A stretch of DNA of 64,000 nt from NCBI GenBank assembly GCA_951813535.1, contig OX638345.1, forward strand, positions 3,960,608-4,024,607, read 5' to 3'. This stretch comes from an uncultured Dehalococcoidia bacterium. GTDB taxonomy: Bacteria; Chloroflexota; Dehalococcoidia; Lucifugimonadales; UBA3495. The notes below the pieces were generated by a model. That model made no database searches and had not been told where the DNA came from. It was given only the letters and a program-made list of their open reading frames with translations. Below are positions 1-64,000 of this stretch, in pieces (position 1 is the stretch's first letter; each line of letters starts with the position of its first letter). The position numbers and the translations under genes are program-made.

Positions 1-357
1 CCGGCAGCCGAAATCACGCCCGTAGGTGATGATGCAGCCGCCCAGGTTGATGAGGTGGCAGCGCAAGGGCAGGTGGCGGTCCACGTCGATGTGGGAACCG
101 TCCACGGATAGCGCGACCCACTCCTGGGGAATCTCCGGCGGCGGCCGGCTGCCCAGCAGGCCCTCGGGACCGGTGCGGGCGGAGATGTAGGGGCGGCGGC
201 CCACCGCGGCGGTGCGGAAGGCGGCCTCGTCGGCGGCTACTTCGAGAGCGCGGTCGACGGCATCGTCCAGGCTCTGGGCTCTGGTTGTGGCGTCATTTAC
301 CACGCCGTCCAGGGAGGACAGCAGCTGTCGGGTGGTGAGGCCCAGATCCAGCGCCAC
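1..357 (-). CDS. NurA-domain nuclease, N-terminal part (runs off window)
   Basis: The reverse strand is open from a GTG at 357 down to base 1. It encodes an alpha-helical N-terminus followed by a stretch containing VALSVDGSHIDVD and a beta-rich run with GGCIITYG. The VDGS motif carries the first metal-binding aspartate of NurA 5'-3' nucleases, which usually act with a HerA-type ATPase in DNA end resection. No ATG exists between the upstream gene's stop and this GTG, and no clear ribosome site is seen, so translation may be coupled to the DUF5679 gene 22 nt upstream. The C-terminus, partner genes and remaining catalytic residues lie outside the window. Family assignment rests on the motif and context. 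Confidence 0.68.
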   Translation of the reverse strand, partial: MALDLGLTTRQLLSSLDGVVNDATTRAQSLDDAVDRALEVAADEAAFRTAAVGRRPYISARTGPEGLLGSRPPPEIPQEWVALSVDGSHIDVDRHLPLRCHLINLGGCIITYGRDFGCR

Positions 358-379
358 GGCTGTGGGATGAGTGAGTCGG

Positions 380-544
380 TCAGGGCAGGACGCCGATGCG
401 GAACTTTTTCGTGCCGCACTCCACGCAGACGGAACGAGTGGCGGGTCGGCCGTTCTTCATGGTGACGGCCTCAATGTCCTGGGACGCGGTCTTGGCCTTG
501 CACTTGACGCAGTAAATCTCAACGCTCGCGGATGGGGTGGTCAT
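380..544 (-). CDS. DUF5679 small zinc-ribbon protein
   Basis: A 54-residue protein with two CxxC pairs (YCVKCKAK near the N-terminus and CVECGTKKF near the C-terminus), separated by the conserved VTMKNGRPATR stretch. This is the whole DUF5679 domain, a single zinc-ribbon fold of unknown function common in Chloroflexota and Actinobacteria. The ATG at 544 is chosen because AGGAG lies about 10 nt upstream. A longer reading frame exists but its extension looks non-coding. It sits just upstream of the NurA gene on the same strand, so the two may be co-transcribed. Nucleic-acid binding is plausible but not shown. Confidence 0.8.
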   Translation of the reverse strand: MTTPSASVEIYCVKCKAKTASQDIEAVTMKNGRPATRSVCVECGTKKFRIGVLP

Positions 545-1038
545 CGTTGACAGCTCCTGGTCCGGGAATGGCGGAGGCAAGTGTACTCCACGGCCGCGGT
601 TTCCCGGCTGATCCGTGGTCAGTGGTTCGCATTTTGATGACACTCGGGCTTTACACCGGCGCGGGGAGGGCCGATACAATGGTTTCACCGCTGCGGGCAG
701 TGCGGCCGACGAACCCCGACTTCTGCCCGCAGCAGACAACCGGATAAGGTTGCATCCCCCCTACAGCGCCTGCTCCCGTCGTTGATTCTCCGGCAGGTGC
801 AGTGGCGCGCCACCGGGCGCATCGTGGTCTCTGCGGCGTCCATCTTCGGCATGAGGCAGCCGGTGAGTGCTCGTTGATGGTGAGTGCTCGTTGGGGGCGA
901 GGGTTCGTTGAAAGGGTGGCGGTGGCCAACGTGACGTTTTCCACCCCTGGGCGAAGCGCCGGCACACCCTGCGGGTCACAAATGGGATGCCCCCAACCTG
1001 ATCCGGTACCCACACCCGTTCGCACGAGAGCCGAATTC
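545..1038. other. Intergenic region between divergent genes
   Basis: Separates the leftward DUF5679 gene from the rightward NYN gene, so it should hold both promoters. A weak TTTACA (650-655) and TACAAT (675-680) pair with a 19-bp spacer points rightward. No convincing gene was found. An upstream extension of the NYN frame (from 802) is open but its composition is not protein-like. Confidence 0.5.
862..895. repeat. Two tandem 17-bp units
   Basis: Two adjacent copies of GGTGAGTGCTCGTTGAT, the second ending GGG instead of GAT (15 of 17 identical). They lie about 145 bp upstream of the NYN start. They could be a regulator site or simple slippage. Confidence 0.6.
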
Positions 1039-1884
1039 ATGAGCCAGCAACCCCAGGGCGTCCTGATCGCCATCGACTGGGAGAACATCCGGCGCGGCGC
1101 GCAGCTCTACCAGCGCGACGTCAGGCCGGCCGAACTGTGCCGGGCCATGCAGGGCGTGGGCCGCATCTTCGGAGAGGTGGCGGGCGGCAAGGCCTTCGGC
1201 GACTGGTCGCTCCAGGCCGGTGATGGGCGGGAGTTCGCCGAGCACGATATCGTCCTGTATCACGCTCCCCGCAGCCGCGCCGGTAAGGACCGGTCGGATC
1301 CGGCCATCCTGCCGGAGGTCTACGAGTGGATCAGGGACCGTGAGGACTGCGGCACGGTGATCCTGGGCTCGGGCGACGCCTGCTATCAGGTCCTGGTGGA
1401 CCGGGCCCGGATCCACGGGCGGCGCATCGTGCTGTGCGCCTTCAGCCGGTCGGTGTCCACTGACATGCTGTCCACGTTGCCGTTCTTTCCGCTTGAGGCC
1501 GAGCTGGGCATTCGGACGGCGGAGCACGGCGACGTCAACGTGACACTCTCCGTGGTCCCAGAGGTCGACGACCCAGACACTGACGATGCGCTGGAGCGTT
1601 TCGTCCGGGAGATGAACCAGTTGGAAGGTCGGCTGAACTTCGTGGGCTACAGCATGCTGTGCAACCAGTGGATGCTGGAATGGGGGATGGGGTGGAACGA
1701 GCAGGAGTGTCGGAGGCTGATTGACCAATACCAGGATGCGGGGATCGTGGAACGCCACGAGGTGGCCAACCACCACAATCCCGATTGGCCCACGTCAGCC
1801 ATACGGCTGGTGCGCGCCAACGAGACGGTGCGCCGTGCATTGGGGTTCAGCGACGGGCCCGTATCAAAACCGGTCCCGGCGTGA
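1039..1884 (+). CDS. NYN (PIN-like) domain protein with C-terminal helical domain
   Basis: 281 residues. The N-terminal half is a NYN/LabA-type PIN-like RNase domain. It has a first-strand IAIDWEN (D13, E15, N16), a central acidic SD (D87) and the GSGDACYQ loop (D113), which match the metal-binding acidic set of NYN nucleases. Residues about 185-275 form a helical, winged-helix-like region resembling the OST-HTH-type modules often fused to NYN domains. ATG 1039 is used because sequence upstream is low quality; the ribosome site is weak (GAGAG). The likely role is RNA processing or decay, with unknown substrates. It is intact and monocistronic. Confidence 0.75.
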   Translation: MSQQPQGVLIAIDWENIRRGAQLYQRDVRPAELCRAMQGVGRIFGEVAGGKAFGDWSLQAGDGREFAEHDIVLYHAPRSRAGKDRSDPAILPEVYEWIRDREDCGTVILGSGDACYQVLVDRARIHGRRIVLCAFSRSVSTDMLSTLPFFPLEAELGIRTAEHGDVNVTLSVVPEVDDPDTDDALERFVREMNQLEGRLNFVGYSMLCNQWMLEWGMGWNEQECRRLIDQYQDAGIVERHEVANHHNPDWPTSAIRLVRANETVRRALGFSDGPVSKPVPA

Positions 1885-2076
1885 TGACGGCGCCGGGACG
1901 GAGAGTCAGATCGAGGGTCTCCTCGACCTCGTTGCGGGTGCGCGTGGCGCTTACCGTGGTGTAGCGGATGTAGGCCACGGCGTTCACCGGTGCGGGCCTG
2001 GTGCTGATTGTGGGTCGACGGCGCGTCCAGGAGACGCTGAACCGGTCGGCAGTCCAGCAGTGAGGAACTTCCACGG

Positions 2077-2105
2077 CGGCAGACTTCACTGCACGAACTC
2101 TGCCA
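2077..2105. repeat. Degenerate copy of the TGGCAGAGTT palindrome
   Basis: CGGCAGACTT, a 9-bp spacer, then AACTCTGCCA. The left arm has two mismatches to the consensus of the 2165, 32403 and 36273 copies. Only 60 bp from the next copy. Confidence 0.5.
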
Positions 2106-2164
2106 GAAAGAAGCACGCCGTCATTAATTGCCCCGAACAACAGCGGGAGCCGGCGGGCCGAAAG

Positions 2165-2191
2165 TGGCAGAGTTGGGCGCAAGCTCTGCCA
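2165..2191. repeat. 27-bp palindrome TGGCAGAGTT-N7-AGCTCTGCCA
   Basis: Ten-base arms with one mismatch around a GGGCGCA loop. It differs from the copy at 36273-36299 by a single base over 27 bp. Flanking G and C extend the stem by one pair. There is no T-run, so it is not a typical terminator. Confidence 0.8.
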
Positions 2192-2398
2192 CGGTTATTT
2201 CAACAACCTGCAGCTGCTTGGCAGCGACTGCGCTCCCTACGTACGCGTGCGATATCCGGTGCTTTCACATGCACCTCTTCTCTCTCCAAGTCGGCTAGAG
2301 CAGGCAAAACACGTCCCCACAAGACGATGAATGGCTCAACCTGCCCGCCACGCGCCGCGACGATACCGGCCATCCCTTCGGACGGCGGTCGGGTATCG

Positions 2399-2680
2399 CG
2401 TCGCGACCCGGATCTATTGGAAGACGGGAAGTCGTACCTCTTCGTAACTCGCACCAATGCTGCGGGCGATGAGCACACGGTGGTTCTTGGCGTGGGAAAT
2501 CTGCCGTTGGATGTGGCGAAAGACATGGACCGGTCCACGGTTTTAGAAAGCGATGACGCTAACCAACTCCGGACCCGCTTCCAGGACGCCATCGACAACC
2601 AGATCGAATACGATCCCAATGAAGTAGAGGAGCCAGTGGAAGGAGAGAGCTCCGGCGGTTCTCGCGACTCGTCGCGCTGA
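2399..2680 (+). pseudogene. Probable C-terminal gene fragment, unknown family
   Basis: An open frame ending at 2680 whose last ~90 residues look like real protein: DLLEDGKSYLFVTR, then a hydrophobic TVVLGVGNLPLDV, then a helix with RTRFQDAIDNQIEYDP and an acidic tail. The same frame upstream of about 2399 has random composition and lacks a start with a ribosome site. I read it as a 5'-truncated gene. I do not recognise the family. Confidence 0.4.
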
Positions 2681-2762
2681 GGAGGTACAGTGCGTTTACG
2701 CAAGAGGCATGAGTCATCCCGTTGGGCAATGCGTCCGGCAACGCGACCGAAACTGGGCGTGG

Positions 2763-3437
2763 TCAGCTGATCTGGTCGAGGTCGTCCAGCAGGCCGTTGC
2801 GCACCGTCCAGAGCACCAAACCCTGCATGGTTTCGAGCCCCAGTTTGTCCTGGATGCGGTAGATGGTGTTGCGAACGGTGACCGGTTTGATTCCCAGCGT
2901 CTCCGCGATGCGGTCGTAGGACAGGCCCATGGCGAAGGAGACCAGGATCTCCCGCTGTCTCTCGGTGAGGCCAGCGTGGTCTGCGGCATCCGCTGCTTTC
3001 GCGCCGCCGCGAATTCCGGCGAACACCCTGGTCACCACGTCAGCGGGCACGCGCAGTTCACCCAGGGCCACGTCCCGCACGGTTGTCAGCAGGCGATCCA
3101 GGCCCGACTCCTTCTGGAGGTATCCGGTCGCGCCGGCGGATATGGCCTCCACCACAGCGTCTTCCTCCGAGGAGGCGGTCAGCATGACGACGCGGGTTTC
3201 CGGAGCGAACTCCATGATCTCCCGGCAGGCCTGCACCCCGTCCTTATTCGGCATCATGACGTCCATGACCACCACCTCCGGGGATACCCGGGCGGCCATC
3301 CGGACCGCCTCCTCACCGTCGCCGGCCTGTGCCACCACCTCGAATTCCCCAGTCTGCTCCAGCACCTGCTTCAGGCCCACCCTCAGGACCGAGTGATCGT
3401 CAACAATCATCACCCTGATGCGTTGGTCCGATGACAT
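2763..3437 (-). CDS. NarL/FixJ-type response regulator
   Basis: 224 residues. The receiver domain (about 6-125) has acidic D13/D14, phospho-acceptor D59 in VMDVMMPN, T87 and K109. The LuxR-type helix-turn-helix spans about 155-215 and includes LTERQREIL and KPVTVRNTIYRIQDKLG. It is co-transcribed with the upstream histidine kinase: the kinase stop is at 3451 and this ATG at 3437, with GAGGAG in the gap. It should be a DNA-binding output regulator for that kinase; its targets are not evident. Broken paralogues of this HTH occur at 12.7 and 21.5 kb. Confidence 0.93.
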   Translation of the reverse strand: MSSDQRIRVMIVDDHSVLRVGLKQVLEQTGEFEVVAQAGDGEEAVRMAARVSPEVVVMDVMMPNKDGVQACREIMEFAPETRVVMLTASSEEDAVVEAISAGATGYLQKESGLDRLLTTVRDVALGELRVPADVVTRVFAGIRGGAKAADAADHAGLTERQREILVSFAMGLSYDRIAETLGIKPVTVRNTIYRIQDKLGLETMQGLVLWTVRNGLLDDLDQIS

Positions 3438-3450
3438 CTCCGTTCTCCTC

Positions 3451-4704
3451 TCAGGCGAGCTGCGCCGACGACGGTACCACGCAGGCCACCGTCGCGCCGC
3501 CCATTGGCCCCCTCTTTTCCACCACGAGACTGCCGCCCAGACGGTGGGCGTCGCGGGTCATGTTGGCGAAGCCGTGGCCCCGATCCGCGTAATCGTCGGG
3601 AAGTCCGGTTCCGTCATCCGACACCGAGAGCCGGATGCCCTCTGCGTCGTAGCGCAGCGCGATGGATACCTGGCCTGCTCCCGCATGCCGGTAGGCGTTG
3701 GTGAGGGCGTTGTGGGCGATTGAAAAGAGCAGGCTCCTGGCCTCAATCGAAAGGGGCGGCTCCACTCCAGACTGAGTCAGTTCAGCGGGCACGGAGGTGA
3801 CGTTGGTGAAGCTGGTGGCGTGGGACCGCAGCACCCGGCCGAGCTCGCGGCCCTGGTAGATGCCGCCCATGTTGATGGGGTGTCGCAGTTCCCAGATCAT
3901 GGACCGGGTCAGCTGAGCCGTCGCCTCCAGGGTGGCGGCCAGTTCGGGATTGGCGTCGCCGCCAAGCCTTTTGGCGGTGTCGATGCCCAGCCCGACCATG
4001 TACGCCGACTGGACGGTGGTGTCGTGGATCGCCTGGGAAAGCTCGGTGCGCTCGCGCTGCAGCGTCCGCTCACGATCGACGGCCTGGCCCCATCTCATGC
4101 GCTCGAACCTGGAGACCAGGTTCACCATCGCCACGATGGCGTACATGATGGCGATGCGAGCCAACAGCGTCTTCTCGTCCCTCGCCGCCATGTCCAGGCC
4201 ATCCCCCGCGGCCAGGCTGATGGCCAGATAGAGCGCGGACACCATGGTCACCCAGGCCATATTGAGCCGGAAGGAGGTGAACATCACCGCGAATCCGGCC
4301 AGCAACGGGTAGAAGAACAGGTGGATGAAGGGGTGGTTGAAGCCGTTGCTGATCGCCGCCGCCGCGGAAATGGTGAACAGGTCCACCGTGAAAACGGCCA
4401 GGATCAAGCGCCATGTGATTGGCCGCCTCGACCGGAGCCGGCAGTAAACGAACCCGTTGAACCCGGCCAGCAGCAGAAGGAGCGACATATAGGCCGCGAA
4501 GAGGGTTGCCCCGTAATGGGCCCGATACACCGTTTCGACGAATACCACGGCGCTCAGGAACCAGTGAACCCGGACCGAAACGGTGGCCACGTATCTGAGG
4601 CCGTCCGGATCGAACTGGTTGAGAGGCCAGTCGCTGACCCGAAAGGCGTGGGCCACCTTCGAGACCGGATGAAGGTTCCGGCTGTGGGCTGACCGGTGGA
4701 ACAT
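3451..4704 (-). CDS. NarL-family membrane sensor histidine kinase
   Basis: 417 residues. The N-terminal half has about six membrane segments (roughly 40-200) with no large periplasmic domain. Next come a HisKA_3 dimerisation helix with ELSQAIHDTTVQS (H227 the likely phospho-acceptor) and a HATPase_c domain with the N-box around N332/N336, DDGTG (363-367) and GHGFANM (376-382). ATG 4704 is chosen over an earlier in-frame ATG because AGGAGG lies 6-8 nt upstream. It forms an operon with the NarL-type regulator 13 nt downstream. The signal may be membrane-associated or intracellular; its nature is unknown. Confidence 0.92.
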   Translation of the reverse strand: MFHRSAHSRNLHPVSKVAHAFRVSDWPLNQFDPDGLRYVATVSVRVHWFLSAVVFVETVYRAHYGATLFAAYMSLLLLLAGFNGFVYCRLRSRRPITWRLILAVFTVDLFTISAAAAISNGFNHPFIHLFFYPLLAGFAVMFTSFRLNMAWVTMVSALYLAISLAAGDGLDMAARDEKTLLARIAIMYAIVAMVNLVSRFERMRWGQAVDRERTLQRERTELSQAIHDTTVQSAYMVGLGIDTAKRLGGDANPELAATLEATAQLTRSMIWELRHPINMGGIYQGRELGRVLRSHATSFTNVTSVPAELTQSGVEPPLSIEARSLLFSIAHNALTNAYRHAGAGQVSIALRYDAEGIRLSVSDDGTGLPDDYADRGHGFANMTRDAHRLGGSLVVEKRGPMGGATVACVVPSSAQLA

Positions 4705-5361
4705 TCCCCCTCCTGAGCGCCGGTGGCATACGCGCGCCTGACGGTCGCGGGCGTTCTGATGCGGACTGCGCGCCAAATGTAATCATCCAAGGATCGCATC
4801 CGCAAGGAGCGCCTGCCCATTGTGGTGGTAGCGATAGTACCCATCAGAGGGTTCGTAGCACCACGCGACGGGCTTCCGAGTGTTGATTCAGACGGTTCTG
4901 AAGGTTCGTCTCCAGACCGCTGGTGGGTACCGGCCGTGGAGGCGCGGTTGGGAGCAGCGCGGGCATCCATGCTGGACAAGCGTGTGCTGTGTGGACATTG
5001 GGGCGAGCGCCTAATGGAGATGGGGCGTCAGGACCTTTATCCGACAGGGAAAAGGTGATTAATATTTTTTGGGCCGCTTGCCATGCATGGACATGTATGG
5101 GATGGAGTCTCGTCAAAGAACACATACCAGAGACAGCCGGCATGGGGACAATCACAGCCCGGACAACGGCCCCCGGGTTCGCTCTGTCGCGGTGAAAACG
5201 CAGAGCGCAGTGGGGGAAACATAAGCGCCTGGTCAGGGGTGTATTTGTTGGGTATTGGCCAGGGCCGAAGCCCTCATGGCATGGAAGCGTCCAATACTTT
5301 ATCGGCGCAACCTAATCTGAGACTGCAGCACTGACGCGGGTCCGACGGGGAATATTGAGGC
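4705..5361. other. Intergenic region, no gene recognised
   Basis: About 650 bp upstream of the kinase operon, probably holding its promoter. An AT-rich patch at 5055-5070 is the only strong composition change. A 7-bp stem CGCTCTG/CAGAGCG lies near 5179-5206. Short open frames here have no ribosome site or recognisable content. Confidence 0.5.
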
Positions 5362-5601
5362 ATGGGAACCACAGAGCTGGCCAACAATACGGTTGAAGAC
5401 GCAATTGACAGCATAAATAGGCAAGAGCGGCTAGCCTCGCTGCCGGGCTCTCCCTCGTTGTCACGGGCGATCCATCGACCTGGAGGCGCGGCGCAGGCGG
5501 ACGGAGATGCGGCGGCCCCTCATCAGGGAGGCGAGCTTCACCAACGGAACAGTCCTCTTGGATTACTTGGTGGCGCCTGCGCGGAGCGTCCACCGCCCTG
5601 A
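5362..5601 (+). pseudogene. Frameshifted small gene upstream of 5664
   Basis: From ATG 5362 the first ~37 residues look like a helical protein (VEDAIDSINRQERLASLPG, then SLSRAI). From about 5475 the coding-like sequence continues in the +1 frame as DLEARRRRTEMRR, then PLIREASFTNGTVLLDYLV and APARSVHRP. One indel near 5470-5476 would join them into a single ~80-residue protein. No function is known. It lies about 60 bp upstream of the 122-residue gene on the same strand, so the two may have been a two-gene unit. Confidence 0.4.
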
Positions 5602-5663
5602 CTCCGGTCAGAGGGTTAGCTCCGGACCGAGGAAGACAAGAGTCAGACAGATATGGAGACGCC

Positions 5664-6032
5664 ATGCAGCCCCGCGAGGAACTGTCAGAAATAGCCGAAG
5701 CCCTGTTTCGCAAACATCTGGAACGCGAGATCGGAACCGTGATCCGGTTCGCACCAATCTCGGCAGAAGCCAGCCACGACGACAAAGGGAGACCGACCTT
5801 CCAAGTCACCATCGTCTACGAAGGCGAGATCGAAGAGACCAACGGCAAGAGTGAAGCTGCGGCCCGCAGCTCAGCGGAGAAGGTGATGGAGGAACTCGGA
5901 CTCCACGCCCTGCCCACCTGGGTCTTCGTCCCCGAGCACGAGTACCCGGGCTACCTGAGGAGGCGGGCGCAAAAACCCCCGGCAACGTTGCGCGAGCGAT
6001 GGTCCACTCGTATGCCTGAAAGGCAACAGTGA
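5664..6032 (+). CDS. Hypothetical protein, 122 residues
   Basis: ATG 5664 has GGAG five bases upstream. The protein starts with a helix (ELSEIAEALFRKHLE), followed by a beta-rich core (TVIRFAPISAE, TFQVTIVYEGEIEE), a second helix (EAAARSSAEKVMEEL) and a tail with TWVFVPEHEYPGYLRRR. This alpha-beta-beta-alpha order suggests a small folded domain, but I do not recognise a family. Coding-like composition and the ribosome site support a real gene. It follows the frameshifted small gene at 5362. Confidence 0.55.
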   Translation: MQPREELSEIAEALFRKHLEREIGTVIRFAPISAEASHDDKGRPTFQVTIVYEGEIEETNGKSEAAARSSAEKVMEELGLHALPTWVFVPEHEYPGYLRRRAQKPPATLRERWSTRMPERQQ

Positions 6033-6502
6033 GCTGACGCGCAAGGCCTTGCCATATCGAGGGCATTCATGGAGCCCAAAGCGCGGTTAGGAACAGTATG
6101 GAGATAACAGCATGAACGGACAGTGGCTGCTCTCCGTAGTTATCCCTGCCACGGGCACGGGTGGCTGGGTCTCGCTTTCAGCAGCGCCGCAACGAGAAAC
6201 AGAACTGCTCCGCTGCCGACAATCACGAGGCACGTGGCCCGATCCGTCCAATCGTCTGCATCACAACAACGGAGCAACAGGGTATGAGCGCCGCAGCAGT
6301 CGCAGACGCCGTCCGTGAGGCCATGGCAACCCGCGAAAGGCACGCCGGCACAAAAGGGCTGGGGCGGAAACCTCGCAAGGTAATGCATGAAACTGCCGAG
6401 ACGACATGTTGCCGCCTTGGTGGCCCGACTGCCGTGTCCGATGGAGCGCGGGCACATCACGAACCGCCACTGCCGGATCAACATCAGAGTGGAGACGAGG
6501 GC

Positions 6503-6760
6503 GTGAAACCGTTGCGCCGGACCACCTTCAGCAGGATCTGGACACGATTCAAGGCGCTCCCGACCGGAGCCAAGCTGATGTTGAGCGTCTTCACGTTCTG
6601 CGGAGCCTACAGCATCGCGCAACTCGTCCAGGGCATTACGGCCGGCCAGATCACGTTCGTCATTGGTGGCGTAGCCTTCGGGGCGCTGAGCGTACCACTC
6701 ATCATCATCGCCTGGCAGGGCCGTGAATCGGACCAGGACGATGCGGACCCGCGGTCATGA
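6503..6760 (+). CDS. Small two-TM membrane protein
   Basis: 85 residues from GTG 6503, which has GGAG 8 nt upstream. A basic N-terminus (KPLRRTTFSRIWTRFKALP) is followed by two hydrophobic segments (LMLSVFTFCGAYSIAQLV and ITFVIGGVAFGALSVPLIIIA) and a charged tail ending DDADPRS. Positive-inside topology predicts both ends cytoplasmic. No family recognised. The open frame extends upstream to 6161 but that part is low-complexity and unlike protein. Neighbours give no clue. Confidence 0.5.
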   Translation: MKPLRRTTFSRIWTRFKALPTGAKLMLSVFTFCGAYSIAQLVQGITAGQITFVIGGVAFGALSVPLIIIAWQGRESDQDDADPRS

Positions 6761-6969
6761 CGCACAATATGGGCATCGAACGTAGGAGCGACCACAGGGA
6801 ATACGCCAGCATGGACGAATCGATTGCGCCCACCCCCACCCGTAGACGGCCACCGCGCTGCCGGACGACGGCGTAAATCGAAAGAACGAACTCAACGGTA
6901 CCAGGGCCGTCGGCGGGCATCGAACGCAAGGTAGCTTCGTGAAGGTCTTCTGACGAGGCCCAAATGATA

Positions 6970-8178
6970 ATGAAATTGCTCAGAGGCCTGCTGTCCAACT
7001 CACCCCATTGCTGGTTGGCGCGGCGTTGCTGATTGCTGCCACAGGGGTTGCGTGCGTGAGCGCGACCAACCCGGTGGAAATCCTCTCGGGCGTTTCCGAC
7101 GACCATATTACGTTCGGTCAATCTGCGGTCTTCAGCGGGCCCGCTCAGGATCTGGGCCGGGATATGCGTCTGGGTATCAAGGTTGCGTTCTACGAGGTGA
7201 ATCAGGCGGGCGGCGTTCACGGCCGCCGGTTGGAACTCAAGACCATGGATGACTCTTACGAGACCGACTACGCTTTGCACACCACCAAGAGGCTCATTGA
7301 GAAGGTCGGAGTTTTCGCCCTGATCGGGGCGGTCGGGACGCCCACGACCCGCGTCTCAAGCCCCCTGGCCCACGAAGCCGGCGTACCGTTTCTTGCCCCG
7401 TTCACCGGGGCGGAGTTCCTGCGCGACCCGGGTCTGGACAACGTGGTCAATCTCCGCGCTTCGTATTACCAGGAAACGGAGGAGATGATCGCCCGCTTGA
7501 CCGAGGACTTGGGGGTAACCCGCGTCGCAGTCCTGTACCAGGACGATCCCTTCGGCGCCAACGGTCTGGAGGGTGTGCGGCGGGCTCTGGAACTCCGCGG
7601 GCTGGAACCGGTGGGGGCCTGGGATTACCAACGGAATTCCGGCGTGGTCAGGCAGGCGGCATCCAGCCTGGTTGAGGTCGACCCTGAAGCGGTCGTATTG
7701 ATCGGCACGCAAGACGCGGTGGCCTCCACGATAAAGCTGGTGATCCGCGACATTCGCCCGGTATTCATGACGGTCTCCTTCGTGGGCGGAACCGCCCTGG
7801 CGAAGGCGGTGGAAGGCCATGGGCGCGGTGTTTATGTCACCCAGGTGGTTCCCTTTCCCGAGGACGCCAGCATGGCCGGTGGTTGCCGACTATCACGCCG
7901 CCCTGGCCCGGTACGATCCCAATGAGGAACCGGGATTTGTCTCCCTGGAAGGATACCTGGCCGGTCGCCTCGCCATCTTCGGTCTTGAGGCCTGTGGTCG
8001 TGAGCTCAGCCGCGAATGCTTCATGGACAGCCTGAATACGACAGGCGTCATCGACCTCGACGGATTTCAGCTCAAATTTGGCCCCAACGACAACCAGGGA
8101 TCGGACTCAGTGTTCCTGACCGTGGTCGGTACGGACGGAGAGTACCGCCAGGTCGATAGGTTTGATCGGCAATACTGA
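6970..8178 (+). pseudogene. ABC substrate-binding protein (Leu/Ile/Val-type), two frameshifts
   Basis: A type-1 periplasmic-binding lipoprotein of the branched-chain amino acid/amide family. ATG 6970 begins a signal peptide (MKLLRGLL). A one-base indel near 6990-7000 moves the frame to PLLVGAALLIAATGVAC, an export signal with a lipobox-like cysteine. The core keeps family landmarks: ITFGQSAVFSGPAQDLG, EVNQAGGVHGRRLEL, VFALIGAVGTPTT, VAVLYQDDPFGANG. A second indel near 7875 shifts from PEDASM to PVVADYHAAL, the C-terminal lobe, ending at 8178. No permease or ATPase genes are nearby. It is either a pseudogene or an assembly artefact with two indels. Confidence 0.8.
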
Positions 8179-8813
8179 ATTGCGCCGGCAGGCTGCTGAC
8201 CCCGCAGGCGTTGGCAGACCCAGACTCCGGGAGCGAACCGCGGACGGTGGCATACAACTCCCATGGACACCGTCGCCAGCAGGATGATCAACATCGCCAT
8301 ATTCATTTATCTGCTTTCCCATCGTCTGCTGGAGGACCATCGCCTGGAGGCACTGGTAAGTTCTGCCCAACCGGCAGTCGATGTCGGGGTACGGTGCCGG
8401 CCCAACAGGGACTGCCTCCAGGTTGGGGTAGTCTGAAGAAGCGGGGCGCGGTCTATGGTGCGTTTTCTCCCATGCTATCCGAGTCCAACGTCCGCTGGTT
8501 CAGTTACGCGATCCGGCGCAGGGTCTCGCGCCCAGTTCGGTCGATGTAGGTGAGTATCGGCATGACCCAGCCAACATGCTGATCATGTCAGCGAAATTGA
8601 TAGCGCCGCACTCGGCAGCGGGGTAAGGCCGTTTGCACTTTCTACACTTTCTATAGGAACGTTCGCGATCGCAGCTGTGATGTTCAGATGAGTTATCGGT
8701 TTTGGCCTTTGGCCAGGCTGCCTTGAAACGGTACATTGGTGAAACAGCAACGGTGGGAACGAATGCGGTGCAACCGTGCACAGTGGGTATCTGGTCGGGC
8801 GGAGGTGCCCGCG
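8179..8813. other. Intergenic region, no gene recognised
   Basis: Several short open frames on both strands have no ribosome site. The reverse strand near 8500-8580 reads HVGWVMPILTYIDRTGRETLRR, which is protein-like and may be a small relic, but I cannot name it. Confidence 0.35.
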
Positions 8814-8987
8814 TTGGTGAACCGACCGTTCAGGTTGCTGCGGGACCGGTTCTGGCCCGGAGACTGGGCCGGACCCTATGAGGCGCACTATGCCGCCTTG
8901 GTCTCGATCTGCGTCCGCTGGTGCGTGGCCGCGCTGTGCGTGGCGTCGGAAGGTTTCTCACTGTCGGTCGCTGGCCCCGACATGTAG
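8814..8987 (+). pseudogene. Truncated N-terminus of a sensor kinase like the 3451-4704 gene
   Basis: A TTG start at 8814 has GGAGG 8 nt upstream. It begins a 57-residue peptide with RLLRDRFWPGDWAGPYEAHY, then AALVSICVRWCVAALCVA, then stops. The pattern (aromatic/acidic segment, then HYAALVSICVRW) matches the start of the first membrane helix of the intact kinase here (RYVATVSVRVHW). I infer that it is the 5' end of a paralogous NarL-type kinase cut off by later rearrangement, possibly by the IS end about 90 bp downstream. The rest of the kinase is absent. Confidence 0.45.
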
Positions 8988-9074
8988 GAACTACCGGTGG
9001 CTCCGTACCACCGACTTGTAGATTCCCTCGCCTACGCTGCTTGAAATGCGCAAAGTCCAGCTCAGTGTGATCAA

Positions 9075-9194
9075 TGATTCTTGCTTTGCCATCCTGCTTA
9101 TGCCTCAACCCACGTGGCTGCCTCCGCATTTTCGGCAACATATTATTTGAGGCAACCACTTCCGTTGGGTAACGTTTTAGGTGAGGCAATGCGG
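9075..9194 (-). repeat. Orphan IS end with transposase start codon
   Basis: Closely resembles 23071-23184, the end beside the broken transposase. It holds MAKQES-like start codons near 9092 on the reverse strand, then two tandem binding-site-like units ending TTTGAGGCAAC and GTGAGGCAATGCGG. Everything beyond the first few codons of the transposase is gone. Confidence 0.65.
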
Positions 9195-9340
9195 CCGGCG
9201 AAACCATCAAGTTTGACATGATTTTAGTCGTCACATGGGACCGACGGCGCAGTCCGTGGCGGTTTGCCGGCAATATTAGAGCGTTTTGCGAGATCGAGCC
9301 GTGACCAGCGCTATCCGCCGCCCACACACTGAGAGGAAAA

Positions 9341-12300
9341 TTGGACATCCTGAGCCGCTTGGCCCTGAGCCGCAAGTCGGTGACCATCATGGTGATGGTT
9401 CTCTTCCTTGTCGCCGGTGTCTTTTCTTATGGCCAACTGCAACGGGAACTGTTCCCGGACATCAGTCTGGGCCTCATCCGCGTCATCACCTACGATCAGC
9501 AGAGCGACCCCATCACCGTGGCCGACGAGGTCACGGCCAAGGTGGAGGACGCCATCGCCGGTGTGCCGGACCTGGAGCGATACACGTCCACCTCCACCGG
9601 CAACGAGTCACTGGTGATAGCCAATTTCCCGTCCTCGGCCAACCTGGATGAAGCGGAGGACGAAATCCGCAGCCAGGTCAGCGGGCTCGCTCTGCCGGAC
9701 GGCGCCACCTCGCCCGCCGTGGTGCAGGTGACTTCCGATGCGTTCCCCGTCATGTGGCTCAGCGTGAGCGGCCAGCGGGACATTCCTGCCCTGCAGCGGG
9801 TCGTGGACGATGAGATCATCCCGCGCATGGAGGCCGTCTCGGGCGTTTACGATGTCGAAGTCGCCGGCGGCGTCGAAGAACGGGTCTCCGTCATTGTTGA
9901 CCCAGCCCGCCTGGATGAATACGGACTCACCATCCAGAGTGTGATCAACGCGGTGGGCGGAAACGCCATAGACCTCAACGCCGGCGAGCTCACCCGAGCC
10001 GGGCGTTCCGTGACGCTGCGCACCTATCACGGTTACAGCGACCTGGACGCCATTCGCGACGTGCCGGTCGGCGTTGTGCGCGGCGCTCCTGGCGGAGACA
10101 CGCGGCCCATACTGGTATCCGACGTCGCCGAGGTCGTGGTTGACACCCCCGACGCCAAAATCGTTTCCCGCACCAACGGCCAGGCCAGCCTGTCCCTGTC
10201 GGTCCAGCGAAATCCCGATGGAAACACCATCGCCCTCACCAAGGAACTCCTCGCCGTCATCGACGAACTCGTACTCCCGCCCGATGTCCACGTCGAGATT
10301 CTCTACAACGACGGCCCCGAACTGGAAGCAGAGTTGAACAGCGTAACCAAGCAGGGCGGTCAGGGGTTCGTCATCGCCATGCTGGCGATCTTCCTGTTCC
10401 TGATGCAGCTGCGCCCGTCGGTCCTGCGCGGCATCCTGAACTCCCTGCGGCCCACCCTCATAATTGCTCTCTCCATACCGCTGAGCCTGATGTCAACCAT
10501 TCTCATAATGGCGGTCATGGACTGGACGCTCAACTTCATGAGCCTGGCCGGTTTGGCCATCGCTGTGGGCCGCATCGCTGACGACAGCATCGTCGTACTG
10601 GAAAACACCTACCGCCACGTCAATGCCGGAGAACCGCGCGCCAGCGCCGCCCTGCGGGGCGCCCAGGAAGTCGGCGCGGCCATCGTCGGCTCCACCCTGA
10701 CCACCGTGGCCGTTTTCCTGCCGCTGGCGTTCATCCCCGGCACCGTGGGCCAGTTTTTCCTGCCCTTTGCCCAGACGGTCTGCGTTTCCCTCGTCGCCTC
10801 CACTTTCGTTGCCCTCACCGCGGTGCCGGCGCTGGGCTCCCTGCTGCTGCGCGAGGGTGATCTGGTGGCAGAAGACGCCGCCGAGGACACCTGGCTGCAG
10901 CGCGGCTACACCCCCGTCCTCCGCTGGACGCTGGGCCACCGCCTCATCACCGTGACCGGTTGCCTGGCCGCCGTGGCCGGCAGCCTCTATCTGGTGACAT
11001 TCCTGCCCGTCACGTTGTTCTCGGCCGGCGATGCCGCGGCACTCCGCATCGACGTCAGAATGGCGGAGAACACCGGCCCCGGCCGGATGTTTCAGGAGGT
11101 CCGCGGTATTGAGACCATCCTGGACGGCTACATTGAACGGGGCTACATCACCTCTTACCAGGTGACCATGGGCGCCGCCAGCGGGGGCTCGGCCGGCGGC
11201 TCCAGGGGAAGCGGCTACGACATCGCCGGCTTTTCTCTCGCACTAAGCGAAGACTTCCCGCAGAGCGCCGTCGCCGAGCTGCGCGCCGCCCTGCCCAACA
11301 ACGAAAACGTTGAGACCCAGCTATTCGTTGATTCCTCCGGCCCGCCCCAGGCCGGCCTGCAGGTGAACGTCACCGGCAGCGATTTTGAAGCTGTGAAAGG
11401 CGCCGCCCAGAACCTGCTGGCTCGCATCGAACCCATTGACGGCCTCGCCAACCTCAAGACCAACCTCGGCGACGCCAAGGAAGAACTCACCTTCGTCGTT
11501 GACCCCGCCGAAGCCGCCAACTACGGGCTCACCTCCCGCATGGTGGCCGGTCAGGTGCGCACCTGGGTCCACGGCATGGACGTGGCCGACGTCAACCTGG
11601 AGGGCGACGTCCATGAGGTGGTGATTCGGGGACGAAAAGCAAGCGTTGACGAAATCGCCGAGCTGCAGCGCCTTTCCATCGGTGGCCCCGCCGGCGTCGT
11701 CCGTCTCGGCGTTGTCAGCGAAGTCAAAACCACCATCGGCCCCTCGGTCGTTACCCGCTACAATGGCGACCGCTCGGTGCTCATCACCGGCACCTTTGAG
11801 GGCCAGGACGCTCAGGACATCGCCACCCGAGTGGACCGCATAATCCGGGAGACTCCCCTGCCCCCGGGCGTCAGCGTGGAGCAGGGCGGTCTGGCCAGCG
11901 ACATCGAGGAGCAGTTCGCCAGTGTCTATCTGGCAATGATCATCGGCGTTTCGATGGTCTATCTGGTCATGGTGGCCACCATGGGTTCCCTGCGCGACCC
12001 GCTTATCGTGGTCCTCAGCATGCCCCTGGCCATTGTCGGCGCGATGGTTGCCCTGACCGTCACCGGACGGGCCCTGAGCCTGCCCTCGATGATGGGGTTC
12101 CTGTTCCTCATCGGCATCGTCGTCACCAATGCTATCGTCCTCCTCACATTTGTCGCCCAGCTGCGGGAACAGGGCTACGGCGCGCTGGACGCCCTCGTTG
12201 AGGCTGGACGAACCCGCCTGAGGCCCATCCTGATGACCGCTTTCACCACCATCCTGGCCCTCTTCCCATTGGCCTTGAGCGGCTCCAGCGGACTGGTCGG

Positions 12301-12511
12301 CGCCGAACTGGCCACGGTAGTCATCGGCGGGCTGATCAGCTCCACCTTCCTCACCCTGGTCGCCGTCCCCGTGACCTACCTCCTCCTATACGAAACCATT
12401 CCCAACCTGCCGGGCCGGATCATCCGCTGGGTTACCCGCCATCGGGCTTCCCAACCAACCCCGGACGTCGACGAATCCCCTTCTGAACCGACCCCGGACG
12501 ACGGGCAGTGA
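9341..12511 (+). CDS. RND efflux permease (AcrB/HAE-like)
   Basis: 1056 residues from TTG 9341, with GAGAGG just upstream. It has the RND layout: TM1, a large porter loop, TM2-6, TM7, a second loop and TM8-12. The proton-relay aspartates of TM4 are D414/D415 in GRIADDSIVVLENTYRH. The TM10 lysine of AcrB (K940) aligns with threonine in IGIVVTNAIVLL, so relay chemistry may differ. It is a proton-driven exporter of drugs, lipids or metals. No adaptor (MFP) or outer-membrane channel gene is adjacent, which fits RND pumps of Chloroflexota. The downstream 37-residue membrane protein may be a partner. Confidence 0.93.
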   Translation: MDILSRLALSRKSVTIMVMVLFLVAGVFSYGQLQRELFPDISLGLIRVITYDQQSDPITVADEVTAKVEDAIAGVPDLERYTSTSTGNESLVIANFPSSANLDEAEDEIRSQVSGLALPDGATSPAVVQVTSDAFPVMWLSVSGQRDIPALQRVVDDEIIPRMEAVSGVYDVEVAGGVEERVSVIVDPARLDEYGLTIQSVINAVGGNAIDLNAGELTRAGRSVTLRTYHGYSDLDAIRDVPVGVVRGAPGGDTRPILVSDVAEVVVDTPDAKIVSRTNGQASLSLSVQRNPDGNTIALTKELLAVIDELVLPPDVHVEILYNDGPELEAELNSVTKQGGQGFVIAMLAIFLFLMQLRPSVLRGILNSLRPTLIIALSIPLSLMSTILIMAVMDWTLNFMSLAGLAIAVGRIADDSIVVLENTYRHVNAGEPRASAALRGAQEVGAAIVGSTLTTVAVFLPLAFIPGTVGQFFLPFAQTVCVSLVASTFVALTAVPALGSLLLREGDLVAEDAAEDTWLQRGYTPVLRWTLGHRLITVTGCLAAVAGSLYLVTFLPVTLFSAGDAAALRIDVRMAENTGPGRMFQEVRGIETILDGYIERGYITSYQVTMGAASGGSAGGSRGSGYDIAGFSLALSEDFPQSAVAELRAALPNNENVETQLFVDSSGPPQAGLQVNVTGSDFEAVKGAAQNLLARIEPIDGLANLKTNLGDAKEELTFVVDPAEAANYGLTSRMVAGQVRTWVHGMDVADVNLEGDVHEVVIRGRKASVDEIAELQRLSIGGPAGVVRLGVVSEVKTTIGPSVVTRYNGDRSVLITGTFEGQDAQDIATRVDRIIRETPLPPGVSVEQGGLASDIEEQFASVYLAMIIGVSMVYLVMVATMGSLRDPLIVVLSMPLAIVGAMVALTVTGRALSLPSMMGFLFLIGIVVTNAIVLLTFVAQLREQGYGALDALVEAGRTRLRPILMTAFTTILALFPLALSGSSGLVGAELATVVIGGLISSTFLTLVAVPVTYLLLYETIPNLPGRIIRWVTRHRASQPTPDVDESPSEPTPDDGQ

Positions 12512-12602
12512 AATCCGACGAAGCAACACAGAGGCTTTTTATGATGGTTCTCAGGGATGTCTTGCGACTAGCTTTGCGAGCAGTTTGCCAGGAGGCCAGC
12601 CT

Positions 12603-12716
12603 ATGAAGAAGCATTGGCGTAAAGCGCTGGTAATAGTTGCTGTATTGGTCGGAATTTGGGGCCTGCTCATGTGGTTTGCCAATTCCTGGTCTCTCGGCGG
12701 AGGCTTCGGTTTTTAG
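12603..12716 (+). CDS. 37-residue single-TM microprotein
   Basis: ATG 12603 has a perfect AGGAGG 7 nt upstream. The product is a basic start (MKKHWRKA), one hydrophobic helix (LVIVAVLVGIWGLLMWFA) and a glycine-rich tail (WSLGGGFGF). It lies 91 bp after the RND gene on the same strand. A 21-codon frame (12541-12606) overlaps its start as ATGA, so translation may be coupled. Small membrane proteins next to RND pumps (such as AcrZ in E. coli) modulate them. That role here is inference from position only. Confidence 0.6.
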   Translation: MKKHWRKALVIVAVLVGIWGLLMWFANSWSLGGGFGF

Positions 12717-12960
12717 ACCTACGCTGACCGAGAGACAGGCCCGCTACCTCTGGCCGGACACGCCTTCCTGATTGCCCGTCGCCAAGCGACAGGATGCCGA
12801 GCAGCGTCGCCGTCATCACGGCCTCGAACCGCGACTTCGCGTTCAGCTTCCGCCGCAGGTTGGCGACGTGGGAACGCACGGTGTGGAGCGTGACCTCCAG
12901 CTCAGCGGCGATGTAGTCGTTCTCCCAACCCAGAGCCACCCAGACGGCCGGTGCAGGCGT
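12667..12960 (-). pseudogene. LuxR-type HTH fragment
   Basis: On the reverse strand, after a TAA near 12961, the frame reads VWVALGWENDYIAAELE, then VTLHTVRSHVANLRRKLNAK. This is the second half of a LuxR/NarL helix-turn-helix with the recognition helix intact. A non-conserved tail follows. The receiver domain and the start of the HTH are missing. It is a 5'-truncated regulator of a different subgroup from the 2763 gene. Confidence 0.65.
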
Positions 12961-13088
12961 TTAGGTGTACACACGGTAGCTACTTTCCGAGTCTGCACAC
13001 AGACCCAGCAGCGGCCGATAAATCACGAACCGGGGCCCCTGCTGCTGTTCACTAAAACGCGAACCCAGTTCCCCGACAATTCTCCGGT

Positions 13089-14705
13089 TCAGTGCGTCGC
13101 CACCTTCTGTCCAGGGTCGGCCGGAACAACCGGATGTCCGAGATCTGCAGTGTTGCCGGCGCTGTCGTAAACGCCCGCTCCCTCCGCCCTGAGACTATTG
13201 GCGGAGATGCCGACCCCGTCAATGTCGGTGTCGCCGTCCTGCACCACGTAGTGGAAGACCGACGAGTAACCGTACGTCAGGCTAGGCGGCGCTTCGGCCG
13301 TCGCCTGGCGAGCCACCCCACCGATGTCGAGATTGAGGTGCAGCGCTCCCTTGTGCGCCACCCTCTCGTCAAACGTAACCTCCACGGCGATGCTCTCACG
13401 GTCAGCATAGGCATCGCCATTGGCCGGCCGAGACGTGAACCTGATTGACGACACACTCGGCGAGCTCGAGTCAACCTTGTGCTCCGCCTGGTGGCCAGTA
13501 CCCAGGTAGTATGGGTTGCGCTCCACGTCTGTGCCCTTGGCCTTGATGGCGCCACCACCCGCGAAGCCGCTCTCTTCGGTGCCCAGCACGATCCCCACAC
13601 CCTCGGCGTCCATGTCGCCAGGACGCACGGTGTAGCCGAAGATGAGCGTGTCCGTCCCAGAACCACGAAGGTAGCCGGCCTCTCTGATCACGCCATCCCA
13701 GTTGTAGTCCACGACACCCAGATGAAGCTCCACCGACACGTCGCCATCCACGACAACGTCCGTGTCGAACCTCATCAAGACCTCGATGACCTCGTTGGCG
13801 CGGTACGCGGTCCACCCATCCGAAGGTGAGGAGATTATCTGTGTCTCCTGCACATAGGGCCGCCCGTCAACCTTCTGCTTCCAGCCACCGGTCACGCCTT
13901 CGTGACCATACTCGACCGGCACGTCGGTTCCCTCGGCAAAGATGTCGCCGCCGAAGCCGTAGGCGGGGCTACGGTCATCGCCCGTGGCGGCAGCGGCCAC
14001 CCTGAACCCGTCGCCGTCAAAATCTTCAGGCTGCACCCGGTAGCGGAAGATCAGGGACCTAGTCCCGGAGCCAGCCTCGTAGCTGGCGCCGCGCCAGACG
14101 CTGTCGTCCTCGTCGCCGAGGTACAGGGCGAGATTCGCGTCGGCGCCAGCATCGACCTTCTGGTCGAAGTCCACCGCAATGTCGATGGCGTCGCCGTTGT
14201 GGTAGGCATACTGGTCGACGGGACTCGAAGCGATGCTCACATGGACGATCTCCGGCGCGTCGTCGTCTTCAATCGTCACGACGCAGTGATGCCACACGTC
14301 GTCGTCCCAGAAGCCGATGGCAAAGGTCTCATCGTGCTCCGGCAGCGTGTCCTCCTTGGTGACGATGGGAGCGCGCAACGTACTCTCACCGCCGCTGGAC
14401 TGCACCTTGTAGCCGTGGTACTCCACGTAGTCGTCGCCATCGGCGGTGTGGTACCGATTATCGGTGAAGAAGAACGCCGACTTGATTTTGTGACCGGAAC
14501 GGCGCACTCCGATTGAACCGGTGTTCCCCTCCTCGATGGGGTCGGGACAAACCGCGTACACACCGCCGTGGTCAGCATGAGCCTCACTGGGCATGCCCAA
14601 CGCGACGGCCACGACGGCAAGCGTCACGAATGCAGCCAAGGCAGCGAGTGGGAAGGTGTTCGTAATGCCGAACCATCGTCGAATACCCCGTCTCTTCGTC
14701 TCCAT
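13089..14705 (-). CDS. Secreted Calx-beta-type protein with three beta repeats
   Basis: 538 residues from ATG 14705 (GGGGG about 6 nt upstream). Residues about 14-38 are a signal peptide (FPLAALAAFVTLAVVAVALG, then SEAHA). Residues about 40-135 form a Calx-beta-like domain ending CVVTIEDDDAPEI. Three ~110-residue beta-sandwich repeats follow, each with a strand like IASSP..., an acidic DFDGDGF or DMDAEGVGI calcium-like segment, and RGSGTDTLIFGY or its variant. Two larger proteins here (23600-26647, 32727-34625) share this architecture. It is probably a surface or secreted adhesion/matrix protein. It has no C-terminal anchor or sorting motif. Confidence 0.72.
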   Translation of the reverse strand: METKRRGIRRWFGITNTFPLAALAAFVTLAVVAVALGMPSEAHADHGGVYAVCPDPIEEGNTGSIGVRRSGHKIKSAFFFTDNRYHTADGDDYVEYHGYKVQSSGGESTLRAPIVTKEDTLPEHDETFAIGFWDDDVWHHCVVTIEDDDAPEIVHVSIASSPVDQYAYHNGDAIDIAVDFDQKVDAGADANLALYLGDEDDSVWRGASYEAGSGTRSLIFRYRVQPEDFDGDGFRVAAAATGDDRSPAYGFGGDIFAEGTDVPVEYGHEGVTGGWKQKVDGRPYVQETQIISSPSDGWTAYRANEVIEVLMRFDTDVVVDGDVSVELHLGVVDYNWDGVIREAGYLRGSGTDTLIFGYTVRPGDMDAEGVGIVLGTEESGFAGGGAIKAKGTDVERNPYYLGTGHQAEHKVDSSSPSVSSIRFTSRPANGDAYADRESIAVEVTFDERVAHKGALHLNLDIGGVARQATAEAPPSLTYGYSSVFHYVVQDGDTDIDGVGISANSLRAEGAGVYDSAGNTADLGHPVVPADPGQKVATH

Positions 14706-14797
14706 ATCGGGCCCCCTGTCCAAGTAAGTTATGCTCTTAATTACGTCGACGGGTACGCCTCGGATTGACGGAGCACAGGACTGCAGGCGGATCTGTG

Positions 14798-15066
14798 CGT
14801 GCGAGTTACTACGTTGACCGCCGGATCAACAGCCACGATCCCAGCGGCTCCAACAGGTTCAGCATCCAGCCGGACTTCAGTGCCATCTACAGCGCCGTGC
14901 GCCACCACGCGACCGGCTGGTACTCAACAGGCATAACGCCCTCGTCACCGACGTGAAGACCCGCCAGGAACGTCCCTGGCACCGTTACCAGCTCATGATC
15001 TACCAGTACGCCCTGCCGCGGGCACTGCCCGAGCACTACGACGCGCGCATCGCCGGCACGGTCTCA
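14798..15066 (+). pseudogene. PD-(D/E)XK nuclease relic
   Basis: Coding-like sequence in two frames: SYYVDRRINSHDP, then SIQPDFSAIYSAVRHH in one frame, and [32 protein letters not shown] in the next. The D...DVKT pattern followed by a [11 protein letters not shown] helix matches the catalytic core of Cas4/RecB-like PD-(D/E)XK nucleases. One frameshift near 14925-14938 and missing ends make it a pseudogene. The original protein may have been a DNA repair or defence nuclease. Confidence 0.55.
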
Positions 15067-15081
15067 ACTACGCACACGGCG

Positions 15082-15223
15082 AGAACCTACAGCTCATGCG
15101 ACGCGGCTCAGGCAGCAGGAGAATCCCGTGCAGGGCAGCAAGGGCGGCGGCAGGGGCTTCCCGAAGTGGATGGTTCCCAGCGCCCGAGATGGCGACGGCG
15201 ACGGCGTGGTTTGCGAAAGGTAA
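15082..15223 (+). pseudogene. Excalibur calcium-binding domain relic
   Basis: [14 protein letters not shown] in one frame continues after a one-base shift as [20 protein letters not shown], then [11 protein letters not shown] and a stop at 15221. The paired cysteines and the DxDxDG loop before VCE define the Excalibur domain, found at the C-terminus of secreted nucleases and surface proteins. The upstream partner is lost. It lies immediately after the PD-(D/E)XK relic but need not belong to it. Confidence 0.6.
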
Positions 15224-15252
15224 ACACCTCACTCACGTTGGGCTACGATGAA

Positions 15253-15278
15253 GAAGTGCCGCATTTCTGCGGCACTTC
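15253..15278. terminator. 10-bp perfect hairpin
   Basis: GAAGTGCCGC, loop ATTTCT, GCGGCACTTC. It lies just downstream of the Excalibur relic. There is no T-run, so it may be a Rho-independent-like stop of low strength or another structural element. Confidence 0.45.
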
Positions 15279-15375
15279 CGAACGACAGGACGCCGGTCAG
15301 CATTACTCATCCGCGCGAAGCCTGGGGTCACCGTGGGCCCAAGGCCGCAACACCACTGTGTAGTGCCAATTTAGG

Positions 15376-15702
15376 TCACGACGACATGTTGTCGAAGAAC
15401 CGGCCCGCGGGATCGACCATCACGTAGCTGCCGGTCATCAGGTCGTTGTTCTCCGGCACCACGGTGATTCCCAGCTCTTCCACGCGCCGGTTGCGAGCAA
15501 CACAGCGATTGAATTGCTCTGATGTGATGGCCAGTTCCGGGACTGAGCCATCGTTCTGAGCGCCCACGGGCAGCACCTGGAGCAATTTCCAGCGTTCTGA
15601 GTGTGCCATCTCAATGAATTCGGTTTCTCTGATGGCCTTGAGCTGATGCAGAAGCGAAGCGGCTTCCTTGGTAAGAATCCCCGCATTATTTGCCCCACCC
15701 AT
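15376..15702 (-). pseudogene. C-terminal fragment of a prokaryotic viperin-like protein
   Basis: The reverse-strand frame reads TEFIEMAHSERWKLLQVLPV, then a GAQNDG stretch, ITSEQFNRCVARNRR, then GITVVPENNDLMTGSYVMVD and PAGRFFDN. This matches the C-terminal part of viperins, including the RWKxxQ block, the V-P-E-x-N-x-x-M-x-x-SY segment and D-x-x-x-RF. Viperins are radical SAM enzymes making ddh-nucleotides that terminate viral RNA. The N-terminal ~200 residues with the CxxxCxxC cluster and the last ~40 residues are missing, so it is dead. It lies 20 bp beyond the 3' end of the 1752-residue gene. Confidence 0.72.
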
Positions 15703-15724
15703 CCGCGTTGGGTCGCTGGGTGCC

Positions 15725-18700
15725 CTACTCAGACATTGACAACTTATAGTTGCCGGTCAAATTTTCTAGAGACGTCACTACTATGAAATAGGTTCCGTCC
15801 CGTCCAGGTGTATAGGTGGCCACGGAGGTCTGCTCGCCTGAGTTCAACTCGCCAGTCTCGACCTTCTTGCCGCTGCCGTCGAATATCAGGACCTTTAAGT
15901 ACGCTAGCGGCCGTGCGCCATCCCCTCCAGATGCCTCAATTGTATAGGTCGTTCCGCCTGTGAGGTTGGTCCTGAACCAGTCGGTGTCGCCTCTGTAGTC
16001 TATTCTGGCGTCCTTGTTTTCTCCAGAGGCGATTGAGTCGTGGGTGCTGGTGTTGTCGGGTTGGCAATCATCCTCCACCTCCATTACCAAGAGGTCGTAT
16101 GAGCCAGTGTCGTCCTCGTAGGCACTCACTGAAATGTAGTAAACGGCCTCGGACTTGGCATAGTAGTGAATCCGGGCTTGACGCTCACGCACAGACGGGA
16201 CCGCCAGTGTGCCCTGGATGTAGTCCACGGTGCCATCGTCAATGTACAACCACAAGAGCGGCTCCGATAGAGTCCGTAAATTGCCGGTGGTCTTGCTCTT
16301 CACCACAATGCGGTACATCTGGTCCGCTTCCAGGATGACCTTGATCCAGTCGACGTCGCCGGGTTCTCCGATTGCGCCCCGGAAGTGGTACCTGCCTCTC
16401 TTACCTGAGCTCTTGGACGAGAGGAGCACCTCCGCGGCGGCGCTTGTAGTTGAATCGGCCGTGGCTTCGTCCTCGTAGCTAAAGCTCAGTCGATAGTCTC
16501 CGGTTGCGCCGGTATCGCCGCCCACCACGATGTAATAGGTGGCTTTGGTGGCCTTGCCCTGCCCCTCGGGTTTGGGTTCGTGATAGACCTCCGAGGAGTT
16601 CGTGCCTCGACCACCAGGGAAGTCTGCCTTTTCTCCAACCGGGATGGCGGTCCCGCGAACCCGCTTGAACAGCCCCATCAGCTTGGGGCCTTTGAGAGTC
16701 CCGTCGCCGTTGTTGGTACCTTCCAGTTCGAACCGGTAGAGTTCGTCTGTTACAAGGTCCACCGCCAATACGTCAAATAGCTCTCCCTTGACGATGTCGC
16801 CAGTTGCAGAGCCGCCGACTTGTACTTTCGGTGCGGAGTCGGCGTTCACCCGGGAGATGACCAATGTGTGTTCCCGCGTGTCGCCATTCTGGGCGGTGAC
16901 CGTTATGGTCATCTTGGCGGCCAGGTGGGGAATCGCCAGCTGATGCCCGTCAGCGACCGCGTCGTTATCGTCGCCACCAAGGCTTGCCGAGGACTCTAGC
17001 TGTGCGGCGGTCGCGGAGACCGTTACCTCGGTGGTTGTGCTATCCACGGTGGCATACCAGCCGCCGTCCAGTGTAGAACCGACCGCTTCCTCGCCGTCAA
17101 CGAGGACCTTGCGCAGGTCGGCGCTGTCTGAGACAGGCATGTTGTAGGAGTACACCTTCTTGGCCACTGTGTCGGACACCCACATGGTCTCACCGTCGGA
17201 CCAGATCCCGCGGGCGCCGCCCAGATCGCCATTCCGGATTGTGATGAAGTCTTTTTCGGGGTCGGGCTCCCCGGTGAAAGCGTTCAGGGCTCGCAACCTG
17301 TCGTTGGCGCTATCCACCACCCAGATGGTCGCGCCATCAGACCAGACTCCAAGGCCATTGATCCCATCGGTTCCATGTAGAGCGTCAAAGTCTTCGTCCT
17401 CGGCTCGTGTCCCAGTGCTGAGGTCGTAGGCAACCAGCTCGCCGTTTCTCTGCGAAAGCCATGCCGTATCGCCGTCCGACCAGACACCGTAGTAGGTGGA
17501 CAACTCCCCTTCTGACAGGTTGAGGTCTTTGCTCCCGTCCCGGTCGCCGGTCTCGGTGTCATATGCGTAGAGCTTTCCGTCGTGTACGTCGTGCACCAGC
17601 ATGGTCGTGCCGTAAACCCACATACCTCCCGGCGAATCCTGCGCTGGGTCAAGAGTGATGTCCAGGTCCGGTTTGTGTGCCTTTGTTCTGATATCGTAGG
17701 AGTACAGCTTCAGGTCAACTTCGTCGGCCACCCACATGGTGGAGCCGTCAGACGCAAGGCCGCCGGGGGATCGATCCCCGGTCATTGTCCGAGTGTCAAA
17801 GTCGTCATAGGCTTTCCAGCCGAAGGGGTCAGGGTCCCCCCTGTTCATGCTTACCGTGTAGTTCTCCGTGGTGACCCCGTCCTGGGCCGTTACGGTTATG
17901 GTGACGATGTTGGCGCCGGTCTCCAGGTCCACCTGATACCCACCCAGGTTGGGAACTGCGTCTTCGGGGCTGTATGAAACGGATGCAAAAGCCTGCCTTG
18001 GGTATGCCTGCACTGAAGCCTGGCTGACCTTGCCGCCTAAGCCCAGTGAATAGCTGTGCCTATCCGGCTCAAAACCGAGCAGTATCCGGCCACCAGCGAT
18101 TAGGGAGCCCAGTTCCGCATTGCTGGAAGCACGCATGTTATAGGAGTAGATTTTGCCGTCCTCGCTGTCCGTCACCCACATGGTCTCGCCATCGGACCAG
18201 ATGTCGCCCGGGCTTGTGTTGCCGGCTGCGTTCAGCCTCTGAAAGTCGTACCCCTGGTTGACCTCTGATTCCGGGGAGTCGTAGGCAGAGATGACATTTT
18301 TGCTTGGGTTCACCACCCACATGGTCACGCCGTCGGACCAGATGCCCGCGGTGTGGTCCTGTCCCGACGGCTCAAAGCCGATGTAATCGAGCGCGGGAAC
18401 CCTGTTGCCGGAATCAAAGTCGTAGGCTTCCAACTTAGCGTATCTTGAATTCATCAAAGTTACGTTGCCATTGGAAAGCCAGATGGTTTCCCCGTTGGAC
18501 CAGACGCCGTAGTAGTCACCTTCATCGTCGCCAAATACTCCGAAATCTCTTGCCTGGTCCCTGGCCCCGGTCCCCAGATTGTAGGCGTAAAGCTTCCTGT
18601 CCGCGCTGTCCAGGACCCACATAGTCGCGTCGTCCGACCAGATACCCTTCGCATCGCCGTTTTCTGCGTCTAGGCCAATGTCCCGGTCGGATTCACGTTC

Positions 18701-20983
18701 CCCGGTTTCCAGGTTGTAGGCATACAGGTTTAGGTCATCGCCGCCGGATGCCCAGATAAGAGTGCCGTTGGACCAGATGCCTTGCGGAAACTCGCTGCCT
18801 GAGCCCTGCAAACCCTCCAGGTCGGGCGCCACGGCCCAATCGAACTGAGCCGTGGACGCGCGGTTGATGACCAGGGTGTGGCTCGTGATGGTTGTTCCGT
18901 CCTGGGCGGTGACCTCAATGGTAACGCTGTTGCTGCCAACTCGGAGGTCAACCTGGTGGCCTTCGACGGTATCGTCAGCGTCCGTGGCGTCAAAGGAAAC
19001 CGTGCCCTTGAAGTGCCTAGGTGTGGCGTCCAGGGTGACCTGCCCCGTCGAATTCCCTACACCGTGCCGGAATTCGGTGGCGCCCGGGTCGACTCCGTGG
19101 ACAGCAACGCCGTCTACAGTGATGGAGCCCAGGTCTGTATTGTCGGACACCCGCATGTTGTAGGAGTAGACCTTGCCATCTTCGGTGTCCGATACCCACA
19201 ATGTCTCGCCGTCGCCCCAGATGGCCCCGGGGTTGTCATTCCCGGCGCCGTTCAGTGTCGTGTAGTGCACAGCCTGATTCAGGTCAATTTCCCTATCGGG
19301 GGACTGGAAACCCCGGACCCCGCCTCTTCCGGCGTCCACAACCAGCATGGTCACTCCGTCAAACCAGATTCCCGCCACTTGGTCAATCCCTGATCCCTCC
19401 AAATGAACATAGCGGAGTGCGGGGACTGTTTCGCCACTATCAAAATCGAATGCCTCTATGACGGGGCCGGTATTATCAGAGAGCCAAAGCGTCTCGCCGT
19501 CGGACCAGATGTCATAGTAAACGGCGCCCGCATCTCCCAGGTCGGTGAAGTCCTTTGCTGAATCCCGATCCCCGGTTTGCAGATCGTAGGCGTAGAGAGC
19601 CCTGTCGGCCGCGTCGACCACCCACATGGTCTCGCCGTTGGACCAGATACCCTTCGGGTCGGAGTTATCCAACGCGAGGCCAATGTCCCTGTCGGGCTCG
19701 CGTTCCCCAGTTGCCAGGACGTATGCATACAGCTGGCGATAGTCTCCCCCGGACACCCAGATGTAAGTGTCATCAGACCAGATGCCACCGGGAAATGCGC
19801 TTCCGGATCCCAGCAGACCCTCCAGGTCTTTCAAAACGGTCCAGCCGGTCTCGACGAGGGACCCGCGATTGACGCTAACGGAGTAGTCCTGAGTGGTGTT
19901 CCCGTCCTGGGCGGTGATGGTGAACATGATCGAGTTGCGGCCATGGTTCACGTCCACCTGGTGGCCGTCGGCGGTGTCGTCGGCGTCAATGGACTGGAGG
20001 CCCCTGAAAGTGACGGTGGCCTGTGGATGCGTAGGTTCAACCACCAGGGCAACCCTGGAGACCTCGTTCGCCACTCCGAAAGAGTATTCAGTGGAGCCCG
20101 GGAACAATATGGATGCAGGGCTGCCGTTCACGGTGATCGAACTGAGAGTGGCATCCGACGAGGCCTGCTGTTGACGTGCACTCTGGCTGCCCCCAATTTC
20201 GCCCTCTTTGGTCGGCTCTTCGACGACCTCCGGCGCGGCTGTGCTCTCGGCGTTGGCGTAGCTTGACCGCTCACTGAGGCCCGCCGGGTTCCTGGCCTTC
20301 ACACGGTAGACGTACCGAGTCTGCGGAGAGACTGAGGTGTCGGTGTACTCCGTATCCGAAGTGCCTGTGTCATCCTCTATGACAACGAATTCCCAGGAGC
20401 CTAGTCCGTCTCTGTAGGTATCGCCGTCCCTGGAACGGCGCAGCACCTGATAGCCGTCGATGCTGTCGTCCTGTGGGTCGTCCCATTGGATGGTGATTGA
20501 GTCATGAGAAGCGGAAGAGACGGTCAACCCTGTGGGACGCTCTGCGACTCCAGGGGTTTCCGCGTTGGCGTAGCTCGATCGCTCGCCGAGGCCCGCGGAA
20601 TTCCTGGCTTTCACCCGGTACACGTACCTTGTGCCAGGGGTAACCGTCGTGTCGGTGTACTCGGTTCCCGCACTCTCGGTGTCATCCTCGATGGCCACGA
20701 ATTCCCGAGCACCCAACCCGTCTCCATAGGTATCGCCGTCCCGGGAACGGCGCAGAACCTGGTAGTCTGTGATGCTGTCGTCCTGCGGATCGTCCCATGA
20801 AATGCTTACCGAGTGGTAGCCCTCCAGGGTAACTGCAAGCCCCGTAGGCGGGAGCGGCGGCGAGGTGCCCTGGGCCAGGGCAGTGCCGGAGACACTTGGA
20901 CTGAGTCCAATTGCAAGCGTTAAACAAAAGGCCGTCAGCACGATGAGGCTTCGGACGGAACACTTGGATACACTCAGGGACAA
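15725..20983 (-). CDS. Giant secreted modular protein (FN3, cadherin-like, propeller repeats)
   Basis: 1752 residues from TTG 20983, supported by GGAGG 7 nt upstream. A signal peptide (about 1-38) precedes two near-identical fibronectin III domains (about 43-140 and 147-245, each with SWDDPQDD or QWDDPQDD and RYVYRVKARN). Next come four cadherin-like beta-sandwich modules (each with GHQVD or GYQVD and ITAQDG/VTAQDG). Between them are three blocks of about six repeats built on GIWSDGETMWV and LYAYDL, which look like beta-propellers. The C-terminus has three PPC-like domains (GDVDWIKV, DTDWFRTNL). It is probably exported and involved in adhesion or host/particle contact. Confidence 0.8.
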   Translation of the reverse strand: MSLSVSKCSVRSLIVLTAFCLTLAIGLSPSVSGTALAQGTSPPLPPTGLAVTLEGYHSVSISWDDPQDDSITDYQVLRRSRDGDTYGDGLGAREFVAIEDDTESAGTEYTDTTVTPGTRYVYRVKARNSAGLGERSSYANAETPGVAERPTGLTVSSASHDSITIQWDDPQDDSIDGYQVLRRSRDGDTYRDGLGSWEFVVIEDDTGTSDTEYTDTSVSPQTRYVYRVKARNPAGLSERSSYANAESTAAPEVVEEPTKEGEIGGSQSARQQQASSDATLSSITVNGSPASILFPGSTEYSFGVANEVSRVALVVEPTHPQATVTFRGLQSIDADDTADGHQVDVNHGRNSIMFTITAQDGNTTQDYSVSVNRGSLVETGWTVLKDLEGLLGSGSAFPGGIWSDDTYIWVSGGDYRQLYAYVLATGEREPDRDIGLALDNSDPKGIWSNGETMWVVDAADRALYAYDLQTGDRDSAKDFTDLGDAGAVYYDIWSDGETLWLSDNTGPVIEAFDFDSGETVPALRYVHLEGSGIDQVAGIWFDGVTMLVVDAGRGGVRGFQSPDREIDLNQAVHYTTLNGAGNDNPGAIWGDGETLWVSDTEDGKVYSYNMRVSDNTDLGSITVDGVAVHGVDPGATEFRHGVGNSTGQVTLDATPRHFKGTVSFDATDADDTVEGHQVDLRVGSNSVTIEVTAQDGTTITSHTLVINRASTAQFDWAVAPDLEGLQGSGSEFPQGIWSNGTLIWASGGDDLNLYAYNLETGERESDRDIGLDAENGDAKGIWSDDATMWVLDSADRKLYAYNLGTGARDQARDFGVFGDDEGDYYGVWSNGETIWLSNGNVTLMNSRYAKLEAYDFDSGNRVPALDYIGFEPSGQDHTAGIWSDGVTMWVVNPSKNVISAYDSPESEVNQGYDFQRLNAAGNTSPGDIWSDGETMWVTDSEDGKIYSYNMRASSNAELGSLIAGGRILLGFEPDRHSYSLGLGGKVSQASVQAYPRQAFASVSYSPEDAVPNLGGYQVDLETGANIVTITVTAQDGVTTENYTVSMNRGDPDPFGWKAYDDFDTRTMTGDRSPGGLASDGSTMWVADEVDLKLYSYDIRTKAHKPDLDITLDPAQDSPGGMWVYGTTMLVHDVHDGKLYAYDTETGDRDGSKDLNLSEGELSTYYGVWSDGDTAWLSQRNGELVAYDLSTGTRAEDEDFDALHGTDGINGLGVWSDGATIWVVDSANDRLRALNAFTGEPDPEKDFITIRNGDLGGARGIWSDGETMWVSDTVAKKVYSYNMPVSDSADLRKVLVDGEEAVGSTLDGGWYATVDSTTTEVTVSATAAQLESSASLGGDDNDAVADGHQLAIPHLAAKMTITVTAQNGDTREHTLVISRVNADSAPKVQVGGSATGDIVKGELFDVLAVDLVTDELYRFELEGTNNGDGTLKGPKLMGLFKRVRGTAIPVGEKADFPGGRGTNSSEVYHEPKPEGQGKATKATYYIVVGGDTGATGDYRLSFSYEDEATADSTTSAAAEVLLSSKSSGKRGRYHFRGAIGEPGDVDWIKVILEADQMYRIVVKSKTTGNLRTLSEPLLWLYIDDGTVDYIQGTLAVPSVRERQARIHYYAKSEAVYYISVSAYEDDTGSYDLLVMEVEDDCQPDNTSTHDSIASGENKDARIDYRGDTDWFRTNLTGGTTYTIEASGGDGARPLAYLKVLIFDGSGKKVETGELNSGEQTSVATYTPGRDGTYFIVVTSLENLTGNYKLSMSE

Positions 20984-21435
20984 AATCTAACCTCCGCTCA
21001 ATCAACTTGCTTCGGCGTGGAACTAGTTCGCCGATGGCGGCGCTGTCCTGTGAATCGACTTGATTGCAGTGCCGCCTGCACTCTCAACCTACGCGCAGGC
21101 TGTGAATATCGTGTGGAATCAACAGGGAAAATTATGGAGATTGTGTGGGAATTTTGTGAGACCGGAGGACTCTAGGCTGTGCACAGGCGGAAGTCGGCAC
21201 ATCGAGTCAGCGCCACGGGTCGTGGCCCTCGAGCAGCAAAGATCGAACCTGGTCAAGACCCTCAGGGGCTTGAGTTGGCTGCGATTGAGAGAGGGGCTGT
21301 ACCCTACGGTGAAGGTGGGGGAGAAATTGCGAACTCTGGGCTGGAAGGTTTTCCGGCGCAGAATGGACCGACGACTCTGGAAAAACCCTCACCTTAAGGA
21401 TGTGGCTCGACACCAGACACTCGGCTTTGGGTTTG
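20984..21435. other. Intergenic region upstream of the giant gene
   Basis: Probably contains the leftward promoter of the 1752-residue gene. AT-rich patches lie at 21105-21155. An open rightward frame (21060-21608) has no ribosome site and mostly random composition. Confidence 0.4.
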
Positions 21436-21690
21436 CACGAGCCGGTTCTTCACGGCCCAGATCACCAGTTCCTGCTTGGTGTTCAGCCCCAGCTTGTCCT
21501 GTATGCGGGAGATCGTGTTCCGAACTGTTCACCGGACTGATGCTCTTCGCATCTGCTATACGGGCATACGGGTCGCCGCTTGCAAACGATGCGAGAAGCT
21601 CCTTCTAACGCTCGGTCAGGACGTTCGAAGTGCCGCGGGTCTTCTCCCAGAGCTCATCGCGGACCATCGCAAGGGTGTCAAGGGCGGCGG
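21436..21690 (-). pseudogene. LuxR/NarL regulator HTH relic
   Basis: Reverse strand: VLTER, an in-frame TAG, then KELLASFASGDPYARIADAK, then after a frameshift TVRNTISRIQDKLGLNTKQE and LVIWAVKNRLV. It aligns end to end with the HTH of the intact regulator at 2763 (TVRNTIYRIQDKLG). A stop codon, a frameshift and a missing receiver domain make it a clear pseudogene. Confidence 0.75.
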
Positions 21691-21735
21691 AAAACTGTAC
21701 CACTTGGACTGTCGACGTCCAGCGAAAGGGTCCTG

Positions 21736-22338
21736 ACTAACTGGCCAGCGAAAATGTCACATTATGGAGAATGTGACATTGACCCCAAAAGAGCAGAGCA
21801 GACTTCGGGTTCTCAACAGCCTGGCAGAAGAGCATATGACCCTGGACCAGGCAGCCGAGTTGATGGGAATAACTTCCCGCCACGCCCGACGCATTTTGGC
21901 GACCTACCGTCAACACGGTGCGTCGGCTTTGGCACATGGCCATCGCGGTCGCCGACCTGTCAACACCACGCCCGAGGCGCTAATCGCCGACGTGGCGCAC
22001 CTGGCTCGTACTGGGTACGCTGGCGTCAAGCACACCCACCTCGCGGAACTGCTGGCGGAGCGGGAAGGCATCCACATCGGCAGGACCACTCTGCGACGGG
22101 TCTTGCTGGACGCTGGGTTGAGCAGTCCCCGCCGCCGCCGACCGCCCAAACACCGGGTCCGTCGGCAACGGATGCCCGGGAGGGAATGCTGATCCAGATG
22201 GACAGCAGCCATCACCCGTGGCTGGGCGACCTGGCCCCACCGTTCACGTTGCTGATCGCGGTAGACGATGCCACCGGCACCGCGGTGGGCGCCTGGTTCT
22301 CTGAGCAGGAGGACTCCCACAACTATTTCCTGCTGACT
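21736..22338 (+). pseudogene. ISNCY-type transposase, frameshifted and 3'-truncated
   Basis: ATG 21764 begins LTPKEQSRLRVLNSLAEEHM and a helix-turn-helix (DQAAELMGITSRHARRILA), then GHRGRRPVNTT, TTLRRVLLDAGLSSPRRRR. A one-base loss near 22178 shifts the frame to REGMLIQMDSSHHPWLGD and LLIAVDDATG, the start of the DDE core. The protein stops making sense at about 22338, where a second transposase begins on the other strand. A 10-bp inverted repeat (AATGTCACAT / ATGTGACATT, 21753-21780) spans the start and may be a binding site. The 3' half is lost. Confidence 0.75.
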
Positions 22339-23081
22339 CGATGCCCCGCTCGGCTCAATACTTGATCAGCGTTTCGTTGATGAACACGCTGTCGTTGTCC
22401 GAGTCTATGCCTTTGACGGGGAAGGGCAACTGTCGCCCGATGGCCTCCAGTCCTGCCACCACCAGGGACCTGCTCCCGAGCCAGCAGTGGAACGGCCTCG
22501 GTCCAGCCGGTGCAGATATCGGTGGCCACCAGGCTGTGGATCATGGAGCCCCACAAGGAGCCGCCGTGGTGGACCACCAGGTCAATCTCCAGGTGTCCCG
22601 GTGGCAGCTCATTCCAATCGGCGAAGGTCCGCACCGGAATATTGCGGCCCAGCGACTGTTGGCTCCTTCGTCTGAGCTGGCGGGTTGCCGGTGTCCTGAT
22701 GGGCTGGAGCAGTCGGTCCAGGGTGGCGGCGCTGGCCGCCAGCAGCCGTTGGCGCACCCCAGGGTCCAGATCCAGGTGGCCATGGCGCACCATGGACTCC
22801 ACCAGGTGGGGCAATGCCGCCTTCAGCCGCTTGCCGCAGATCCGGTCAGCCGCTTCCCAGACCAGGATCACTGCTTCTCTCACGGCCTCGTCGTAGATGC
22901 GCCGGCCCTTCACGGCGGGCTGCTGCTCTCCGTCGTCGCCGTACTGTCCCAGCAACCTGATGCCATGCTTGCGGTGGTGGCCGGTTACCGCGATGAACTC
23001 GTCCAGAATCCGGCTTTGCTCCCGCTTGGATGAGGCTCGGTAGCGGTCTCGGATCGTAGCCAGCAATTCCCGTTTTGCCAT
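22339..23081 (-). pseudogene. DDE integrase-type transposase, truncated and frameshifted
   Basis: From ATG 23081 the protein reads MAKRELLATIRDRYRASSKR, then ILDEFIAVTGHHRKHGIRLL, with the catalytic start GHLEIDLVVHHGGS and MIHSLVATDICTGWTE. An indel near 22465 shifts the frame; the next frame resumes as LVVAGLEAIGRQLPFPVKGI, DSDNDSVFINETLIKY. The catalytic glutamate region is missing because the element is cut at about 22339 against the ISNCY relic. Its outer end (23123-23184) matches orphan ends at 9133, 42317 and 44712. I do not assign an IS family with confidence. Confidence 0.7.
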
Positions 23082-23122
23082 CTGGCTGATGCCTCCTCCC
23101 ACGCGATTGCGTCCCCGATTTT

Positions 23123-23184
23123 GGGTAACATTTTATTTGAGGCAATCATTTGCGTTGGGTAACGATTTTGTTGAGGCAATGCGG
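23123..23184 (-). repeat. IS terminal region with two tandem units
   Basis: GGGTAACATTTTATTTGAGG then CAAT, a 10-bp spacer, GGGTAACGATTTTGTTGAGG then CAATGCGG. The two units look like a transposase double site. This is the only copy next to transposase coding sequence, so it anchors the family. Confidence 0.7.
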
Positions 23185-23430
23185 CCCATTCGTTGTTTAC
23201 GTTCCTGTACTTCTTGACCTACGCTGACATGCGCAAGAGAAGGGCGTCGACATCGCCCTGTCCATGGATTTCGTAACGCTTGCGATCAACGACGCCTACG
23301 AGGTCAGGGTAACTGTTCACATTTGAGGAGTCGCTGGCGGTTTGCGACGCACATTTTGTGCCGGAGTGACCGCACCGAAGAGGCAGGAATCGCGGCGGAT
23401 CCCGTCAGTCTGGAAACAGTTACCAAACCC

Positions 23431-23564
23431 CACGCGTACCCGGTTTAACTCGAAATGTCATTGCGAGCGAAGCGTGGCAATCTCGTGATGGCAGCCGGGG
23501 TTTGTTCCAGCGATGAGATCGCCACGTCGCTACGCTCCTCGCGATGACAAACTGGGTACGCGTG
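23431..23564. repeat. MITE-like element A (palindromic core in shared termini)
   Basis: Outer 16-bp inverted repeats CACGCGTACCCGGTTT and AAACTGGGTACGCGTG (15 of 16 paired) enclose a ~94-bp imperfect palindrome (23456-23549). The core begins TGTCATTGCGAG and ends CTCGCGATGACA, with TGGCAATCTC/GAGATCGCCA inside. The core resembles a widely scattered bacterial repeat that yields spurious HREERSDVAIS-like peptides. It lies just beyond the 3' end of the 1015-residue gene. Confidence 0.75.
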
Positions 23565-23599
23565 AGTGATGCAAACGGGAGTATTTTGCCGGCGTTTGG

Positions 23600-26500
23600 C
23601 TACTCCTCTATAAGCACCTTCAGGTGGCCGACGATGAAGCCGTCCAGGTCGGATGTGTGGACTATTTCCTGCCAGGAATTGGCAGCGTCGGTGCTGGCGG
23701 TGAGGGTCACGGTCTCGGGAGTGGACCAGTTCTCCGCGGAGAAGGTCAGGGTTTGGTTGCTGGCGGACAGATGCGTTGCCGGCGAGATGGAAAGGTTCAC
23801 GGTGACGTCCTGGGTGGGTTGTGCGCCCAGGGCCACGGTGTAGGTGCCGGTTCCTCCCTCGCTGATGGTGAGGCTGTAGTCGCTGATGACCGGCCAATTG
23901 GTGGCGGTGGCGTGGGGCAGCGTCGAGTCATTGGCAACTGGCTGATTGGAGAAATGATCCAGGGGGTTCAGGGCGTGGTCGACGATGACGCCGGGCACGT
24001 TGCGTGCGAAGACGTCGTCGTGGCCCACCTCAACCTCCTGGCCCTGCGTGATCGCCGTGTCCAGAGTGAGGGTGAGCTCCTTGCCGGAGATGGCCGCGGC
24101 GCTGGTGTGGTCGCGGTGGCCGTCGACGAATATATCGATGACGGCACGGAGGTACACTCCCACGTCTATACCCGCGAAGTTGCTCAACGTCCGCAGATTG
24201 GGTCGCACCTGGATATCCTCGCTGAAGGTGAGGATAACCCGCGAGCCGTCGGCGGAGGAGCGTGCGCTTCGGAGCGCCGGCGCGACCTCCGCCACGGGGT
24301 GACCGGGGAAGGTTGTGCGTTTGATGGAAAAGTCGGGTTCGCTGCCGGCCGGGCCAGCGATGGTGGCGCCGTTGCGGCTGAGGCCGTTCTCGACGACGCT
24401 GATGCCGTCGGAGGACTCTTCACCAGTTTGGACGGTGTAGGAGAAGATCAGAACCTGACCGGTGTTGACCGGGGCCGGGCTGGACACAGGCTGGGTGACC
24501 CGGCTGAAGGCGGCAGTGCGAGCATCTCCGCCCACGTCCAGGGACAGCGTGGGCGCGCCGGTGACGGTCACCTCGTCGTCGAACGTGACCGACAGTTCGA
24601 TGACATCGCCCATTTCGTAGATGCCGTCTTCGCCGGGCGTTGAGACGACATCCACTGACCTGACGTGGGGGTGGCCGGAAACCAGATGATTGGGATCGTC
24701 GTCGAAGCCGGGAACGTGGGGGTTGACGGGATTCATCACGCCGACCTGGTAGACCTTGCCGTCGGTGGCGAAGCCGTCGTTGGCGCCGGAAGCGAGGGAG
24801 ACTCCGGTATAGTCCAGGTCCTCCTCCTGAACGGTGTAGGAGAAGATCAGGGTGTTGGTGTCTGAGCCGGAGGTGTAGGTTGCGGCGCGTTGCGTGGGGC
24901 CCGACTCGTCGAGCTCGATGGACACGTATGGTGAGCCCTGGACGGTGACGGGTTCTCCGAACTCGACCGCGATTTCGATGGTTTCGCCCAGACGGTAGAA
25001 GGGTGCCCGGGCGGGCGTCGAGACGATTCGGCTGGCGACGGCGCTGGGGAGCAGTCCCCGGACAACCTGCGACGACTGGGGAGCCAGGGCGGGAATTCGC
25101 TCGTTCACCGACGTCTCCCCATCGGCCTGGAGGACGGAGCCGGAACCGGAGAAACCGTCCTGGGAGGGTATGGAGATGCCGTTGGCAGCCACGTCCCCTT
25201 GAGCAACCTCGTAGCTGAAGGTGAGGGTGTCGGTGGTAGAACCCTCTTCGTAACCGGCGAGGACGGTGCGGTTGTCGAGCAAGATCCGGAGGGCGGGGGT
25301 GGGCTGGACCGATACCGGGCGACTGAAGGTGACGGAGATCCGGATGCGGTCCTGGATGCGATAGTAGGTGCCGTTGGGAGGAGTGGAGGTCACATCCGTG
25401 GCCGTGATGACCGGGCGACCGTCCACCCCGTGACCTATCTGGTTTCGCAGACCGGCGTAGATGGGGCTGATATCCGTCGAATCGGCGGCGTCCGTGATGG
25501 AACCGTTGCCGACCAGGCCGTACCTGGTGCCGTCGGCGTGGAAGCCGCCGTCGCCCACGGTCACGCCGTCTGGATCGTGGTCGCGGTCCTGCACCTGGTA
25601 CCGGAACACGAGAGTGTCGGTGCCGGACCCGCGATGGTAGGAAGCCCCGCGCCAGGAGTCTTCGCCTCCGCCCAGGAACAGTGAGAGCTGGACGTCGCCG
25701 TCAACCTGGACGGGCAGGCTGAAGCGCATCTGGGCTTCGATATGCTCGCCCGAGGCGTAGGCTAGGCCGTCAGCGGGGGCGGAGACCAGGGAAACCTGAT
25801 CAACGTGGTTCCAGCCCTGGACCAGGTGGTTGACGTCAACGGGGACGCCAATGTATCGGGAATTGACGGTCTCCCGGTCGTCGGAGGTGTGGATGGATCC
25901 GTCGCCGCCGTAGTCGCTGCCGGGAATCTCGATTCCGTCGGTGTCGAAATCATCGCCGGCAATATGGTACTCGAAGGTGAGCGTGTCGGTTCCGGAACCG
26001 CTGATGTAACGGGCGGACCGGTGCCGAACGTCGGAACCCTGGCCGATCAGGAGACCCACGTTGACGGAGCCGCCTTCGACCATGACGTTTTCGGTGAACT
26101 GTTGGCGGATGCGTATGGTGTCGTCTCGTTCGTATGTGCCGCCGGTGGGACGGGAATCGATCCACGTGCGGACGGCGCCGGGTCCGTCGTCATCATGGAT
26201 CTCGATGCCGCAGGCGCCGCCGCCGGATCCGCCGGAGGCAGCGTTGACGGCGCGGACAATGAATTGTTCCTTGAGTTCGCTGAACGCATCCTCCTTGGTG
26301 TGGAAGGTGCGTCCCATGCGGCCATGCCGGGACTGGGAGCGGTTGCTGGCCTGGCCTTCGCGGTGGAGCGGCTCGTAGTCCGATTCGTCGGCGGTGCCGG
26401 CGTCCGTGGTCCAGTAGACCTTGATGGTCGTGGTGCCAAAGTAGGAAGACCCCTCGTTGGTGGCGTGCAGTCGGAATGTGTCGCCCTCGGTCGTGTGATC

Positions 26501-26647
26501 ATCGCTACACTCGATGGCCACCGACGAGGCGTAGGCTGATGCGTCAGGCGGATCCTGGACGGCCAACGACACGAAAGAGCCCAATATGAAGAGCAGAACG
26601 AGAACGGCGAGCCTGAACGGTTTTGAAGCATTAAATATCGGACGCAT
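23600..26647 (-). CDS. Large secreted Calx-beta/beta-repeat protein
   Basis: 1015 residues from ATG 26647 (GAGGAG 9 nt upstream). A signal peptide (LAVLVLLFILGSFVSLAVQ) precedes a Calx-beta-like domain with SRHGRMGRTFHTKEDAFSEL and an IEIHDDDGP end. Five ~110-residue repeats follow, marked by SGSGTDTLTFEY, RGSGTDTLVFRY, EGSTTDTLTFSY and SGSDTNTLIFSY. Then come a SwmB-like segment (SSADGSRVILTFSEDIQV) and a final Calx-beta-like stretch (YSLTISEGGTGTYTVALG). There is no anchor. It shares its N-terminal signature with the 32727-34625 protein. Likely an extracellular adhesin-like or matrix protein; ligand unknown. Confidence 0.75.
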   Translation of the reverse strand: MRPIFNASKPFRLAVLVLLFILGSFVSLAVQDPPDASAYASSVAIECSDDHTTEGDTFRLHATNEGSSYFGTTTIKVYWTTDAGTADESDYEPLHREGQASNRSQSRHGRMGRTFHTKEDAFSELKEQFIVRAVNAASGGSGGGACGIEIHDDDGPGAVRTWIDSRPTGGTYERDDTIRIRQQFTENVMVEGGSVNVGLLIGQGSDVRHRSARYISGSGTDTLTFEYHIAGDDFDTDGIEIPGSDYGGDGSIHTSDDRETVNSRYIGVPVDVNHLVQGWNHVDQVSLVSAPADGLAYASGEHIEAQMRFSLPVQVDGDVQLSLFLGGGEDSWRGASYHRGSGTDTLVFRYQVQDRDHDPDGVTVGDGGFHADGTRYGLVGNGSITDAADSTDISPIYAGLRNQIGHGVDGRPVITATDVTSTPPNGTYYRIQDRIRISVTFSRPVSVQPTPALRILLDNRTVLAGYEEGSTTDTLTFSYEVAQGDVAANGISIPSQDGFSGSGSVLQADGETSVNERIPALAPQSSQVVRGLLPSAVASRIVSTPARAPFYRLGETIEIAVEFGEPVTVQGSPYVSIELDESGPTQRAATYTSGSDTNTLIFSYTVQEEDLDYTGVSLASGANDGFATDGKVYQVGVMNPVNPHVPGFDDDPNHLVSGHPHVRSVDVVSTPGEDGIYEMGDVIELSVTFDDEVTVTGAPTLSLDVGGDARTAAFSRVTQPVSSPAPVNTGQVLIFSYTVQTGEESSDGISVVENGLSRNGATIAGPAGSEPDFSIKRTTFPGHPVAEVAPALRSARSSADGSRVILTFSEDIQVRPNLRTLSNFAGIDVGVYLRAVIDIFVDGHRDHTSAAAISGKELTLTLDTAITQGQEVEVGHDDVFARNVPGVIVDHALNPLDHFSNQPVANDSTLPHATATNWPVISDYSLTISEGGTGTYTVALGAQPTQDVTVNLSISPATHLSASNQTLTFSAENWSTPETVTLTASTDAANSWQEIVHTSDLDGFIVGHLKVLIEE

Positions 26648-26662
26648 GGCGTGTGAACTCCT

Positions 26663-26674
26663 CGGTTATAACCG
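26663..26674. promoter_or_regulatory. Perfect 12-bp palindrome upstream of 1015-residue gene
   Basis: CGGTTATAACCG ends directly 5' of the GAGGAG ribosome site of the leftward gene. Its symmetry and position suit a dimeric repressor operator, but it could be chance. Confidence 0.35.
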
Positions 26675-26886
26675 GACATGGGTGAGGGTATGGCGGCGTC
26701 ACCGGGACGCGTTCGGCCGCGCACGTTATGGCCGCGGGCAGCATTTATTCGGCAAGCGCATGGAACTCGCCGGCAACGGATTACGATAGCCGCAGGCTAC
26801 ATAGAGCCTGTGAAAATCGTGTGAAATTCATACTCGCAAGCGTGAATGTTTCGTGAAAGAGACGTGAGATTCATCCTGCTGACCAA

Positions 26887-27045
26887 CGCCGTTCAGCGTT
26901 GGTTCTTGCGTCCATCGGGCTGGCGTGGCATTTCGTCGAGGTTGTGGTCGCCTTCTGGGCCGGCGCCAGAGTTGGCAGCGTTGCGCTGATTGCCTGCGGC
27001 CTGGACAGCATGATCGAGCTCTTTGCCGGCGGAATGCTGGCGTGA
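26887..27045 (+). pseudogene. Cation diffusion facilitator (CDF) transporter fragment
   Basis: The forward frame reads ALVLASIGLAWHFVEVVVAF, then WAGARVGSVALIACGLDSMI, ELFAGGMLA and a stop at 27043. This fits the first two membrane helices of CDF/ZIP-like metal exporters, where a W-x-x-x-E-g-x-v-A helix is followed by G-S-x-A-L-x-x-x-G-x-D-S-x-x-E with the metal-binding aspartate. The start and everything after TM2 are missing. Confidence 0.6.
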
Positions 27046-27291
27046 TGATTGAGTAAAAACAGGAAGGGCACGAACATGAGGCAGCGGAGCACCGAGCACA
27101 GAGGCCGATCGCCATCTCTTCTTCGCGATGGAGACCTACGTCGCCCTGCACTCCGCCGCCAGCCTGGCCGAGTGTTGCCTGAGCCGGAACCGAGCCTGGT
27201 GGCATCGGGATCGCGATGGCCAGCGCCGTGGCGGTGAGCACCTTCCACGTAGCGAAGATGGGGTCGATTCCGGTAGCAACTGTCTTTAATG

Positions 27292-28455
<1,164 letters not shown>

Positions 28456-28719
28456 CGAATCCACCGATGGGATGGGGTGAGGTGGGTCAGGCGAGATATG
28501 AAAAGTGAGGTGGAACGGTGGGTAGGGCGTTGACCCCGACGCATTGGGACTGGCGCTGAGTGTGGCAGCCGCGCCAAGGGGATATTTTACGGGCCGCAGC
28601 CCCGGCGAGGGGGGAGATCAGCGGTGCAATTGCAGCAGGACACAGGCTGGTCCGAGCCTGGCGCAGACCCGCGAGGCAGTTTGGCAATCCGGTGGACGGG
28701 TCAGGCGTCGTGAATGGCG

Positions 28720-28998
28720 TCAGGATGGGAGAGGCAGGGCGCGCAGTCCAGCGAGGGCGGAGTTAAACTGGTTCTGCCAGGGCCAGCCCTGGGGCAGGTG
28801 CAGGGTGAGGCGCCGCGCCTTGTGGGTGAGCCGTCCGGCCAAGGAGAGGAAGCGCCGCCGCAGGGTTTTGGTGGTTACCAGTTGCTCTCCCAGACCGAGG
28901 CGCCCAGTCCAACGGGCCAAATTGTGGGCCATGATCTGGACGGCGAGCCAGGGGGCGTTTGCGGGGGAACGGCCGGCGCTTCGGTAGATCCACCTTCA
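28720..28998 (-). pseudogene. IS1380-type transposase C-terminal fragment
   Basis: The reverse strand reads RSPANAPWLAVQIMAHNLAR, WTGRLGLGEQLVTTKTLRRR, then LTLHLPQGWPWQNQFNSALA and a stop at 28720. This is the characteristic end of IS1380-family transposases. The N-terminal ~75% with the DDE residues is missing. Confidence 0.75.
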
Positions 28999-29779
28999 GT
29001 TCAGCAACTTTCCCAAAGGGCCCGACCCTGAACTTCGACACTTCAGGACCGGTTACTGGCTCAAAATGCTGAAATGCCAAACCGCAGGGTCGTAGGTAGC
29101 TGGCGTAGATGCGGTGTTGGACGTGGGTACGCCGTCGCCTCCCAAGCCCCACCGCACGGCGTTGGGCTCCGACAGGTTGACTACCTCGACCAGAGCATCA
29201 TCATCGGTGTCGGAATCGTTGGCATCTGCCGCGCCACAGTTCGGGCCCAGGGGGCTGACCCCTGGGGGCAGGCGGTTGTTGGGGATGGCCGTCAGCCACT
29301 TCTGGAAGGCCGTGTCATTGGAAGCGCAGAGCCCGATGTTGTCGCCGAAGGCGAAGCCCTTAAGCGCAGTCAGTTGTGCGAGGCTCAAAGGCAGCGAGCC
29401 CGTCAGCTGATTGCTGCTGAGGTCCAGCCATGCCAGACTGGCGAGGTTGCCCAGGTCGGGGGGTACGTCACCGCTCAACTGGTTGCCTCCGAGGAGCAAC
29501 AATTGCAGGCTGGCGAGGTTGCCCAGGTCGAGCGGTATCTCACCGCTCAACCGGTTGCTGTCGAGATACAGAGTCTGCAGGTTCGCGAGGTTCCCCAGTT
29601 GAGACGGTATCTCCCCACCCAACCGGTTGTCGGAGAAGATCAGTGATTCCAGGTTGACGAGATCGCCCAGCTCCGAGGGAATCTCACCTCCCAACCGGTT
29701 GCCGCTGACGCTCAGGCTTTTCAGGTTGACGAGATTACCCAGCTCCGGGGAGATCCCTCCGCTCAACTGGTTGTCGGAG

Positions 29780-29789
29780 AGGGCCAGCA
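29780..29789. repeat. ISAs1 target duplication, left copy
   Basis: AGGGCCAGCA, repeated exactly at 31020-31029 on the other side of the element. Confidence 0.85.
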
Positions 29790-31019
29790 CAGGGCAATCG
29801 CATTTCACAGGGATAGGACTTTGAGCAGGTAATCGAAGTCCCATCCGGCTTTTTTGCGTTTGGCCTTGATGCCGACTTTGGCGGTGCGTTCCTGCTTGAG
29901 CAGGTTCAGTGCCAAGTGCCTGATCACTGCCAGGTTCTGGTCAGCGTGGCCGGTCCTCACTCGGCTGTGGTCCTCGTCGAAGGCCACGTCCAGCACCCAG
30001 TGCAGGCTGTTCTCGATGCTCCAGTGGCTTCTGGCCGATGCCAGCAGCGTGGCCGCGTCCGCCGGATAGCTGCAGATGTAGTAGCGGGTATCGGTTGGGG
30101 CATCGGTGGTAGCGTCCCGTCGGTAGCTGACCCGGGCCACCGCGCCCAGGCTGGCCCATTGGCGCTGGGGGTCCACGTAGGTCAGTTCCTCTGGGTCGGT
30201 GATCGCCCAGCACTCCCGCCGTTCCAGCCGGCCGTGGTCTTTGCCCACCTGTTGGTGGTGGCTGTAAGCCACACCATCCCATCCTACACGCTCACAGCAG
30301 GCGAACAGGTCCTTGATGTTCTGGTGCAACTCTCCCTGGTTGGCCTTCACCGCCAGCAGGTAGTCAGCGCCCCCCTGCACCACCTGCTGGGCGATGTTCC
30401 TCTGGCAGCCCATGGCGTCTATCGTCACCAGGCAACCCTTCAGTTCCAACACCTTGAGCAGTTCCGGTATCGCCGTGATCTCGTTGGAATGGGCCTCGGT
30501 GCGGGTCTGTCCCAACACCATCCGGTTCTCGGTGGCCCACGCGCTGACCATATGCAGCGCACCTCGGCCGTTGGCCCGGTCATGGCAACCCCGCAGGGTC
30601 TTGCCATCTATCGCCACCACCTCACCCTGGGCCAGTTCACTCACCGAGCGTACCCAGTCCATGAAACAGGCCGAAAACTGCTCCGGGTCCAGCAGACCAA
30701 ACACCCGACCAAAGGTGTCGTGGGAGGGTATGCCGTTTGGCAACTGCAAGAAGCGGCGGAACCAATCCTCCTTGGCTTTACCGAACTCCTCAATCTCCAC
30801 CCAGTTGTCGGCGCAACAGATCACCGCGCAAAGAGTGATGACGATGATGTCCAGCAACTCATGCCTTTTGGCATGTCCGGTTCTCGGGTCTTCCAGCATT
30901 CCAAACCGTTCGGCAATCGAAAGCGGTACATTGTCCATCTCCACCACGCACCTCAGACAATCAGATCGTGGCAACACTTTAGCCCGATTTTTAGAATAAT
31001 CTGAAATGCGATTGCCCTG
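29790..31019. mobile_element. ISAs1-family insertion sequence, complete
   Basis: 1230 bp bounded by perfect 18-bp inverted repeats CAGGGCAATCGCATTTCA (29790-29807 and the complement at 31002-31019). It is flanked by the 10-bp direct repeat AGGGCCAGCA. One intact transposase gene fills it. Sharp ends and perfect duplications imply recent insertion into the LRR gene. Confidence 0.9.
29805..30938 (-). CDS. ISAs1-family transposase
   Basis: 377 residues from ATG 30938. It carries the ISAs1/DDE_Tnp_ISAS1 pattern: FGMLEDPRTGHAKRHELLDI at the start, VVAIDGKTLRG (first D), LVTIDAMGCQ (second D), YLLAVKANQGELH, and HWSIENSLHWVLDVAFDEDH (catalytic E) near the end. Full length with no frameshift, so the element is potentially active. 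A longer frame starts at 30977 but lacks a ribosome site. The stop lies inside the left inverted repeat, as is common in compact elements. Confidence 0.93.
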   Translation of the reverse strand: MDNVPLSIAERFGMLEDPRTGHAKRHELLDIIVITLCAVICCADNWVEIEEFGKAKEDWFRRFLQLPNGIPSHDTFGRVFGLLDPEQFSACFMDWVRSVSELAQGEVVAIDGKTLRGCHDRANGRGALHMVSAWATENRMVLGQTRTEAHSNEITAIPELLKVLELKGCLVTIDAMGCQRNIAQQVVQGGADYLLAVKANQGELHQNIKDLFACCERVGWDGVAYSHHQQVGKDHGRLERRECWAITDPEELTYVDPQRQWASLGAVARVSYRRDATTDAPTDTRYYICSYPADAATLLASARSHWSIENSLHWVLDVAFDEDHSRVRTGHADQNLAVIRHLALNLLKQERTAKVGIKAKRKKAGWDFDYLLKVLSL

Positions 31020-32151
31020 AGGGCCAGCACTACCAGGTTGACGAGGTTCCCGAGTTCGGGGGATATTTCACCGCTCAACTGGTTGTCGCTGATGCCCAAG
31101 CTTTTCAAGTTGACCAGGCTGCCCAGCTCGCGCGGCATCTCACCGCTCAACTGGTTCCGGGAGAGGTCCAGCCGGTTCAAGTTGACCAGGTTGCCCAGCT
31201 CGCGCGGCATCTCACCGCTCAACTGGTTCCAGGAGAGGCTCAGCCCCTGCAGGTTGGCGAGGTTGCCTAGCTCCGGGGACATCCCTCCGCTCAACTGGTT
31301 CTCGGACAGGTCCAGCGCCTGCAGGTTGTCGAGGTTGCCCAGCTCCGGGGACATCCCACCGCTCAACTGGTTGCCGGAAAGCTCCAGCCGTTCCAGGATA
31401 GTCAGGCCTCCCAGCTCCGACGGAATGCTCCCCGTCAATTGACTATAGCCAAGATCCAGCTCCCGCAAGTTAGCCAAGTCACCCAATTGCGAGGGTATCG
31501 CGCCGCCCAGCGGATTGCCGAAGAGGTCCAGACTTCTCAGATTGGGCAGGTTGCCCAGCTGGGACGGTATCCCTTCGCTCAGTTGGTTGTAGTTCAAATT
31601 CAGGCTTTGCAGATTCGAGAGATTACCCAGTTCGGAAGGTATCTCGCCGCTCAGCCGGTTGGCCGTAGCAGACGATGGTTCGCACCCGCCGGAATCACAG
31701 GCGCCAAAGTCGTTGCCCAAATGCACAATCAGGAGATGGGTCAGACCGCCAAGGTGCGGCGGAATACTCCCCGACAATTGGTTGTCCGGAAGGTTTAGCT
31801 CCGTCACGCGCCCGTCGGCACCGGTGGTGATGCCGTGCCATTCCCCCAGGGGCCGGTCGCTCAGCCAATTGGTGTTGTTCGCCCAGTTCGAGCCGTCGGT
31901 GGCGTTGTACAACGCCATCAGCGTAGCGCGGTCAGACGATTCAGCTGGAGCTGGAAGTTCCTGAGCGCAGGCAACTCCAACTGAAAGCACGGCGACGAGC
32001 GCGAAACTGCCGACCAGAGCTCTCAGCTTGACCATTGGTAGCACCGCTGTCATGAAACATCCCATGGCTGCTTGGACGTGAGGGATTATCCCATCTATGC
32101 CGCGGGTCAGCATAGAACAGGCTTTGCCGCCTGCCTAACCCCGGCAGTCTG

Positions 32152-32277
32152 CTCAACCTCCACCTTCCAACCTCGCCGGCAAAGGTGGGATGGCACGAAG
32201 TAGGAGATCCGCTGGAACTGGATGTGGAAATCCTGATGGACGGTGAGGGAATGCCAATGGGCGATCCCGTAGGGTAC
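32152..32277 (-). pseudogene. IS21-type IstA internal fragment
   Basis: Reverse strand: VPYGIAHWHSLTVHQDFHIQ, then ISYFVPSHLCRRGWKVEVE. It aligns with the IstA at 45309 (VPYEIANWRTNTVHRDHHVK ... VPYHLCRPGRKVEV). Only ~42 residues survive, with no element ends. Confidence 0.65.
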
Positions 32278-32402
32278 ATCACTCCTAACGAGCAGGGATA
32301 CACCCCATGGGCCAGTACCAGAAACCTGCCGACATAAGCACACCCCGCAGACACGGGGTTCTTTCCGCTCGTCGTCGCTGCTGGCTGACGGAACGCTGCC
32401 GT

Positions 32403-32429
32403 TGGCAGAGTTTGAGTAGAACTCTGCCA
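32403..32429. repeat. 27-bp palindrome TGGCAGAGTT-N7-AACTCTGCCA
   Basis: Perfect 10-bp arms around TGAGTAG. Same arms and spacing as the 36273 copy but a different loop, so the arms are conserved and the loop is not. Confidence 0.8.
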
Positions 32430-32660
32430 GTTCCGGCGAGCAGCAGGGGAGCACAATCTGCTGCATTCAGCGGCGAGGTACTTGCTGTTGGTTGGTCCCG
32501 CCGAACGGCGGCTCGCAGTGGCGTGGCCATACCAACTTGCAGGTGGCGCTGCGGATCTACGCCTATCGCGGGCAGGGTGGCTACGCATGGAGGGTGTGCC
32601 GTAGCGGCGTCCTGTAGGTGGGGGGAGCGGCCGGTGGCTCCTCGGGATTGTTCGGCAAGG

Positions 32661-32692
32661 GGAGCGGTGCGGCCGGTTGGCCGCACCGCTCC
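32661..32692 (-). terminator. 14-bp perfect hairpin after secreted-protein gene
   Basis: GGAGCGGTGCGGCC, loop GGTT, GGCCGCACCGCTCC, 35-65 bp beyond the stop of the 632-residue gene. Very stable, with no strong T-run. Best read as the transcription end of that gene. Confidence 0.6.
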
Positions 32693-32726
32693 ACACTGGG
32701 CTACCTTTGTACCCGCCGGACCGTTT

Positions 32727-34625
32727 CTATCCTCCATCGGCGGAGTCGCCGTTGGGGACATCGGCCAAACGCAGCGTGTAGGGGCCGGTGTTGCCGACGC
32801 TCCGGTACGGGGTGCCCACCGCGACGTAGTGGATGCCGGGCTCGAAGTGTCGGGTCACGGACCGCACGGGGCTCTCACTGGAGAGGTGCCCGCCGTTGCC
32901 GCCCTGTTCGAAAAACGCCCAGAGTCCGACTTCGGGCGGTCCCTCGAGCACGCCGATGAAGTACTCGCCTGCTTCGGGTATATCCAAGCGGAACACGTCC
33001 TTGTCGTCGGCCGACACGATGCCCCACCGGGGCGCGGCGTTGCCGCCGCCGGTCTCAGCCCAGGACCAGGCGTTGGGGTTGGCGTCGTCCGGCGCAACGT
33101 CGGAGTTGATGCGAGCGGTGATCGACTGGTTGGGCCGCAGCGTCAGGTCCGGCTTGGTGCGCCAGTCGTCCGCGTGGTCGTCCTGACGAACCGAGATGGT
33201 GTAGTGTCCGAAGCCTCCGCGGTCTTCGCGACCGGAGCCTACGGCGATGTAGTACGCGCCGTCCGTTTCGGGCTTGAAGTAGGCGCGGGCCCAGTTGCCT
33301 GTGAACCCGCCCTGGTCCTGTTCGCCCATAACCTGGTTGCCCTGATGATCGATGATTTCCAGGACGCTGGGATCCTTCAGATGGTTGTCGACATAGAGGG
33401 TGCTGCCGGATTCCAGGTAGCGGACCCTGCTCTCAACCTCGATGATGTAATCCACTCCGCCGAAGCCCGTGAAGCTGAACCAGTCCCGGCCGCCGTCAAC
33501 TTCGGTGAGCTCGCCGTGCTCGATGTGGAAGGCACCGTTTTCAATCACCTCGGAATTTTCCACCCAAACGGGGGGTTCCGGCTCGGGTACGGGCGGGATA
33601 TCCGTGTCGGTCGGAGGATCGACACCGGGCTCTTCCGTTTCGTTTTCGATCTGGAACACGCGATGGGCCGGGTCGTCGTCGCGACCGTGGTAAAGGGGGT
33701 TGATGGTGTCGTGGTTGGATGAAGCCGGCCAGATGCCGATGTCGCGGTGCTGCCGGTCATAGTGGAACCCGGTGGCAGCCTTCGGGGTCAGGCCAATCAG
33801 GGGAAGCCCGCCTTTTTCGATGCTGATGCCGTCCGCATCGGCGTCCTCGGGCCTCACCGTATAGCCAAAGACCAGGGCGTCAGATCCATAACTGCGAAGG
33901 AATGACGCCAGCCGGCGATTGTTGCCGACGAACAGGTGTATGCCGGCGTAATCGGATGGTTCTCCGGTCTCGGGGTTGACGGTGGTAACGTCGCCAGTGA
34001 AGTGCGCGGTGATCTCGATCACATCGCCCACGGCGTACCCGACCTGCTGCTGGCCTTGAGCGTCGGTGAGCTGGTGCGGCGCCGAGGTGATCTCCAGGTC
34101 GTGGATGCCCACGCCGTCATCGTCCGTGATGGTGATGACGCACACGCCGTCATGGCCCTTGCTGACACCGTTCAGGAACTCAACCCTGAAGGTCTCGTCG
34201 ATTTCGGGATAGTCGTCCTCCAGGGTATGAAAAGTGCGGCCCATCCGGCCGTGTCTCGATTGGTACCCATTGCTGAGCTGCCGTTCCTGGTGCAGGCGCT
34301 CATAGTCAGTCTCGTCCGCCGTGATTGGGTGCGTGTACCACCACACCTTCATGGTCTTGTGGGGCCATTCGGAGTCGTATTTCTTGTCGACCTGCAGCCG
34401 GAAGTCGTTGCCTTCTTCCACGACCGTTTCGAGGCAGTTCATTTCCAGCCAGGGCTCGTTTCCCACCGCGAGGGGGGCTGCGGAGACTGCGCCGTGCGGC
34501 TGTGACAGCGCGCCCAACAGGGTCACCAGGGCGAATACGGCGGCGAGGGGCAGTAGAGACAGGGGCTTGCGAGTGGTCCATATCCTGGACCGGTGCGGTC
34601 GGCGGTTCTTGGTTATGGCGGTCAT
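32727..34625 (-). CDS. Secreted Calx-beta-type protein with PPC-like C-terminus
   Basis: 632 residues from ATG 34625, with AAAGGAGG 8 nt upstream. A signal peptide (LSLLPLAAVFALVTLLGAL) is followed by a Calx-beta-like domain with SRHGRMGRTFHTLEDDYPEI and ITITDDDGVG. One beta repeat follows (RSYGSDALVFGYTVRPEDAD with ADGISIEKGG), then a Pro/Glu linker and two or three PPC-like beta domains (DWFSFTGFGGVDYIIEVE; DKDVFRLDIPEAGEYFIGV). It differs from its two paralogues by having only one repeat and by gaining the PPC-like region seen in the giant protein. Likely extracellular. Confidence 0.75.
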   Translation of the reverse strand: MTAITKNRRPHRSRIWTTRKPLSLLPLAAVFALVTLLGALSQPHGAVSAAPLAVGNEPWLEMNCLETVVEEGNDFRLQVDKKYDSEWPHKTMKVWWYTHPITADETDYERLHQERQLSNGYQSRHGRMGRTFHTLEDDYPEIDETFRVEFLNGVSKGHDGVCVITITDDDGVGIHDLEITSAPHQLTDAQGQQQVGYAVGDVIEITAHFTGDVTTVNPETGEPSDYAGIHLFVGNNRRLASFLRSYGSDALVFGYTVRPEDADADGISIEKGGLPLIGLTPKAATGFHYDRQHRDIGIWPASSNHDTINPLYHGRDDDPAHRVFQIENETEEPGVDPPTDTDIPPVPEPEPPVWVENSEVIENGAFHIEHGELTEVDGGRDWFSFTGFGGVDYIIEVESRVRYLESGSTLYVDNHLKDPSVLEIIDHQGNQVMGEQDQGGFTGNWARAYFKPETDGAYYIAVGSGREDRGGFGHYTISVRQDDHADDWRTKPDLTLRPNQSITARINSDVAPDDANPNAWSWAETGGGNAAPRWGIVSADDKDVFRLDIPEAGEYFIGVLEGPPEVGLWAFFEQGGNGGHLSSESPVRSVTRHFEPGIHYVAVGTPYRSVGNTGPYTLRLADVPNGDSADGG

Positions 34626-34971
34626 CTTGTATCCTCCTTTCGCCTGAGTTATGGCCGGCGTCTGGTTGGAGGGAGCCGTTGTATCCGCGGTGCGGCCGTT
34701 GCGCGGCTATTCGCCTTGGGCCGCGGCGGAGTTGACCTCGGTCTGGACTGACGGTGCCAAATGGAAAGGCGCTCCGCTCCAAACTTCTTATATTGATTAT
34801 TACGTTCCACCATTGTCGACGGATTGGGATTTGGCAGAATACCGCTTGGCATACGATTGACGGCCGGTGTGGCGCTGTCGATACTCGGCGACCAAACCGG
34901 GGGCCTGTGGCCTGGTTCGAGGGGATCTGTTCTTCGGCCGGCTGCTGGTGTCAGGAAACGGAGGTGAGGGA
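34626..34971. other. Divergent intergenic region
   Basis: Separates the leftward secreted-protein gene from the rightward permease and should hold both promoters. An AT-rich stretch at 34785-34805 is a candidate promoter area. No gene seen. Confidence 0.45.
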
Positions 34972-36069
34972 ATGTTTACCCAGTTTTCTCAGGTGTCACC
35001 GGTGTCGCGGAGGCGCATACGCCTTTTGGTGTCTCTGGCGGTGGCGGTCGGCCTGCTGGCGGTTGCCTGGCACCTGCTGGTAGTGATGATACCGATCATG
35101 ATCAGCGCCGTCGCGGCAGCCATGCTGATGCCCGTCATGAGGTTGGGCGAGCATTCGCCGCTGGCTCGGAGATGGCCCAGGGTGAACCGGCTGTCGTTGG
35201 CGGCGGCGGCGTCGCTGCTGGCGGTGGTGGCCGCGCTGGGCGTGCTGGGACTGGCGACTTATGCGCTGGTCGGCGGCGCCAGGACCTTCACGGAGTCGAT
35301 TCCCGGCCTTGCTGAGGAGAGCCGTGGAGTGTTCCAGCAGATCGAGGCGGCGTATCAGGGCCGGGTGCCGCCAAGGATACAGGAGGTCTTGAACCCGCGC
35401 CTGGAAGAGTATCGTGCGGCTCTCCTGGACGCCGGCTTGTCCGCGCTGGAGGGGATGGCGGGCGCGCTGCAGAGCAACATCCCGCAGATGATCGCCATCA
35501 TCGCGACTCCGGTGGCGATCTTCCAGATGCTTTACCAGCCCAGGGCGTTGACGGACGCGCTGCGCCAGCTGGTGCCGGGGCCGATGCAGGAGGATCTTTC
35601 CCAGATGGGGAGACTGGCGGGCAGGACGGTGATCGCCTACGTTCGCGTGCAATTGTTCGGAGCCCTGTTCGTCGGCGGGTTGATCTGGCTGCTGTACTGG
35701 TCGGTGGGCATCAAGTTGGCGTTGCCGCTGGCGCTGCTGGCCGCCTTCACCGAGTTGGTGCCCATCATCGGGGCGACGATTTTCATCCTGGTGGCGGGGG
35801 TGGCGGTGGCGCTGACCGACTTTGACCGGTTGCCGCTGGCGGTCGCGTTTTTCGTCCTGATTCAAGTCATCCAGAACGGTGTCGTTGCCCCGAGGCTGCA
35901 GGGTCAGGCGCTGGGGCTGCACCCGGTGCTGATCGTGTTCGCGCTGGCTGTCTTCAGCGTGTTTTTCGGTATCCTGGGCGCCTTGGTGGCGGCGCCGGTG
36001 GCGGGCGTGACCTTCCGGGTTCTGCAGTACGTGCGGCAGGAGTGGAACAACGCGGAAACGATTGCCTGA
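34972..36069 (+). CDS. AI-2E family transporter-like permease
   Basis: 365 residues from ATG 34972 (GGAGG 7 nt upstream). It has about eight membrane segments: two at the N-terminus, then a helical soluble loop (about 105-165), then the conserved C-terminal block with AYVRVQLFGALFVGGLIWLL, LLAAFTELVPIIGATIFILV and NGVVAPRLQGQALGLHPVLI. This is the AI-2E (YdiK/PerM) family, whose members export or exchange small solutes or ions. The AI-2 link applies to only a few members, so the substrate is unknown. It appears monocistronic. Confidence 0.9.
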   Translation: MFTQFSQVSPVSRRRIRLLVSLAVAVGLLAVAWHLLVVMIPIMISAVAAAMLMPVMRLGEHSPLARRWPRVNRLSLAAAASLLAVVAALGVLGLATYALVGGARTFTESIPGLAEESRGVFQQIEAAYQGRVPPRIQEVLNPRLEEYRAALLDAGLSALEGMAGALQSNIPQMIAIIATPVAIFQMLYQPRALTDALRQLVPGPMQEDLSQMGRLAGRTVIAYVRVQLFGALFVGGLIWLLYWSVGIKLALPLALLAAFTELVPIIGATIFILVAGVAVALTDFDRLPLAVAFFVLIQVIQNGVVAPRLQGQALGLHPVLIVFALAVFSVFFGILGALVAAPVAGVTFRVLQYVRQEWNNAETIA

Positions 36070-36097
36070 GCTGCCGGAAATTAAGCAGGGATCTGCC

Positions 36098-36118
36098 CAA
36101 CGCCTTGGCATGGCGTTG
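36098..36118 (+). terminator. 7-bp hairpin after permease gene
   Basis: CAACGCC, loop TTGGCAT, GGCGTTG, 29 bp beyond the permease stop. No T-run follows. Confidence 0.4.
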
Positions 36119-36547
36119 AGCAGGCCCCCTGTTACGTCGGGCTCGGCGGGGTCTGAGCGATGTTACGTCTCCAGGTACACGAGCAGCGTGTTCTGGTTCT
36201 GGCGTGGCAGGCGACGCAGGATCTGGCAACCCGCGAGCACGCTGTCGCTTGGGACCGCCCACGTGAGGCCGATGGCAGAGTTGGGCGCAAACTCTGCCAA
36301 CTGCCGTACGTTCCTAAATCCCATGCGGAGGTGAGCAAATAAGCGTCGCACCAGGACCCTTCAGCCGCCCTTGTTGCTCCTGACAAACCGAGCATACAGT
36401 TTCGCAACTTCTTTTGGCCTCAGCCCAAATACACGTCACCCGCTGCCACGGTCCAACTCACCACGGCACCGACCGCAACCAACGATGGGGCGGCGGGTTT
36501 CATGACCGGCTCAAGATGCCCGGGGCTCGGCTGGACAACCTTTCCCG
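36119..36547. other. Gene-poor region with a palindrome copy
   Basis: The reverse strand 36163-36285 is open and reads TWAVPSDSVLAGCQILRRLP, RQNQNTLLVYLET and a stop. This looks like the end of a lost gene, but no family is recognised. The palindrome at 36273 interrupts this frame's upstream part. Confidence 0.35.
36273..36299. repeat. 27-bp palindrome TGGCAGAGTT-N7-AACTCTGCCA
   Basis: Perfect 10-bp arms around GGGCGCA, the same loop as the 2165 copy 34 kb away. Confidence 0.85.
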
Positions 36548-36970
36548 TCAAACGGTAACGCCGCGCCCTTTGGGCATGCTCCAGAGCCGCAACCCTGCAA
36601 CCACCATCAAGATGGGCAGCGCCGCGCCCAGCACGTGCCAGAATTGATGGTCTGACACGTTGGCCGGAGTCAGCTCCAGGAACCAGTTCCAGAAAAAGAC
36701 GATGGACGCGGCCACCGTGCCGTAGAAGACCACGTTGGCCTCCAGGTACCGTTTTATCTCAGCAGCCCCGTCGGACTCCATCCGCCGCTTCCCGGCGTAA
36801 CTCGCTCCCAACGTGACCAGCAGCGCAGCAGCGATGAACCAGTTCATGTACTGCCACGCCGTGAACGGCGCGTCGCCCGAGTGATAGAACGGCGTGATGA
36901 TGAAATGGACGGCAACGGCCACGCCGACCAGAACGACGTAAGCCGCCGCGGCGCGAAGGACGTAAGACAT
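36548..36970 (-). CDS. Four-TM membrane protein, unknown
   Basis: 140 residues from ATG 36970, with GAGGAG 6 nt upstream. Four hydrophobic segments (AAAAYVVLVGVAVAVHFII; MNWFIAAALLVTLGASY; VVFYGTVAASIVFFWNWFLE; WHVLGAALPILMVVAGLRL) are joined by short polar loops, with a lysine/arginine-rich loop after TM2. No catalytic motif or family recognised. Alone on its strand, with relics on both sides. Confidence 0.65.
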   Translation of the reverse strand: MSYVLRAAAAYVVLVGVAVAVHFIITPFYHSGDAPFTAWQYMNWFIAAALLVTLGASYAGKRRMESDGAAEIKRYLEANVVFYGTVAASIVFFWNWFLELTPANVSDHQFWHVLGAALPILMVVAGLRLWSMPKGRGVTV

Positions 36971-37212
36971 GACGCTCCTCTTATTCCCGTGAACGTCTAC
37001 CCAGTTATTGAGTTCGCGCAGCGTCACCGTCGGACGACACCGATTGACCCAGCGACGCCACACGAACCACTCACCTCGTCCACGTTATGCCGTGGATGGC
37101 ATCGAACCCACCGACCGGTCGGGGCGAGCCCATGCCCACGTCTTATTTGACGCATTACGTTCAGGGTAGCCCACCGATGTGAAAAGGGCGTGAATTATTG
37201 GGCGGTTTTAGT

Positions 37213-37506
37213 GCAGATGTTGTGCAGATCAATGCCTGCACCAACGAACTGCCCTGCAGTTTCGCGGTGTCCAACGCCGTTGTCGTCATAGACGACGCCG
37301 TGAACTTCATGGCCGGCGACGAAACCCGCGTGCTACACCTCCACGCGACGTAAACCGGCGACGAGGACATCAACCGTCTCTTCGAGCTAGCCAGCACCCT
37401 GCACACCAACTTCTACGAAGATTGGTACGGCGCCTGCCGCGTGGAACGAGGACTACGAGACATCGAGACACTCCTCGACAATTCGGAGCCGTCGGTCAAC
37501 GGGTAA
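37213..37506 (+). pseudogene. Small gene relic with internal stop
   Basis: Forward frame ADVVQINACTNELPCSFAVS, NAVVVIDDAVNFMAGDETRV, then TAA at 37351, then in the same frame TGDEDINRLFELASTLHTNF, YEDWYGACRVERGLRDIETL and a stop at 37504. The LHxNFYE...W segment is weakly reminiscent of HEPN/PaREP1-type proteins, but I would not name it. The internal stop makes it a likely pseudogene. Confidence 0.4.
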
Positions 37507-37735
37507 CGACGACGCCCCATCCAAGCAGCGCAATCGACCGGCTCGACATCGTCCAGTGCCAGCGCCGCGGTCAACGGATGCCGGCATCCACCCCGTTTTG
37601 CTCCGCCACAGTGGTACGTATCGCTGACGCCCTTGACGATGTTCTCCCGAGCCTGCGGCAGGTCCGGGAACGAGCCTTCCGAGATCGCGCAGAAGCTGAG
37701 GGACTGAGACCGGAGACTCCAATAGCGACCTGCCG

Positions 37736-38490
37736 TCATGGGGCCGATGCCGCCAGGTTGCGAACGAGGTTGTAGGCGAACCAGCCGTCGCCGTTGAGGA
37801 AGACCGCCAGCCGCTCCGGCTGGTCCGGCTGCGACACCGCGGCTCCGATGCCGTCCCGGTAGGGCTCCCATCGGCGTACCTCTCCGTAGGACAGGGTGAG
37901 GGCGGCGGGCAAGCCGCGCAGCAGTAGGCCGTGGCCGGTCAGCGCCATCCGGCCGGTGGCGACGGTATCCCAGCCCTCGCCGGGCGCCTCACGACCCATG
38001 AATAGCTGCGGCGGGTAGTAGGGCGGGGTCCGGCCGGCCGGCGCCACGCCCGCGATGGTCGCGGCTTGATCCGCTGGCAGAGGGCCCAGGCGGTACTCCG
38101 CGTCGTCAAAGAGCCATATTGGTTGCTCCGATCCCTCCAGGCCCAGGGAGGCCACAACGGCGTTGGAAAAGGTCATCCGGTGGGGTATCAGGCCGGTGGC
38201 CGACGCCGCGATGGCCGCCCCCTGGATGAACTGGCGCACCATCCCGTGGCGGTCCAGCTGATCATCGTCTAGGTCGAAGTGGAGAGCGTAGCGCAGCAGG
38301 GCGGCCTCCCGATCTAGATCGATGCCCGTGTTGCCTAGCAGCCGCAGCACCGCGTGTTCCCACGTTCTCAACAGCAGCGTGTGGCCAGCAACGTCGGTGA
38401 GGCCGGAACGCTCCAACAACCTCGATAACCGCTCCAGTCGCGGCGGCTGGTTGCGCGTCGCCGGTGCGGCCGCCACCGCCGCGGTCAGCA
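37736..38490 (-). pseudogene. 5'-truncated protein of unknown function
   Basis: Reverse strand: a helical part (RLERLSRLLERSGLTDVAGH, LLLRTWEHAVLRLL), a middle with PIWLFDDAEYRLGPLPADQA, and a C-terminal beta domain (RMALTGHGLLLRGLPAALTL, VRRWEPYRDGIGAAVSQPDQ, FLNGDGWFAYNLVRNLA). The beta domain looks like a PH-like fold in which a promoter-less LTxxRLL strand recurs. The 5' end is lost where the helicase relic begins, at about 38490-38504, so this is a recombination or deletion junction. Confidence 0.45.
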
Positions 38491-38503
38491 ACGCTGGTTC
38501 CTC

Positions 38504-41489
38504 GTGGGCCCGGGCCGCGGCAATCTGGCCCTCCCGGAGTTCCCGTCCTCCCTGCGGGTGGCCACGTTGGAGGATGCTGGGGCGCGGCTGGAAAAAGCGG
38601 ATATTACGAATGAGTACCGTGAAGGGCTGCTGACCATCTGCCAGGCGCTGTTCGAGGCCGATGCCGACGATGGCATATCCACTGACGAGCTGATGGCGGC
38701 GGCGGGCCTCACCCCCGAGGGGGTGCGGAAGGCGCTCCACGACCTGGAGGAGTTGGGGATTGCCAGCAACGACACGGCGATCACCGCCTTCGTCCACGCT
38801 GGGGTGGAGCGAGCGTCACGGCGGCGTTTTCAGCAGGCGGCGGACCTGGAGCAGGGCGCGATCAACCTGATGCGCGAGGGGGGCCCGACCAGGAGAAAGG
38901 GGAGATGTTCCCGCTGCATCTCCACAACGCGACCCAGGAGCTCAGGGATGAGGGGCATTCCCACGCGCTGCCGGAGCTGGTGCGGGGAATCGTGCGCAGC
39001 GTCGCCGCCGACGGGCGGGGCGAAGGCGGCGGCGGGGGCAGCCTGGGACTGCGCGGGCGGGACCGGGAGATGGTGCAGGTGACGCTGCAGCGGGACTGGG
39101 GATCACTGGCGAAGACCGCGGAGCTGCGCCGCACCGCTGCGGGACTGCTGCTGGACCATCTGCTTTCCACCCTGCCCAGAGGAACGCGGGGAACCGACCT
39201 GCTGGCCGAGACCACCATGGGCAGCCTGCTTGCGGCGGTGAGGTCGGACCTGGCGCTGAACGGCCAGGTCAGGCATCCCGACCGGCTGATGGACCGGGCG
39301 CTGCTGTGGCTGCACGAGCAGGAGGTCGTCCGGTTGAACAAGGGCCTGGCGGTGTTTCGGCCGGCCATGACCATCCTGCTGAAGTCGGAACGGCGCGGCT
39401 TCGCCCAGGCGGACTTCGCCTCCCTGCAGCTCCACTACGACGAGCAGGTGCGGCAGATCCACGTGATGGCGGAATACGCCCAGCACGGCCTGCGGCCCAC
39501 GGCAGATCATCTGAACCTCGCCATGGACTACTTCAGCCTGTCCGAGAATGAGTTCCTGGAACGCTGGCTGCCCGACCGGGACCGTGAACTGGCCCGTCAG
39601 ACCACGCCCGAGTCCTGGCGGACCATCGTGGAGAGCCTGAACAACCCGGTCCAGCGGCGCATCGTGGCCGACGACCGGGAGCAGACCAACGTGCTGGTGC
39701 TGGCGGGACCGGGATCGGGGAAGACCCGGGTGCTGGTGCACCGCATCGCCTACCTGGTCCGGGTGAGGCGGGAGAACCCCCGGGGCATTCTGGCCCTGGC
39801 CTACAACCGTCATGCCGCGGTGGAGATCAGGCGCCGCCTGGCCGACCTCATCGGCGACGATGCCCGCGGGATCACGGTGCTCACCTACCATGCGCTGGCC
39901 ATGCGGCTGGTGGGCGCCAGTTTCGCCGGACGGGCCAACCGCCTTGAGCAGGATGATTTCCACGAGGTGATGCTCCAGGCGGTGGCGCTCTTGCGGGGAC
40001 AGGGATTGCCGCCCGAGGAAGCGGACGAGCATCGGGAGCGGCTGCTGGCCGGTTTTCGCTGGATACTGGTGGACGAGTACCAGGACATCGGCCCTGAGCA
40101 GTACGAGCTGATCTCCGCCCTGGCCGGCAGAACATTGTCGGAAGCCGACGACCGGCTCAGCCTCTTCGCCGTGGGCGACGACGACCAGAACATCTACGCC
40201 TTCAACGGGTCGTCCACGGAGTTCATCCGCAGGTTCGAGGCGGACTACGGCGCCAGACCCTCGTACCTCACCGACAACTACCGGTCCACCGCCAACATCA
40301 TCACGTCGGCCAACGCGGTGATCGAGCCGGCCAAGCTGCGGATGAAAGAGGGTCATCCCATCGTCATCAACCGCGACCGGGCACAGGATCCTCCCGGCGG
40401 GGACTGGACCCTGCTCGACCCGGTGGCCCAGGGACGGGTGCAGATCCTGCCGGCAGGCGATACTCCCGTATCCCAGGCGCAGGCGGCGATTGCCGAGTTG
40501 AAACGACTGTCCGAACGTACGAGGGAGTGGGACTGGTCGACCTGCGCCGTGGTGGCGCGAGACTGGAGCCATCTGGACCCGGTGCGCAGCCTCTGCGAGC
40601 GGGAGGATGTACCGGTGCAGATGGCCAACGAGGAGTTCACCGGCATGCGGCACCTGCGGGAAACGCGGACCTTGGTGGAATGGCTCAGGGGACGGGATTC
40701 CCGCCTGGTGGCCGGCGCTGAAATCGAGACGTGGCTGGCCGGTCAGGCCGCCAATCCCTGGATTGAACTCCTGCGGGAAGCCATGGCCGAATATGCGCTG
40801 GAGACCGGTGGTTCGGAAACGCCGGTGGAGGGCTTCACCGAATGGTTGGCCGGGAGGTTCGACGACGCCAGCGCGGGTTGCTGCTGTTGACCGCCCACCG
40901 GGCCAAGGGGCTGGAGTTTGACCATGTGGTGGTCCTCGACGGCCGCTGGGACCGCATCGGAAGGGGTGAGGATGCGGACGCGGCGCGTCGGCTCTACTAC
41001 GTGGCCATGACCCGCGCCAAACAGACCCTTACGCTCATGCGCCTGCCCGGGCCGATGCTTTTCCAGGATGCACTGTCGAGCGCGCCTTCGACGTTGCTCC
41101 GTAGTGATCCCGTAGTCATCCCGCCAGCGGCGCCGGAACTGGCGCGTCGCTACCAACGGCTCAGCCTGCGCGACGTCTTCCTTGGCTTCGCGGGGTACCG
41201 GGACCCTGACCATCCTGTGCACCACGCCATCGCCGCGCTCGCGCCCGGAGATCCCTTAAGAGTGGGTTCAGGCGGCGACCGGTGGGACCTGTTGGACCAG
41301 AGCGGCGTGGTTGTCGGGCAATTGGCGCGAGGCTTCAAGGCTCCCGCTGGAATGCGTTGCGTGTCCGCGACCGTTTTAGCGGTCGCCAACTGGGACCGGG
41401 AAAAATCCGAGCCGCAGTACCGGGATGGTCTGCACAGCGAGGCCTGGGAGGTGGTGGTGCCCGAGCTGGTGTTCGAGCCGGATGCCTGA
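38504..41489 (+). pseudogene. RecQ-UvrD-type helicase, 5'-truncated with two frameshifts
   Basis: Three frames join into one ~990-residue product. Piece 1 (38504-38880) is winged-helix-like (ISTDELMAAAGLTPEGVRKA). A missing G in the G-run at 38878-38883 shifts to piece 2 (to about 40870) with SF1 motifs: LAGPGSGKTRV (Walker A, near 39705), VDEYQD (near 40070), VGDDDQNIYAFNG. A second shift near 40870 leads to piece 3, LLLLTAHRAKGLEFDHVVVL and LYYVAMTRAK (motif VI). Order and content match the C-terminal half of RecQ-UvrD fusion helicases; the RecQ half is absent. It is probably dead, though the indels may be sequencing errors. Confidence 0.75.
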
Positions 41490-41633
41490 CTCCGCCGATA
41501 TGTTGAGGGCACGTATACGCCCGCTCAGTTACCTTAGCCGCCGGAAGTGCCAGTAAGCGAGAGCTGGGTGATGGCCGCGGGCTGCGGCGGTGTGGCTGAG
41601 GCGCGATCCAATATCAACGCAGTGTGGCTCGGG

Positions 41634-41662
41634 TTGACAAATATCGTTAAATGGCATAATAT
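41634..41662 (+). promoter_or_regulatory. Strong sigma70-type promoter
   Basis: Perfect TTGACA (41634-41639), a 17-bp spacer, and TAATAT (41657-41662), in an AT-rich island within GC-rich DNA. A 6-bp stem GGGGTG/CACCCC follows at 41677-41695. Downstream lies only a 25-codon frame, so the natural gene seems lost. Confidence 0.65.
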
Positions 41663-41744
41663 ATATTGTGTGCGCTGGGGTGGCAGGGACACCCCACCCG
41701 TTACGAACCGAGGGCTATGGGCCCCTCAGCACAGGAGGTGGGAA

Positions 41745-41822
41745 GTGGTTTCGTTGATCACGCTGAACCATAGATGGCAAGGTGACATGGTCGGCCCGGT
41801 GGGCGATACTGCCGCGGCCTGA
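41745..41822 (+). CDS. 25-residue leader-like peptide
   Basis: GTG 41745 with a perfect AGGAGG 6 nt upstream, encoding a short peptide with SLITLNHRWQGDMVGPVGD and a stop at 41820. It lies about 80 bp downstream of the strong promoter. It could be a true microprotein, a leader peptide, or the surviving 5' end of a deleted gene. The strong ribosome site is the only support. Confidence 0.35.
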   Translation: MVSLITLNHRWQGDMVGPVGDTAAA

Positions 41823-42316
41823 TTCCTTTCCCGCAATCAAGGCCGCCCCTGCAATCAGCAGAATTGACCACCGGGCCATCAACCGGTATTGCGGATTTCC
41901 CACCATGGGAAGGCCGAGCCGATACCGAACGCCAGCCAGGCAGCCGACCATCCGTCGGCGCCTGGCTTTATTGATGAATTGTCTGGTGTGGTCGGATCTT
42001 CCGCCACCGCATGACCTGCGGAAGGCGTGAGAGTGCTGACGGTAATCAGGACACCGACCGTGGCGTTCGACCGGACGGAATGCGCACGTCGGGCGTGGAC
42101 CTGGCGGGCGGAATCCCCGCACGAACCGGTTCACGTAATGGCCCTATTGTGCGAATCACGGCGGGTATCAATAAAATAGCGAGACACGGCACGCCGGCAC
42201 GGTGTACGGGACAACCCGGAACTCCGATGCGTCGCAGCAAGTCTTTCCGACGCGGGTGATCAGCCATCTCGCATTTTGTGGCTGAGGCACCATCGATGCT
42301 TGCTGCAAGCACATGT
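41823..42316. other. Intergenic region, no gene recognised
   Basis: About 500 bp of frame-disrupted sequence between the leader-like peptide and an orphan IS end. Nothing recognised. Confidence 0.45.
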
Positions 42317-42343
42317 CGGTAATATTTGATTTGAGGCAATGCG
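42317..42343 (-). repeat. Orphan IS end
   Basis: CGGTAATATTTGATTTGAGG followed by CAATGCG, matching the 23123-23184 end. The outer side points at the TPR gene. No transposase sequence adjoins it. Confidence 0.6.
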
Positions 42344-42454
42344 CCTTTGTTGATGGGCTTCAGGCTTGCGCGGTAAAACTGACCGACACCACCCAAGCCG
42401 ATCCTCTCCACCCAGTAAATGTAAATCCCACCTTGGTTTCGGTTTAGGCTCGTG

Positions 42455-43897
42455 ATGATTGGCATTTGTGACATTCGAGACAGCCGACGGTGGCTCCATC
42501 GCGCGCTACTGGCGCTGACGGTTGCGGTCCTGATGCTGGGGATCGGCTGCGCGGCGGACGAAGTGGACCGCCTCATCAACGAGGGAGATGGTCACGTCAA
42601 GGCAGGGGGTTTTGACCAAGCAATCGCGGCCTATGACTCCGCGATTCAACTGGACCAGGAACGATTCGACGCGTACTACAATCGAGGCATCGCTTTCCAC
42701 AGCAAGGGGGAGTATGACCGGGCCATCCAGAGCTTCGACATGGCCATCGGGCTCGACCCTGAATATCCAGCAGCGTTTTATTACCGCGGCACCGCTTACC
42801 ACCGGAAGGGGGAGTATGACCGGGCTATCAAGAGCTACGATATGGCCATACGGCTCGACCCGAGTGTAGCCTTAGCCTACAACAGCCGGGGCATCGCCTA
42901 CTACGACATGGGGCAGTACGACCGCGCCATAGAGGACCAGGACGAGGCCATCCGGCTCGACCCGGGAGTCGCCAAATTCTACATCAACCGGGGCAACGTT
43001 TACCACGACATGGGTGCGTTTGCCCGGGCCATAGAGGACTTGGATGTGGCTATCCAGCTCGACCCAGAGGTCGCCGCTGCCTACAACAATCGGGGCAACG
43101 CCTACGGCGAAATTGGAGAGCACGACCAGGCCATGCAGGATCTGAGCACGGCCATACGACTCGATCCGGAACTGGCCTTAGCCTACAACAATCGGGGCAC
43201 CGTACACGACGATGAAGGCCAATATGACCAGGCTATCGCGGACTACAACACAGCCATTCGGCTCAACTCCCAATATGCCCGGGCGCACTACAACCGCGGC
43301 AACGTGCATCTCCGCATGGGCAACGATGAACTGGCAATGAGGGATTACAATCAAGCCATCCTTCTCAATCCAGAATTTGCAGCTGCGTATTACAACCGTG
43401 GACTTGTGCGCGGACGGCAGGGCGAGCACGAGAGGGCCATAAAGGACTACGACACGGCCATCCGGCTCAACCCGGAATATGCCGAAGCGTATTACAACCG
43501 GGGCAACTCCCACATAAGACTTGGGAGGCACGAGCGAGCTATCGATGACTACGACGCGGCAATCCGGCTCGATCCGCAGGACGCCAGCGCCTACAACAAC
43601 CGGGGCAACGCCTACCGCGAAATTGGAGAATCGGACCGGGCAATGGAGGACTATGACACTGCGATACGTCTTGATCCAGACCACGCCTCTGCATACAACA
43701 ACCGAGGCGTCGCCCATCGTAAATCAGGCGAGTATGACCGGGCGATAACTGACTACGACGCGGCAATCCGGCTCAATTCGGAATACGCGCAGGCATACTG
43801 CAATCGCAGCCATGCCCTGAGGGCATCAGGCGACGAAGACAAGGCCGATCAGGACCGCAACGCCGCCCTGGCGCTGGGTTACGATTGCAAACGGTGA
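42455..43897 (+). CDS. TPR-repeat lipoprotein
   Basis: 480 residues from ATG 42455 (a GTG at 42452 is also possible; the ribosome site is weak). An N-terminal signal (LLALTVAVLMLGIGC) has a lipobox-like LGIGC, predicting a lipid-anchored extracytoplasmic protein. The rest is 13 consecutive 34-residue TPR units of the form AYNNRG-A-G-YDRAI-DYD-AIRLDP, with little divergence, which suggests recent internal duplication. TPR arrays bind protein partners. It is intact and ends 3 nt before the NadB fragment. This is another eukaryote-like repeat protein in the window. Confidence 0.85.
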   Translation: MIGICDIRDSRRWLHRALLALTVAVLMLGIGCAADEVDRLINEGDGHVKAGGFDQAIAAYDSAIQLDQERFDAYYNRGIAFHSKGEYDRAIQSFDMAIGLDPEYPAAFYYRGTAYHRKGEYDRAIKSYDMAIRLDPSVALAYNSRGIAYYDMGQYDRAIEDQDEAIRLDPGVAKFYINRGNVYHDMGAFARAIEDLDVAIQLDPEVAAAYNNRGNAYGEIGEHDQAMQDLSTAIRLDPELALAYNNRGTVHDDEGQYDQAIADYNTAIRLNSQYARAHYNRGNVHLRMGNDELAMRDYNQAILLNPEFAAAYYNRGLVRGRQGEHERAIKDYDTAIRLNPEYAEAYYNRGNSHIRLGRHERAIDDYDAAIRLDPQDASAYNNRGNAYREIGESDRAMEDYDTAIRLDPDHASAYNNRGVAHRKSGEYDRAITDYDAAIRLNSEYAQAYCNRSHALRASGDEDKADQDRNAALALGYDCKR

Positions 43898-43900
43898 GCG

Positions 43901-44323
43901 ATGACAACTACTGATCGGGACACAACGCGGTACGACTACATCATCATCGGCAGCGGGATCGCCGGGCTGAACACCGCGCTGCTGGCCGCGGAGCACGGCA
44001 GCGTGCTGGTGGTGACCAAGGGGCGCATCGACGACTGCAACAGCCGCTACGCCCAGGGCGGCATCGCGGCGGCCATCGGCCCGGGCGACTCGGCGACCCT
44101 GCACGAGCGGGACACGCTGGACGCCGGCGCCGGCCTGTGCGATCCCGAGGCGGTGGGCGTTCTCACCGGACAGGGGCCGGACAGCATCGCCGGCCTGATC
44201 CAATGGGGAGTGCCCTTCGACACCATCCACGGACAGATCGCGCTGGGCCGGGAGGGCGCCCACAGTATGCCGCGCATCCTGCGCGCCGGCGGCGACGCCA
44301 CCGGTGCTCGTGAAGCCACTTAA
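43901..44323 (+). pseudogene. nadB: L-aspartate oxidase N-terminal fragment
   Basis: From ATG 43901 the protein has a Rossmann FAD site (YIIIGSGIAGLNTALLAAEH), then SRYAQGGIAAAIGPGDS, DTLDAGAGLCD, and LIQWGVPFDTIHGQIALG with EGAHSMPRILRAGGDATG. These are the first ~135 of the usual ~530 residues of NadB, the first enzyme of bacterial NAD synthesis. The match stops at about 44302, and a foreign sequence supplies a stop. FAD could bind, but the capping and catalytic parts are gone. Confidence 0.85.
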
Positions 44324-44448
44324 CGACCTCACGGATGTCCAGGAATCGGTCTTGCAAAGCATGTAGACGGAGCCAACGGGGATTTATCCGTCAGGGGCAG
44401 GGTGCGGTGACACAGTTACCAAATTCACGAGGAGGAGACCACAGCGGC

Positions 44449-44688
44449 ATGGCTTACTACACTAACCTCGGGCATGAACAGGCATTGTCGCTGCCACTTC
44501 GGGACAGCCCGATACGCTTTGCGGTGATGCGCGAAGACGGCCTCAGTTCAAATGCTTGGCGCGTTTGGGTGGGGTCTGACGGTAGCGCCTACGTTGCGTG
44601 CCGAGACAACATGAAAGAGATGAAAGCAAGCCTTCATCAATCGGGGAAACAGCTGATAGACGACAATAAGGAATGCCTCTTGCTCTGA
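44449..44688 (+). pseudogene. Unknown protein interrupted by IS end
   Basis: ATG 44449 has AGGAGGAG upstream. The product reads SLPLRDSPIRFAVMREDGLS, SNAWRVWVGSDGSAYVACRD, then KASLHQSGKQ, a compact beta-rich domain with W-R-V-W-V and Y-V-A-C-R-D strands. It is cut at 44653 by a 51-bp IS terminal repeat, which adds a false tail. No function known. Confidence 0.55.
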
Positions 44689-44704
44689 CTATTTTTGCCG
44701 GTTG
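44654..44704. repeat. 51-bp terminal inverted repeat, left
   Basis: Begins TGATAGACGACAATAAGG and ends TTTGCCGGTTG. It matches the complement of 51174-51224 at 49 of 51 positions. The right copy lies about 80 bp upstream of an IS21-like transposase start, so both mark ends of one element. Confidence 0.85.
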
Positions 44705-44711
44705 AGGTGGA

Positions 44712-44739
44712 CGCATTGCCTCAAATATGATGCTACCGG
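44712..44739 (+). repeat. Orphan IS end (inverted)
   Basis: The complement reads CGGTAGCATCATATTTGAGG then CAATGCG. Same family as 9133, 23123 and 42317. It lies 7 bp inside the 51-bp repeat, so one element inserted at the other's end. Confidence 0.6.
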
Positions 44740-44885
44740 AAAGTCGGATTTACATACCGGCCGTTGGGCTAACCGCGGTCGGTAGCAACAAGCGCCCCTC
44801 CGAGTGGACGATGCCGCATGAGACAACTCTCCACTGAATAGCTGCCCAAGAGTCGAACACCCGAAGAACGCATGGGATTATCGCT

Positions 44886-45173
44886 CTATGCAGCGATTGC
44901 GATGTTGCTGTCGCTTCCCACCAGATCGCGCAGGTCGGACAGCTTCTCATCGAGCACTATCACCTGCTTGGCCAGCCCTTCGCGCACGATACGCGCCCGG
45001 TCCAGGATCCGTTCGCTGCCCCTCTTGATGGTCTCGGCGGATGTGGTGATCTCTTCCAGGCTGTTGGATTGACGCTCGATCTCCCGGACGGCGCTTTCGA
45101 TGGACTCGAAGTCCGCCGATTGGGTTGCACTGTACGGGCGGGCCCGAGTTGAGAGCGCCTTCGCAACCGTGAG
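44886..45173 (-). pseudogene. C-terminal fragment of a coiled-coil (DUF2130-like) protein
   Basis: Reverse strand: ATQSADFESIESAVREIERQ, SNSLEEITTSAETIKRGSER, ILDRARIVREGLAKQVIVLD, EKLSDLRDL, with a stop at 44886. The long heptad-rich helix resembles the C-terminus of DUF2130/RmuC-like nuclease-associated proteins. The upstream part is removed by the IS21 element starting at 45174. Confidence 0.5.
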
Positions 45174-45308
45174 TGTCATTTGCCGAGGTCTTTGACCCAG
45201 TAAACCACGAAAATAACCGAGGTCTTTGACCCGGATTTCCGAGGTCATTGACCCACCTTGGGAGCCAGATCGGCGACCATTGCTGCACTTTGAAATTGAG
45301 GTGCAGCG

Positions 45309-46880
45309 ATGGCGTACCGGGAGGTTCCCAGGATGGAGATAAAAGAGATCATCCGCCGGTGGCAGGCTGGGGAAGGTCCGCGGCAGATTGCGGCGGGCAT
45401 GGGGTTGTCGCGCAATACGGTACGTAAGTACCTGGCGGCGGCGCGGTTGCAGGGCATCACGCAAGGTGGTCCGGCGACGACTGAGGACCAGTTGAGCCGG
45501 CTGGCGACGATCAGCCAGGCGGGCCCGCGCCAGGTGGCGACGCCTCAGCAGGACCAGTTGGAGCCGTGGTCTGACCAGATCTACCAGTGGATCACCAAAG
45601 ACCGCCTGCAGATGACCCGCATCCACGAGTTGCTGGCCATGCGGGGGTGCCAGTTGTCGTATCAGTCGCTGCGCCGTTTCGTCATCAACCGCAACTGGCG
45701 GCGACGCAGCAAGACCACGGTGCGGATGGCGGACACGCCGCCCGGTGAGGTGGCCGAGGCTGATTTCGGCCGCCTGGGTATGATCACCGATCCGGCCACC
45801 GGCAAGCGCAAGGCGGTGTGGGCCATGGTCATCGTGCTCTGCCATTCCCGCCATTGTTTCGTTTGGCCCATGCAGCAGCAGAAGCTTCCGGACGTGATCT
45901 CCGGCCTGGAGGCGGCGTGGGCTTTCTTCGGCGGGATGCCCAAGTATCTGGTCATCGACAACTTCCCCGCCGCCGTGGTGGGCACGGATCCCCTGCACCC
46001 CATTCTCACCAGGGGCTTTCTGGAATATGCCCAGCATCGGGGCTTCATCACCGACCCGGCCCGCAAGGCCCACCCCCAGGACAAACCCAAGGTGGAACGC
46101 AAGGTCCCCTACGCCAGAGAGCGTTTCTACAAGGGCGCCGATTTCGACGACTTCACCCACGTCCGCGCCGCCGCGCCCAGGTGGTGCCTGGAGGTGGCCG
46201 GCATGCGCATCCACGGCACCACGCGCAAGCAGCCCCTGGTGGTATTCCAGGACGAGGAGCGCCACACCCTGATCCCCTGGGACGGCGTACCCTACGAGAT
46301 CGCCAACTGGCGCACCAACACCGTCCACCGGGACCATCACGTCAAGTGCCTGGACGCGCTCTACTCGGTGCCCTACCACCTCTGCCGGCCCGGCCGGAAG
46401 GTGGAGGTCAAAGTGGACAGCAAGCTGGTGCGCATCTACCACCGCGGTCAGCTCATCAAGACCCATCCGCGTCAGCCGGTGGGCGGCCGCTCCACCGACG
46501 TCGCCGACTATCCACCCAAGGTCGCCCCCTACACCACCAGGGCTCCCGACGGGCTCAAGCGTGAGGCCGCCAAGCTGGGTCCCGCAGTGGGCGAATTCGC
46601 CGAACGCCTCTTCGAGGGCGACCATCCCTGGTCCAAGATCAGGCAGGGACACAAGCTGCTGCGCCTGGGCGATCGTTACACCGCCCAGCGCCTGGACGCC
46701 GCCTGCCAGCGGGCCCTGGACGTCGACCTCATCAACGTGCACCGCGTGGAGAGCATCCTGGTCCAGGCACTGGAAGAGGAGACCACGCCCCAACTGCCTC
46801 TGCCCCTGCCGCCCGGCCGCTTCGCTCGGCCCGGATGCGTCTTCGCCCAAAGCGACCCGTACCACCGGAAGTCGGCCTGA
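45309..46880 (+). CDS. istA: IS21-family transposase IstA
   Basis: 523 residues from ATG 45309. An N-terminal helix-turn-helix (EIIRRWQAGEGPRQIAAGMG, LSRNTVRKYL) is followed by a DDE integrase core with ADFGRLGMI (D), YLVIDNFPAAV (D) and KPKVERKVPYARERF (E). The C-terminal beta/helical region includes YSVPYHLCRPGRKVEVKVD. Full length with no frameshift. Its stop lies 13 nt before istB. IstA performs cut and strand transfer with IstB as ATPase helper. Confidence 0.95.
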   Translation: MAYREVPRMEIKEIIRRWQAGEGPRQIAAGMGLSRNTVRKYLAAARLQGITQGGPATTEDQLSRLATISQAGPRQVATPQQDQLEPWSDQIYQWITKDRLQMTRIHELLAMRGCQLSYQSLRRFVINRNWRRRSKTTVRMADTPPGEVAEADFGRLGMITDPATGKRKAVWAMVIVLCHSRHCFVWPMQQQKLPDVISGLEAAWAFFGGMPKYLVIDNFPAAVVGTDPLHPILTRGFLEYAQHRGFITDPARKAHPQDKPKVERKVPYARERFYKGADFDDFTHVRAAAPRWCLEVAGMRIHGTTRKQPLVVFQDEERHTLIPWDGVPYEIANWRTNTVHRDHHVKCLDALYSVPYHLCRPGRKVEVKVDSKLVRIYHRGQLIKTHPRQPVGGRSTDVADYPPKVAPYTTRAPDGLKREAAKLGPAVGEFAERLFEGDHPWSKIRQGHKLLRLGDRYTAQRLDAACQRALDVDLINVHRVESILVQALEEETTPQLPLPLPPGRFARPGCVFAQSDPYHRKSA

Positions 46881-46893
46881 GGAGATTATACCC

Positions 46894-47661
46894 ATGACCC
46901 GCGTAACCGAACTCACACCCCTGCTCAAGAACCTCAAACTGGGTCCCATGGCGGCCACGCTGCCCGAGCGCATCGCCCTGGCCCGAAGGGAACAGCTGGA
47001 CTACGCATCCTTCCTGGAGATCGTCCTCAGCGACGAGGTCAACCGCCGCGCCCACCGGCGCATCGAACTGCGCCTCAATGGCGCCGGTTTCGAGGAGACC
47101 TGCCGGCTGGAGGACTTCGACTGGTCGGCGTCAATTACCCTGGACCGCCGACTGCTGGACGCCGTCTTCTCCCTGGAGTTTCTGGACAAACACGAGCACG
47201 TGCTGCTGGTAGGACCAGCCGGCGTCGGCAAGAGCTTCCTGGCCCAGGCCCTGGGCTACGCGGCCGTCCGCGCCGGACGCACCGTGCGCTTCAGCCACGC
47301 CGACGACTTCTTCAGAGCCATGGCCCAGGCCAGAGTGGACAACTCGCTGGACCGCGCCTTCCGGTCCTTCATCACCCCCGACCTGCTCATCCTCGACGAC
47401 CTGGGCCTCCATCGGCTCACCGCCCAGCAGTCCGCCGACCTCTACGAACTCATCCTCAACCGCCACCGGTCCTCCAGCTTCATCATCACCAGCAACCGGG
47501 CCGTCGAAGAATGGCTCAGCCTCTTCGACGATCCCATCCTGGGGAACAGCGCCCTGGACCGGTTGGCCAACGCCAGCTATCAGATCGTCATCGAGGGCGC
47601 CAGCTACCGGGAACGTCTGTCCCCGCACCGCGCCCTGCTCAGCTCAGAAGGAGGTGATTGA
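46894..47661 (+). CDS. istB: IS21-family helper ATPase IstB
   Basis: 255 residues from ATG 46894 with GAGGAG upstream. It is a DnaC/DnaA-like AAA+ protein with Walker A LLVGPAGVGKSF, Walker B LLILDDLG, sensor FIITSNRAVEEW and the N-terminal IstB domain (TLPERIALARREQLDYASFL). About 90% identical by eye to the copy at 48166-48933, so the two elements are related but distinct. Apparently functional. Confidence 0.95.
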   Translation: MTRVTELTPLLKNLKLGPMAATLPERIALARREQLDYASFLEIVLSDEVNRRAHRRIELRLNGAGFEETCRLEDFDWSASITLDRRLLDAVFSLEFLDKHEHVLLVGPAGVGKSFLAQALGYAAVRAGRTVRFSHADDFFRAMAQARVDNSLDRAFRSFITPDLLILDDLGLHRLTAQQSADLYELILNRHRSSSFIITSNRAVEEWLSLFDDPILGNSALDRLANASYQIVIEGASYRERLSPHRALLSSEGGD

Positions 47662-48165
47662 CCGGCAAACTGCAACCTGATATTAGCTGAATTACCACGC
47701 TTCCAGGGTGGGTCAATGACCGTGGCAAAGCCGGGTCAATGACCGCGTAAAGTGACAGAGTGGAAATCGCGGCTGCCCCGCATGATGAGGGCCTGGTCCA
47801 CGGCATCCTTCAAACGGTAGTGAGCGTGCTCGGCGACGCCGTTTTCGTGGCTCTTGCCAGGATTGATGCGGGTGGAGCGCAGACCGTAGTGCTCCAGCAG
47901 GGCGGCGTAATTGGCGTTAAGCGCCCGGCCGCGGCTGCGTTTCATCTCGTGGGTGGCGGCGGAGGTATTGTCGGAACGCACCACCTCCGGTACGCCGCCC
48001 AGGGCCCACAGCGCATTCTGCATTCCCTGCTTGAGGGCCAGGAAGGTCTCGCCGGCGGCGATCTCAGCTGTGGTTTTTCAGGGTCATTAGGCCGGCGATT
48101 TTCACGGACATCCGGCCACCCTGGGAGCGTGGTGATTTGACGAATATCAGGTTGCCGTAGTTAGG

Positions 48166-48933
48166 TCAATCACCTCCTTCAGGTCGCACCAGGGCGCGGT
48201 GTGGCGACAGTCGTTCCCGGTAGCTGGTGCCTTCGATGACGATCTGGTAGCTGGCGTTGGCCAGGCGGTCGAGGGCGCTGTTGCCGAGGATGGGATCGTC
48301 GAAGAGACTGAGCCATTCGTCCACGGCCCGGTTGCTGGTGATGACGAAGCTGGACGCCCGATGGCGATTGAGGATCAGTTCGTAGAGATCAGCGGACTGC
48401 TGTGGGGTGAGCCGGTGCAGGCCGAGATCGTCGAGGATGAGCAGGTCGGGGGGCAGGAAGGACCGGAAGGTACGGTCCACCGAGTTGTCCACTCTGGCCT
48501 GAGCCATGGCCTTGAAGAAGTCGTCGGCGTGGCTGAAGCGGACGGTGTGTCCGGCGCGGACTGCGGAGTAGCCCAGGGCTTGAGCGGGGAAGCTCTTGCC
48601 GACGCCAGCGGGTCCCACCAGCAGCACGTGCTCGTGCTTGTCCAGAAACTCCAGAGAGAAGACGGCGTCCAGCAATCGGCGGTCCAGGGTAATTGACGCC
48701 GACCAGTCGAAGTCCTCCAGCCGGCAGGTCTCCTCAAAACCGGCGCCTTGCAGCCGGAGTTCGATGCGGCGTTGGGCGCGACGGTTGACCTCGTCGCTGA
48801 GGACGATCTCCAGGAATGATGCGTAGTCCAGCTGTTCCCTGCGGGCCAGGGCGATGCGTTCGGGCAGGGTGGCGGCCATGGGTCCCAGCTGCAGACGCTT
48901 GAGCAGGGGTGTGAGTTCGGTGATGCGGGTCAT
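48166..48933 (-). CDS. istB: IS21-family helper ATPase IstB (element 2)
   Basis: 255 residues with Walker A (LLVGPAGVGKSF) and Walker B (LLILDDLG). Its ATG (48931-48933) overlaps the istA stop as ATGA, implying translational coupling. It differs from element 1 IstB at roughly one residue in ten, for example KSFPAQAL against KSFLAQAL. Confidence 0.95.
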   Translation of the reverse strand: MTRITELTPLLKRLQLGPMAATLPERIALARREQLDYASFLEIVLSDEVNRRAQRRIELRLQGAGFEETCRLEDFDWSASITLDRRLLDAVFSLEFLDKHEHVLLVGPAGVGKSFPAQALGYSAVRAGHTVRFSHADDFFKAMAQARVDNSVDRTFRSFLPPDLLILDDLGLHRLTPQQSADLYELILNRHRASSFVITSNRAVDEWLSLFDDPILGNSALDRLANASYQIVIEGTSYRERLSPHRALVRPEGGD

Positions 48934-50492
48934 GATCGACCTCCAGCGGCAAGGGCGAAGACGGAGCCGGGTCTGGCGAAGCGGCCGGCTGGCATGGGCA
49001 GTGGCAATTGCGGCATGGCCTCCTCTTCCAGAGCCCGCACCAGGATGCGTTCCACCCGGTTCACGTCGATGAGGTCGACGGCCAGGGCACGCCGGCAGGC
49101 GGCATCAAGACGCTCAGCGGTGTAGCGTTCCCCAAGGCGGAGCAGCTTGTGCCCCTGTCTGATCTTCGACCAGGGATGCCGGTCGTCGAAGAGACGTTCG
49201 GCGAATTCGGCCACCGACGGACCCAGCAGAGCGGCGCTGCGCTTGATGCGCTCGGGCGCTTTCATGGTGTAGGCGGTGAGTTCGGCCGGATAATCATCTG
49301 GGTCGGTGGCGCGGCCGCCCCTGGGCTGACGCTGGTGGACCTTGAGGAGCTTGCCTCGGTGGTAGATGCGCACCAGCTTGCTGTCCAGCCTGATTTCCAC
49401 CTTCTGTCCCGGTGGGCAGGACGATGACGGCACTGAGTAAAGCGCGTACTGGCAGGCCACGTGATGATCGGGATGGACCTTGGCCGTGCGCCAGTGGGTG
49501 ATTTCGTAAGGCTCGCCGTCCCAGGGCAGCAGGGCATGACGCTCTTCATCCTGGAATACCACCAGGGGCTGCCGGTGGGTGGTGCCGTGGGTCCGCTGAC
49601 CAGCCACCTCCAAACACCAGCGCTGGGCTTCATTGCGCAGGTGGACCAGACCATGGAAATCGCCGCCCTTGAATAAACGCTCCCTGACGTAGGACACGCT
49701 CCTCTCCACCTTGGGCTTGTCCTTGGGATGACGGACCCGGGCCGGATCGGCGACGAAACCACGATGCTGGGAGTATTCCAGAAAGCCCCGGGTCAGACGC
49801 GGATGCAACGGATCCGGTCCCGCCACCGCCGCCGGGAAATTGTCGATGACCAGGTAGCGGGGCACACCGCCGAAAAAGGCCCACGCTGCCTCCAGCCCCG
49901 CGATCACGTCCTCCAGCTTCTGGCTGTGCGTCGGCCACACGAAGCAATGCCGCGAGTACGACAGCACGATGATCAGCGCCCACACCACCTTGCGCTTGCC
50001 CGTGGCCGGATCGGTAATCATCCCCAATCGGCCGAAGTCAGCCTCGGCCACCTCGCCGGCCGCAGTGTCGGCCATCCGCACCGTGCGGACGCTGCGCCGT
50101 CCCCAGTTGCGTTTCCTGATGAACCGGCGCAACGACGAATACGACACGTGACAGCCGCGCGCCGTCAGCAACTCGTGAATTCGGGTGAGCAACAGCCGGT
50201 CGCCGGTGAGCCACTGGTAAATCTGGTCGGCCCACGGCTCCAGCAGGTCCTGGCTGGGCATCTCCGCCCGTCGCGGCCCCACCTGGCCCATGGCCGCCAA
50301 CCGGCTCAATTGCTCCTCGGTGGCGACCGGGCCATCCTGGACAATGCCCTCGGTCCTGGCCGCCGCCACGTACCTGGCCACGGTATCCCGCGACAATCCG
50401 GTGCCCGCCGCAATCCGGCGCAGGCTGCCTCCCGCCTGCCAGCGGCGAATGATCTCCTGTATTTCCATCCTGGGAACCTCCCGGTACGCCAT
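48930..50492 (-). CDS. istA: IS21-family transposase IstA (element 2)
   Basis: 520 residues from ATG 50492; a longer frame starts at 50543 but the paralogue starts at the equivalent MAYREVPRM. HTH (LSRDTVARYVAAA), DDE residues in ADFGRLGMI, YLVIDNFPAAV and KPKVERSVSYVRERL. Intact. It diverges from element 1 IstA more than IstB does, notably near residues 100-130 and the C-terminal third. Confidence 0.95.
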   Translation of the reverse strand: MAYREVPRMEIQEIIRRWQAGGSLRRIAAGTGLSRDTVARYVAAARTEGIVQDGPVATEEQLSRLAAMGQVGPRRAEMPSQDLLEPWADQIYQWLTGDRLLLTRIHELLTARGCHVSYSSLRRFIRKRNWGRRSVRTVRMADTAAGEVAEADFGRLGMITDPATGKRKVVWALIIVLSYSRHCFVWPTHSQKLEDVIAGLEAAWAFFGGVPRYLVIDNFPAAVAGPDPLHPRLTRGFLEYSQHRGFVADPARVRHPKDKPKVERSVSYVRERLFKGGDFHGLVHLRNEAQRWCLEVAGQRTHGTTHRQPLVVFQDEERHALLPWDGEPYEITHWRTAKVHPDHHVACQYALYSVPSSSCPPGQKVEIRLDSKLVRIYHRGKLLKVHQRQPRGGRATDPDDYPAELTAYTMKAPERIKRSAALLGPSVAEFAERLFDDRHPWSKIRQGHKLLRLGERYTAERLDAACRRALAVDLIDVNRVERILVRALEEEAMPQLPLPMPAGRFARPGSVFALAAGGRS

Positions 50493-51173
50493 CGCTGCAC
50501 CTCGGCTCTGAAGTGCGGCGATGGTCGCCCATGTGGCTCCCAAAGTGGCCTAATGACCCTGAAAATCTGGTAGGAAGACCCTGAAAATCTCCTGATCTAC
50601 TGGTCTATAGTCCCTGAACAACAACACTCAGCGTAGCGCCAGCCCGAGTGGCTGAGGATCAGCTGGAACAGCAAGTGAGGATAGGGCTGTCCGGCGACGG
50701 TCACCCCCAGGGCGCTGCCGTGGGTGAAGTCGAACTGGGCCTCCCGTCCCGGTGGATGCTCCTGGGGGAAGTACACCTCCTGATCGGGACCATTGAGTGC
50801 TCGCCAGTCCTGTAATCGTCGTTGCAGGGTATGCAGTTGGGAGGCGCTGAACCGACCGGGATGCTGCTCCTCCAGCCACTCGATAATTGTCGTTCCTTTC
50901 AGCTTGCCGCTGGGATCGCCTTGCAGCAGGGGCTCAATCTCCTCCTCCCACACCCCGCCGAAGGGATCGGCCCGGGTCCGCCACCAGCGCTCCTCCTTCG
51001 TCTCCGACGGCAACGGGCCGTCCTGCCACTTGCGCGCCGACCGCACGCACATCCCGGCCATCGCGGCCGCCGTCTCCTGGGTCTTTCCTTCCATAAGTCT
51101 CTGCCTCAGTAGTCTGACTTATCGGTCCTTGATCAAAATCCGGCACCTCCGTGCCGGACGATTTACACCATCC

Positions 51174-51224
51174 CAACCGGCAAGAATAGTCAGCGCAAGA
51201 GGCATTCCTTATTGTCGTCTATCA
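51174..51224. repeat. 51-bp terminal inverted repeat, right
   Basis: Complement of the left repeat with two mismatches. It stands about 80 bp upstream of the host IS21-like transposase start, so it is that element's left (transposase-proximal) end. Confidence 0.85.
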
Positions 51225-51659
51225 CTCGCCCGCCCAAGCAGATCTCTGCTGGCCCACCCCGTGGCGACCGGCACAAGTCCCGTGCCTCAAACCCAAGATG
51301 CGAGAGGCCCGGAACAGCACCTTCGAGTGCCATCAGCACGCCCCGCAACGGTTACCTGATCGACGCCGCCGCGACTACACAGTGGCGACCGGGCTGGGGC
51401 CGCAAAAACTGGACGGCCAGCGGTCTCTACACCATGAAAGGCGCATCATTGCCAGCCGAATGACGCCCACCAGCGCACGGTCGCTGCGCAACAGCGTCAA
51501 GCCCAACCCCCCGCTGATGCCGCTCGGCCTCCAGACCCGCGCAATCCGCAGTCACCGGCGGGGAATGGACCCTGATCCATTGGCAACGTGCCCGCAGAAA
51601 ACGCTCCCGCCTCGGTCAACACAGCGGAGTAGGGAACTCCACGAATTACCATGCCGAAA
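51225..51659. other. Intergenic region, no gene recognised
   Basis: Between the IS21 nest and the metabolic block. Open frames here have random composition and no ribosome sites. No match to the gene interrupted at 44653 was seen, so this is not its other half. Confidence 0.45.
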
Positions 51660-51694
51660 GCGTGCCCACCCGGCGCTCGCCGGCGTGGGCACGC
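51660..51694 (-). terminator. Long GC hairpin downstream of comE
   Basis: GCGTGCCCAC with a bulge and CGGC pairs to GCCGGCGTGGGCACGC. On the reverse strand TTT follows; on the forward strand AACATTTTTG follows, so it may act in both directions. It sits 60-95 bp beyond the stop of the 51753-52343 gene. Confidence 0.6.
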
Positions 51695-51752
51695 AACATT
51701 TTTGCCAAACACTCAGGCGGAGATTTCGCCTGAAGGTCGTCAGCCCCTGACG

Positions 51753-52343
51753 CTAATCAGCGCCGATTCCCAACTCCGTCTGCAAGTCCCGGATGGTCTC
51801 GGCGCGGCTGCGGGTCGGGACGCGCACCCGCATACCGATTGGCTCGTTCTCTATCTCCGGAACGACCTTGATGGCGACGAATACCGGGCCGGTTTCCCGC
51901 ATTATCTGCTCGACGTTGGTGGCGAACTCTTCCAGGTCGTCGAAGCTGTAGGCAGAGGTGTAACCGGATTCCTTGGCCATGCCGGCGTAGTTGATATCCT
52001 GCGCGTTGGGAACCGGCTGCCCGCCGGTGGTGGCGTAGCACTCATTGTCCAACAGGATGTGGCAGAAGTTTTCCGGCTGTTTACCCGCGATGGTGGCCAG
52101 TATCCCCAGGTTCATCAGCAGCGCGCCTTCGGAATCGAACAGCACCACCTTTTCATCAGGCAGACCCAGGGCCAGCCCCAGGGCCGCCGAGGTGGTCTGG
52201 CCCATCGCGCCGCCCATGTTCAGGTCCCGGTTCTCGTTGGTGCTGAATTCCCGCCAGTGGCGACCGGAAGTGCCGGTGGGGATCACGATGGCGTCGCCCC
52301 TGTGCTCCTGGAAAACTCGGAATACGTCCTGGGATTGAATCAT
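51753..52343 (-). CDS. Sulfopyruvate decarboxylase-like beta subunit (TPP-binding)
   Basis: 196 residues from ATG 52343 (GGAGG 6 nt upstream). It is a TPP-enzyme C-terminal domain: NMGGAMGQTTSAALGLALGL, then the TPP/Mg motif as LFDSEGALLMNLGILATIAG (the usual GDG is replaced by SEG but the downstream N is kept), then ILLDNECYATTGGQP. Resembles ComE of sulfopyruvate decarboxylase and phosphonopyruvate decarboxylase. With the alpha subunit 116 nt upstream it should decarboxylate a 3-sulfo- or phosphono-pyruvate to the aldehyde. Substrate is inferred from family only. Confidence 0.78.
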   Translation of the reverse strand: MIQSQDVFRVFQEHRGDAIVIPTGTSGRHWREFSTNENRDLNMGGAMGQTTSAALGLALGLPDEKVVLFDSEGALLMNLGILATIAGKQPENFCHILLDNECYATTGGQPVPNAQDINYAGMAKESGYTSAYSFDDLEEFATNVEQIMRETGPVFVAIKVVPEIENEPIGMRVRVPTRSRAETIRDLQTELGIGAD

Positions 52344-52459
52344 GCTTTGCCTCCGTTGGGTGGATCTTTTTTGCTCCGTACTTCGCGCTGTCCCAAGAAT
52401 CCGTGCGGCACTGGGTCGCGCGCCGACGGAGCAACAAATATTGGCGAATCGCTATCTCT

Positions 52460-52978
52460 CTAGCGGTTGAACCCGTGGTATTCGTCGCCCACGAGGATGG
52501 CAACCGGCCGCTTGGTGGCCCGGGCCTCCTCGAAGGCCGTGGTGATGCGCGTGCTGTCGGCGTCCTGCTCCACCAGGTAGTAGTTGATGCGGAAGGCGTT
52601 CAGGAACGGCTCGGTGTAGGTCGCTGCCGAGTCAGTTATGACGCCGTGGCGATTCCAGCCACGATAGCCCACCACCATTACCAGCGGGAACCCGGCATCG
52701 AGGACCATGCCCCGGATGGAGTCGCCGGATTCCATCATGCCCGTGTTCTGAATCAGGACCACCGGGGTCTTGCCCGCGACCAGCAGCCCCAGGGCCACGC
52801 CAAAGGTCTCGCCTTCCCGTGAGGCCGGGACGATGTCCAGCCAGGGCTCCTCCTTCATCAACTCGTACAGGTAGTTGGTCTCGCTGTCGGGGATGGTCAC
52901 CACGTGGGTGACACCGTTCTTCTGGAATTCCTCTACCAGAGCCTCGGGACTCAGCACCGCTGCCTGCTCTTGCACCAT
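52460..52978 (-). CDS. Sulfopyruvate decarboxylase-like alpha subunit
   Basis: 172 residues from ATG 52978 (GAGGAG 7 nt upstream). It is a TPP-enzyme N-terminal domain: LVEEFQKNGVTHVVTIPDSE, IVPASREGETFGVALGLLVA (with the E of the PYR domain that activates TPP), and VLIQNTGMMESGDSIRGMVL. Similar to ComD and the N-terminal half of phosphonopyruvate decarboxylase. A longer frame to 53080 adds 34 residues with no ribosome site. It pairs with the beta subunit just downstream. No sulfolactate dehydrogenase or transporter is adjacent. Confidence 0.78.
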   Translation of the reverse strand: MVQEQAAVLSPEALVEEFQKNGVTHVVTIPDSETNYLYELMKEEPWLDIVPASREGETFGVALGLLVAGKTPVVLIQNTGMMESGDSIRGMVLDAGFPLVMVVGYRGWNRHGVITDSAATYTEPFLNAFRINYYLVEQDADSTRITTAFEEARATKRPVAILVGDEYHGFNR

Positions 52979-53248
52979 GAATGTTCTCCTCGTGTACGTT
53001 GTGAACCTGGCAGTCGCGGTTCCCGCTAGCTGGGCAAAGACCCGGTACTGCTGTGGACTGTGCGGATTATAGTAACCCATAGCGAGAGGGTCAATTTTGG
53101 GATTGCCGGCGAGCCGATGAACCGCCTTCTCTCCACGGATGCAATGTCATTAGGTTTCGATACCATCGGTTGACCGCGCATACCCTCAGTGTTAGCGTGC
53201 GCGTAATTGACCGAGCTAAGTTTTGCCAATCAGGGGGAATGACCAGAC

Positions 53249-55525
53249 ATGGCAGGAACACTGGAACACATTCGGATAATCGACTTCGGGCAGTATATTT
53301 CCGGTCCCCTGGCCGGCATGTTGCTGGCCGATCAGGGCGCCGACGTTGTGCGGGTTGACCCTCCCGGGGGGCCTCGCTGGAAGACCCCGGCCAACTCGAC
53401 GTGGAACCGAGGCAAGCGGAGCATTACCCTGGACCTCAAGAAAGCGGACGACTTGGCCACTGCCCGCTCCCTGATAGAGGGCGCCGATGTGGTGGTCGAG
53501 AACTTCCGTCCCGGAACCATGGACCGGCTGGGCTTGGGACCCGAGGAGATGACTCGAGCCAACCCCCGCCTGGTTTACTGCTCCATTCCGGGATTTGCGT
53601 CGGACGATCCCCGGTCGGCCATGCCGGCTTACGAAGGAATTGTGGGAGCAGCCTCGGCCACCTTCCGCCCGCCCGACGCCGATAGCCCGCGTCCGGTCTA
53701 CACGGCCATTCCCATCGCGTCGGTCTATGGGGCCTTCCAGTCGGTGGTGGCCGTCACGGTCGCCCTGAACGCCCGGGAGCGCGACGGCGTGGGGCAACGC
53801 ATCGAAGTCCCTCTGTTTGACAGCATGTTCCAGTCCATCGGGCGTTTCGGTGTCCGAGTGCACAACGCTGCCCCGACGAGCCCGACACTGCAGGAATTGT
53901 GGGGTGGTATCTTCCAGTGCAGCGACGGCCAGTACGTGCGCTTCGGTGGCCCCGGCAACCAGAACTTCCGCCAGTTCGTGGAAGCCGCCGGGATCACGTC
54001 GTGGGATGACGAGGGTCTTACCGACTTCGACCGCCCCCTGGACGTCCCCCAATTCCGCGCCGAGGCCCAGCAGCGAATTGAGGATCTCTTCCTTACTCGT
54101 ACCGCCCAGGAGTGGGAAGACCTGATCGCCGAGGCGGGCAGCGAAGGCGCGGTCTGCCGCACCAGCGCCGAGTGGTTTGACCATCCCCACGCCCGGGCCT
54201 CCCAGATGGTGGTGGAGGTCGACGACCCCACCTACGGCAAGATGCTGCAGCCGGGGATCAACGCCCGGATGTCGTTGACGCCGGGCCGGGTGCGCAGCCC
54301 GGCTCCCGCTCCCGACCAGCACCGTGAAGAAATCCTCGCGGAGCTGAAGCCTCGCCCCACTTCCGAGGCGCCGGCGCACCAGGACGCCCTGCGTGCCGCC
54401 CTCGACGGAGTGAAGGTGCTGGACCTGTGCATCATCCTGGCCGGTCCCACCATGGGCCGGACTCTGGCCGAGTATGGGGCCAACGTCATCAAGATAGATA
54501 ACCCCCGGCGCGGCTCAACCGTGGCCCGGCATAACGACATCAACCGGGGCAAGCGCAGCATCCTGCTGGACCTGAGGTCTGACGAAGGGCGCGACGTTTT
54601 CTGGACGCTGCTGGAGGATGCCGACGTGGTGGCCCAGAACTACCGCGCCGGCAGCCTGGAGAGGCTGGGGCTGGGATACGAAGAGGTGCGCAAGCGCAAG
54701 CCCGACATCATCTACGCTTCGCTTAACGCCTACGGGCACATCGGCCCCTGGGCGGAGCGCCCCGGTCACGAGGGGTTTGCCCAGGCCACTGCCGGGATGA
54801 CCCGTCGCTTCGGCGGTGACGGTATGCCCGAGTCGCAGCCCAATCCGGTGAACGACTACGGCACGGGGTTCATGGGCGCCTACGGGGTGGCCCTCGCCCT
54901 GCTGCACCGAAAGCGCACCGGCGAGGGCCAGCACATCGACTCCGCGCTGGCCTACACCGCCATGACGCTGCAATCGCCCTTCATGCAGATGTACGAGGGC
55001 AAGCAGTGGAACGAGACCAGCGGCCAGGACGCCCTGGGAACCGGTGCGTTGCATCGGGCCTATCAGGCCAGTGACGGCTGGTTCTTTGTTGGTGCCCCAG
55101 AGTCGGCGCTGTCAACGCTGTCCGGCCTGGAGGGTCTCTCCGGAATAGACTCCCTGCGGGGCGATGCCTTGGCCTCGTCGCTCGAAGAGCGGTTCCAGGG
55201 GAACAGCGTGGCGTTCTGGGTCGAGCGACTGGCCGCCGCCGGCGTCGGCGCGCAGCGCGTCATCACCAACGTCAGGGAGCTGATGACCGACCCCTGGGTT
55301 GAGTCCCACGGACTTAGCCTCACCCGCGAGCACGACGATCTGGGACCGGTGACTACCTGCGGTCCCGCGCCGCGCCTGTCGCGCACCCCGGTGCGCCCGG
55401 GCATACCTGCCCCCAAGCCTGGAACCCACGCTCGGGAGATTCTCGAAGAGCATGGCTTGGAGAGCCGCTACCAAACCCTGCTCGATTCGGGTGTGATACT
55501 GACCGACGGTGTGGCGGCGGGGTAG
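53249..55525 (+). CDS. Tandem-fused CaiB/BaiF-family CoA-transferase
   Basis: 758 residues from ATG 53249 (AGGGGG upstream). Two family III CoA-transferase units are fused: residues 1-365 (LEHIRIIDFGQYISGPLAGM, VVENFRPGTMDRLGL) and about 388-745 (GVKVLDLCIILAGPTMGRTL, VAQNYRAGSLERLGLGYEE). The catalytic Asp is present in unit 2 (D536 in PVNDYGTG). In unit 1 the matching position appears to be S158 in YTAIPIASVYGAF, so unit 1 is probably inactive and structural. Such enzymes move CoA between carboxylic acids or racemise acyl-CoAs. It starts the metabolic block, followed by a lactonase and MmgE/PrpD. Substrate unknown. Confidence 0.88.
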   Translation: MAGTLEHIRIIDFGQYISGPLAGMLLADQGADVVRVDPPGGPRWKTPANSTWNRGKRSITLDLKKADDLATARSLIEGADVVVENFRPGTMDRLGLGPEEMTRANPRLVYCSIPGFASDDPRSAMPAYEGIVGAASATFRPPDADSPRPVYTAIPIASVYGAFQSVVAVTVALNARERDGVGQRIEVPLFDSMFQSIGRFGVRVHNAAPTSPTLQELWGGIFQCSDGQYVRFGGPGNQNFRQFVEAAGITSWDDEGLTDFDRPLDVPQFRAEAQQRIEDLFLTRTAQEWEDLIAEAGSEGAVCRTSAEWFDHPHARASQMVVEVDDPTYGKMLQPGINARMSLTPGRVRSPAPAPDQHREEILAELKPRPTSEAPAHQDALRAALDGVKVLDLCIILAGPTMGRTLAEYGANVIKIDNPRRGSTVARHNDINRGKRSILLDLRSDEGRDVFWTLLEDADVVAQNYRAGSLERLGLGYEEVRKRKPDIIYASLNAYGHIGPWAERPGHEGFAQATAGMTRRFGGDGMPESQPNPVNDYGTGFMGAYGVALALLHRKRTGEGQHIDSALAYTAMTLQSPFMQMYEGKQWNETSGQDALGTGALHRAYQASDGWFFVGAPESALSTLSGLEGLSGIDSLRGDALASSLEERFQGNSVAFWVERLAAAGVGAQRVITNVRELMTDPWVESHGLSLTREHDDLGPVTTCGPAPRLSRTPVRPGIPAPKPGTHAREILEEHGLESRYQTLLDSGVILTDGVAAG

Positions 55526-55868
55526 CATCCCCGCCTCGGCACGGATTTTGGGCCGGGCGTATGCACGTGCGGCCCAAGTCATTTCACCGCTGCCGATGCC
55601 AAATCCGGCAGACCGTAGTCGCCGCGAGACCATGTCGCCGCTCCGCTCCTCGCAAGTCCCCGGCGCCGCGCTGCCGGTCTCAATTTTCGCCGTGACGGGT
55701 TCCGTCGCAGTCAGGTGTATGGGCCGCCCTACCCCGTCTTCCAATGCGGATGTGGCAGCGATTAACGTCCCACGGTCTCGGCAACCGGACACCAATCCGC
55801 AAGCTCTGACTGATATACTCGCGGCGATTGATAGCGGTTTTCGACCCACGCCAGGGAGGTGGTTAACC
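55526..55868. other. Intergenic region upstream of SMP-30 gene
   Basis: The SMP-30 frame is open through here but composition is not protein-like. An extended -10-like TGATATACT lies at about 55810-55820. No separate gene. Confidence 0.45.
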
Positions 55869-56762
55869 ATGGCTGAAGACCTGTCCGCAATTGTCGAGTC
55901 CGGCGCTCCAGTCCTGATCGCTGCCGGGGGGCCCACCGAAGGGCCTCTTTGGCATCCCGGCAACTATTTGACCTACGTACGCCATCGGGAAAGCATGTTG
56001 ATGCGGTGGGACGGTGGCGGCGAACCCACCGCGATCCGCACCGATACCGGCGAAGGCAACGGCTGCACCCTTGACCCCCAGGGCCGACTGCTGATGTGTG
56101 AGGGGGCCAACCGGCAAATCACCCGGATGGACCCCGATGGATCTGTGACGGTGGTGGCTGATCGGTGGCAGGACAAACGGCTCAACCGGCCCAATGACAT
56201 CATCTGCCGCTCCGATGGCAGCGTCTACTTCACCGACCCGGAACGCGGCATCCCGGTGGAACAGCGGGAACTGGGCTTCTCCGGCGTCTTACGGATCGCC
56301 CCTGACGGTACGTTGCACGTGGCCACCGACGAGTGCGAATACCCCAACGGGCTGGCGTTGTCCCCGGACGAATCGGTGCTCTATGTTGCGATCAGCCGTC
56401 TTGACGACCGCTGCGTTGAGGAGGGAGAACGAGGCGAGGTGTGTACCCACCGGCGTATCCGGGCCTTCGACGTCGCCGCGGACGGGACGCTCAGCAACAA
56501 CCGCGTCTTCTGCGACATGTCGTCAGCCGAGCCCGGGGTGCCCGACGGCATGAAGGTGGATACCGAAGGCAGGGTATATTGCACCGGCTCCGGAGGGATT
56601 TGGGTCATTGATCCTGACGGCAATCGGCTGGGCGTCATCCGCGTCCCCGAGGTGCCGCGCAACCTGGTGTTCGGTGGCGCGGACCGGGATACCATGTTCA
56701 TCACCGCAGGAGATTCGGTTTACAGCCTGCAAACCAGGGTGCGGGGTGTGGGCGCGAATTAG
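55869..56762 (+). CDS. SMP-30/gluconolactonase-family hydrolase
   Basis: 297 residues from ATG 55869 (GGAGG 9 nt upstream). It is a six-bladed propeller with metal ligands in the expected places: E24 in GGPTEGPLWHP, N109/D110 in RLNRPNDII, N160 in YPNGLALSPDE and D227 in GVPDGMKVD. Blade signatures such as VYFTDP and VLYVAIS recur. It should hydrolyse sugar or other lactones with a divalent metal. The enlarged loop near 180-195 (DDRCVEEGERGEVCTH) adds a cysteine pair. It follows the CoA-transferase on the same strand with its own spacer. Confidence 0.9.
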   Translation: MAEDLSAIVESGAPVLIAAGGPTEGPLWHPGNYLTYVRHRESMLMRWDGGGEPTAIRTDTGEGNGCTLDPQGRLLMCEGANRQITRMDPDGSVTVVADRWQDKRLNRPNDIICRSDGSVYFTDPERGIPVEQRELGFSGVLRIAPDGTLHVATDECEYPNGLALSPDESVLYVAISRLDDRCVEEGERGEVCTHRRIRAFDVAADGTLSNNRVFCDMSSAEPGVPDGMKVDTEGRVYCTGSGGIWVIDPDGNRLGVIRVPEVPRNLVFGGADRDTMFITAGDSVYSLQTRVRGVGAN

Positions 56763-57010
56763 CGGCAAACCGTCCGGCAGTCCGCATCGGGCGGATTGGA
56801 TACGCGAGCTCCCACGCGGACGAAGGCGCAAATGCCATGCGGGGGTTAATCCCATGCGGCGTCGGCTTGCGGTTGACCTGCCTCTCCCCTCGCGCCAGCC
56901 CAACCGTGCGTGCCTGACCGGGTCGGCGCCGTTTCGGAAGGGCGGTCATTAGCGTCACGACCCGGCCCGTGTTAGCATCGCAATCGCCCTAAATTATCCG
57001 GAGGTTCTCC

Positions 57011-58378
57011 ATGAACATCACCAGGCATATTGGCGAATACGTCACCGGCACCGATATCGAGGACTTCCCACCCGACGCCATCGAAGCCGCCAAGGGGGCC
57101 ATCATGGACTGCCTGGCCTGTATGCTGGCCGGCTCCCATGAGTCCCTGTCGGACATCCTCTGCCGCTACGTCGCGGCCGAGTCGGCTGCCCCCGCCGCCA
57201 GCGTCGTGGGTCGGGGATTTCGGACCTCCGCGGCCAACGCTGCCCTGGTCAACGGGGCAATGGCCCACGCTCTCGACTACGATGACATTACCCAGGTCAC
57301 CAAGACCCACCCCACCGCGGTCCTGCTGCCCGCTGCCCTGGCCGTAGCCGAGGAGTGCGGCGCTTCCGGCCGGGACCTGCTGCTCGGTTATATGTCCGGG
57401 TTCGAGGTCGCCTGCGCCGTGGGCGAGTCCTTGAGTGAAGCCTACTACGATGATCTGGGATGGCATCCCACCGGCCCCCTGGGCGCCGTCGGGTCGGCGG
57501 CCGCCGCGAGCCGCATCATGTCGCTGGACCCCGAACAGACCGCGATGGCCATCTCGCTGGCCGCGTCCCAGGCATCAGGGCTGCGACAGAACTTCGGCAC
57601 CATGACCAAGCCCTTCCATGCCGGAGACGCTGCCCGCGCCGGCGTCGTATCGGCCAAGCTGGTCCGCGACGGTTTCACCTCCAGTCCGGATGCCCTGGAG
57701 GGACGTTTCGGGTTCATTCGCGCCTTCTCGGGGGGCCAGGGTTTCGACAGCCAGCAGGTGGCGGAGAACCTGGGCAAAAAGCTCTATCTGGTGGAATCCG
57801 GCATCGAAATCAAGAAGTACCCCTGCTGCGGCAGCGCCCACCTGGCTCTTGACGCCACCTTCGACCTGCTGTCCCAGGGCGCTATCGACCCGGAGGCCGT
57901 TGACCGTATCGATGTGATGGTGGACTTCGACCCGCCGCGCTCGCTGATCCACTCGCGCCCGGTGGCGTCCCTGGAGGGCAAGTTCAGCATGCAGTATTGT
58001 CTGGCTGCGGCCCTGCTGGACCGTCGGGTGGGGTTGCAGTCCTTCACCGATGATCAGGTGATGCGTCCCGAGGCCCAGGCGATGATCCCCCTCATTGACA
58101 TGCGCCGCATCCCGGGCAACGAGGGCAAGCCAAGCTGGACCGAGGGCTACCACCAGGTCGAGGTACAACTGAAGGATGGAACCGTTCTCCGGCAGCAGGC
58201 CTACCGCGCCGACAGCGGCGCCCTGCGTGGCGTCACGGTGGAGGATATCCGCGCGAAGTTCCGGGACTGCGCGTCCCAGTCGCTGTCCGAAGCAACGACG
58301 GCGGACCTCCTGGCCCGCCTGGACCTGCTGGAGGAGGGAGCGCCCATCAGCGGCCTGGCAGACTTGCTTCGGGGCTGA
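57011..58378 (+). CDS. MmgE/PrpD family protein
   Basis: 455 residues from ATG 57011 (GGAGG 6 nt upstream). It has the family layout: an N-terminal helical domain (AIMDCLACMLAGSHES, NGAMAHALDYDDITQVTKTH, HPTAVLLPAALAVAEE), then LGAVGSAAAASRIMSLDPEQ and FGTMTKPFHAGDAARAGVVS, then a lid domain with IKKYPCCGSAHLALDA. The conserved DYDD and K-P-x-H-x-G segments are intact. Members include 2-methylcitrate dehydratase, cis-aconitate decarboxylase and iminodisuccinate epimerase. Without other prp genes nearby the substrate is open. It is on the same strand as the lactonase, 248 bp downstream. Confidence 0.92.
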   Translation: MNITRHIGEYVTGTDIEDFPPDAIEAAKGAIMDCLACMLAGSHESLSDILCRYVAAESAAPAASVVGRGFRTSAANAALVNGAMAHALDYDDITQVTKTHPTAVLLPAALAVAEECGASGRDLLLGYMSGFEVACAVGESLSEAYYDDLGWHPTGPLGAVGSAAAASRIMSLDPEQTAMAISLAASQASGLRQNFGTMTKPFHAGDAARAGVVSAKLVRDGFTSSPDALEGRFGFIRAFSGGQGFDSQQVAENLGKKLYLVESGIEIKKYPCCGSAHLALDATFDLLSQGAIDPEAVDRIDVMVDFDPPRSLIHSRPVASLEGKFSMQYCLAAALLDRRVGLQSFTDDQVMRPEAQAMIPLIDMRRIPGNEGKPSWTEGYHQVEVQLKDGTVLRQQAYRADSGALRGVTVEDIRAKFRDCASQSLSEATTADLLARLDLLEEGAPISGLADLLRG

Positions 58379-58500
58379 AGTTCTTGAGCGGATTCTTGCG
58401 CGGTGGTGCTGTGCCTTGCCGTAACTGCTCGGACGTGTGACCCATGCGTTTCGACGAGGACGGGAATGCAAACGCCACGCGGGGATTGATTCTCTTCGCT

Positions 58501-58663
58501 CATGCGTACCCGTTTTCGTAAATCGTCAGAATCAAGAGTTGTAGGATCTAGGATTTGGCAGGATTGGGAGATCTCCATCACAGAACGGTTCCAATCCTGG
58601 CAATCCCCAAATCTTGAAAATCCTGATCCTGACGTTTCCCCGCCGCAAACTGGGTACGTATGA
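58501..58663. repeat. MITE-like element B
   Basis: Termini CATGCGTACCCGTTTT and AAACTGGGTACGTATG enclose a core that starts CGTAAATCGTCAGAATC and ends AATCCTGATCCTGACG, with GGATTTGGCAGGATT and CAATCCTGGCAATCC as inner arms. The core differs from element A but is related to element C; the outer termini match element A. Confidence 0.75.
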
Positions 58664-58732
58664 GATCAAGGGAAGGGTTGACGCCGCGCCCCTCCCCGTC
58701 TGCGATACGCCGGCGCCGGACCCTGCGGAAGG

Positions 58733-60133
58733 CTAAATCCGGGGCCGGATGTTCTGGTTGTGGCTGAACATATTCGTCGGATCGTACTTCTGCTTCAGGG
58801 TTGCCAGCCTGTGGAAGTTGTCCCCAAAGGCCGCCTGTATCGCCTCTTCTCCTTCCTCAGCCTCGGTGCCGACCTGGTTGATGTAGGGCCCCGACGAGAA
58901 GGGCGCCAATGCCGAGGAGAAATCCCGTACCCAACGGATGTGGACTTCCGACTCCCCCGGATCCAAAAAGACCGCGTTGGTGGCCCACTCGCACCGGGCC
59001 CCCCGGTGTCCGAAGGCGGTCTCGTTGGCGGGTACCCGCCGCGTGGCGTTGCCCAGGTACTGGAACAGCACGCTCGAGAGCGGCGAGGTGACCCGGTCGA
59101 AGTAGTCGAGGGTGATGTCCAACGCGTCGTCGCTGACTTCGCTCATGAAATGGGACTTCAGGTAGTTGTGTCGTCCCTGTGGCGCCAGCGCCAGCGATTG
59201 GGCCTCGGTGTATGGCATGGGCCGGACATCGTCGGCTAGTGGCGGGCCGAACTCCCGGAGCGGCCGGATGATGCGCTCCCCCTCCTCGATGGGGCCGTAG
59301 TAACAGAGCAGAGTGCGGCACACCTTGCCTCCTCCGTCCGGGAGGGTCGCCAGGAAGGTGATGATGTTCATCTCGTCGGGCATATCGGCGGTGAACTCGC
59401 CAACCAGGGCGAAGAACTCCCGCGCCTTGTCGTACGGGTAGACCAGGTATCCCGCCAGCACCAAGGGGCCGACGGGATGCAGCCGGTACTCCAGAGAGGT
59501 CGCGACGCCGAAGTTGCCGCCGCCGCCCCGAAGGCCCCAGAGCAGGTCCGGGTTCTCGTCGGCGCTGGCAGTGAGCGACCGGCCGTCGGCGGTGACCACA
59601 TCGGCTGAAATCAGATTGTCGCAACTGAGACCGTGACTCCCCGACAGCCATCCGATGCCGCCGCCCAGCGTGAGACCGGCGATGCCGGTGTCCGGATCGG
59701 TCCCTCCCGGCGCGGCGAGCCCGAAGGCCTGCGTCTCGTGGTCGAACGCTCCCCACTTCGTCCCGCCCTGCGCCCGCACCGTTTGGGTCGACGGGTCGAC
59801 GCGGACGCCGGTCATACGCGAGAGGTCGATCATCAACCCATCTTCGCAAACGCTGTTGCCCGGGAAGTTGTGGCCGCCGCCGCGCACCGAAATCAGCAGA
59901 TTGTTCTCTCTCGCGAAGTTGACCGAATTAATCACGTCGGCCGTTCCGCTGCAGCGGGCGATCAGGGCCGGGCGCTTGTTGACCATGGCGTTCCAGATCC
60001 GGCGGACGCTGTCGTAGTCCTCGTCGCCGGCGCGCAGCGACTCCCCGTGCAGGCTGCCCGTGAAGTCCTCGATTGTTGCCCCGTCTATGACGGTGTAATC
60101 GCCGGAAAGGGTCGCAAAAGTTAGGTCCGCCAT
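58733..60133 (-). CDS. BBE-like FAD-linked oxidoreductase
   Basis: 466 residues from ATG 60133 (AGGGGG 8 nt upstream). The N-terminal PCMH-type FAD domain has ALIARCSGTADVINSVNFAR, ISVRGGGHNFPGNSV with H88 as probable FAD attachment site, and GIAGLTLGGGIGWLSGSHGL. The substrate domain and C-terminal berberine-bridge motif (NFHRLATLKQKYDPTNMFSH, NQNIRPR) complete it. A second covalent cysteine before the GGG motif is not apparent, so attachment is probably single. Such enzymes oxidise alcohols, sugars or aromatics using O2. Convergent with MmgE/PrpD, with element B between them. Confidence 0.92.
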   Translation of the reverse strand: MADLTFATLSGDYTVIDGATIEDFTGSLHGESLRAGDEDYDSVRRIWNAMVNKRPALIARCSGTADVINSVNFARENNLLISVRGGGHNFPGNSVCEDGLMIDLSRMTGVRVDPSTQTVRAQGGTKWGAFDHETQAFGLAAPGGTDPDTGIAGLTLGGGIGWLSGSHGLSCDNLISADVVTADGRSLTASADENPDLLWGLRGGGGNFGVATSLEYRLHPVGPLVLAGYLVYPYDKAREFFALVGEFTADMPDEMNIITFLATLPDGGGKVCRTLLCYYGPIEEGERIIRPLREFGPPLADDVRPMPYTEAQSLALAPQGRHNYLKSHFMSEVSDDALDITLDYFDRVTSPLSSVLFQYLGNATRRVPANETAFGHRGARCEWATNAVFLDPGESEVHIRWVRDFSSALAPFSSGPYINQVGTEAEEGEEAIQAAFGDNFHRLATLKQKYDPTNMFSHNQNIRPRI

Positions 60134-60290
60134 AGGTCAGTCCCCCTGCGTGCGTGTCGACGTCCCGCGAACTCCCGTGACAATGCTGGTCGGCCGGGGC
60201 AGCAGGCTCCGTCCGGAGGCCGTCCCGGTCCCCTTTGCCCGTCGCCGATTATATGTCCGGCAAGGTGTGCCTGCCACCCGCCGGTCACCT

Positions 60291-60449
60291 CACGCGTACC
60301 GACTTTCGTAAATCGTCAGAAGCGCGATTTGCGGGATTTTTTGATTTTGCAGGATTGGAAATGCTCCATCACGGAACGGTTCAAATCCTGACAATCCGTA
60401 AATCTCGAAAATCCTGATTCTGACGATTTACGAAACTGGCTACGCCCGA
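60291..60449. repeat. MITE-like element C
   Basis: Left terminus CACGCGTACC, right terminus degenerate (CTGGCTACGCCCG). The core has an 18-bp perfect inverted repeat, TTTCGTAAATCGTCAGAA (60304-60321) and its complement (60418-60435), around inner arms like those of element B. Confidence 0.75.
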
Positions 60450-60637
60450 AACTGGGACGTTGTTGACATTTTGCCGCAATACGGCCGGCAAAAGTCACGC
60501 ATGTACCCGCCCTGAAAAGTGGCAGCCACCGCAGCGGCCGCCAACCAGTTCCCAGCCGTTGGCTCAACCGGTATCGAATCGCCGGGGATGTCGTGGCGGT
60601 TACTCGCTGCCGGGCTTCGCCTTCGGGTCGCCCTCCG

Positions 60638-61639
60638 CTATTGCAAACGCGGCAGCAGTTCCTCGGAGATGAGCTGCAGGTAGTCCAACCGGGCGGAGAA
60701 TTCGCTGGGCAAATTCAAGCTGGCCAGCCCGATATAGTCCAGGCCGTCTTCTTCCCGGCACCGGTTGATGATCTCAGCGCAGTCCTGCGGACTTCCGGCA
60801 ACCGCCCAATCGGCCAGATCCCGCTGACCGCCGAGGCCGAAATCCACCGTGGTGCTTTCCTGCATGTTGAAAGCGCCGTACATGCCGGCTTTCTTGGCGG
60901 CCATCTCTCTGGCTTCCACGATGGCCGTTTCGCGGTCCCGGGCGATGGCTATGGAGCGGTGGGCGCCGATCCGCCCGGCGGGGTCCTTGCCCAGCTCTTC
61001 CAGCGCTTCCTTGTACTGCCGTGTCAACACGCTGATGTCCGTCCATCCCGGCTGGGGACCGAGGATGACCCGGTCGCCCAGGGCCGCAGCGCGCCGGACG
61101 GCGCCCCGGCTCTGCGCCGCGATCCAGATGGGAGGGTGGGGTTTTTGCGCGGGAGTCAGGGCGAGGCGGGCGCCGCTCACCTGCCAGTGCGCTCCCTGGA
61201 AGTTGACCTCCTCCCCGCTCCACAGCAGCTTCATCAACTCAATGGACTCTTCGAACCGGCCGACCCGATCCCTCCGGTTGGTGCCAAAAGCCGACAATTC
61301 CGCTTCCCGGTAACCCAATCCCACGCCCAGTACGAACCGCCCGTTGCTGATGTGGTCCAGCGTCACCGTCTGCTCGGCGATGTCCACCGGGTTGTGGTAG
61401 GGAAGCAACAGGATGCCGGTGAGCAGCGTCAAACCCTCAGCATCGGGAGCCAGACGGGCCAGCGTCTGCATCGGCTGCATCCAGACGGTGGGATGCGCGA
61501 TGTAGTGCTGGGGCATGTAGATGACCGAAAAGCCCAGCGATTTGGCCCGCCGGCATACCTCGGCGGCCTCCTCGACCTGCTGGTGCATGGGCCGGTCGGG
61601 ATCATCCATGTAATCGCGGATGTAAAGTCCTACTTCCAT
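60638..61639 (-). CDS. LLM-class flavin-dependent oxidoreductase
   Basis: 333 residues from ATG 61639; a TTG at 61648 is the alternative and the ribosome site is weak. A bacterial-luciferase-like TIM barrel: MEVGLYIRDYMDDPDRPMHQ, SLGFSVIYMPQHYIAHPTVW, GLTLLTGILLLPYHNPVDIA, ISNGRFVLGVGLGYREAELS, and HPPIWIAAQSRGAVRRAAAL. It probably uses reduced FMN or F420 to oxidise an organic substrate. It lies 30 nt downstream of the VOC gene on the same strand, so the two likely form an operon with the hydrolase upstream. Confidence 0.9.
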   Translation of the reverse strand: MEVGLYIRDYMDDPDRPMHQQVEEAAEVCRRAKSLGFSVIYMPQHYIAHPTVWMQPMQTLARLAPDAEGLTLLTGILLLPYHNPVDIAEQTVTLDHISNGRFVLGVGLGYREAELSAFGTNRRDRVGRFEESIELMKLLWSGEEVNFQGAHWQVSGARLALTPAQKPHPPIWIAAQSRGAVRRAAALGDRVILGPQPGWTDISVLTRQYKEALEELGKDPAGRIGAHRSIAIARDRETAIVEAREMAAKKAGMYGAFNMQESTTVDFGLGGQRDLADWAVAGSPQDCAEIINRCREEDGLDYIGLASLNLPSEFSARLDYLQLISEELLPRLQ

Positions 61640-61669
61640 TGGTGCCAACTCAATCCGTTGCGGTGCGCG

Positions 61670-62047
61670 TCAATCGGTGATGTACGTGTGAGTGATGACC
61701 TCCCAGACGTGGCCGTTCTCGCACTCGAAGTAGAACCCGCGACCCTGGTGCAGGTGGTTGATCTCGCCGTCCGTCCGTGAGCGGGGCCCGCTCCCGTAGA
61801 CGACGCCCTCGTCCTTGATCCGCTGCAGGATCGCGTCGAACTCCTCGTCGGAAGCCAGGAAAGCGTAGTGATTGGAGCGCGGGTTGTCCGAGTCGTCGAA
61901 GTCCAGCGTCAGTATGTCGTTGACCTTCACCGGCGCGAAATGGCCCCAGGGCCCCTCGTACTTCAGCCCAAACAACCGCGCGATGAACTCCGCAGACTTC
62001 ACCTTGTCGTGGGCGGGTACGATTGTGTGATCCAATTGCAACGGCAT
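61670..62047 (-). CDS. VOC-superfamily (glyoxalase/dioxygenase-like) protein
   Basis: 125 residues from ATG 62047 (GAGGAGG 5 nt upstream); the frame extends upstream to 62245 but that is the shadow of the hydrolase region. One VOC unit of paired beta-alpha-beta-beta-beta modules: LQLDHTIVPAHDKVKSAEFI, SNHYAFLASDEEFDAILQRI, GRGFYFECENGHVWEVITH. Likely metal ligands are H7, H60 and E116. The enzyme could be a lyase, dioxygenase or resistance protein. The same-strand hydrolase ends 103 nt upstream. Confidence 0.88.
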   Translation of the reverse strand: MPLQLDHTIVPAHDKVKSAEFIARLFGLKYEGPWGHFAPVKVNDILTLDFDDSDNPRSNHYAFLASDEEFDAILQRIKDEGVVYGSGPRSRTDGEINHLHQGRGFYFECENGHVWEVITHTYITD

Positions 62048-62150
62048 GGCTGTCCTCCTCTTGTGAGACTGTAACGAACGTCGTTGTTCCAACGCCGGTT
62101 CATCTTGAGATGGTTTCAGAGTGCGATGCACATCAAGCACACCGACCAAT

Positions 62151-64000
62151 TCAGCATCGCTCGCCGTCTCCGGCCCAGTAGTCATACTTCCGCCCCGCCA
62201 GTTCCACCATCTCGGCCACGTCCTCGTCGAGCAGGTAGCCCTCATCCACCAGGCCCATCGCAGCGCGAGTCACCTGCTCCACATAGTCCTCGCGGTCAGA
62301 ATACAACTCCTCGATGGATGATCGCGGATCGCCGGAGGCCTCCCTTTCGGCCCGGGTCGCCGGCAGCGGCAGAGACCAGCCGGCCAGGCCGCCGGTGATC
62401 CCGATGAACAGGTTGGAGTTGCCGATGCTCTCGTCCCGCAGGTTCCACCCGGTGTAGGTTGCCACCGGCACCGTCAGGTCGGGCAGGCAGATGCCCCGCC
62501 GTTCGTTGAACGTCTCGTCGATGTCGGCCACCAGCGCCGGGAACTCCTCCCCCTCGTCGGCCGGCAGGTTTATCGTGCGGCCCAGGTGTGCCTCCGGCCC
62601 GTAGTCCAGCCGGATCGCCCGGGTGGTCTCCGTGGGCACGCGCACGCCGGGCAGCTTGGCGAACCGCTCCAGCAGCGTGTGCGACTCCACCGCCGTGCCA
62701 TCGTCCAGGCTGGGATGGCGGCTGGCGGGAGGTTCCTCACCAGTGGTGACCCACCGGTCCAGGTTGTCCAGCGCCGCCCGCAGCAGCGGCGCGTAGTCCA
62801 CGCTGTTGAAGGGAAGCTGGCCCTTGATACCGTCGTTGGCCCGGATCTCGATCGGCGGGAACTCCCCCGAACCGTGCATGCAGCCGGCGAAGTGGTACCG
62901 GCGCACCGATGCGGATTCCGCCGCGTCGGTCAGCGTTTCCAGGTCGGTGTGGATCAGCGCCGCGTCGCCACGCCAGTACTCGGCCGAGGTGTTGGTGAAC
63001 ATGATCTTGGGCACGGAGCCCCGCCGCTCAATCGAATCGAGCAGGGAGCCCTGCGCCCCCGTCACCGGGTCGGTCTGCGTGGTGTCCGTGAAGGGGAACA
63101 TCTCCGGAATGATGTAGCAAACGTCCTTGGAGGGTTGTCCGAAACGCAGGTTGAACTCGCCGCGCATCGCCCCCGCCACGTGGGGGATGATCCCGTCCAG
63201 CGCCGGCCGGTCATCTTCGTCTTCGTTGATGCCCACGTGGATGTACTGGCGCAGGAAACGGCCGCTCTGGGAACGGCCCATGGCGTAGGCATAGTCGATT
63301 GCGCCGGCGCATGGATTGCCGGCTGCTGCCGGGGCGTGCTTCAGGAACGAGACGGCGTCCCGCATGGCGGCGAACCCCAGCCCCACGATCCGACTGCCCG
63401 TGGTGGTGTAGACCAGCTGGTAGATCCTTCCCGGCTCGAATCCGGAGGGCATGTAGATGTGGTTGTGCTGCGGTTCCAGGTCGGCGTCCTCCACCCGAAC
63501 AAAGGACCACTGGTCGCGGTCGACCGGTGTGGCCGGACTGTTGGGCAGGTCCCGCACCGTCAGGGTCGCCTCCGCTTCCTCCGGATCAGCGGCGGGATTG
63601 GGCAGGTGCTGCCGGTCGGCCAGCAGGAACACCTGGGTCGGTTCGTTGCACTGGAACTGGCACATGATCCGGCCCGTCAGCGGCCCCTGGGGTCCGATGG
63701 CTTCCGGCGCGTGCAGCCCGATCAGCCCCGGCGTCGGCGGCACGTCGGCCTGCCAGCCGCCCCAGACCACGGTGTAGCCCCGACGCATCAGGTAGCCGTT
63801 GCCAGCCTCCAGGGGAGACGTCGGGTCGTTGGCCGTGGGCACGCTGTTCAGGCTCAGCGCGGTTTTGCGGCCCCGGTTCACCACGTCGAACAGGATGCGG
63901 CGGTTGCCCCGGTCAGCGTTCGCCGGCTGGAGCATGGCGAAGTCCGACGAGAACTCCACCAGGCCCGCGGCGTTGCGCGGCGCCAGGTCGAGGTCCGTGA
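62151..64000 (-). CDS. Alpha/beta hydrolase-domain protein (start outside window)
   Basis: At least 615 residues; the frame stays open past 64000 (a GTG at 63959 is internal). The protein carries YVVWGGWQADVPP-like strands and the nucleophile elbow AMGRSQSGRFLRQYIHVGIN (G-x-S-x-S-G), then DGIIPHVAGAMRGEFNLRFG, RYHFAGCMHGSGEFPP (possible catalytic His) and a long C-terminal part. This fits the large alpha/beta hydrolase_10-type proteins found in environmental bacteria. Probably an esterase or lactonase. It heads the VOC-LLM gene string. Confidence 0.8.
   Translation of the reverse strand, partial: TDLDLAPRNAAGLVEFSSDFAMLQPANADRGNRRILFDVVNRGRKTALSLNSVPTANDPTSPLEAGNGYLMRRGYTVVWGGWQADVPPTPGLIGLHAPEAIGPQGPLTGRIMCQFQCNEPTQVFLLADRQHLPNPAADPEEAEATLTVRDLPNSPATPVDRDQWSFVRVEDADLEPQHNHIYMPSGFEPGRIYQLVYTTTGSRIVGLGFAAMRDAVSFLKHAPAAAGNPCAGAIDYAYAMGRSQSGRFLRQYIHVGINEDEDDRPALDGIIPHVAGAMRGEFNLRFGQPSKDVCYIIPEMFPFTDTTQTDPVTGAQGSLLDSIERRGSVPKIMFTNTSAEYWRGDAALIHTDLETLTDAAESASVRRYHFAGCMHGSGEFPPIEIRANDGIKGQLPFNSVDYAPLLRAALDNLDRWVTTGEEPPASRHPSLDDGTAVESHTLLERFAKLPGVRVPTETTRAIRLDYGPEAHLGRTINLPADEGEEFPALVADIDETFNERRGICLPDLTVPVATYTGWNLRDESIGNSNLFIGITGGLAGWSLPLPATRAEREASGDPRSSIEELYSDREDYVEQVTRAAMGLVDEGYLLDEDVAEMVELAGRKYDYWAGDGERC

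What the first reader, a model, noticed from the sequence alone, without database searches (positions are those of the whole stretch)
15376..15702. Remnant of a prokaryotic viperin antiviral gene
The reverse-strand fragment carries the viperin C-terminal signatures RWKLLQVLP, VPENNDLMTGSYVMVD and RFFDN in the right order and spacing. The radical SAM half is gone. It shows that an antiviral ddh-nucleotide synthase once resided here, beside nuclease relics, so this may be a decayed defence locus.
Basis: partly seen in the sequence, partly recalled or inferred. Interest (0 to 1): 0.7.

Follow-up and report, generated by a model that had tools for sequence, protein, structure and literature searches.

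The report
Broken fragment of a viperin gene

Summary
Window 15382-15624 (-) encodes 81 residues that match prokaryotic viperin profiles strongly (NCBIfam 1.2e-20, PADLOC pVip-kinase 2.1e-23) and viperins of related Chloroflexota (SAR202/Dehalococcoidia) at 53-70% identity. They correspond to columns 175-255 of a 292-column profile of relatives. Both ends are missing: the radical-SAM half with CxxxCxxC, and also the C-terminal ~37 residues. No remaining viperin sequence was found beside the fragment, in the window or elsewhere in the 4.38-Mb genome. It is a pseudogene fragment that cannot be expected to make ddh-nucleotides. The 'decayed defence locus' reading is not supported. In congener G001 the neighbouring Cas4-like nuclease relic sits in synteny without any viperin. 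The 3' edge of the fragment (15383/15384) is the end of a separate DNA block found at another G001 locus, and 22.9 kb here (15068-37945), fragment included, is replaced by ~1.5 kb in G001. The scrap therefore lies in a mosaic of gene pieces and may have arrived already truncated. Viperins are patchy in the order (11 of 250 genomes) and other copies look broken. Side lead: several intact viperins here are followed directly by an HTH/TPR protein instead of a kinase.

The parts
15382..15624 (-). Viperin (prokaryotic, radical-SAM nucleotide dehydratase) pseudogene fragment, 81 codons, profile columns 175-255 of 292
15376..15702 (-). Chance-extended ORF (108 aa) around the fragment; its first 26 residues are not viperin
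15068..15383 (+). DNA block from another source: excalibur-like gene end (about 15079-15222) and a hairpin (about 15253-15278); 82% identical to places in G001 contig C12, ending exactly at the viperin edge
   Evidence: the excalibur reading is from the motif [10 protein letters not shown], not from a profile search
14875..15068 (+). Relic of a Cas4-like PD-(D/E)XK nuclease gene, also present as a relic in synteny in G001
12931..15068 (.). Block syntenic with G001 contig C49 (86.5% DNA identity); synteny breaks at 15068 and resumes at 37945
15725..20983 (-). Intact ORF, 1752 aa, fibronectin III and cadherin-like domains; next gene on the 5' side of the fragment; no viperin link

Best explanation
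The feature is a non-functional pseudogene fragment of a prokaryotic viperin gene of the type found patchily in SAR202/Dehalococcoidia Chloroflexota. Recombination cut it at both ends and left it in a mosaic intergenic stretch made of pieces of unrelated genes (a Cas4-like nuclease relic, an excalibur-like gene end, the viperin piece). The intact ancestor would have bound SAM and a [4Fe-4S] cluster and converted a nucleoside triphosphate to its ddh form (family knowledge). The fragment keeps the RWK segment and the PENN...GSYVMVD segment but has neither the cluster motif nor the C-terminal tail, so it is expected to make nothing. Shown: identity, extent, both truncations, absence of other viperin pieces, the mosaic junctions. 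Inferred: loss of function, recombination as the cause, arrival from elsewhere rather than decay in place.
For: Profile hits; relatives at 53-70% identity all align only to residues about 26-29 to 105-107; no further viperin signal in any frame on either side, in the window or in the genome beyond generic radical-SAM hits; dN/dS about 0.2 against the G011 copy, so it descends from a gene under constraint and decayed late; the block edge at 15383 and the synteny break at 15068; none of the viperin flank genes of relatives occur beside it, the only other window matches being generic repeat proteins and one weak hit elsewhere.
Against: The ORF is open for 126 codons between stops with coding-like base composition (GC3 0.70, GC2 0.40), so expression of a small protein cannot be excluded from sequence. 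The direction of the 22.9-kb difference from G001 (gain here or loss there) is not settled. The tree of the 81-residue segment does not resolve the source.
Confidence: 0.88

Rival explanations
1. A complete viperin defence gene stood here and decayed in place, the first reader's reading (a sub-case of the pseudogene explanation).
For: Congeners G003 and G011 carry viperins, and one in G003 lies next to a Druantia-type DruE and near a DndB gene; other viperins in the order look broken too (G011 frameshift, G101 split copies), so decay of such genes is common here.
Against: G001, the congener sharing this synteny, has no viperin; the neighbouring relics come from unrelated gene families; both ends are sharp and no leftover of the other 210 residues or of a partner gene is nearby.
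Confidence: 0.25
2. A retained, translated mini-protein (108 aa) made from the viperin nucleotide-binding part, with a new role.
For: Intact ORF with an ATG start and coding-like composition; dN/dS below 1.
Against: No other genome among the congeners has the ORF with these ends; dN/dS mostly reflects the constraint on intact ancestors; the N-terminal 26 residues are unlike anything aligned here.
Confidence: 0.03
3. A non-viperin radical-SAM protein or a chance match.
For: None beyond a 0.031 hit to another radical-SAM family.
Against: Viperin models lead by many orders of magnitude in two profile libraries, and viperins are the only significant PDB hits.
Confidence: 0.005

Closest known systems
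Prokaryotic viperin (pVip; NF038283, PADLOC PDLC02903-02905), also named SAND, as in Bernheim et al. 2021 cited in PMC9642334
   Same: 81 aligned residues including RWK(L/V)(L/F)Q, QND, VPENND and TGSYVMVDPAGRFFDN
   Different: Only about 28% of the protein is left; the CxxxCxxC radical-SAM part and the C-terminal tail are absent
Intact viperins of the same order: G076/L070, G248/L069, G003, G015, G040, G057; also JAPPLM010000041 (L015)
   Same: 53-70% identity over the fragment
   Different: They are full length, about 290 residues, several followed by an HTH/TPR gene; the fragment has none of these neighbours
G011 contig C80 viperin (same genus)
   Same: 84% DNA identity over 116 bp; also broken, by one frameshift
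   Different: Nearly full length; lies on a 4.2-kb draft contig, so its frameshift may be an assembly error

Membership tests
Prokaryotic viperin (sequence family) | Best profile match to viperin above other radical-SAM families | tested here: met
Prokaryotic viperin (functional enzyme) | CxxxCxxC motif for the [4Fe-4S] cluster (PMC9642334) | tested here: not met
   the N-terminal 174 profile columns are absent from the fragment and from the six-frame window
Prokaryotic viperin (functional enzyme) | Complete C-terminal region after GRFFDN (about 37 residues) | tested here: not met
   stop just past the last matched residue; no signal downstream in three frames
Prokaryotic viperin (functional enzyme) | Curated NCBIfam cut-off of 180 bits | tested here: not met
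   73.9 bits
Prokaryotic viperin (functional enzyme) | Production of ddh-nucleotides and phage protection | not testable with these tools
   needs a bench assay; not expected given the missing parts
Defence island | Intact or decayed defence genes clustered around it | tested here: not met
   the annotated neighbours are an RND transporter, two large secreted-type ORFs and transposase-like remains; not every small ORF was annotated; the only nuclease relic is independent of viperin

The most novel reading that the evidence does not exclude
The 108-aa ORF is a domesticated mini-viperin that keeps part of the nucleotide-binding half and is translated, for example as a nucleotide-analogue sensor or a decoy.
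Probability: 0.02. Interest if true: 0.6.

Novelty: new member of a known kind. Interest (0 to 1): 0.17.

Why it matters
It is modest evidence that viperins come and go in marine SAR202-type Chloroflexota: few genomes carry them, and in several the gene is broken. The fragment itself has no expected function. The more useful by-product is the repeated pairing of intact viperins with a downstream HTH/TPR protein, which could be a sensor or regulator of the enzyme.

Tried and rejected
Looked for the missing N- and C-terminal parts in all frames next to the fragment (not above shuffles), in the window with a purpose-built profile and filters off, and in the genome: nothing, apart from generic radical-SAM proteins. 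Two tblastn extensions beyond the 81 residues (L027 upstream, L021 through the stop) were checked and judged chance. Looked for relics of the HTH/TPR partner: only generic TPR matches at 42-44 kb. Looked for viral relatives: none. Tested whether the conserved stretch just beyond the fragment (15325-15383) is a dispersed repeat: only single copies in four of 14 genomes by pattern, and no Rfam match. A tree of the 81-residue segment did not resolve the origin.

Full report
Observation. Profile searches place residues 27-107 in viperin: NF038283 viperin_w_prok E 1.2e-20, eukaryotic viperin 5e-5, next radical-SAM family 0.031; PADLOC pVip-kinase 2.1e-23 and two pVip models; all PDB hits with E<0.01 are viperins or viperin-like. 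Pfam gives nothing, as expected since the Radical_SAM domain, which intact relatives do hit, is missing here.

Extent. Relatives from 60 related genomes and from GTDB contigs align only from residue 26-29 to 105-107 of the ORF. Against a profile of ten relatives the fragment covers columns 175-255 of 292 at 123 bits. The sequence on both sides, in all three frames, aligns to the missing viperin parts no better than shuffles. The genome holds no other viperin, only generic radical-SAM proteins. So the N-terminal 174 columns with CxxxCxxC and about 37 C-terminal residues are gone. An enzyme needs the cluster motif (PMC9642334), so no activity is expected (inference).

Age and source. The fragment is 53-70% identical to intact viperins, with 84% DNA identity over 116 bp to a same-genus copy, G011. 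dN about 0.25 and dS about 1.1 against that copy show descent from a constrained gene; the ratio does not show present constraint. The tree of 81 residues is unresolved. One relative, G057, lies in the same order as the window genome, and its match position and contig length (2,517,953) agree with OY282365.1, an uncultured Dehalococcoidia; other hits are named Chloroflexota and SAR202, with one Streptomyces.

Surroundings. G001 (same genus) shares window 5580-9060 (96%), 12931-15068 (86.5%), 37945-38348 and 42089-44772 in order on one contig. Between 15068 and 37945 it has only about 1.5 kb, so 22.9 kb here, with the viperin scrap near its left end, is extra here or lost there. Block 15092-15383 matches another G001 contig at 82%, and the match ends at 15383, at the edge of the fragment. 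The stretch is thus a mosaic: nuclease relic, excalibur-like gene end, viperin piece, each from a different context. The nuclease relic is Cas4-like PD-(D/E)XK: its full-length paralogs score PF12705 and Cas4, and at own-genome loci L033 and L034 they lie with DNA methylase and DUF1643 genes. The relic is present in G001 without viperin, so it is not evidence of a shared defence locus.

Distribution. Viperin occurs in 11 of 250 genomes of the order at E<=1e-40, including congeners G003 (two copies) and G011, but not in G001. The G011 gene has a frameshift and the two G101 copies are in pieces; draft assembly errors could explain these. One G003 copy is beside a DruE of Druantia and near a DndB, so intact copies can lie in defence surroundings.

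Side finding. In G003, G040, G248, G076, G101 and L015 the viperin is followed on the same strand, within about 65 bp, by an HTH and/or TPR protein of roughly 550-880 aa. Among 250 genomes 11 have viperin, 13 the partner and 6 both. No paper in the held library joins SAR202 and viperin; that is a limited library. Whether this partner has been described elsewhere was not established.

Verdict. Real, correctly named at the family level, but an ordinary pseudogene fragment; the defence-locus story is not supported by synteny.

Noticed in passing
L019:6137-7813 (-), L024:5962-7671 (-), L015:8414-10054 (+), L070, L095: A conserved HTH/TPR protein lies directly downstream of intact viperins in at least six loci of related Chloroflexota, in place of the nucleotide kinase expected from known pVip operons; possible sensor or regulator.
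   Followed up: partly
window 9060-12931: The RND transporter gene region is absent from the syntenic place in congener G001, a second insertion/deletion difference in the same stretch.
   Followed up: no
window 15325-15383: A short stretch (...GTGTAGTGCCAATTTAGGTCAC) is conserved at unrelated loci in G001, G004, G012 and G013; not an Rfam family; nature unknown.
   Followed up: partly
L020:2587-3951 and 8666-14470: G003 has an intact viperin between a DndB-like gene and a full-length Druantia DruE (1934 aa).
   Followed up: no
L022:1578-2512 (-); G101 contigs C30 and C183: Other viperin copies in the order appear broken by a frameshift or split in pieces; real decay or draft-assembly error.
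   Followed up: partly
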